Shown here in pieces: positions 1-34,818 of a stretch of DNA of 34,818 nucleotides. Each line of letters opens with the position of its first letter. The stretch's first letter is position 1. The notes under the pieces were generated by a model that was not told where the DNA came from, made no database searches, and was given only the letters and a program-made list of their open reading frames with translations. Position numbers and translations under genes: made by a program. Origin of the DNA: Acidobacteriota bacterium. GTDB taxonomy: Bacteria > Acidobacteriota > Vicinamibacteria > Vicinamibacterales > UBA8438. The stretch covers positions 16,572 to 51,389 of the forward strand of contig JAPOYG010000266.1 of the NCBI GenBank assembly GCA_026706755.1. The letters run 5' to 3'.

Positions 1-1
1 C

Positions 2-550
2 GTGACGGTGAGCCCCCGCCGGTCCGACAGTGCCGCTACTCCGCCGCCCGAGGAGGCTCGGCCGGACGAGCCGCTGTGGAAGCCGAGTGTGGCGCCGCTC
101 GACGCCATCGAGCAGGACGTTCGGCGGCTGATTCGCGAGGCCGCGGACGCCCGCGCCCGTGCGAGGCGGAACGCCGAGGAAGCGAACGCGCGGCTGCGGG
201 AGCTGCTGCTCGATCTGCTCGGGGTGCTCGACGCATTCGACCGTGTCTTCGCCAGCACGGCCGCGAAGCCGAATCAGGTTACCGCGCAGATGCGCGTCTG
301 GTTAGGGAACTTCCGCACGGTGCGGCGCATCGCAGAGCGAACGCTGCGCAACCACGGGGTGAGGCGCATGGAGCCGGTGGACGGGGAACCCGAGTTCAAC
401 CCGCACTTTCAACGCGCGACCGCCACCGTGGAGGACGCCGCCAAGCCCGCGGGGACCGTCGTCGAGGAGGTCTCGCCCGGCTACCTGTGGAAGAACGAGG
501 TGCTGCGGAAGGCGGAAGTGGCCGTGGTGAGGAACCAGGCGGTCGACTGA
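2..550 (+). CDS. grpE: GrpE-like nucleotide exchange factor (true start may lie upstream of the window)
   Basis: Translated ORF has an N-terminal coiled coil, LLDLLGVLDAFDRVF, and the C-terminal beta motif GEPEFNPHFQRA..GTVVEEVSPGYLWKNEVLRKAEVAVV typical of GrpE; lies directly before a DnaK gene. Confidence 0.85.
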   Translation: MTVSPRRSDSAATPPPEEARPDEPLWKPSVAPLDAIEQDVRRLIREAADARARARRNAEEANARLRELLLDLLGVLDAFDRVFASTAAKPNQVTAQMRVWLGNFRTVRRIAERTLRNHGVRRMEPVDGEPEFNPHFQRATATVEDAAKPAGTVVEEVSPGYLWKNEVLRKAEVAVVRNQAVD

Positions 551-620
551 CGGAGACGCTGCGGCGCGCGGGGGTGCGAGTGGTGCGTCGACCAGGGGAC
601 GGCACCGCGTTGGAGGGAGC

Positions 621-3110
621 ATGGGGCGAGCCATCGGCATAGACCTGGGCACGACGCAGAGCGTGGTCGCGGTACTCGACGGGGCGCGCCCACGGGTCTT
701 GGAGAGCGCGGAGGGGACCCGCGAGGTGCCGTCCGCCGTATCGGTCAGGAAGCGCCGCAAGGCAAGCGGCAGGCCGGAGCTGCTCGTGGGGCGCCCCGCG
801 CTCGACAACCAGGGGGTGCGGCCGAAGGACACCATCGTGGCCGTCAAGCGGCTCATGGGGCGTGGGGTCAACGACCCCGAGGTCAAGAAGCTCCGCCGGG
901 CGGTCGCCTTCGAAGTGGTCGAGCCGGCCGACGGCACGCGGGACAGCGTCAGGGTCGTGCTCGACGGGCGCCAGTACTCGCCCGTGGACATCTCGGCGAA
1001 GGTCCTGGAGAAGCTGAAGGCGGACGCGGAGCTGCGCTTGAACGACACGGTCACCCATGCCGTCATTACGGTTCCCGCGTACTTCAGCCTCATTCAGCGC
1101 GATGCGACGCGTCGCGCGGCGTGGCAGGCCGGCCTGAAGGTCATCAAGGTCATCGACGAGCCGACCGCGGCGGCGATCGCCTTCGGCATGGACGACCGCG
1201 GCGCCGGCGACAACGACGCGAAGACGCTGCTGATCTACGACCTCGGCGGCGGGACGTTCGACGTCTCGGTGCTCGTCGCGGCCGGCGCGTCGTTCGCGCC
1301 GATGGCGCTGATGGGCGACATGTGGCTGGGCGGCGTCGACTTCGACCGCGTCGTGCTCGACCGGATTCTCGACCACGTCCAGGACGAGCACGACGTGAGC
1401 CGTGAGGACGCGCTGGCCGACCGCAAGGCCGCGGTGCGGCTGGAGCAGGCCGCCCGACAGGCGAAGGAGGCGCTGTCGTCGCAGCGGGAGGCCGATGTCC
1501 TGGTGGCCGGCGCCCTGACGTCCGAGGACGGCGATCTCCTGGACGTGGATTGCGTGATCACGCGCGAGCAGTTCGAGGCCGATATCCGGCCACTGTGCGA
1601 TCACGCCGACGACCTGGTGGATCAGGCACTCGCGAGCGCCGGGCTTGTCGTCTCCGACCGCGACACGGGGCAGGAGCGGCCGAACTACGACGACGTCGAC
1701 GCGGTGATCATGGTGGGGAACTCGTCGCGTATTCCCGAAGTCCAGCGCCGGATGGAGCGGAAGTTCGGCAAGACCAAGGTGCTCAACACCATAGAGCCCA
1801 AGCTCAGCGTCGCGATGGGGGCGGCGATCGTCGCCGCGCGGGTCGGTAACCGGCTGATCTGTCACGCGCCGATCAAGGACACCGCCGGGCAGGTGTGCGG
1901 CCACGTCAACGACGACGGCGCCACTGCGTGCGCGGCATGCGGGGCGCCGCTCGGGTTCGCGTCAGCGGGCGCCCTGCCGGATGGCCAGCCGCTGTCCGCC
2001 GAGAAGGGTGCCGGCGCGGCCGGCACGGACACACTCGTCATCGGGGGAATCGCCCCGTTCCACTACGGCGCCCAGTCAGCGGGCGACCGGTTCAATCTCT
2101 ACGTCAAGAAGGGGGATCAGTATCCGACGGCCGAGCCGAAGACGCAGACCTTCTATACGCAGCAGCCCAACGAGCGCACGGTACGCATTCCGGTCTACGG
2201 CGGCGAGACCCTGGAGCGAGCCTCCGCGAACGAGAAGCAGGGGGAGGCCTTTGCGGCGCTCCCGCAGGGCCTGCCCCGGAATACGCCGATCCGCATCACC
2301 CTCGCCCTGGACGGGGACGGCGTATACACGGTGACGGCCGAGCTGGACGACGGAACGAAGCTCAGGCCGCGGATGCTCCACGGCGAGGCGGATGCCCGTG
2401 CGGTCGATGCGCTGGTGGACGTCGAGCAGCGCGCGCGGGCGGAGCACGTCGACGTGGGCGGCCGGATCGACGAGGCGTTCGACCGCTTCGAGCAGGACGA
2501 CTACGCCGGGGCCGAGAAGGTCCGCGGTGAGATCGAGGACCTGCTGGACCGCGAGGCGCAGTCCCGGCAGGAGCAGGTGGACACCACGACGGGCGCGGTC
2601 GCGTTCCTGGAGCACGTGAAGGCCGCGTACCGCTGGGCGCTGCAGCCGAAACACGTCGGCGCCATCGACGCGTGCATCGCATGGATCAAGGCGGGATGCG
2701 CCGGCTCCCTCGAGGTCATGGGTCGGACGCACCGGCCCGGGAGCGAGGCCGACGCCGTGTTCAAGGTGCTGGTGCCGGCACTGCCGAACTTCGTCGGCGC
2801 CCTGCTGGGGCTCGAGGCGGCGATCGTGTCCATCGCAGAATCGGATCCGGCGGCGCACGAGGGATTTCTGACCCGGTTCCGGGACGCCGTCCTGCGTCTG
2901 CAGCGGGGCGACGAGACGGCCCTGGAGGACCTGAGGCAGTTACAGGAGGACGTTGAGGGCACGGGAGCTTCTGTCGCTGGTGCCGCGGGAACGTGGACGT
3001 GCTCGCGCGGACACACGGCGCCGCAGGGCCGTCCGTGCCCGATCTGCGGGGAGCGGCCGGGCATCCTGCGACACGCCGTGGACACGGGAGAGATCCCGAA
3101 GGAGTTGTAA
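621..3110 (+). CDS. DnaK/Hsp70-family chaperone with extra zinc-ribbon-like segments and a long C-terminal region
   Basis: IGIDLGTTQSVVAVLDG, VPAYFSLIQRDATRRAAWQAG, IDEPTAAAIAFG, YDLGGGTFDVSVL, VGNSSRIPEVQ of the Hsp70 NBD; Cys clusters VCGHVNDDGATACAACG after the NBD and CSRGHTAPQGRPCPICG at the C-terminus. Confidence 0.93.
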   Translation: MGRAIGIDLGTTQSVVAVLDGARPRVLESAEGTREVPSAVSVRKRRKASGRPELLVGRPALDNQGVRPKDTIVAVKRLMGRGVNDPEVKKLRRAVAFEVVEPADGTRDSVRVVLDGRQYSPVDISAKVLEKLKADAELRLNDTVTHAVITVPAYFSLIQRDATRRAAWQAGLKVIKVIDEPTAAAIAFGMDDRGAGDNDAKTLLIYDLGGGTFDVSVLVAAGASFAPMALMGDMWLGGVDFDRVVLDRILDHVQDEHDVSREDALADRKAAVRLEQAARQAKEALSSQREADVLVAGALTSEDGDLLDVDCVITREQFEADIRPLCDHADDLVDQALASAGLVVSDRDTGQERPNYDDVDAVIMVGNSSRIPEVQRRMERKFGKTKVLNTIEPKLSVAMGAAIVAARVGNRLICHAPIKDTAGQVCGHVNDDGATACAACGAPLGFASAGALPDGQPLSAEKGAGAAGTDTLVIGGIAPFHYGAQSAGDRFNLYVKKGDQYPTAEPKTQTFYTQQPNERTVRIPVYGGETLERASANEKQGEAFAALPQGLPRNTPIRITLALDGDGVYTVTAELDDGTKLRPRMLHGEADARAVDALVDVEQRARAEHVDVGGRIDEAFDRFEQDDYAGAEKVRGEIEDLLDREAQSRQEQVDTTTGAVAFLEHVKAAYRWALQPKHVGAIDACIAWIKAGCAGSLEVMGRTHRPGSEADAVFKVLVPALPNFVGALLGLEAAIVSIAESDPAAHEGFLTRFRDAVLRLQRGDETALEDLRQLQEDVEGTGASVAGAAGTWTCSRGHTAPQGRPCPICGERPGILRHAVDTGEIPKEL

Positions 3111-3164
3111 CCGTCGGATGCGTCGAGGGATGCGCTCCGTCTCCCGAGTTGCCGAGGCCCGCGC

Positions 3165-4937
3165 ATGAAGGACCCGCTCCAGCCGCCCAACTCGTACGAC
3201 GTGCTGAACGTCCCGCGGGAGGCGTCTGATCGCGACGTCCATCGGGCTTTCAAGACGGCGGTCGCGCACCGCGCGGCGCCGCTGCCCGAGTTGCAGCGCG
3301 CACGGGAGACGCTCAGCGATCGGATCGAGCGAGGACTGCTCGACCTGTTCTCGTACAGCGATGACCAGGTCCGCCAGCTCGACCCCAATCCGCTTGCCGC
3401 GCCCGGTGCGCTCGCCGTCGAGCATCGAATCGAGACCGCGCAGCGTTGGGAGGACGCGCTCAGGGCGGCGTTTCCGAACCTCGCGGGGGCGCACGCGCTC
3501 GGCGTGCTGTGGTACTGGTCGGCCCGGGCGGCGCTGGACACGGATGAGGCGAAGGGGGGCTGGCGGTCGCAGCGCGATGGATGGCGCGCGGCGATCGCGT
3601 ACTGGACGCACCTGCTCGCCCGGCGCAACGAGGTGCGCAACCTGGGCCTCCTGCAGCCCGGTCTCACGGACGCCGAGGTAGACGAGATCCGCCGGCGCGC
3701 CGGTGAGCAATGGGTCGAGGGGCCGCTGCGGACGGCCTCGGGCGCCGACGGGCGCCGGCCACAGTCCTTTCGCGCGATGTACCGCGAGTGTCTGCTCGAT
3801 GCAATGCTGGAGCGCCACTGCACCGCGGCGATGAACTCGGCCAGCCAGGCCGGCCTGGCGTGCGGTCCGCTGCTCCTCGAACGCCTGGGGTGGCTGCAGC
3901 GCACCCGCGAGTCGCTCGACGGGCCAGGTGCCCCCCGCGGCGACACAGGAGAGCAGTTGCGCCTCTACCTGTCGCCGCACGGGCGGGCCAAGGCGCTCGT
4001 CGATGCGGGACGGCCCGAGGAGGCCGTCCGGTTGGTCGACAGGCCCGGCTCAGGGGCTTCCGCGGACTACAGGAACTTGTACGCGGACGCGCACGCGGCG
4101 GTGGCGGCGAGGCGAGCCGACGTCGGGAAGTACCGCGATGCGCTGACGCACTGGAAGGATGCCCTCGACGCGGTCGCGTCCACATCCCGCATGCAGGCGA
4201 TGCGCCAGTCGCTACGCGACGCGGCACTGACGCGCGCGCAGACCGCGCGGGCGCGCGATCTCAGTGACCGGGACGAGGCGATCGCGCCGCTCCGGCGGGC
4301 CCTCGAGATCGTGCCGGACGACGAGAACCTGAAGCAGACGCTGGCCGCCGATCTCCTGACCCGCGCCAGGGTGCGCCACAACCGGGGCGACACGACGGCC
4401 GCGAGCGCGGACCTCCGGGAGGCGGCGGCCCTCGGCTCGCCGGAGGCGGCACGAATCCTGGGCCGCGAAGCGGACGCCGAGCGGCCAGCGCGACCGACCG
4501 GGGTCCCGGCGTCGGCGCAAGGGCGAGCGGACCGCGCGCTGGCCTGCATGCAACGGGGGGACTGGACGGGCGAGCACGAGCACATCAGCGCCGCAATCGA
4601 ACAGGTTGGTGTCGAGAATGCGCCGGGGGCGTGGAAGACGCTGTACCTGCTCACGGGCGCCCGGGTCCGGGCCGGCCGGAAGAGCCCGGGAGCCCCGCGT
4701 GCTCGCGGCGCGGCCGCTCCCGCGCAGCCCTCGTCCACCCCGAAGAAGCCGCGGAAGGAGACAGCCCGGACATCGCCGCCGGCGCGCACAGCGTCCACCC
4801 CGAAGAAGCCGCGGAAGGAGACCCCCCGGACACCGCCGCGGGCGCGCTCAACGTCCGCCACCGAGGACAGGCAGAGGCTCCCTCTCCTGATCGTCCTCCT
4901 GGTGCTCCTCGTCTGGATGCTGCTGCGGTATGGATGA
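3165..4937 (+). CDS. J-like domain (no HPD) plus TPR-like helical region plus C-terminal TM segment
   Basis: N-term NSYDVLNVPREASDRDVHRAFKTAVAHRA..ARETLSDRIERGLLDLFSY matches J-domain spacing without HPD; Ala/Arg-rich helical repeats; C-term LPLLIVLLVLLVWMLL hydrophobic segment. Confidence 0.7.
   Translation: MKDPLQPPNSYDVLNVPREASDRDVHRAFKTAVAHRAAPLPELQRARETLSDRIERGLLDLFSYSDDQVRQLDPNPLAAPGALAVEHRIETAQRWEDALRAAFPNLAGAHALGVLWYWSARAALDTDEAKGGWRSQRDGWRAAIAYWTHLLARRNEVRNLGLLQPGLTDAEVDEIRRRAGEQWVEGPLRTASGADGRRPQSFRAMYRECLLDAMLERHCTAAMNSASQAGLACGPLLLERLGWLQRTRESLDGPGAPRGDTGEQLRLYLSPHGRAKALVDAGRPEEAVRLVDRPGSGASADYRNLYADAHAAVAARRADVGKYRDALTHWKDALDAVASTSRMQAMRQSLRDAALTRAQTARARDLSDRDEAIAPLRRALEIVPDDENLKQTLAADLLTRARVRHNRGDTTAASADLREAAALGSPEAARILGREADAERPARPTGVPASAQGRADRALACMQRGDWTGEHEHISAAIEQVGVENAPGAWKTLYLLTGARVRAGRKSPGAPRARGAAAPAQPSSTPKKPRKETARTSPPARTASTPKKPRKETPRTPPRARSTSATEDRQRLPLLIVLLVLLVWMLLRYG
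4732..4822 (+). repeat. Two copies of a 31-nt perfect direct repeat (4732-4762, 4792-4822), period 60 nt, coding STPKKPRKET
   Basis: cgtccaccccgaagaagccgcggaaggagac occurs at both positions within the CDS linker. Confidence 0.9.
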
Positions 4938-5788
4938 GGTGCATGGCGGCTACTGAGGACCGCGTCCGGGAGCGGCCGGATCCTGACCGCATCGCCTGCC
5001 CGGTCTGTCCCCGAGACGACCTGGCGCCCGGCACGCGCGTCTGCTCCAACTGTGGCGCCGACCTGACGCCGCTGGTCCGGCTGGCGCAACTCGGCGATCG
5101 TCTGGCCGCCGGGGTGGAGTCGGCGCGCTGGCATCGACCGCCCGCGCCAGTGCTGCTCGCCGTGACCGCGGTCGTCGCTCTGGCCGGGTTCGGCATCGGA
5201 CGCCTGGTGGAGACGTCGCCGCCGCGGCCAGGAGCATCTACCACGCGCGGCAACAGTGCCCGCGCGTCGCCGACCGCGCCGATGGCGGCGCCCGTCGAGG
5301 CTCCGCCGCCCGGCGCCTCGCCGGCCGCGTCGCGCCGGGTGGCGGCGCTCCGGGCACGGCTGGAGAGCGTTTCGGGGATTGCCGTGGGCGCCCGGGACGG
5401 CGCGCTTCTGCTTGCGTTCGAGCGCGGCCTGTTCCCGACGGGTAGTCAAGCGGTGAGCGCCGCAGGCGGGGAGCGTGTCGCGGAGCTGAGCAGGGCGCTG
5501 TTCGACGGACCCGAGCAACTGTCCATCACTGTCGAGGGGCTCACCGACGACCAGCCGGTGTCGGTCGACTCGACCTGGCCGGACAACTGGTCGTTGGGTC
5601 TGGCGCGCGCGCAGGTGGTGATCGCGCGGCTGCGAGCCGGCGACCGGCGCGGGGCCGCGGTCTGGTACGCGACCGCTTCCCCGCCGCCGGACACGATGCC
5701 GATCTCCGAAAGGACGCGACGTCGCAGCGTGCGCATCCGCGTGTCGCTGCGTGACGACACCGCACGGGAGCTGCGCCCGGCGCCGTGA
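4934..5788 (+). CDS. Zinc-ribbon, TM and OmpA/MotB-like C-terminal domain protein
   Basis: ATGA overlap with the upstream stop (alternative ATG at 4943); CPVCPRDDLAPGTRVCSNCGADL zinc ribbon; hydrophobic VLLAVTAVVALAGFGIG; ITVEGLTDDQPV...WPDNWSLGLARAQVVIARL resembles OmpA-C (GHTD..N..LS..RA). Confidence 0.7.
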   Translation: MRCMAATEDRVRERPDPDRIACPVCPRDDLAPGTRVCSNCGADLTPLVRLAQLGDRLAAGVESARWHRPPAPVLLAVTAVVALAGFGIGRLVETSPPRPGASTTRGNSARASPTAPMAAPVEAPPPGASPAASRRVAALRARLESVSGIAVGARDGALLLAFERGLFPTGSQAVSAAGGERVAELSRALFDGPEQLSITVEGLTDDQPVSVDSTWPDNWSLGLARAQVVIARLRAGDRRGAAVWYATASPPPDTMPISERTRRRSVRIRVSLRDDTARELRPAP

Positions 5789-5800
5789 GCGGCGGATTGG

Positions 5801-5887
5801 CGCTAGCGCGCCCTCACGGGCGCGTTGGGAGTCTGCGCGGACACGGAACTCTTGCGTCGCCGTTGTGCTGCGCAGACTCCTAGCGCG
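5801..5887. promoter_or_regulatory. Structured intergenic region: hairpin 5807-5824 and 11-bp inverted repeat 5828-5838 / 5870-5880
   Basis: cgcgccc-tcac-gggcgcg perfect 7-bp stem; ggagtctgcgc ... gcgcagactcc perfect inverted repeat, 31-nt spacer; ctagcgcg present at 5803-5810 and 5880-5887. Confidence 0.55.
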
Positions 5888-5921
5888 AGCTCGTGGGTGG
5901 CAGCGGGGGGACGACAGTCGC

Positions 5922-7497
5922 ATGCGGGAGCCGTTCGCCGAGGTCGAGCCGCTGGGTCGGGGCGGTTTCGGGGAGACGTTCAAGGCCCGCGTCTGCGACC
6001 GGCAGTTTCGTCCGCCAGTGGGGAACGGACGTCGTCGTGCTCAAGCGGCCGTGGCCGGACAAGCGGGAACTGCTGAACGCCGAGGTCGGCGTGCACGCCG
6101 CCCTGATGCACCAGCAACTGGACATGGACAACCTGGTTCGCTGGCTGGGGGTGGATACATACGAGGGCCGGCCCTGCCTCGTGCTCGAGTACATGGCCGG
6201 GGGCAGCCTGCGCGACCGGCTGGAGCGTCCCGGCCAGGGCCTTCCCCATGAGGAGGTCGTCGCGGTGGCGCGCGGGATTCTGTCCGGGCTCGCCGTGATT
6301 CACGGCGCCGGCGTCATCCACCGGGACATCAAGCCCGAGAACATCCTGTTCGATGGCGAGACGCCCAAGCTGGCGGACTTCGGCATCTCCAGGCCGCTCG
6401 CCCGCGGCGAGGTCGCCTGCACCAGAATCGGGACGCTCCACTACGTCCCGCCGGAGGTCATCGACGGGCCTGGGGCGACGTTTGCGTCCGATCTCTGGTC
6501 GTTTGGCGTGACGTTGTACGAGATGGCCTGCGGACGCCTGCCCTTCGGCGATCGGATGGCCCCGCAGGGCCCGGTAACGGACCGGATTCGACGCGGCGAT
6601 TGGCACCCGTTCGCGGCCGAGTCGCCCCCCCTCCCCGCCGTTCGTGCGGTCGTCGCACGGGCGCTGACGCCCGATCCGGCGGGACGCTTCGCCAGCGCGG
6701 CCGAGATGGCCCACGTGCTGGATGGGACCGAGCTTCCGGCCACGCACTCCATCGAGCGTGCCATCGAGGACGCGCGGCGGCGTCCGGACGCCGAGGCCCG
6801 GCTCCGGGCGCTTGCCGCGGCGCACCCGCGCGAGCCGCGCGTCTGCCAGGCGCTCGGCGAGGTGTACAGCCGGGCGCAGCGACCGCGAGAGGCGGAGCGG
6901 CAGCTTCGCCGGGCCAGAGAACTGGCGCCGGATGACGCCATCGTGCTGTGGGGGCTGGCCGTCGCCTCCGAAGCGGTGGGAAAGCGCGCCCAGGCAGCGG
7001 CGTGTCTCCAGCGAGCCCTCGAGATCGGGATCCCGTCGCCCGCCGCGCGTCGCCGTGCCGAGGCGATGCTCGCGGCCTGGGACCCCAACGCCCCGGTACG
7101 GACGGCGCGACCACGGAGACAGGCGACCGGCTGCACTGCGGCGCTCGGGGAAATCCGCGCTCTGAGCTGGGCGGTGGAAGGCCTGGACTCCATTGAGCGG
7201 CGGATCCGCGCCGTTGTCGAGCGGTACCCGGCCGACGCGCGGGGGCACCGGCAGCTCGGCGAGTGCTACAGCCTGCAGCAGCGCTTCGACGAGGCGGTCA
7301 CGGCGTTCCGCCGCGCGGCGGAGCTGGCCGACAGCGCAGGCACCCAATGGAGCCTGACGATGGCCTACGAGCAACTCGGCAACCTGAAGCGGGCGCGGAT
7401 CTGCCTGGCCCGCGCCCGCCGGCTGGGACTGGACCCCAAGCTGGACCGGTACGCGCAGGTGCTGGCGGAGACCTGGCGGACGCAGGACCGGGATTGA
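5922..7497 (+). CDS. Ser/Thr protein kinase with C-terminal TPR repeats; contains an apparent +1 frameshift near 6001-6025
   Basis: Frame at 5922 encodes the Gly-rich loop MREPFAEVEPLGRGGFGETFKARV; the frame open to 7497 encodes VVVLKRPWP, HRDIKPENILFDG, ADFGISRP, GTLHYVPPEV, SDLWSFGVTLYEM, then TPR-like repeats. Confidence 0.8.
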
Positions 7498-7527
7498 AGG
7501 GCGAGGGACGTCCGGAGACCGCAGACC

Positions 7528-8991
7528 ATGACGACAACGATAGCTGACTCGCTGCCGGGGTGTGACCGCGGCTCCACCTCGAGGCGCCGGCGGACCGCCG
7601 CGGTCGCTCTCGTCACGTTGCTACCGCTTGCCTCAGCGTGCGGGACCCCGGACCAGCGGGACGCGGTGCGAACCGCGGTCGACTTCTACAAGGCGACCGA
7701 CAGACTGCTGGGGAACCTCGAGGCCGGCCCCTTCCACGAGGCGGACGCGCTCGCGGCGGGCGACGAGCAGGATCCCGAGCGGCGGTATCTACACCGCTAT
7801 CCATTCGCGGCGATGTCCGGCGCACGGGTCGCGGTCACCCTGGAATCGGAGGCCTTCGACACCTACCTGAGGCTCGAGGGTCCGGATGGCTTCCGGCTCG
7901 ATGACGACGACGGGGGGAGCGGGACGAACAGCGAGCTAGACGCAGAGTTGCCGGCGGCAGGCGTCTACTGGGTCACGGTGACGTCGGTGGACGCAGAGGA
8001 GACCGGAGGCTACGAGCTGCAGCTCGCGTCGGCGGAGGCGGGCGCAAACGAGACCGGGACCTACGAGCTCGTGGTCGCGTCCGCGGAGGCGGCCGACGAC
8101 GACGCGGTGCTATTGGGGCATCTCGCCGACGGCCCGTTCCGCCAGTCGGCCGCGCTGACCGCGGAGGATGAGCGGGATCCGGACCGTGGGTACCGCCGTC
8201 GCTATCGGTTCACGGCGGATGCGGGCGCACATGTCGCGGTCGCCCTCGAGTCCGACGCCTTCGACACCTACTTGAGCCTCGACGGGCCGGACGGCTTCCG
8301 GCTCGAGGACGACGACGGGGGGAGCGGCACGAACAGCGAGATCGATGCGGAGCTGCCGGCGGCGGGCGTCTACCGGATCACCGCGACGTCGCGGAACACG
8401 AGCCAGACCGGGAGCTATGAGCTGACGCTTGCGGCCGACGACGTGGCACCAACAGAGGAGGGACAAACCGGGATCGGGCTGACCGAGCGGCGGCTCTTCG
8501 GTTACCCCGCCTTGGCGCTCCGGATGCTCGGCAGGGCTCGGGTGCTGGCGCTGGCGGGAGAGCGGGACGGTTACCAGGTGGAGATTCCGTTCTGGGTCCG
8601 CGGCCGGAACGCGGAGGGGGCCGAGGTGAAGCAGCGTCGGACCCTGCGGGTGGACGTCGCGGCAGACGGCGCGGCGCCGACCGGCTGGGCGGTCTCGGCA
8701 TTCACGCTCACCGATCCGGAACCGCTGACGCGCGTGAGGCAGTTCTTCACCTGGCTGGGATGGGTGATTGTGACTCGACTGCTGCTGCTCTGGGCGATCG
8801 GGATCTTCGCGCTCGGCTTCCTGTGGCCGAAGGGGGCCACCGTGGTGGGTGGCCTGAGCGCGCTGCCGGTGCACGCGTACGTCAGCTACTTGTGCTGGGG
8901 GTCGACCGGTGGCGCGGTGATCGCCATGGGCGTGCTGATGATCGCGAGCCTGATTACGGCGAGCATCAGGAGGGCCGTCTCAGAGACGTAG
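7528..8991 (+). CDS. Lipoprotein/secreted protein with two PPC-like beta domains and C-terminal TM helices
   Basis: Signal with lipobox-like LASAC; two copies of FDTYLxLxGPDGFRLxDDDGGSGTNSExDAELPAAGVY; two hydrophobic C-terminal segments. Confidence 0.7.
   Translation: MTTTIADSLPGCDRGSTSRRRRTAAVALVTLLPLASACGTPDQRDAVRTAVDFYKATDRLLGNLEAGPFHEADALAAGDEQDPERRYLHRYPFAAMSGARVAVTLESEAFDTYLRLEGPDGFRLDDDDGGSGTNSELDAELPAAGVYWVTVTSVDAEETGGYELQLASAEAGANETGTYELVVASAEAADDDAVLLGHLADGPFRQSAALTAEDERDPDRGYRRRYRFTADAGAHVAVALESDAFDTYLSLDGPDGFRLEDDDGGSGTNSEIDAELPAAGVYRITATSRNTSQTGSYELTLAADDVAPTEEGQTGIGLTERRLFGYPALALRMLGRARVLALAGERDGYQVEIPFWVRGRNAEGAEVKQRRTLRVDVAADGAAPTGWAVSAFTLTDPEPLTRVRQFFTWLGWVIVTRLLLLWAIGIFALGFLWPKGATVVGGLSALPVHAYVSYLCWGSTGGAVIAMGVLMIASLITASIRRAVSET
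7711..8443 (+). repeat. Tandem intragenic domain duplication (copies starting about 7711 and 8116) plus a shorter 51-nt-period duplication near 7999-8095
   Basis: GNLEAGPFH..GYEL vs GHLADGPFR..SYEL; ETGGYELQLASAEA vs ETGTYELVVASAEA. Confidence 0.8.
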
Positions 8992-9373
8992 CCGCACTTC
9001 CAATCGGCCGTCGTGACGGCCGCGTGCAGACACGCACGCGGCGTCCGGCTGGCGGCGAGGTGCGCGACGCACCCGGACGTCGCGAACGAGCGGACGCGAC
9101 CGGCGCGCCGTGGTCGCCCACGACCGCTCAAGTCGTCATTCCCGGCTCTGTCACGTAACGCGAGCGCCGTGAGCCCACTAAGAGCGATGGCGACGGCGCG
9201 ATTAGGAGGGAGCTGCCTGACGGCCCACATCGAGGTTGAGATGGCCCTCCGTAGTCCTCGCGCTCTCGGGGCTCGCCGACGAGCGCCGGGCAGCAGCTCG
9301 TGTTCGACGGGAGCCGAATCGTTAGTTGGATCCTGTCGACGAGGCGGTCTGCCGAGGGGAGGCAACAGTGACG

Positions 9374-9682
9374 ATGAGACGAGTGCTTGGCGTACTGGCG
9401 ATCGCAGCTCTGGCCTGGTCCTGCGGGGATGACGGATCGCCGACCGGTCCCTCATCCAACGTGTGCAGCGAGGTAGCGCTGGGACCGGACCCCGGCGACT
9501 TCTTCATCCGGGGTTGCAGCAGCACCGAGGTGTCGATCTCGAACATACAGTACGACCGGTTCGACAACGTGTCCTCCTACAACTTCAATGCCTACTGTTC
9601 GTCCACGGGGAAGCGATACACGGGCTCGGTGAACTCGCAGGCGAGGACGGCGACGGTGAACGGCCAGCGCTGTTCCTTCTGA
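9374..9682 (+). CDS. Small putative lipoprotein
   Basis: MRRVLGVLAIAALAWSCGDDG signal with lipobox-like AWSC; Cys-containing mature part. Confidence 0.6.
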   Translation: MRRVLGVLAIAALAWSCGDDGSPTGPSSNVCSEVALGPDPGDFFIRGCSSTEVSISNIQYDRFDNVSSYNFNAYCSSTGKRYTGSVNSQARTATVNGQRCSF

Positions 9683-9805
9683 CCAGCGCCCGCCTCTGTC
9701 GGAGGGTGCGCCGGTACGCGTCGGCCGGGCTCGTCCTCTCATGTCGTAACTACGGCGGCTCCCACGGCTCATCGTGAGGAGTGGGCTTCTGACCGGGGAG
9801 ACGCG

Positions 9806-10300
9806 ATGTCCTGCTACCGCGACGCGCGCTACGGGTTCGAGCTCGACTATCCGGTTGACTGGCGGATGTCGACGCCTGGCCTCTTCGCGCGGTCTTGGGA
9901 TCTGCTGACGGGATCCGGCTGCGTCATGACGCTGCGGGGCCCCGACATGCGGCACCTGAACCTGGTCGCCGGCCCGCAGATCGCCACGCACAGTATGGAG
10001 ACCTTCCGGGCCGAGTTCACGGGCTACGCGAACCGGAGGTGGGGCCGCGCCGCACCCGCGTTCGAGAGCCTCTCCATCGACGGCGTCGAGCACTTCGCCG
10101 CCGTGTACGAGACACCGCTCGGGTTCGCCAAGAAGTACTCCGTCGTTACGCCGCGGCGCGTGGAGCTCGCGTTCACGGCGCTGCTGAGCGTGCGCAACTC
10201 GGAGGCGAGCCGCGCAGGCCTGGAGCGCCGTGAGGCCGAGTACGACGCCATCGTCTGCTCCGTGCGCTACTCCGGCGGGAGACACGGGACGGTCCGCTGA
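9806..10300 (+). CDS. Small conserved-type hypothetical protein (PsbP/DUF1795-like feel, not certain)
   Basis: ORF beginning YRDARYGFELDYPVDWRMS, a motif style seen in PsbP-like domains. Confidence 0.5.
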   Translation: MSCYRDARYGFELDYPVDWRMSTPGLFARSWDLLTGSGCVMTLRGPDMRHLNLVAGPQIATHSMETFRAEFTGYANRRWGRAAPAFESLSIDGVEHFAAVYETPLGFAKKYSVVTPRRVELAFTALLSVRNSEASRAGLERREAEYDAIVCSVRYSGGRHGTVR

Positions 10301-10311
10301 CAGGTGAGGTC

Positions 10312-11703
10312 GTGGGCCGCATGACGGACGCGCGGCGGAGGGGAGGCCTGGGGGTCGAGATCATGCGCGCAGGCAACGGCTGCCACCGGGCTCTGGCTCC
10401 GGCTCCGAGTTCGCCTGCTCCGGGACTCGCGAGCCACCGGGGATTGCTGGCGGCGCTGGCCGCCGTCGGGTTGGTCATCGGCGCAGCGGGGGCGGGGGCC
10501 CAGGCACTGTTCTCGCCCGAGACGGCTGCGGATCTCTACCGCGGCGTCACGCGTCTGCGCTCCCCCGAGAGCCCGTACGAGTTCCCCGGCGACAACACGG
10601 GGCGGTGGGGCATGACCTACACCAAGCCGACCAATCTGGCCATGGACCTGATATCGACGCTGGTGGCGGAGCGGTCCGGCCTGGAGCCCGCGGCGGCCGC
10701 TCGACGCCATATCGGGCGGCTGGTCGACGGCCTCGAAGCCCTCGAGACCCATGCCGGCATCTTTCCGGAATTCGTCAGGCTGGAGGACGGGCGGGTGCGG
10801 GCGGAACGGCAAGCCGGGACGATCGTGTACTCGGCGCTCGACTCGGCCTGGCTGCACTTCGCACTGAGTTTGGCGGAGGCGCGGTACAAGCACGACGATG
10901 CCCCACTGGCGTCACGCGTCCGCGCGATGCTCGACCTCGCCGACTACTCCATCTTCGTGGACGCCTCGTTCAGCTTCAAACACAACGTCGTCGTCGACGC
11001 GACCAGCCGGCGGCGCCGCTCTCGCTCGCCCTCCGGCTACGACAACGCCAACAGCGAAGCCCGCGTCACGATCCTGTACCTCGTGGCGACGGGCAGACTG
11101 AGTCCGGCCGCGTGGGAGCGCGTGTGGTTCCGGTGGCGGAGCAAGGAGCGCGAGCGGGTTGCCGAAGGCTGGCGCTGGAATGCGTTCGCGGAGTTGACGG
11201 GCAACGTCTTCTTCGACGAGCTCACGCTGGCGCCGCGCAGCTTCGGCGCCAGCCACCGGGGTTACCTCGCCGCCGCTCGACGCGTCACCGACCGCGCCGG
11301 GTTGGAGCTGATCGGATGGGGCCCGTCGGCGACTCCCGCGAACGAGGACCCGGAGGGATACTCCGACGCCTACGGGCTCGACCGCCCGGAGGTGGCGACG
11401 CCCTATGCCGCCGCGTTGCTGACCACCGTGGAGCAGACGCCGGCGACGGCGGCTCGGAGCCTGACGCAGATGCTGCGATCCGCCGGCAACCTCTCCGCCC
11501 CCGTGCCCGACGCCTACGACTCGCGGACCGGCGAGGTGGTCAACCGGCGGGCCCGATCACTGAACCAGAACCTGCTGTTCCTGGCCCTCAACCTGGCACA
11601 GACCAGAGCCGTGGTCGCCCGGGCCCCGTGGTACGACCGCGCGGCCGCCCTGCTGCGGACGTTCGATCGGCGGCATGCGCTCCCCTCGGGCCCGAGCCGG
11701 TGA
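10312..11703 (+). CDS. Exported or membrane-anchored all-helical protein, possibly glycoamylase/DUF3131-like (alpha/alpha)6 fold
   Basis: N-terminal hydrophobic segment GLLAALAAVGLVIGAAGAGAQA; ATDLYRGVTRLRSPESPYEFPGDNTGRWGMTYTKPTNLAMDLISTLVA-type sequence, YSALDSAWLHFALSLA. Confidence 0.55.
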   Translation: MGRMTDARRRGGLGVEIMRAGNGCHRALAPAPSSPAPGLASHRGLLAALAAVGLVIGAAGAGAQALFSPETAADLYRGVTRLRSPESPYEFPGDNTGRWGMTYTKPTNLAMDLISTLVAERSGLEPAAAARRHIGRLVDGLEALETHAGIFPEFVRLEDGRVRAERQAGTIVYSALDSAWLHFALSLAEARYKHDDAPLASRVRAMLDLADYSIFVDASFSFKHNVVVDATSRRRRSRSPSGYDNANSEARVTILYLVATGRLSPAAWERVWFRWRSKERERVAEGWRWNAFAELTGNVFFDELTLAPRSFGASHRGYLAAARRVTDRAGLELIGWGPSATPANEDPEGYSDAYGLDRPEVATPYAAALLTTVEQTPATAARSLTQMLRSAGNLSAPVPDAYDSRTGEVVNRRARSLNQNLLFLALNLAQTRAVVARAPWYDRAAALLRTFDRRHALPSGPSR

Positions 11704-11873
11704 TGCCCCGTAACGCCCAGCGGTGCCGCTGACTAACCCCACCCCAGGCGGCGAACGACGTGTCGTCACGGCGTGCTCCGCGGGTCGCGCACGCGGAAGG
11801 GACGCGCAGGATGCGGCGGCACGCAGGCCCAATTCGGACGGACTGGCCGCGCGCGTGGCGCGCGACGAAGCCG

Positions 11874-13367
11874 ATGCCCGAAGCAGCCATGAGCCAGCAT
11901 ACGCAGCGAGGGGACGTTCCGGGGCCCGCCGGCCTCGTTGTGGAGGCGGCGCAACGCCCGCCCACGACCAGGGGCGGCGGCGTGCACGCGGCCGCCTGGC
12001 GCTGCGGCGACCGGATCGAGTGCCGCGTGGGGCTGGATGCGACCTGGGTCGCAGACCGCGAGCGACCCGGGGCGCAGGGCGCCGGCGGCAACGCGACGGC
12101 CCCAGGATCCGTGTGCGTCATCCTCGACGACACGTCGAAGGCCGAGCCGTTCTGGGCGCCCGATCCGCGGGCGCACCTCTGCGCGATGACCGTGGTGGTG
12201 TACGAGATCGCCAGGTGGGTACACGCGGAGGGCCGTGACGTCCTGGTCTCGTTTCTCGGCCTCGATCGCGTGTTCCCCGTGGATCGAGGGACCACCCTTG
12301 CCGCGATCGAGCAGGCGCTCCAGGATCTGCGGCGTGATGAGGATCCGTCATGCCGCGGCTGGTACGCGGCGCCGGTCCTCGACGCGCTGGCGCGACAGCG
12401 CGCTGGCCCGGTCCGAGCCGTACTGATTGGGGACAGCCCGGTACCGGACCTCGCGGCGTGCCGGCGGGACGGCGGCGTCGAGCTCGAACGGTTGTGGCTG
12501 TCGCCCGCGGCAAGAACTGACGGCATCTGCGAGTCGGCTCCGGATCGACCAGTCCTGTTCCCGCATCCCGAGCCAGAAGCGGGCGGCGGCCCGGACGCGC
12601 TGCGCCGGCAACTCGACACGGCGGTCATCGAGACGCGCTTCGCCCGGACGACCGGCCTGGATGAGGTCGCGATCCGTCTGAGCGGTGCGCCGCCGGTGCA
12701 ATGGCGGCCGACCACCGCCGCACTGTCGCGCGACGGCGACGGGTTCGTGCTGGACTGGCGTCTGGGCGGCGCCTCCGCTGGCGTCCTGCACGCGCGGATC
12801 CTTGCAGGCGTCGCGCCGGCCGCGCTGACGTGCGACCTCCGACGGCGCAGCGAGAGCGGCCGGTTGACGGTGCGCGTCCCCTGTGAGCCCGCGCCACCGC
12901 CGCCCGCCGGGGAGGGTGACGGCCCGCTGTCGGAGCCGCCCGCGGCCGGCGTTCTGCCGGAGTCGGAGCTCGACCTCTGGGCACTGCTCTGCGACCCGGC
13001 ACGACCATGCGACGAGTGCGGGCGGCGGGGCGGGCATCTGCTCCATCGGGGCGACGCGAAGCTCTACGGCCGCCCCATCCTGCGCAGTCACGCGAGGTTG
13101 CAAGCCGGGTGGGTCTGTCAGCGCGCGGGCGCACCCGACTGGCGCCGCTTCGACACCGGCGTCGAGCTCGAGGGTGGCGCCGTCGTGCTGCTCGACCGGC
13201 GGCCCCATTGGGTGGCCGCGACCGGCGCCGGCCCGGGGGCCGCCGGAACGCGCGTCGAGCCTCTCCCGCGCAACGACGACGAGGAGTTCGTGCTGGCGGC
13301 GGGCGGGACGACGTGGCACGTGGCCGAGCTGGTGGGCAAGCCCGGGGCCGGCGAGGGACGGCCGTGA
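11874..13367 (+). CDS. Hypothetical protein with possible vWA-like N-terminal region and Cys-rich C-terminal motif
   Basis: VCVILDDTSKAEPF..MTVVVYEIARWVHAEGRDVLVSFLG resembles a vWA-like strand/loop/helix arrangement; CDPARPCDECGRRGGHLLH Cys motif; alternative start 11889; GTGA overlap with the next gene. Confidence 0.5.
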   Translation: MPEAAMSQHTQRGDVPGPAGLVVEAAQRPPTTRGGGVHAAAWRCGDRIECRVGLDATWVADRERPGAQGAGGNATAPGSVCVILDDTSKAEPFWAPDPRAHLCAMTVVVYEIARWVHAEGRDVLVSFLGLDRVFPVDRGTTLAAIEQALQDLRRDEDPSCRGWYAAPVLDALARQRAGPVRAVLIGDSPVPDLAACRRDGGVELERLWLSPAARTDGICESAPDRPVLFPHPEPEAGGGPDALRRQLDTAVIETRFARTTGLDEVAIRLSGAPPVQWRPTTAALSRDGDGFVLDWRLGGASAGVLHARILAGVAPAALTCDLRRRSESGRLTVRVPCEPAPPPPAGEGDGPLSEPPAAGVLPESELDLWALLCDPARPCDECGRRGGHLLHRGDAKLYGRPILRSHARLQAGWVCQRAGAPDWRRFDTGVELEGGAVVLLDRRPHWVAATGAGPGAAGTRVEPLPRNDDEEFVLAAGGTTWHVAELVGKPGAGEGRP

Positions 13368-15508
13368 GGGTCGAGATCGGACGCGAGTCGCGAACGGGGT
13401 GCCCGGTCGTCCGCGTCGTTGGCGGGGCCGCGTACGTGGGCTTCTTTCCAGTGCTCAAGCTGCAGGTCGACGCCTGGATCCAACGCGCGGAGCCGCCACC
13501 GCTCCTGACGCTCGACCGCCGCAGTCGCGACGACCTCCAGGAGCGTGTCGAGCGGCCGCTCGGCGGTGAGCAATACCAGGAGGCGCCCGACCGGCACGCG
13601 CTGGATCGCCCGCCGCCGGACGGCCCGCGGATGGAGACGCCGGTCGGCTGGATCGCGACCCACCTCACCGTCTGGTCCGAAAGCGACGACCTGACCCGCG
13701 CCGACCGGTTTCCGACGCCGGAGAGCGAGTGGGGCCGGATGCAGGCGTGGCTGGGCGCAAGCCCGCCGTCGAGCGAGGAGTGGGCGCGCGCCCAGGCCGA
13801 GCTCGCGCGCGTAACCACCAGATCGTGGCTGGAAGCGGTGCTGGCGGCCGAGGCCGCTGGCGAAGGGCCGCGGTGGGCCGAACCGGTGCGGACCTTGGCC
13901 GCACGCCTGCGCGAGCAGACCCCCGCAACGGATCGGGGCCTCCCCTTCATGCGCCTCGGGGTCTACGAGCTGACGCACGACGCGGCAGACCACCACTTGG
14001 ACGACCGCGTCGAGCGCCGCCCGCGGGTCGCCGGGCAGTGCGCGGTCTGGCCGGCGCTGCCGCGCTCCAGCGCCGATCGCGATCGCTCGCTCACGATGCT
14101 GCAGTCCGCACTGCCGATGGTGGGCGCCCGACTCTGGTGGTCGAGCGCCGTCGCCGGCAGCTCCGAGGCGGCTGGCGATCCGCGCGTCAGGCGGCTGGCG
14201 GTCACGGACATCGCCGAGGTTCCCGGGCTCGCCGACCCGTGGCCCGCGCCGCGCGGCCGCTCGCGTTCCCGGTGGACGTTGCTCGGGCTCGGGGGGGACG
14301 CCTCTCATTCCGACGGCACGCGAAAGACCCGCAGCGGGCGGGCCGACACCCGGACCCGTCGCCGGTCGACGGCGTTCCGGACGCGCTACGTCACCATGAC
14401 GCGCCGGTGTCCTCTCTGCTACGGGACGGTGCCCAAGCCGGCATTCCACCGGTCGAGGGTCTGGTGCGACCCGGCGGCGGAGCTGCTCGAGCGACACACG
14501 ACGGCCGCCTCCACCATCGGCGAGGGCGGCCGGCGGGACGTCATCCCGAAGCCGTACCACGCACTGGCGCAGGCCACCCCGGGCCGGGTGCGGTCGGTGA
14601 CGGTGGCTGGCGAATCGGCCACCGGCAAGGGGGTGTTTCTCCTGGTGTTGTCGGCGATGCTCCACCGTGCGCACTCGGGGTGGGCGTTCGGCGGCGTGGT
14701 CGAGCCGTGCATCCTGCAAGACGAGCGGGTCGCCGACCTGAACGTCAACCTGCAGCGGCAGCTCGACCGACTGCTCGTCTCGGGCGACCTGCCCGTGCGA
14801 ACGCCGGAGCACGCCCGAGCGCTCCGCAGCCCCTGGCTCTTCTCGCGCCCCCGACGAGGGTGGCACGCACCGCACCGAGCCTCGGAGCGTCGGATCGCCG
14901 TCATCTTCAACGACATCGCCGGCGAGATCCTCGGCGATGCGCACCGGAGCGCCACGAACGAGCACTTCACACCGCACCTGGCCTGCACCACGGACGTCGT
15001 CTACCTGGTGCCGGCTCATGAGCTCGCAGGCGCCGCGCGCCGGCTGGGACGGTTCCGCAACACACTGGAGGCGGTTGAGCACGTCGAGGACCCTCGCACG
15101 CGGCGGGCCGTCGATCTCACGCAGGTCAATCTGATCCTGGCCATCAATCAGATCGACCGCCTGCGGCACAACCCCGAGTCGCCGCTCGGGGAGCTGCTGC
15201 GGATCTCGCTCCGCGAGCCGTACGGACTTGCGGAGAGGGACGAGCGGTCGGCTGCGGCGTACCTCTCCGCGATGCAGCAGGTGCATCACGACCTTGTCGA
15301 CTGGCTGTCGGAGCACGAGCCCGGCCTCCTGGTGGAGGCTCGGCACTTCGGGTCGCTGCGCGTGTGCGGGATGAGCGCCACCGGATCCGCCGTCATTGCC
15401 CGGGGGGCTGAAGACACGGTCGAGCGCAGTCTCGCGTTCGCGCCGGCGCCGGTGCGGGTCACCGACCCGCTGCTGTGGATTCTGCGTGAGTGCCGGTATC
15501 TGTCGTGA
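13364..15508 (+). CDS. GTPase-like protein (TRAFAC / double-GTPase-type) with zinc ribbon and N-terminal accessory region
   Basis: GTG start overlapping upstream TGA; RRCPLCYGTVP zinc ribbon; VTVAGESATGKGVFLLVL P-loop-like; IAVIFNDIAGEI DxAG-like; LILAINQIDRL NKxD-like. Confidence 0.65.
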   Translation: MRVEIGRESRTGCPVVRVVGGAAYVGFFPVLKLQVDAWIQRAEPPPLLTLDRRSRDDLQERVERPLGGEQYQEAPDRHALDRPPPDGPRMETPVGWIATHLTVWSESDDLTRADRFPTPESEWGRMQAWLGASPPSSEEWARAQAELARVTTRSWLEAVLAAEAAGEGPRWAEPVRTLAARLREQTPATDRGLPFMRLGVYELTHDAADHHLDDRVERRPRVAGQCAVWPALPRSSADRDRSLTMLQSALPMVGARLWWSSAVAGSSEAAGDPRVRRLAVTDIAEVPGLADPWPAPRGRSRSRWTLLGLGGDASHSDGTRKTRSGRADTRTRRRSTAFRTRYVTMTRRCPLCYGTVPKPAFHRSRVWCDPAAELLERHTTAASTIGEGGRRDVIPKPYHALAQATPGRVRSVTVAGESATGKGVFLLVLSAMLHRAHSGWAFGGVVEPCILQDERVADLNVNLQRQLDRLLVSGDLPVRTPEHARALRSPWLFSRPRRGWHAPHRASERRIAVIFNDIAGEILGDAHRSATNEHFTPHLACTTDVVYLVPAHELAGAARRLGRFRNTLEAVEHVEDPRTRRAVDLTQVNLILAINQIDRLRHNPESPLGELLRISLREPYGLAERDERSAAAYLSAMQQVHHDLVDWLSEHEPGLLVEARHFGSLRVCGMSATGSAVIARGAEDTVERSLAFAPAPVRVTDPLLWILRECRYLS

Positions 15509-15551
15509 CCCTGGGCCCGCCGGATCGCACGCGCGGCGCCGGGGAGGAGCG

Positions 15552-17789
15552 ATGACCCTGCATCAGCACGTGTACGGTCGAGTGGCGGCCGGCTATCGGC
15601 CCGCCGGCCCCGGATACCAGCTCGCTGCGCTCTCACCGGCCCTCGACGAAGAGAAGGGAACGATCGAGCGGCTCAACCGGTTGTCGTTCTTCACCCCTCA
15701 GCGCGGCGGCGACACGCCAGTGCGTTACAGCTTCATCCGCCCGGCGCCGGGCCGCGTCGCGTTCGGTGCGAGCCGGTTGGCGCGCGACGAGTCCGGCGGT
15801 GTGGGCGCCTTCGCCCATCACTTCGTCGGCACGACGTCGGCGCTGGTCGAGAGCGGCCTGACGCCGGTCGCGCTGCTGGCCGCGCTCAGGCCACGCTTCC
15901 TCGACAGCGAGGCGGCGCTGGGCGCCGAGCGGCGGCTTCCGCCGCTCGATTCGGCGACGCTCGCCGACCCGCCGCCCGACCGTGCGGACACTCGTGCATG
16001 CGCCGGTCCAGGGACGACCGATGCAATCGCTGGCGTCCGCACTGAGCCCGACGCCGTAGCGGGCACGGACCTGCGCGTCTGGACGCTGCTGGATGCCTGC
16101 CTGGCGACGCCATACGGGGGGCGCCCGCGTGGGCCCGTGCCGCTGGTCGTCCTGTCCGACCTGGCGGTCTGGCCGTTTCTGGAGGCCGTCTTCCGGCAGC
16201 TCTCCCCGCAACGCGCCGCCGAGATGACGTTCTCCACCCTCTTCGTAGAGGCGAGCAGCCACGCCGTCAGCTTCCGGTTCGTGCTCGCACCCGAGGCGCG
16301 CGACGAGCCGGCGGGCGCCTCGCCGTTCCGGGTCCTGCGCCACGATCAGGACGACGATTCGCTCGAACCAGCGAATCACCGGCACGGGCCATACGTCGAC
16401 TTCTGCCGGCGCCGGCCGCACCTGGTGTGGGAAACACGCAGGTTCATCGACCTGAGCCACCGCCAGCCACACGACCTCACCGGGGGCGGGCCGTTGCTCG
16501 ATACCGTCCTCCACACCTCCGAGCCGGCCGCCAGCGCCTTCCGGGCCGCGTGCGAGAGCGAGGCTACGCCGCGGGCGCTGCTGTTGCGTCTCCTGCTGGC
16601 GTCCCCTGCACGGGCCCGGCGTTACTGGTGCCACGGCGAGGCCGTGGCGTACGACGGCGCGCTCGCGGACGTGGTGTGGGAAGAAGCGACGACCCGCCTG
16701 CCGGCGCTGCTGCGCATCGCGGCCGCCGGCGGGCATCTGGCGCTGCGGGATGACGCCCTGGCGGATCTTGCCGCGCGAATACGCACGACCCCGCAGGCGT
16801 CCGACCTGCTCCACGCGCTCGATCCGCCGACCGGCGGGGTGTCGAGCGCGTCCCACTCCCTCCCTCGCCCCGCTGCGGTCGATGCCCGTGCCACCCACCA
16901 GCTCCGCCCGAACCTCAGATCCTTCATCGCGCAGGCCGCCTGCGAAACGACGGGCGAGATCCTCGACCTGGTTGCTGCGATCCTGCGGCCCCCACCGACG
17001 GGGACCCCCGAGTCGAACACGGTCGGGGCGCGAGACGGTCAGGCCGGCGCGACGACAGGCGACGGCGACGCCGCGACCCGCCATGCCGTCGTCGGCAGCT
17101 TGCGTCACGAGCTCGCGAAGCGCCTGCTGAGACGCATGGCCTCGACGGGCCGGGCGCCGACACCCGAAGAGCGGGCCCGGCTCAGCGCAGTCGCGGCCGA
17201 GCCCCGCGCGGCCGCCGAGGCCCGCGGGTCGGACTTCATGGCCGCGGCTCTCGCGCTGGCCCGCTGGAGCGCCCAACCGCGGGCCGGCCGCGCCCGCCGT
17301 CCTCGGCGGGGCCACGGCGGCAACCAGCCGCCCGCCGGCGACGACGCGGCCCTCCGCCTCGGTGCGTACGGTCTCGAACGACGGCAGTACTTGGCGCTGC
17401 TCCGGGCGGCCGCTCCTCACGTGACACGCTGGACGCATGCGCCGGAGAGCCCGGCGACGCAACTGCGCCATCCGGCGCACGCGCGGGACTTCGAGTGCTG
17501 GGCGTTGGCGCGGCGTTCGGCGCTCCCCTTTGCGGATCAGGTGACGCTGCTCGTCGACCTCATCGCGCTCCGGCGACCGGACGAGCCGTCCGCGGAGGTC
17601 GCGGCGGCGATTGCGGCGGATGCGCGCCGCGTTCGCCTCGCGACGGGTGTGCTGGAACGGTTCCGGCCGGACGACCCGGCGGCTGCGGACCCGGAGCGGC
17701 GCGTCCTGCTGAGGCTCTTGCAGGCGATCGCCGACCGACGCCTGCGGCGCCGGCTGCGCCGCTGGTTCGCGGGCACGCCGTGGTCATGA
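15552..17789 (+). CDS. GTPase-associated protein (GAP1-N-like)
   Basis: N-term HQHVYGRVAAGYRPAGPGYQLAALSPALDEEKGTIERLNRLSFFTP resembles the GAP1-N family start; strong SD ggggagg; adjacent to the GTPase-like gene. Confidence 0.6.
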   Translation: MTLHQHVYGRVAAGYRPAGPGYQLAALSPALDEEKGTIERLNRLSFFTPQRGGDTPVRYSFIRPAPGRVAFGASRLARDESGGVGAFAHHFVGTTSALVESGLTPVALLAALRPRFLDSEAALGAERRLPPLDSATLADPPPDRADTRACAGPGTTDAIAGVRTEPDAVAGTDLRVWTLLDACLATPYGGRPRGPVPLVVLSDLAVWPFLEAVFRQLSPQRAAEMTFSTLFVEASSHAVSFRFVLAPEARDEPAGASPFRVLRHDQDDDSLEPANHRHGPYVDFCRRRPHLVWETRRFIDLSHRQPHDLTGGGPLLDTVLHTSEPAASAFRAACESEATPRALLLRLLLASPARARRYWCHGEAVAYDGALADVVWEEATTRLPALLRIAAAGGHLALRDDALADLAARIRTTPQASDLLHALDPPTGGVSSASHSLPRPAAVDARATHQLRPNLRSFIAQAACETTGEILDLVAAILRPPPTGTPESNTVGARDGQAGATTGDGDAATRHAVVGSLRHELAKRLLRRMASTGRAPTPEERARLSAVAAEPRAAAEARGSDFMAAALALARWSAQPRAGRARRPRRGHGGNQPPAGDDAALRLGAYGLERRQYLALLRAAAPHVTRWTHAPESPATQLRHPAHARDFECWALARRSALPFADQVTLLVDLIALRRPDEPSAEVAAAIAADARRVRLATGVLERFRPDDPAAADPERRVLLRLLQAIADRRLRRRLRRWFAGTPWS

Positions 17790-18000
17790 TGGCCGCGTCC
17801 CCGCCAGACCGTCAGCCCGTCGTCGTAACGTGCGGCGCCGCCGGCGACTACTCGAGAACTACACAGCGCCGCGGGCTCCGTCTCGGCGCTTGGCATCACC
17901 CGGTCGCCCGCGCGATCGGCGCGGCCAACGACGACACGGCGCGGCAGCGGCGCCGGCGGGCGGTGGCCCGACACGAACGGACCCGGAAGGGAGGGCAGTC

Positions 18001-18969
18001 ATGAGCGGTCGCAAGGTATCGAGGATCATGCTCGACCACGCTGTGCGGAATGCGGTTCGGCTTCGGACCGAGGCAGAGGACGCCCGGACGCGAGCCCGAA
18101 GCATCCTGACCACGCTGGGCTCGAAGGCCGGCGAGGCCGGGGCGCTGAAGACCGGCCTCGCCGACCTGCGGCGCCGCTGGGAGGAAGTCGAGCAGCAGTG
18201 GCCGGGAACGAAACGCCTTTGGACAGTGTCCGACGCAGAGCAGCGCGCGGCGCAGTGCCGCGCGCTGGGACGCGAGCTCAAGACCATCGCGCGCGATGCC
18301 AGCGCACTCAGCGGTGCAGCCGATGTCCGTGGCGCGCTCGCGGCGCTGAATGCGGAGGTCGAGGCCCGCGATGCCGAGCTGCGGCCGTGGCTCGGAGATC
18401 GCTGGGAAGACTATGTCGGACGCGTGCGGGCGCGGCTGGCGACGCTCGACCGGGCGATCCGCAGCGGCGGAGACGCCGCGCCCGATCGAGCGACGGGCGA
18501 ACGCCTGTCCGCCGAGCTCGACGAGCTGTTGAAGCAGGTGGCGGCGGACCGCCGGGAGGCGGCGGAGCGGGACCACGTGGCCTCCGCCATAGAGCAGGTC
18601 TGCCGCGAGAAGGGCTACGCGGCGACGCGGCATCCGCTGGAAGTGCCCGGGGACGACCTGGTTCTCGATGTCGACACGTACTCGCACGGCCGCATCCAGG
18701 TCCGGCTGGAGCTCGGGTCGTTCACCCCCGGCGCCGTCGAGCGGGGCAGCCCGGAGTCGGGGGGCATCACGTGGCGGTCCGAGTCGGCGGGACTGAGCCA
18801 GGAGGATTGCGCGAAGACGTTTCCGGACATCGCCGAGAAACTGCGCCGTCTCGGGGTGGGCGCCGATTTCTCGTACGAGGAGAATGGCCGGCCAATAGGG
18901 CAGACGCACACCGCGGCGACGCTCTCGCAGGGCACCCCCGCCGCCGTCACGGTGGAGCGCGGCACATGA
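18001..18969 (+). CDS. Coiled-coil protein with C-terminal alpha/beta domain
   Basis: Long Ala/Glu/Arg heptad-like region then DDLVLDVDTYSHGRIQVRLELGSF; SD gggaggg; ATGA overlap with the next gene. Confidence 0.6.
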   Translation: MSGRKVSRIMLDHAVRNAVRLRTEAEDARTRARSILTTLGSKAGEAGALKTGLADLRRRWEEVEQQWPGTKRLWTVSDAEQRAAQCRALGRELKTIARDASALSGAADVRGALAALNAEVEARDAELRPWLGDRWEDYVGRVRARLATLDRAIRSGGDAAPDRATGERLSAELDELLKQVAADRREAAERDHVASAIEQVCREKGYAATRHPLEVPGDDLVLDVDTYSHGRIQVRLELGSFTPGAVERGSPESGGITWRSESAGLSQEDCAKTFPDIAEKLRRLGVGADFSYEENGRPIGQTHTAATLSQGTPAAVTVERGT

Positions 18970-19610
18970 TTCCGGCGAACCTCTATCCGGACGTGTACCC
19001 GCACCTGAACGTGGCCGACGTCGACATCGTGACCGGGGCGGCGGGGCCGGGGCGGCGCCTCGTCGTCTGGCTCCAGGGGTGTCTCAAGCGCTGCCCGGGT
19101 TGCGCCAATGGGCCGTTTCTGGCCGAACGACGCGGCGAGCCGGTCGCGTGGCCAACCCTGCTGGCGCGGCTCGACGGGCTGGACGGCGTGACCCTCAGCG
19201 GCGGCGAGCCCGTGCTGCAGGCCGCCGCCCTCGCGCCCTTTGCCGCCGCGGTGCGCCTGCGCGGGCAGACGGTAGTCTGCTACTCCGGCTACACGCTGGC
19301 CGAGTTGCGCGCGGAGCCAGGCGCCATCGCGCGCCTGCTCGCGCAGGTCGACCTCCTGATCGACGGCGAGTATCAGGGTGACTTGCCTCGTGCCGGCGCG
19401 TATCGGCCGTCGGCCAACCAGCACGTGCACCTGCTCACCGACCGCATCCCGGCCGGGGCGTGCACCGGCAACCCGGACACCGTGATCCGCATCCGCCGGG
19501 GTCGTGTCAGCCAGACGGGCACGCTGCCGGCGGCGGTCCGCGCGGCAGTGTTCGACCGCCTGGCGGCGGCCGGGATTCGCGTTCGACGCGGGGAGCGGAC
19601 GGATGCCTGA
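18966..19610 (+). CDS. Radical SAM activating-enzyme-like protein (NrdG/PflA-type 4Fe-4S)
   Basis: LVVWLQGCLKRCPGCANGPF (CxxxCxxC), VTLSGGEPVLQAAAL, VVCYSGYTLAEL, IDGEYQGDL. Confidence 0.85.
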   Translation: MIPANLYPDVYPHLNVADVDIVTGAAGPGRRLVVWLQGCLKRCPGCANGPFLAERRGEPVAWPTLLARLDGLDGVTLSGGEPVLQAAALAPFAAAVRLRGQTVVCYSGYTLAELRAEPGAIARLLAQVDLLIDGEYQGDLPRAGAYRPSANQHVHLLTDRIPAGACTGNPDTVIRIRRGRVSQTGTLPAAVRAAVFDRLAAAGIRVRRGERTDA

Positions 19611-21453
19611 ACCGCACGACAGCGACCCCTCGACGCCCAGCGCACCCTTCGCCTGGCAAAGCAACCTGCTGCACGCCCTGCGGACCCGCCGCGTCGTAGT
19701 ACTCCACGGCAACGTGCGCGATCGGTACATCCACGTGGACCGCGACCGTCACGCGGAGATCGGTCTCGACGAACTCATCGCGCGGCTCTGCCATGCGCGG
19801 TACGGTCCCGTCCGCCGCTACGACGCCTACGCGAAGGTGTCGGACCTGTCCGTGGCGGCTGGCGGCGTCGTCGACGACGACCCGGTTCCCGACTTCGGAG
19901 CGCCCGGGTTCACGAGCACGGTCGACACGACCCTGGCCCGCCTGGTCGAGGCGATGGAGCGGCCGGTGACGGGGCCTCTCGTCTGGCTCTTCGGTTGCGC
20001 GCACAACGTCTTCCCGTATCGCACGTCGTATCCCGAGAACGAGGCGACGCGCCTCGTGGTGCTCCAGCGCATCATCGAGCGCATGGCGACGGACAAGCGG
20101 CTGCTGTTCGTCTACCTCTCCGACACGCAGCTCCCGGTGGAGCTCTCGCGCCACGCGCACCAGGTCGCGTTCGTCCAACTGGATGTCCCGGACTACGACG
20201 AGCGCGTGGCGTTCTGGCGCCATCGCGGCATTGGCGGTGCGGCGGCGGACGAGCTCGCCAGGCTGACCGACCGCATGGCGCTGACGTCGATGCAGTCGCT
20301 GGCCGACACGGCCCGGACCGCGGCGGGAGACCGGGACCTGCCCGCGCTTACGCCCTTCGACTGGGAGCAGTTGATCCGCCGGCACGCCTTCGGCGAGACG
20401 CCTGACTACTACCGGCAGATCACGTCAGAGCAACTGCAGTCAGCGGACGCCTTCTTCACCGAGCAGGAGGGCATCAAGGGTCAGGATCGCGCCGTCCACA
20501 AGGCAATCCACATGCTGTGGGTGGCGCGCGGCGGCGTGAACCGTTTGCTGCGGCCGGCGCACTCCACCGCGCCGCGCGGCTTTCTCTTCCTCTGTGGTCC
20601 GACCGGCACCGGCAAGACCATGCTGGCGAAAAAGGTCGCGAAGTTCGTCTTCCGCTCCGAGGAGGCGTTCCTCCGGATCGACATGAGCGAGTACGCGGAG
20701 GCGCACAACGTGTCCCGCCTGTTCGGCTCGCCCCCCGGCTACGTCGGCTCGGAGGAAGGAGGCGTGCTGACCAACGCGCTCGCCGCCCGCGGGTTTCAGG
20801 TGGTGCTGTTCGACGAGATCGAGAAGGCCCATCCGCGGGTCTTCGACCTGTTTCTCCAGATCCTGGAGGACGGCCGGCTGACGGACGGGCGCGGCCGCAC
20901 CGTGTCGTTCGCGCACGCCCTCATCTTCTTCACGTCGAACATCGGCGCGCGGCGCGCCGAGCAGGCCCGGCTGGCCGACGCCAGAGCGGCCGGCGAGGCC
21001 GCGGTGGCGGCGCACTTCGTCTCGTGCGTGCGCGAGTACGTCGGAACCGAGATCAGCCGTCCCGAGCTGCTGAACCGGATCGGGCACGACATCGTCCCGT
21101 TCAACTTTCTCGACCGCGACGCGGCCGCGGATGCCCTGCGCTTCCACCTCGCGGCGGTCGAGACCCGGTTCAATCAGGAGTACCGCGACCGATCGTGGCG
21201 CCTGGAGATCGACTACCAGGCCGTCGTGCCGCGCTTGCTCGCCGAGTACGGCGACACGCTCCAGGAGTTCGGTGGGCGCGAGGCCGAGAATGCGCTGAAG
21301 GATGCGGTGCTGCCCGAGCTGGCGCAGCGCGTGATCCGCCTCGAGGACGAGGCGCGCGGGCGGGCGGCCGTGCTGCAGGTGACGTGCGGGCGCCGGGGTG
21401 GCGAGGATCGGGTGGTCGTGCTCCCGGGCGAGCGGAGCGGCCTCCGGCCATGA
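19603..21453 (+). CDS. AAA+ ATPase, ClpB/ClpA-type module with divergent N-terminal AAA-like region
   Basis: LCGPTGTGKTMLAKKVAKFVF, DMSEYAEAHNVSRLFGSPPGYVG, VVLFDEIEKAHPRVFDLFLQILEDGRLTDGRGRTVSF, FTSNIGA; N-term VVVLHGNVRDRYI..LVWLFGCAHNVFP lacks Walker A. Confidence 0.88.
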   Translation: MPEPHDSDPSTPSAPFAWQSNLLHALRTRRVVVLHGNVRDRYIHVDRDRHAEIGLDELIARLCHARYGPVRRYDAYAKVSDLSVAAGGVVDDDPVPDFGAPGFTSTVDTTLARLVEAMERPVTGPLVWLFGCAHNVFPYRTSYPENEATRLVVLQRIIERMATDKRLLFVYLSDTQLPVELSRHAHQVAFVQLDVPDYDERVAFWRHRGIGGAAADELARLTDRMALTSMQSLADTARTAAGDRDLPALTPFDWEQLIRRHAFGETPDYYRQITSEQLQSADAFFTEQEGIKGQDRAVHKAIHMLWVARGGVNRLLRPAHSTAPRGFLFLCGPTGTGKTMLAKKVAKFVFRSEEAFLRIDMSEYAEAHNVSRLFGSPPGYVGSEEGGVLTNALAARGFQVVLFDEIEKAHPRVFDLFLQILEDGRLTDGRGRTVSFAHALIFFTSNIGARRAEQARLADARAAGEAAVAAHFVSCVREYVGTEISRPELLNRIGHDIVPFNFLDRDAAADALRFHLAAVETRFNQEYRDRSWRLEIDYQAVVPRLLAEYGDTLQEFGGREAENALKDAVLPELAQRVIRLEDEARGRAAVLQVTCGRRGGEDRVVVLPGERSGLRP

Positions 21454-22472
21454 CGCATCGGATGCGGCGCGTGGCGCGCGGCGACCGGTCGTGGCCCATG
21501 CCGCTTGCAGTCATCTCGCAATGGGTTGCCAGGCGCACCTGGCCCAGGAGCAAGCCCCACCGGGAGTCCGGGTACGCCGACCCCGGCGACGACCCCACTA
21601 CGGCCGACTGGACGCGCCCGTGGCTGCCGCCGCAGTGCGACGGACCGCCGCCCGGGAGGGCCATCAACCAGTGGCCGCGTTCCAGGGACGCGCTGCTGAG
21701 GCGCGTGGCCGAGGCGGCCGGAGTGCCGGAAGCGCCGGCCGTCGTATCTCAGGCGGCCCGCGTCGAGGGTCCGGCCGCGGCGTGGTTCGCCTACTGCCAT
21801 CTCTTCGATCATCCTGACGGCCGGCGAGCGACGCGTGGCTACATCGTCGAGGCGGCGCACATCTGCCTGGAGGTCGAGCGCATCCGGGCGACGGCGCCGA
21901 CGGTAACCGCGAAGCCGGTGTACGACGCGCTCCTCGCCCACGACTTGCTGCTGGCCCGGCGGCTGCTCGCCGGGCTGCGGGCGGTCGTCACGTTCCGCGC
22001 CGAACTCCAGCGCGACGACGAGGGCGATGGAGCCCCGTTGCTGAGCCGCGCCCGCACGTTCCGCGTCGCTGCGGCCGAGTTCCTGAGCGGCGAGTGGGCG
22101 GAACACCTAGTGGAGATCCCCGCGCTGCGTGAAGCCCATCTCGCGTGGCGGCGCGCCGACCGGCGCTACCGCACCTCGAAGCAGCGCATCGAGGCCCGGC
22201 TGCGGGAGTGCGGGACGCTCCACGCGGCGGCGGGAGCTCGCAGTGCGCCTGCGCATCGGGACGCGCGTCGTGCGTTCGACACGCTGGGCGCGCGGTGGTG
22301 GCGGTTGGTCGACGCACTGGAGCACGGGCACGTGGATCCCGGGAGCGCGAGGCGCGGCTTTCCCGAGGTGCATCGGGTCGCCAACGCGGTCGACGCCCTG
22401 CTCGACGTCACCCGCAACGCGACGCAGTCGAGATCGGGCCAGCCGCGTGAACCCGAGGAGGGGCAGTCGTGA
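21450..22472 (+). CDS. Hypothetical helical protein
   Basis: ATGA overlap with the AAA+ gene and GTGA overlap with the next; helical, Arg/Ala-rich; no recognised motif. Confidence 0.55.
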   Translation: MTHRMRRVARGDRSWPMPLAVISQWVARRTWPRSKPHRESGYADPGDDPTTADWTRPWLPPQCDGPPPGRAINQWPRSRDALLRRVAEAAGVPEAPAVVSQAARVEGPAAAWFAYCHLFDHPDGRRATRGYIVEAAHICLEVERIRATAPTVTAKPVYDALLAHDLLLARRLLAGLRAVVTFRAELQRDDEGDGAPLLSRARTFRVAAAEFLSGEWAEHLVEIPALREAHLAWRRADRRYRTSKQRIEARLRECGTLHAAAGARSAPAHRDARRAFDTLGARWWRLVDALEHGHVDPGSARRGFPEVHRVANAVDALLDVTRNATQSRSGQPREPEEGQS

Positions 22473-23239
22473 TCCCGAAGGTGTACTCGCTCGTCATGTG
22501 TTGCGGGCTTGTCGCGGCGCTGTTCCTGGCCGTGCTGCCCGTCCTCGGACTTGACGGACAACCCCGGGCCCATCTTGCGGTGAGCATCAGCCACATGCTC
22601 GCGTTGACGGTCATCGCGTGGGTGCAGGTTGCCAACCGCCGGAGGGCGCCGGCCAACCTCGACGACGTCGGTAGGCGCCTGGCGAATACCGGCTACGTCC
22701 ACACGTTGATCGGCGTCATCGCCTCGCTAGCGCTGGTCGGACGCGTCGATCTTCTGACGGACGCCGGCCTGTCGGCCCTGGTGACGCCCATGGGTGCGGC
22801 GCTGATCACCTCCATCATCGGCTGGTGGATGGGAGGCGAGATCCAGCGCCCCTGCTGGTCGACGGCCCCGCTCGCGGCGGTCCCCGAGGTCGATCGGCAG
22901 GTGGCGCTGTTCTGCGACCGCTTGGCGACCTACAACTCGTCAATCAGCCGCGCCACTGCCGCTGCCGACAAGGTCGCCGACGCGGCCGACGCGGCCGTCC
23001 TGCACCTCACGCGGACCGCGACGCGGGCGGAGGAAGCGTCGACACGCTTGCAGACCGCGGCCGCGTCGTTCGCGGCCAACCTCAACGCCGCAGGCGAGAC
23101 GCTACAGGGGCTCGCGTCCGAACTGCAGGACGGTCAACGACAGGCGAAGCGCATCAGCGATGCTCTCGGCGCCCTGCGGGACGCGGTGGCCTCGATCGAC
23201 GCGCTGATCGCGGAGATGAACGAGAGGCGCGCGGCATGA
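22469..23239 (+). CDS. MotA/TolQ/ExbB (ZorA)-like membrane protein with coiled-coil tail
   Basis: Several TM segments; LANTGYVHTLIGVIASLALVG...LVTPMGAALITSIIGWWMGG resembles MotA/ExbB core helices; long C-terminal coiled coil. Confidence 0.62.
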   Translation: MIPKVYSLVMCCGLVAALFLAVLPVLGLDGQPRAHLAVSISHMLALTVIAWVQVANRRRAPANLDDVGRRLANTGYVHTLIGVIASLALVGRVDLLTDAGLSALVTPMGAALITSIIGWWMGGEIQRPCWSTAPLAAVPEVDRQVALFCDRLATYNSSISRATAAADKVADAADAAVLHLTRTATRAEEASTRLQTAAASFAANLNAAGETLQGLASELQDGQRQAKRISDALGALRDAVASIDALIAEMNERRAA

Positions 23240-23997
23240 CCGCCCACGGGCGCGATTCGGGCGTGCCGACCGACCCGTCGGAACGCAGGTTCGACCCCGC
23301 CGGGCACGGGCGGCGAGCGGCACAGTGGACCGGAGAGGTCTTCATCATCCTGATGACCGTCTTCTTCCTCGTCGCGGTTGCGGCCTTGATGCGTGAGGCG
23401 CGAGCACGCCCACCCGCGGCGGACATCGAGCTGGTGCGCGACCCGGAGGAGCAGCCGCCGCTCATCATCCTCGACGAAGCGAGCGGGTACAGCTTCGCCA
23501 CCGGCACCCACGACCTCTCCCCGGCCTTCCGCCGCGCACTGGACGAGAAGATCGTGCCCGCCATCGCGCACGAGGCCGACGCCTGTCGCTGCGACGTCCT
23601 GGAAGTGTTCGGTCACACCGACGGGCAGCCGTATCGCGGCGTGCCGGGCGCCCGGCGCGGATCGCTCGACACGCTCCCGGACCGCTTCGCGGCCGGCGAC
23701 CTCCGCGGTCTCACGGCCGGCTCCAATGTCGAGCTCGGCTATCTGCGCGCGGCCGCGGTGGCGGACTACCTGGCCGGCCTTGGAGCCGACGGCGGCCTGG
23801 CGCGCATCCGCTTCCTGCACTTCCACAGCACGGGCTCGATGGTCCTGCCCTCCGGGAAGCGCGCCTCGGGCCGCGACCAGCTTCCGGACGCCGCACGCCG
23901 CCGCATCGAGCTCCGCCTGTCGCGATCCACGGACCAGCACGTCGTCGAACTGCGGACCAACACGCCCCGAGTAACGCGCGCACGTCCCGACGACTAA
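23236..23997 (+). CDS. MotB/OmpA (ZorB)-like membrane-anchored protein
   Basis: Single N-terminal TM GEVFIILMTVFFLVAVAAL; EVFGHTDGQP ... SNVELGYLRAAAVADYLAGLG OmpA-C motif; ATGA overlap with the MotA-like gene. Confidence 0.75.
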   Translation: MTAHGRDSGVPTDPSERRFDPAGHGRRAAQWTGEVFIILMTVFFLVAVAALMREARARPPAADIELVRDPEEQPPLIILDEASGYSFATGTHDLSPAFRRALDEKIVPAIAHEADACRCDVLEVFGHTDGQPYRGVPGARRGSLDTLPDRFAAGDLRGLTAGSNVELGYLRAAAVADYLAGLGADGGLARIRFLHFHSTGSMVLPSGKRASGRDQLPDAARRRIELRLSRSTDQHVVELRTNTPRVTRARPDD

Positions 23998-24117
23998 TGC
24001 CGCGAAGACCGCGAACGCGACATCGGCAGTGCCGCGGATGCGGCGGGATGGGACCGGGCGCGGGCGTACCACAGGTAGCCGCCGCCTCCGCGTGAACGGC
24101 GAACCGGATCGATCGTC

Positions 24118-25800
24118 ATGCAACGAAACGACGTAAGCCGACTAATCGACCGTGCCCTGCGTGGCGCGCCCGACACGCCGATCGCGGAACGCTGCGAGTC
24201 ATTGCGCCGCGCGCGGAGCCTCGGCTCGGTCACCGCACGGCGGGTCGACGAACGGGTGATCGCGGAGCTGGACAGGCTGCGGTCGGGATTCACGGATCTG
24301 GCGGCCCTTCATGAACGGCTCCGAGCGAGCATCGATCGGACGGGCGAGCCACCGCTGCATCCCGCGATCGTCATCGGCCTCGACGAGACGCCGGCCGGCC
24401 CCCTCGCGCTGGTGCAGCACGGGCCGGCGCGGCTGGTCGTGACCCTCGACGCCGAGCTGGCGACGGAGATCGCGCCGGGTGACGCGGTCCTCCTCGGCCC
24501 GGACCGGACCACCGTCGCGCGAAGGTCGCCCTTCGCAGCGGCGCGCTGCGGCGAGACGGCCATCTTCGAGCGCGCGCTCCCCGACGGCCGCCTGGTGTTG
24601 CGGCGGCGCGACGAAGCGGTGCTCGTGGAGGCGGCCGCGTCCCTGGAGGAGGCATCGCTCGAGGCTGGCGACCTGGTGCGCTGGAGCGAGTCCGCCACGA
24701 TGGCGCTCGAGCGCGTGCCCCGGTCGACCGCCTCCCCGTTCTTCCTGGAGGACGCCCCCGCGGAGACGTTCGCCGATATCGGCGGGATGGACCACGTGAT
24801 CGAAGAGCTGCGCGCGTCGATCGGCATGCACCGGTTCGAGGCCGCCGCCGTGCAGAAGTGGCGCCTGCGGCGCAAGGGGTCGGTGCTGCTGGTCGGTCCC
24901 CCGGGCAACGGCAAGACCCTGCTGGCACGGGCGCTGGCGAACTGGCTCGGGGCGATCTCCCCCGCGCGGCGCTCACGCTTCATGAATGTCAGGCCGGGGG
25001 CGCTCAACTCGCTGTGGTACGGCCAGTCCGAAGCCAACTACCGCGAGCTGTTTCGCGTGGCGCGCGACACCGGCGCCGAGCACCGGGACGTGCCGGTCGT
25101 CATCTTCTTCGACGAGGTGGATACCGTAGGAGCGCGGCGCGGCGCGGCGCTCGCACATACGGACGACCGCGTGCAGAACGCGTTCCTCGCGGAGCTCGAC
25201 GGGCTGGCGGAGCGTGGCAACGTCCTCGTCGTGGCGGCGACGAACCGACACGACATGCTGGACCCGGCGTTGGTCCGGCCGGGTCGTCTCGGCGACCACA
25301 TCGTGACGGTGCCGAGACCCGACCAGGCCGCGGCCCGTCAGATCCTCGAGAAGCACCTGCCGGTGGACATCCCCTACGCCCGAGGAGGAGGTTGCGCGAG
25401 GGACGAGTTGATCGACCTGGCCGTCTCCCGGTTCTTCCCTCCGGACGGCGACGGGTATCTGGCGACCGTCGTGCTTCGCGACGGTCGGACGCATGACGTG
25501 GCCCCTGGCGATCTGATCAGCGGCGCCGCGATCGCCAACGTCGTGCGCCGTGCTCTCGAGCGCGCATGCCGCCGGGAGATCGCCGGCGGCGCGGTCGGTC
25601 TCTCCGCGGCAGATCTCAGCGAGGCCATCGACGGGGAGTTGCGGCAGGCTGCGGGCGCGTTGACGCCGGGCAACTGCCGGAACTACCTGATGGACGTGCC
25701 GGGGGACGTCGCGGTCCTGCGTGTGGATCGGGCCGCTCCCAAGCGGAGCGCCAGCGAGGCGACGTCGATCGTGTTGACGCCCCCGAGGGTGATGATGTGA
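24118..25800 (+). CDS. Mpa/ARC-like (proteasome-associated-type) AAA+ ATPase with N-terminal coiled coil and OB-like region
   Basis: FADIGGMDHVIEELRASI, LLVGPPGNGKTLLARALAN, PVVIFFDEVDTVGARRG, VVAATNRHDMLDPALVRPGRLGDHI; N-term helical plus beta-rich segment; GTGA overlap with the PafA-like gene. Confidence 0.82.
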   Translation: MQRNDVSRLIDRALRGAPDTPIAERCESLRRARSLGSVTARRVDERVIAELDRLRSGFTDLAALHERLRASIDRTGEPPLHPAIVIGLDETPAGPLALVQHGPARLVVTLDAELATEIAPGDAVLLGPDRTTVARRSPFAAARCGETAIFERALPDGRLVLRRRDEAVLVEAAASLEEASLEAGDLVRWSESATMALERVPRSTASPFFLEDAPAETFADIGGMDHVIEELRASIGMHRFEAAAVQKWRLRRKGSVLLVGPPGNGKTLLARALANWLGAISPARRSRFMNVRPGALNSLWYGQSEANYRELFRVARDTGAEHRDVPVVIFFDEVDTVGARRGAALAHTDDRVQNAFLAELDGLAERGNVLVVAATNRHDMLDPALVRPGRLGDHIVTVPRPDQAAARQILEKHLPVDIPYARGGGCARDELIDLAVSRFFPPDGDGYLATVVLRDGRTHDVAPGDLISGAAIANVVRRALERACRREIAGGAVGLSAADLSEAIDGELRQAAGALTPGNCRNYLMDVPGDVAVLRVDRAAPKRSASEATSIVLTPPRVMM

Positions 25801-27635
25801 CGAAACGACGCAGGCGCCGCCGACCGAGGCCGGCGCGCGCGCGGAGCCTGGGCACCCGGGGCAGGCTGGCGAGTGGTCGAGGCGCTTCCGCGCCCATCCG
25901 CCACACGCCGAAGATCGTCGGAGCGGACGTCGAGCTCGCGAGCTTCCTGCCCGGCGTCGACCGACCCGGCGGTACAGGCGGAGAGGCGTCTCGCGCCCTG
26001 TTGCGAGAGTTCGTCGGCGTGCCGGCGGCCGGCGGGGCGTGGCCTGGATTCCTCGATGCGTGGTCGGTCGCCGGCAGGGCCTCATTGTCTGCCGGGGAAG
26101 AGGGCCGGCAGTTCCTGCCTTCGAACGGCGGCAGCGTCTACATCGACCTCGATCATCTGGAGATCTGTTGCCCGGAGGTTCGAAGCGCGTTCGATCACGT
26201 CGCGGCCTGGCACGCCATGCTTCGATTGACTCGGGGAGCGCTCCACGCCGCCAACGCCCGTCGCCCGGACGGGTCGCGGATCGAGGTCCTGGTCAACACC
26301 AGCGATGGGCTCGGACATTCCTACGGGGCGCACCTGAACTTCCTGGTGACGCGCCGCGCGTGGGACCATCTCTTCACCCGCCGCCTGCAGTACCTCCTCT
26401 CGCTCGGCGCGTTCCAGGTGTCCGCGATCGTCCTGACCGGCCAGGGCAAGGTCGGCAGCGAGAACGGCCGGCCGCCGGCGCCGTTCCAAATCTCGCAGCG
26501 CGCCGACTTCGTCGAGTCGCTGGTGGGGCCACAGACGACGTTCAACCGGCCGCTCGTGAACAGCCGCGACGAGCCGTTGTGCGGCGGACGGCCCGGAGAC
26601 CTGGCGTACGCAGCCGGGTCCGCACCTGGAGGGAGCGCGGACGAGCGGCTGGCACGCCTGCACGTCATCTTCTTCGACGCCACGATGTGCCAGGTAGCCT
26701 GCGTCCTCAAGGTCGGACTGATGCAGATGCTGCTGGCGATGATTGAGGCCGAACGCATGCCCGCGCGGGTCTTGCTGGAGGATCCGCTCGACGCCCTCGC
26801 GACCTGGAGCCGCGATCCGGACCTGCGCACGACGACCCGCCTGGCCACCGGCGGGCGTACCACGGCCGTCGAGCTGCAGCGGCGATTCCTCGAGCAGGTC
26901 GCGCGGTTCGTCGAGGGCGGCGGGTGTGACGGGCTCGTCCCCGACGCGAAGCGGCTGATCGCCCTTTGGGACGACACGTTGACGAAGCTGGAGACTCGCG
27001 ACTTCGACTCGCTCGCCGCCCGGCTCGACTGGGTGCTCAAACGGTCGATGATCGAGCGGGCCCGGGCGCGCCGGCCCCGTCTGCGCTGGGACGCACCCGA
27101 GCTCAAGCAGCTCGATCACCTGTACGCCGGGCTGGAGACGAAGACCGGCCTCTACTGGGCCTGGGAACGGCAGGGCGCGGTAGAGCAGGTTGTAACGGAT
27201 GACGCAATCGAAGCCTTCACCACGTCGCCGCCGGAGGACACGCGCGCATGGACACGGGCCATGCTGCTCCGACGACTCGCGGACGGTGATCGTGTCGAGG
27301 CGGTGGACTGGGACGTCATCCGCGCGCGGTGCCGGGGTGCACTCGGCCGCCGCCGGACTCTGGACATGCAGCATCCGATGAAGCACGGGCGGGCACAGAC
27401 GAAGCCAAGCTTCGATGCGACGAACAGCACGCGCGAGCTGCTCGACCGGCTTGGCGCACGGGACGAGGCGACGACCGGCCAGTGGTTTCTGCGGCCGGGG
27501 ATGCAGCGTGGAGCCGACATGCTCCTCGCCGATCGCCGCAAGGCGGATCCTGGAGACACGACGGAGGGGACCGATGGCGCAGCACGAGCGGACCAGGGAG
27601 CCGGTGAACCCGGCGGACGAGGCTCGTCCGGATGA
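25797..27635 (+). CDS. Divergent PafA/Dop (Pup ligase/deamidase) family protein, copy 1
   Basis: KIVGADVELASF, NGGSVYIDLDHLE, VNTSDGLGHSYGAHLNFLV, RPLVNSRDEPL, LHVIFFDATMCQVACVLKVG, LDWVLKRSMIER align in order with PafA motifs ([68 protein letters not shown]). Confidence 0.8.
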   Translation: MTKRRRRRRPRPARARSLGTRGRLASGRGASAPIRHTPKIVGADVELASFLPGVDRPGGTGGEASRALLREFVGVPAAGGAWPGFLDAWSVAGRASLSAGEEGRQFLPSNGGSVYIDLDHLEICCPEVRSAFDHVAAWHAMLRLTRGALHAANARRPDGSRIEVLVNTSDGLGHSYGAHLNFLVTRRAWDHLFTRRLQYLLSLGAFQVSAIVLTGQGKVGSENGRPPAPFQISQRADFVESLVGPQTTFNRPLVNSRDEPLCGGRPGDLAYAAGSAPGGSADERLARLHVIFFDATMCQVACVLKVGLMQMLLAMIEAERMPARVLLEDPLDALATWSRDPDLRTTTRLATGGRTTAVELQRRFLEQVARFVEGGGCDGLVPDAKRLIALWDDTLTKLETRDFDSLAARLDWVLKRSMIERARARRPRLRWDAPELKQLDHLYAGLETKTGLYWAWERQGAVEQVVTDDAIEAFTTSPPEDTRAWTRAMLLRRLADGDRVEAVDWDVIRARCRGALGRRRTLDMQHPMKHGRAQTKPSFDATNSTRELLDRLGARDEATTGQWFLRPGMQRGADMLLADRRKADPGDTTEGTDGAARADQGAGEPGGRGSSG

Positions 27636-27768
27636 CGCGACTCGGCGTCGACCACGGCGGCCGGAGACGGACCAGTTGATGGCGGAGGCCGACGCGCTCA
27701 TCGACCGCGTGCTCTCCGGAGACAGCGAGGCGTTCAACGCGGCGGTGCGCCAGAAGGGCGGTCAGTAG
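27574..27768 (+). CDS. pup: Pup-like protein modifier, 64 aa, C-terminus QKGGQ
   Basis: MAQHERTREPVNPADEARPDDATRRRPRRPETDQLMAEADALIDRVLSGDSEAFNAAVRQKGGQ; strong SD acggagggga; same length and C-terminal KGGQ as M. tuberculosis Pup; single Lys at position 61; lies between two PafA/Dop-like genes. Confidence 0.93.
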   Translation: MAQHERTREPVNPADEARPDDATRRRPRRPETDQLMAEADALIDRVLSGDSEAFNAAVRQKGGQ

Positions 27769-27773
27769 GAGCC

Positions 27774-29402
27774 GTGCCCGGCGCGCTGCACGGGCTCCTC
27801 CGCGTCATCGGGCGGACCCTCGGGCCGCAGCCGGCCTCCCGTCGACACCGGCCGCGAACCACAGTGGCGCGGAGGTCGGCGGTGCCGCGACTCCTGGGGG
27901 CCGAAACCGAGTATGCCGTGGCTGACCTCACCGGTGCTGTGGCGGGTGGCGGCGACCGCTTGGCCAAGGCACTCGTCAAGGCGGCGCTGGCGGAACGCCC
28001 CTCCATCAAACCGTTCCTCGCCAACGGCGGCAAGCTGTACGTCGATCAGGGCCTGCATCCGGAGTTCGCCACTCCGGAGTGCGCCGACCCGCGCGAAGTG
28101 CTGCGCTACATGCGCGCGGGCGATCGCATCCTGTCGTCGGCGGCGAAGCGCCTGCAGGTCGCGCGGCGGTACGGGCGCCCGATCGTGTTGCGGACCAACG
28201 TGGACTACGGCGGCGACGGCAACACATGGGGCTGTCACGAGTCGTATCTCCACCGCGGAGTGGACCCCGCAACGGCCGCGCGCCACCTGATCCCGCACCT
28301 CGTCTCGCGCGTCGTGTTCAGCGGCGCGGGCGGCTTCGATCCGCGGTCGAAAGGACTGCGCTTCACCCTGTCGCCGCGGTCCGTTTACATCGTCAAGGCG
28401 GTCTCGAGAGAGACGATGTCCGGGCGCGGCATCTTCAACACCAGGAACGAAGCGCTCAGCGATGCCCGGTACGGCCGGCTGCACGTAATCTGCGGTGAGA
28501 GCCTCTGTTCCGATCGGGCGACCTGGCTGAAGCTCGGGACGACGGCGCTCGTCGTCGCGCTCATCGAAGCGCGTGACGCTCCCGGAGCTGACGTGCAGCT
28601 CTCGGACCCCGTCGCGATGCTGCACACCATCGCTGCCGATCCAGAGTGCCAGGCGCTCCTCCAGCTCACCGACGGCCGTTACGCAACGGCCCTCGACATT
28701 CAGCGCGAGTACCTCTCGCGCTGCGAGCAGCGTCTCGGGGATCCGATCATGCCGGGCTGGGCCGAGCCGCTCTGCTCCGACTGGCGAGCCACGCTCGACA
28801 TGCTCGCGAACGACCCCGACCATGCGGCAACATCGCTGGACTGGGCCATCAAGCGACGCATCTATGCCCGCCGCGCCGAACGCCTCGGGTTTCCGTCGAC
28901 GACGTGGCGAGCCTGGACCACGGTGATCGACATGCTGCGACGGCGCGCCGGCACGACCCCGATCACAGCCCGCGCGATCCTGGGCCGATCGAGTCCGCTT
29001 CGTCCCGTGGTCCGGGATCTGACGCCGTACATGCGGGACGCCGGCCTCCACTGGTCTCAACTCGACGCGTTTCTGACGGTCCGCCAGGAACTGTTCGAGA
29101 TCGACACGCGGTTCGGCCAGCTCGGCGGGGACGGCATATTCGAACGACTCGACGCACGTGGGTTGCTCAGCCACCAGGTTGACGGCGTGGGGGACGTCGC
29201 AACGGCGGTCGACGAGCCGCCGGCGCACGGGCGCGCGAGAGTGCGGGCGCGCTTCGTTCGCGACCACGCCGGAGACACGGGCTTCGATGTGGATTGGCAC
29301 GAGATCGTCGATAGGCGCGACCCGGCCCGCTGGATTGATCTGAGCGACCCATTCGCGTCGCGCGCGGTGTGGCGCGAGGCCGCACGGGGACCCACGGCTT
29401 GA
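27774..29402 (+). CDS. PafA/Dop family protein, copy 2 (motifs intact)
   Basis: LLGAETEYAV, NGGKLYVDQGLHPEFATPEC, TNVDYGGDGNTWGCHESYL, GIFNTRNEAL, LHVICGESLCSDRATWLKLGTTALV, ALDIQREY, SLDWAIKRRIY. Confidence 0.93.
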   Translation: MPGALHGLLRVIGRTLGPQPASRRHRPRTTVARRSAVPRLLGAETEYAVADLTGAVAGGGDRLAKALVKAALAERPSIKPFLANGGKLYVDQGLHPEFATPECADPREVLRYMRAGDRILSSAAKRLQVARRYGRPIVLRTNVDYGGDGNTWGCHESYLHRGVDPATAARHLIPHLVSRVVFSGAGGFDPRSKGLRFTLSPRSVYIVKAVSRETMSGRGIFNTRNEALSDARYGRLHVICGESLCSDRATWLKLGTTALVVALIEARDAPGADVQLSDPVAMLHTIAADPECQALLQLTDGRYATALDIQREYLSRCEQRLGDPIMPGWAEPLCSDWRATLDMLANDPDHAATSLDWAIKRRIYARRAERLGFPSTTWRAWTTVIDMLRRRAGTTPITARAILGRSSPLRPVVRDLTPYMRDAGLHWSQLDAFLTVRQELFEIDTRFGQLGGDGIFERLDARGLLSHQVDGVGDVATAVDEPPAHGRARVRARFVRDHAGDTGFDVDWHEIVDRRDPARWIDLSDPFASRAVWREAARGPTA

Positions 29403-29430
29403 ACCTGCGGAGTTCGAGGGGGCTTGGACG

Positions 29431-30432
29431 ATGACCTACATTGACGAGATCATCGAGAAGCTCAGGCCGTTGTGTCAGCGGCCCGTGGAGGACTGGCCCC
29501 CCGAGGACATCGAGCGGGAGCGGGCGCTGCTGGTGGAGCTCGCCCACGCCAACAAGCTGCAGTACGACCCCTCCGCGGCCTACTGGATGAAGATCCCGCG
29601 CAACGTCGCCCCCAGCTCGACGAGAGCGGGGCGGCAGTCGACCGACGCCGAGTACTGGGGCTGGCACACCTGGATGGACGGGCCGGATTGTCGAGTGCTC
29701 GGCGCCACGCTGTGTCATCGCAGGCTCTCCTCCCACCTCGAGTTTCTGGGCGTGCCAGAGCATGAGAGCCACGCGATACTCGAGGTGGTCACGGGGATGG
29801 ACGTGTGGAGAGACTTCCTGTGCGACAGTGACGGCCGAGGCCGCATGCGCGAGTTCCACGACTGGTACGATCCGACGCTGGCCCCGCACGCCATCACGGC
29901 GTTGGTGCGGATCCTGAGCCAACGGCTCGAGGCGCCGTGCGCGCGGACCTTCACCGGGCAGGTCCTGGGCAACTACAAGCTCAGCCTCCTGTCTGCCCGC
30001 CGCGACCCCGGAAGCAGGGTCTTCCCCAAGCTGGATGACTACTGCTGGCAGCGGGCCAGGAAGGAGGCGCGGGAAGCCCGTGCCGTGCAGCGCGCACCAC
30101 CACCGCGCAACTTCGAGGAAGACGCGAGGGAACCCCGCGACACGACACCGTTCGATCCGACGGCGCGGCCACCAGCGTTTCGGAGCGGACAGACGATCGA
30201 CGATTACCTCGCGCAGGTCCTGCGGTGGCTGGCATGGAACAATCCGAGATTGGCGGACTGTCTTCGACGCCTGCCGACGCGCCGTCGCTTCGTGGTGCTC
30301 GTCTCGTGGGTCCTCGACCTGGACCGCACAGAAGTCGCGGAACTGCTGGAGACTACTTCGAACAACGTCGGGGTGATCCGGCACAGGGCGCTGTTGGCGC
30401 TCAGGCAGTGCGTTCGTGAGGACAGGCCATGA
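29431..30432 (+). CDS. Putative sigma-region-4/HTH regulatory protein
   Basis: C-term LRRLPTRRRFVVLVSWVLDLDRTEVAELLETTSNNVGVIRHRALLALRQCV matches sigma-70 region 4 layout; N-terminal part not recognised. Confidence 0.6.
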   Translation: MTYIDEIIEKLRPLCQRPVEDWPPEDIERERALLVELAHANKLQYDPSAAYWMKIPRNVAPSSTRAGRQSTDAEYWGWHTWMDGPDCRVLGATLCHRRLSSHLEFLGVPEHESHAILEVVTGMDVWRDFLCDSDGRGRMREFHDWYDPTLAPHAITALVRILSQRLEAPCARTFTGQVLGNYKLSLLSARRDPGSRVFPKLDDYCWQRARKEAREARAVQRAPPPRNFEEDAREPRDTTPFDPTARPPAFRSGQTIDDYLAQVLRWLAWNNPRLADCLRRLPTRRRFVVLVSWVLDLDRTEVAELLETTSNNVGVIRHRALLALRQCVREDRP

Positions 30433-31124
30433 CGAACCCCCGGGTGCTCAACAAGGACCGCGTCGACCAGTTCCTCGCCGACGTCAAGCGGACGGTGGAG
30501 ATCCCCGACGCGCTGGCGATCGGCTACGCCCTCGACAAGCTGTCTCCTGAGGAACGGACTCGGCTTGACGAGCTGCTCACCGCTTCGCCTGACGCCCGCG
30601 CAGAGCTCGATGCTCTCCGGGAGGCCGCCTCGAAGTGGCGCCGGAACGACGGCGAGGCGCATCTTGTCCCCGCTGCCGCGACGAGACGCCCGGCCGCACC
30701 GGAGGCGCGCGCGGAGGCAGCGGACGCCCTGCGGCAACGATTCCAGGAGGCCGCGGAGTGGTTCGTCGAGCAGAGGCTCTCGCCGGCGCTGGCTGGCGTC
30801 GCGTACGCCACCGCGGGAAGGGGGGAACGGCCGCCGATCCGCTGGTCGCTACGCCCGACAACCGGCGGGCTGCGCGTGCGAATCGCCTCCAAGAACATGG
30901 ATCTCGAAGGGGTGCGGTTGAACGTGTCGGTCGATCACCGCGTCTATGTGCCGCTGATGACGCGCGAGTGGCCCGATGTCGTCAGCGCCGAGTTCACCAT
31001 CTGCGACGAAGAGGGCGACCAGTTGTCCGAGAAGCCGAGGGTCACGATCGCCGTGACAGGGCAGGACGGTCCCGAGCCACCCGGCGCCGGGGAGGGGATG
31101 ATCGAGAACGAGGGCTCCAGTTGA
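30429..31124 (+). CDS. Putative anti-sigma-like protein
   Basis: ALAIGYALDKLSPEERTRLDELLTASPDARAELDALREAA resembles the anti-sigma N-terminal region; ATGA overlap with the sigma-like gene. Confidence 0.5.
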   Translation: MTNPRVLNKDRVDQFLADVKRTVEIPDALAIGYALDKLSPEERTRLDELLTASPDARAELDALREAASKWRRNDGEAHLVPAAATRRPAAPEARAEAADALRQRFQEAAEWFVEQRLSPALAGVAYATAGRGERPPIRWSLRPTTGGLRVRIASKNMDLEGVRLNVSVDHRVYVPLMTREWPDVVSAEFTICDEEGDQLSEKPRVTIAVTGQDGPEPPGAGEGMIENEGSS

Positions 31125-32149
31125 CCAAGGCGGACAGGCTTGCGCAGCTCCTGCGACCGGACACACTGCACCTGAACCGGGATGACGCGTGGCGGGAGCT
31201 CACGGCCGGTTTCACGGAATGCCTGCACGCGTTCGTGGCCGACGCGCGCCGCATGTCCAGGGACGAGGCAGACCGCTACCTCGCAGTTTACGAGGAGGGG
31301 ATCCAGTGGTGGAGGACGGACGTGGTGGGCCAGCTCCACTTCCCGAAGGAGGGCGGTTCGACGCTGTCGAGGGCCCAGGTCGAACGTCAGCTCGCGACGC
31401 TCGACCACCTCGTGCGAATCGCGCGGGTCACGGTCCGACCCTTCCGCGAGGTGCCTGACGAGGAGTGGGCGCTGGCCTGCCGCGATTGGCTCGAGGGACG
31501 GGCCGGTTGGTCAGCCAGCGTGGCCGTCGCCGGCGTCGGTCGGGACCAGGGCCGCGTAGATACGCTCCGCGCCGACGTGATGCCGGCCGGTGTGGGTCGC
31601 CTTTCCCGCCACCCGGTCGACGCGGCGGAGGGGTCGCCAACCGACGCGCTCTTTGAGGAATCGATGCGGATCGCCTGGCAGGCCGCGCAGGAGGCGTCGG
31701 AGCAGCGCGCGGCATACGACGCCCGGTACCGCCTCCTGGAGGGACCGCTCGCCGAGCATGACGCCGGAGAGGCGGCCACGAACCGGGCGCCCGTCCCGTC
31801 GCCCACCGGCGCGTCCGCCGCAGGCGCCGCGGCCCGGGCATGGTGCTACCTGCTACGCGGCAGGAAGGCCGTGCCGGATCCAGGCGTGGTGGTAATGGCG
31901 GGGATAGCGCGCGACGGCGACGGTCCATTCGAGCTGACGGAGGTAGAGCATATCGACAGGAAGGTCGCGGCGGTGGCGGAAGTCAACCGAGCGCGGGCCC
32001 GGGAGGGCCCATGGCTCGACACCATCGTCGTCGCGTCGGAACGGAACGGACGGCAGGCGGAAGAGGCGCTGAAGGGGTCCCCGGACCTTGGGTATCGCGT
32101 GCGCGTCGTCGTTGAACACGATCCCCGCAGGCTCGGACCCACCGCCTGA
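31121..32149 (+). CDS. Protein with C-terminal Lon/S16-like protease-fold domain
   Basis: TTG start overlapping the upstream TGA; GASAAGAAARAWCYLLRGRKAV...VVVMAGIARDGDGPFELTEVEHIDRKVAAVAE...LDTIVVASERNGRQAEEAL parallels Lon GPSAGIAMCTALVSCLTG..DVAMTGEITLRG..PIGGLKEKLLAA..KTVLIPFENKRDLEE. Confidence 0.55.
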   Translation: MTKADRLAQLLRPDTLHLNRDDAWRELTAGFTECLHAFVADARRMSRDEADRYLAVYEEGIQWWRTDVVGQLHFPKEGGSTLSRAQVERQLATLDHLVRIARVTVRPFREVPDEEWALACRDWLEGRAGWSASVAVAGVGRDQGRVDTLRADVMPAGVGRLSRHPVDAAEGSPTDALFEESMRIAWQAAQEASEQRAAYDARYRLLEGPLAEHDAGEAATNRAPVPSPTGASAAGAAARAWCYLLRGRKAVPDPGVVVMAGIARDGDGPFELTEVEHIDRKVAAVAEVNRARAREGPWLDTIVVASERNGRQAEEALKGSPDLGYRVRVVVEHDPRRLGPTA

Positions 32150-32154
32150 CTCGG

Positions 32155-32181
32155 GCGCGAGGTTCCGGCTCATGCTCGCGC
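32155..32181. terminator. Possible hairpin between convergent genes
   Basis: gcgcgag (32155-32161) ... ctcgcgc (32175-32181) in the 37-nt gap; no T tract. Confidence 0.25.
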
Positions 32182-32186
32182 GCTGG

Positions 32187-33365
32187 TCAGTCGCTGCGTA
32201 GGACGGTGATCCGGTCCATCTCGACAAACGTCGGCGGAAGCTGGTCGTACCGCAGCCCGCGTCGAGCCGCGGATTCCTGGCGGTCGCCTTCTGCCGTCGC
32301 GGCGCTCGGTTCCGTCATGTAGCTCGTCATCATGCCTGCGGCCGCCTCGTCTCCCAGGAAGGCGACCACATCGTAGCGCAGGTTCTGCAGGTCCTCACCC
32401 CCGAGCCAGACCTCAACATCGAAGGTCCGCTGCAGACGGTTCTTCCGCGCCGGAAGGCCATCCTCCATACGGGGGGACTGCACCCACCCTGGACAATGCA
32501 ACGCCCAGGGCCCGGGAGCCTCCCCACCGCATGAGGCGTGGGGGAAGACGAAGATCCAGACGTCCCGGAACGCTCCTCCCGCGAGGTAGCTGCCGCGGAC
32601 GCTGAAGCTGGATCCCCGTTGCTTGACGTCGCCATCCACGGGCTCCGTGATGCGTACCGTGGAGGGCCCGTACCAATCCCGCTGCACCTCACCCGGACGC
32701 CCGAAGGGCTGTACCAGACCCCCGAGCGCGAACGCGACCAGCAGGAGCATGACCACGACGAGCGCCATGGCCAGCACCCCGCGGCGGTGACGCCGGGCTT
32801 CCGTCGGCGGCACCTCTGCGCGGGTGGCCTCGGGAGAGAAATCGGACGCCTCGTCTGCAAGAGGATGTCCACCGTCGGCTTCCACGGTCCAGGCGTTCGG
32901 GAATCCGTTCCAGTCGTTCGCATGCACGGCCGGCAAGTGATCCGAGCGCCAGATGTGGAGAAGCTCGCGAGCCCGCTCGGCCCTTCGCCACAGCTCCCTG
33001 GCAAGCAGCGCTCGCGGGGCCGGTTCGGCGGGACCGAACCGGTCCAGCGACTGCCTCACAATCGCTGCGGTGAAACGCTGCTCACCGTTCAGCCCGCCGC
33101 GGTTCTCGATCCCCTGGCCCTCGAGGAACTCGAGGAGGGGCTTGTCATCTGCGCTGGCCGCTTCCTCTGCCTCGGCCGTCGCCACATAGAGCGCGACTGG
33201 AGTCTCCCGCACCAGGGCCTGCGACCGCGCGAGGCGGCCGAGCTCGTCGCGGCGCGCTCGCAACTGCTCCGCGATCTCCTTGTCGTCACCGGGAACGTCG
33301 CGCTCGAGCTGATCAAGGGTCTTGCCCTGGTAGTCGAGAACGGCTCGGGTCAGTTGATCGCGCAC
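32187..33365 (-). CDS. Hypothetical protein with a single central TM segment
   Basis: GVLAMALVVVMLLLVAFALGGLV TM segment; extracytoplasmic beta-rich C-terminal part; start codon GTG uncertain. Confidence 0.6.
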   Translation of the reverse strand: MRDQLTRAVLDYQGKTLDQLERDVPGDDKEIAEQLRARRDELGRLARSQALVRETPVALYVATAEAEEAASADDKPLLEFLEGQGIENRGGLNGEQRFTAAIVRQSLDRFGPAEPAPRALLARELWRRAERARELLHIWRSDHLPAVHANDWNGFPNAWTVEADGGHPLADEASDFSPEATRAEVPPTEARRHRRGVLAMALVVVMLLLVAFALGGLVQPFGRPGEVQRDWYGPSTVRITEPVDGDVKQRGSSFSVRGSYLAGGAFRDVWIFVFPHASCGGEAPGPWALHCPGWVQSPRMEDGLPARKNRLQRTFDVEVWLGGEDLQNLRYDVVAFLGDEAAAGMMTSYMTEPSAATAEGDRQESAARRGLRYDQLPPTFVEMDRITVLRSD

Positions 33366-33400
33366 GAGTCCCCCGTCACGCTCGAACGGTCCTCCTCCTG

Positions 33401-33898
33401 CTAGTCTGACGGCTCGGCGGCCGGGATGACAGCGCGCTCGAGCGTGTCCAGGCGCTGGTCGATCCGCGCGAACCCCTGTTCGATGGTGCGCATGCGTCCG
33501 TCGAGCCGGTGGTAGCCCTCCCGCATCTCGTCGCGCAAGCGGTCGATCCGGCTACCCAGGTCGCTTCGTACACCCTGGATCTCGCTCCGAAACTCGCCTC
33601 GCAAGCTTCCGATCTCGCTGCGGACGCTTCCGATCTCGGTTCCGATCTCGCTGCGGACGCTTCCGATCTCGCTCCCGATCTCGCTGCGCAAGCTCCCGAT
33701 CTCGCTCCCGAACTCGTCTCGCATGCTACGGAACTCGCTTCGGGTGCCTTCCCGCAGTTCCCGGACCTCGACTTCGACGCTGCCGATCCGGTTGCCCAGC
33801 AGGCCGATGCCCAGAGCCGCAATCCCGATGCCCGTCGTCAGGATCGTGCCGATGATGGCCTTCGTGTCCCCCGTCATCGCCATGACTCTACTCCTCAT
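33401..33898 (-). CDS. Membrane-anchored coiled-coil protein with 11-residue repeats
   Basis: N-term hydrophobic AIIGTILTTGIGIAALGIGLLG; EFGSEIGSLRS/EIGSEIGSVRS/EIGTEIGSVRS/EIGSLRGEFRS hendecads. Confidence 0.7.
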   Translation of the reverse strand: MRSRVMAMTGDTKAIIGTILTTGIGIAALGIGLLGNRIGSVEVEVRELREGTRSEFRSMRDEFGSEIGSLRSEIGSEIGSVRSEIGTEIGSVRSEIGSLRGEFRSEIQGVRSDLGSRIDRLRDEMREGYHRLDGRMRTIEQGFARIDQRLDTLERAVIPAAEPSD

Positions 33899-33979
33899 CT
33901 CCCGCGCCTCGCCTCACGAGTTCACCCTCGACCTTGAAGCTCTGGGCAAGCAAGACGGGTACCGCGCGGGCCGCGCGAG

Positions 33980-34818
33980 TCAGGGGAGCTGCTTCAGGAA
34001 GTTGACGACGTTCCAGATGTCTCGTTCCTCCAGGCGGGCGCCGAAGGCGTCCATCGCGAAGGCGGGACCGATGCCGTCACGGATGGCGACGAAGATCTCG
34101 CCGTCGCTGGCGCCGTGCTGCCACAGAGGGTCGGCGAGATTCGACGGGCGAGCGCCGTAGGCGGCGGTCGCGGCGGCGAGCGGACCGTCCCCCCGACCGG
34201 TCGTGCCGTGGCAGGAAGCGCAATACCGGGCGTAGGCGGCGGCTCCTGCGGCGAGCGAAGCGGGCGTCGCGAGCACGGGGTTGGTCAGGGCGCGGGCCTC
34301 CGGGTGCTCGTGCGGCGCGGCCGGATGTGCGGTCGGCGCCGCCGCGGGATCGCTCCGCGCCGCCGAATGCCCGGCCGTTGCGGCAGGATCCTCCGGAGAT
34401 GCGGCGGCGGCACCCTCGAGAGCGCGGAGCAGATCGGCCGTCGCCTCGCGGACAAAGCGGTCCCCGGCGATTCCGTCCGAGTAGACGGCCACGTCGATCG
34501 GCGTCTGTCCGCGACCGTTCTCCGCCCCCAGGTCGGCGCCGCGGGCCGCCAGCAGCTCGATGACGCTGTTCATGCCGTGCGCCGCCGCCGCGTGCAGCGC
34601 GGTGTCGCCCGCGTCGTTAGCCGCGCCGACGCTCCCGCCGAGGTCGAGGGCCGCGGCGACCGTCTCGCGGGCCAGGCGCTCCTCGGCCGCCGGTATCGTC
34701 GAGCCGAGCGCCGCCGACTCCACCGGGTTGTAGGACGAAAAGTCCCGCCGGTCGCGGATGAACGCGCTTCCCCCGCCGCGGTTGTAGCCGAGGCCCGCCG
34801 CGGCCATGAGCGGCGTCG
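33980..34818 (-). CDS. Ankyrin-repeat plus c-type cytochrome protein (N-terminus outside the window)
   Basis: TPLMAAAGLG read through the window edge, DTALHAAAAHGMNSVIELLAARGADL ankyrin; YARYCASCHGTTGRGDGPL heme c motif. Confidence 0.85.
   Translation of the reverse strand, partial: TPLMAAAGLGYNRGGGSAFIRDRRDFSSYNPVESAALGSTIPAAEERLARETVAAALDLGGSVGAANDAGDTALHAAAAHGMNSVIELLAARGADLGAENGRGQTPIDVAVYSDGIAGDRFVREATADLLRALEGAAAASPEDPAATAGHSAARSDPAAAPTAHPAAPHEHPEARALTNPVLATPASLAAGAAAYARYCASCHGTTGRGDGPLAAATAAYGARPSNLADPLWQHGASDGEIFVAIRDGIGPAFAMDAFGARLEERDIWNVVNFLKQLP

What the first reader, a model, noticed from the sequence alone, without database searches (positions are those of the whole stretch)
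22469..23997. MotA/ExbB-like plus MotB/OmpA-like pair next to the Pup cassette
Gene 1 has TM helices and a long coiled-coil tail; gene 2 has one TM and an OmpA-C peptidoglycan-binding motif. This is the architecture of MotAB, TolQR and Zorya ZorAB. The second protein's TM lacks the usual Asp but begins GEVFIILM, with a Glu that might replace it. An ion-driven envelope sensor or motor coupled to protein tagging would be novel.
Basis: partly seen in the sequence, partly recalled or inferred. Interest (0 to 1): 0.68.

Follow-up and report, generated by a model that had tools for sequence, protein, structure and literature searches.

The report
Glutamate-type ZorAB-like membrane motor pair
Two overlapping genes encode what looks like a small ion-driven membrane motor related to the Zorya and flagellar motors, with a conserved glutamate where known relatives use an aspartate; it sits inside a large chaperone, GTPase and protein-tagging gene island that may be a defence system.

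Summary
ZA (22469-23239) and ZB (23236-23997) overlap by 4 nt. ZA has four predicted TM helices and a ~118-residue helical tail; ZB has one TM and an OmpA-like domain. Pfam and NCBIfam miss ZA. Profiles built from newly found relatives (rhizobial plasmids, IMG/VR contigs, an acidobacterial genus) retrieve type II ZorA, MotA and type I ZorA from the PDB at weak E-values. An AlphaFold model of a relative matches type II ZorA (Foldseek prob 0.98, TM 0.71). ZA aligns to MotA over TM3-TM4 (22/46 identical), keeping both Ser/Thr ring positions. The ZB glutamate E34 is invariant in the family and takes the place of the ion-carrying Asp. So ZA/ZB is very probably a ZorAB/MotAB-type motor from an unnamed Glu-type family, here in reduced form. 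It is not Zorya: no ZorC, ZorD or ZorE was seen. It is translationally coupled to a coiled-coil/radical-SAM/ClpB/unknown module in a GAP1-N2 GTPase-chaperone island. The Pup cassette starts 120 nt downstream, but that linkage was not seen elsewhere: other Pup cassettes examined lack ZA/ZB, and the other Glu-type pairs examined lack Pup. Coupling to tagging is possible, not shown.

The parts
22469..23239 (+). ZA: A subunit, MotA/ZorA-like, four TM helices plus long cytoplasmic helical tail
22691..22831 (+). ZA TM3-TM4 (residues 75-121), the stator core; invariant T79 (22703-22705) and T114/S115 (22808-22813) at the Ser/Thr ring positions
   Evidence: alignment A7; MotA alignment 22/46 identical
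22880..23233 (+). ZA cytoplasmic helical tail (residues 138-255), shorter than in the relatives
   Evidence: AF2 helix 138-255; PADLOC ZorA hits confined to this part
23236..23997 (+). ZB: B subunit, MotB/ZorB-like, one TM plus OmpA-like peptidoglycan-binding domain
23335..23337 (+). codon of Glu34, predicted ion-carrying residue at the start of the ZB TM helix (23335-23391)
   Evidence: invariant in alignments A1 and A4 and in all TM motifs listed
23455..23919 (+). OmpA-like domain of ZB with GHTD and NxxLGxxRAxxV motifs
21450..22472 (+). X339: unknown soluble protein, overlaps the ClpB-like gene and ZA (translational coupling)
   Evidence: no family hit
19603..21453 (+). ClpB-like AAA+ (AAA_2) ATPase
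18966..19610 (+). NrdG-like radical SAM activase
18001..18969 (+). coiled-coil-like protein, first gene of the coupled block
15396..17789 (+). GAP1-N2 GTPase-associated protein (true start may be further in)
   Evidence: PF20013 2e-8; 1.4e-9 in the genome search
13370..15508 (+). P-loop protein with GTPase-like motifs GESATGKG, DIAGE, NQID upstream of GAP1 (putative DO-GTPase)
   Evidence: sequence motifs; weak AAA_16
24118..25800 (+). Mpa/ARC-like proteasomal ATPase, first gene of the Pup cassette; no GQYL-type C-terminus seen
25797..27635 (+). Dop-like enzyme of the Pup ligase family
27574..27768 (+). Pup, C-terminus GGQ
   Evidence: PF05639 0.002
27774..29402 (+). PafA-like Pup ligase

Best explanation
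ZA and ZB form a ZorAB/MotAB-type inner-membrane motor, presumably ZA5:ZB2 by homology. Two ZB helices would sit in the ZA ring with Glu34 facing the ZA Ser/Thr ring (T79, T114/S115) and carrying H+ or another ion. The OmpA-like domain would engage peptidoglycan, and the bundle of ~118-residue ZA tails would pass motion or a conformational signal into the cytoplasm. The likely receivers are the co-translated partners (coiled-coil protein, radical SAM enzyme, ClpB-like ATPase, X339) within a GAP1-N2/GTPase-chaperone island. By analogy with Zorya the trigger would be disturbance of the envelope. Shown here: gene structure, homology, conserved Glu and Ser/Thr positions, coupled gene order. Inferred: assembly, ion flow, rotation, trigger, partners, defence role.
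For: ZB relatives: tblastn E 1e-8; a profile without ZB scores it at 89 bits. The relatives examined have an A-type gene directly upstream, as here. hhalign of ZA against the relatives' A profile: 23.4, reached by 0/150 segment-preserving shuffles; against the TolQ/ExbB-type profile from this and related genomes 21.1, 5/150; both together 0/150. A genuine ZorA scores 22.9 against that profile, so weak scores are what this superfamily gives. Membrane-domain profile A7 against 177,635 PDB sequences: 4 of 7 hits are type II ZorA (best, E 0.068), two MotAs and type I ZorA, in register. ZA TM3-4 alone: two of three PDB hits are MotA (E 4); 22/46 identical to MotA. Model of relative L106-A: TM domain pLDDT about 80, Foldseek to type II ZorA 8vvi prob 0.98, TMt 0.71 over 102 columns, the highest probability among the hits shown. 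Glu invariant. Literature: ZorB Asp packs on a ZorA Ser/Thr ring, and ion flow, PG binding and tail are needed (PMC11890865); MotB Asp-to-Glu keeps reduced motility (PMC6663468); GldL uses a TM Glu (PMC8986121).
Against: No single sequence E-value for ZA or its family against a known stator A subunit is significant (best 0.068 for the family, 4 for ZA alone). Foldseek E-value for L106-A is 0.94, probably because of its long tail; the ZA model itself is poor and finds nothing. The MotA reference was chosen after a database search, so its shuffle test overstates significance. ZA lacks the large TM2-TM3 cytoplasmic domain of MotA. No orthologue of ZA was found in related genomes, so it could be decayed or specialised.
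Confidence: 0.8

Rival explanations
1. ZA/ZB is a motor or envelope sensor whose output is the adjacent Pup system: envelope damage signals to the Mpa/Dop/PafA machinery so that targets are tagged and unfolded.
For: Adjacent, same strand, 120-nt gap; both lie in one island; conflict systems coupling Ubl and Pup conjugation are described (PMC7159879).
Against: In the other genomes examined the Mpa-Dop-Pup-PafA cassette occurs without ZA/ZB and Glu-type pairs occur without Pup. ZA/ZB are coupled to the upstream module. Some comparison contigs end close to the Pup genes.
Confidence: 0.2
2. ZA/ZB is a passive peptidoglycan tether or membrane scaffold that anchors the GTPase-chaperone island at the membrane, without ion flow.
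For: A second TM-OmpA protein (4934-5788) in the same island has no A partner beside it, so PG tethering is a theme here; ZA is small and diverged.
Against: An invariant TM Glu and retained Ser/Thr ring positions in ZA would be unnecessary for a tether.
Confidence: 0.12
3. ZA is not a stator subunit at all but an unrelated 4-TM coiled-coil protein beside a PG-binding protein, with similarity due to TM composition.
For: Pfam, NCBIfam and single-sequence HMMER are negative.
Against: Shuffle controls, retrieval of MotA/ZorA from the PDB by the family profile, gene-order conservation of A-B pairs and the Foldseek match of a relative.
Confidence: 0.07

Closest known systems
Zorya type II ZorAB (PDB 8vvi, Sulfuricurvum kujiense)
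   Same: A subunit with small TM domain and long cytoplasmic helical tail; B subunit with one TM and OmpA-like PG-binding domain; Foldseek prob 0.98 for a relative of ZA
   Different: Glu instead of Asp in the B helix; no ZorC, ZorD or ZorE gene recognised; ZA tail only ~118 residues; no PADLOC hit to the membrane part
Flagellar stator MotAB (PDB 8ucs, 6ysf)
   Same: TM3-TM4 sequence (22/46 identical) and OmpA-like B subunit
   Different: ZA lacks the torque-generating TM2-TM3 domain; Glu not Asp; no flagellar gene recognised in the window
ExbBD / TolQR
   Same: TM3-TM4 core and an acidic residue at the start of the B helix (INVxPLVDVMLVLL against GLTMAESMLLL)
   Different: Acid is Asp; B subunit has no OmpA domain; no long tail
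Unnamed Glu-type four-gene set on rhizobial plasmids, IMG/VR contigs and an acidobacterial genus
   Same: Same B family (89 bits), invariant Glu, A gene directly upstream
   Different: Here the first two genes (4TM coiled-coil protein; TM plus vWA-like domain) are missing, ZB lacks the long stretch between TM and OmpA domain, and the context is a GTPase-chaperone-Pup island
GAP1-N2 GTPase-centric conflict systems (Kaur 2020, PMC7159879)
   Same: GAP1-N2 protein, P-loop GTPase-like gene, Hsp70, DnaJ/TPR and protein kinase in one neighbourhood
   Different: ZorAB-like pair, ClpB/radical SAM module and Pup cassette; the passages read name no ZorAB-like pair for GAP1-N2 systems

Membership tests
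Zorya defence system | ZorA/ZorB pair of stator type with PG-binding ZorB | tested here: met
   homology; architecture
Zorya defence system | Accessory components ZorC/ZorD (type I) or ZorE (type II) | tested here: not met
   PADLOC scan of ten proteins from 18001-29402 finds no ZorC, ZorD or ZorE; genes further upstream were scanned with Pfam only
Zorya defence system | Conserved TM aspartate in ZorB (D24/D21, PMC11890865) | tested here: not met
   Glu34 instead, invariant in the family
MotA/ExbB/TolQ/ZorA stator superfamily | TM3-TM4 core with Ser/Thr ring | tested here: met
   T79 and T114/S115 aligned with family and MotA; Pfam PF01618 itself does not hit
MotA/ExbB/TolQ/ZorA stator superfamily | 5:2 assembly and ion flow | not testable with these tools
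   no multimer prediction or experiment available
MotB/ZorB-type B subunit | single TM with acidic residue plus OmpA-like domain | tested here: met
Flagellar MotAB | large TM2-TM3 torque-generating domain | tested here: not met
   the TM2-TM3 loop is about 20 residues
GAP1-N2 conflict system | GAP1-N2 plus DO-GTPase genes | tested here: inconclusive
   GAP1-N2 met (PF20013 2e-8); the GTPase-like gene has P-loop, DIAGE and NQID motifs but no family hit
Pupylation cassette | Pup, PafA/Dop homologues and Mpa-like ATPase | tested here: met
   no 20S proteasome found in the genome: the single PF00227 hit lies beside an HslU-like ORF and looks like HslV

The most novel reading that the evidence does not exclude
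An ion-driven, peptidoglycan-anchored motor of a Glu-type ZorAB-like family acts as the envelope sensor that switches a GTPase-chaperone and Pup-tagging defence machine, linking proton-motive force to protein tagging.
Probability: 0.15. Interest if true: 0.88.

Novelty: new variant of a known kind. Interest (0 to 1): 0.6.

Why it matters
It points to an unnamed branch of the 5:2 motor superfamily in which Glu takes the place of the ion-carrying Asp of the B subunit. No Pfam, NCBIfam or PADLOC model recognises the membrane part of its A subunit, so standard annotation misses it. The branch occurs in conserved operons on plasmids and virus-labelled contigs, which makes a defence or envelope-stress role directly testable. 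In the window the pair is embedded in a GTPase-chaperone-Pup island, a combination not described in the papers read here.

Tried and rejected
ZA against 100 relatives gave three weak hits (E 0.005-0.0075) that on inspection look like a TonB-type receptor, a stretch full of stops and a ZIP-like transporter: rejected. The one genome-contig scan, with the Mpa-like protein, returned only generic AAA ATPases. PADLOC ZorA hits on ZA cover only the coiled coil and were not counted as evidence. Whole ZA and the full-length A profile against the PDB found only coiled coils; trimming to the membrane domain was needed. ZA against plasmids: nothing. The AF2 model of ZA is too weak to search with. GAP1 against plasmids: nothing. 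The Zorya Nature 2025 paper (PMC11946911) was not held.

Full report
What is there. The window is part of a 51-kb contig of a 5.8-Mb, GC-rich bacterial genome. Two genes lie at the stated place: ZA 22469-23239 and ZB 23236-23997, overlapping by ATGA. ZA has four predicted TM segments and a long helical tail; ZB has one TM segment and an OmpA-like domain.

Why direct searches fail and what works. ZA has no MotA/ExbB hit in Pfam or NCBIfam and only coiled-coil hits in PADLOC. ZB, however, finds relatives by tblastn on Rhizobium, Sinorhizobium, Microvirga and Tistrella plasmids. These lie in a conserved set: g1 (TM segments, coiled coil), g2 (TM plus a domain that looks vWA-like by eye), g3 (A-like), g4 (B-like), often with a thermonuclease gene nearby. 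The same set is on IMG/VR contigs. In one genus of the same phylum the TM motif was hit in 12 genomes; the operon was read in full in one and partly in a second, and its B protein has a different periplasmic part. A profile of five B proteins without ZB scores ZB at 89 bits.

Is ZA a stator A subunit? hhalign of ZA against the A-like relatives aligns TM3-TM4 in register, score 23.4, reached by 0 of 150 shuffles that keep TM and loop composition. Against TolQ/ExbB-type proteins of this and related genomes the score is 21.1, reached by 5 of 150; no shuffle reaches both. The relatives' profile against the same TolQ/ExbB set scores 24.6, reached by 2 of 200 column shuffles. A genuine ZorA (L105) scores 22.9 against that set, so the superfamily simply gives weak scores; published work also reports that B subunits such as ExbD and TolR fall below detection (PMC12505986). 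The family's membrane-domain profile (A7) against 177,635 PDB sequences returns seven hits below E 10, of which four are type II ZorA (best, 0.068), two MotAs and type I ZorA. ZA TM3-TM4 alone returns MotA twice among three hits, E about 4. The ZA-MotA alignment has 22 identities in 46 columns and 0 of 5000 shuffles reach its score; the reference was chosen after the search, so this number overstates. The AlphaFold model of relative L106-A has a TM domain at pLDDT about 80, and Foldseek matches it to type II ZorA with probability 0.98 and TM-score 0.71, though the E-value is 0.94. The model of ZA itself is poor.

Ion-path residues. The ZB Glu34 is invariant in all relatives (GLTMAESMLLL and variants) and corresponds to the Asp of ExbD/TolR-type proteins of related genomes (PLVDVMLVLL). 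In ZA, T79 is invariant and T114/S115 align with Ser/Thr of the relatives and of MotA. In Zorya the ZorB Asp packs on a ZorA Ser/Thr ring and is essential (PMC11890865). Asp-to-Glu in MotB reduces but keeps motility (PMC6663468). GldL uses a TM Glu (PMC8986121).

Context. The genes coiled-coil, radical SAM, ClpB-like, X339, ZA and ZB each overlap the next by a few nucleotides. Upstream in the same orientation are GAP1-N2, a P-loop GTPase-like gene, a PPC-domain protein, a Ser/Thr kinase with TPRs, a TM OmpA-like protein, a DnaJ/TPR-like protein, Hsp70 and an AAA_2-AAA-M41 fusion that begins before the window. Hsp70, DnaJ/TPR and kinase companions match themes of GAP1-N2 conflict systems (PMC7159879). 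Downstream, after 120 nt, comes Mpa-Dop-Pup-PafA. I read neighbourhoods of Pup-ligase genes in twelve other genomes of the phylum; six have the same Mpa-Dop type of cassette. None of these stretches, about 180 kb together, contains ZA or ZB relatives, although several contigs are short. In several of them the cassette instead adjoins ubiquitin-like conjugation genes (E1-, E2-, Ubl- or JAB-like by eye), a coupling already noted in other phyla (PMC7159879). GAP1-N2 was found in only one other genome of 396 searched in the phylum.

Verdict. A Glu-type ZorAB/MotAB-like motor, reduced in size, in an unusual island. The link to protein tagging rests on adjacency alone. It is a new variant of a known kind.

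Noticed in passing
L056, L057, L058, L059, L061, L076/L106, L077/L108, L107; L078, L080: An apparently unnamed four-gene set (TM coiled-coil protein, TM plus vWA-like domain, ZorA-like, Glu-type ZorB-like) recurs on alphaproteobacterial plasmids and IMG/VR contigs, often near a thermonuclease gene, and in a genus of the window's phylum with a non-OmpA periplasmic part.
   Followed up: partly
L014 2128-8206, L016, L017, L044: Other Mpa-Dop-Pup-PafA cassettes of the phylum sit beside ThiF/E1-like, E2-like, ubiquitin-like and/or JAB-like genes (assigned by eye), a Ubl plus Pup combination.
   Followed up: partly
L111 152-4411 (contig C577 12951-17213, ends at window 642): A 1420-aa fusion of AAA_2 ATPase, AAA ATPase and M41 (FtsH-type) peptidase at the start of the island.
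   Followed up: partly
window 4934-5788: A second TM plus OmpA-like protein with an N-terminal zinc-ribbon-like CxxC region and no A-type partner beside it.
   Followed up: no
window 11760-13367: Gene upstream of the GTPase-like gene with no family hit; looks vWA-like by eye (VCVILDDTSKA).
   Followed up: no
window 24118-25800 and genome contig C442 (L113): The Mpa-like ATPase lacks a GQYL-type C-terminus and no 20S proteasome was found; the only proteasome-family hit looks like HslV.
   Followed up: partly
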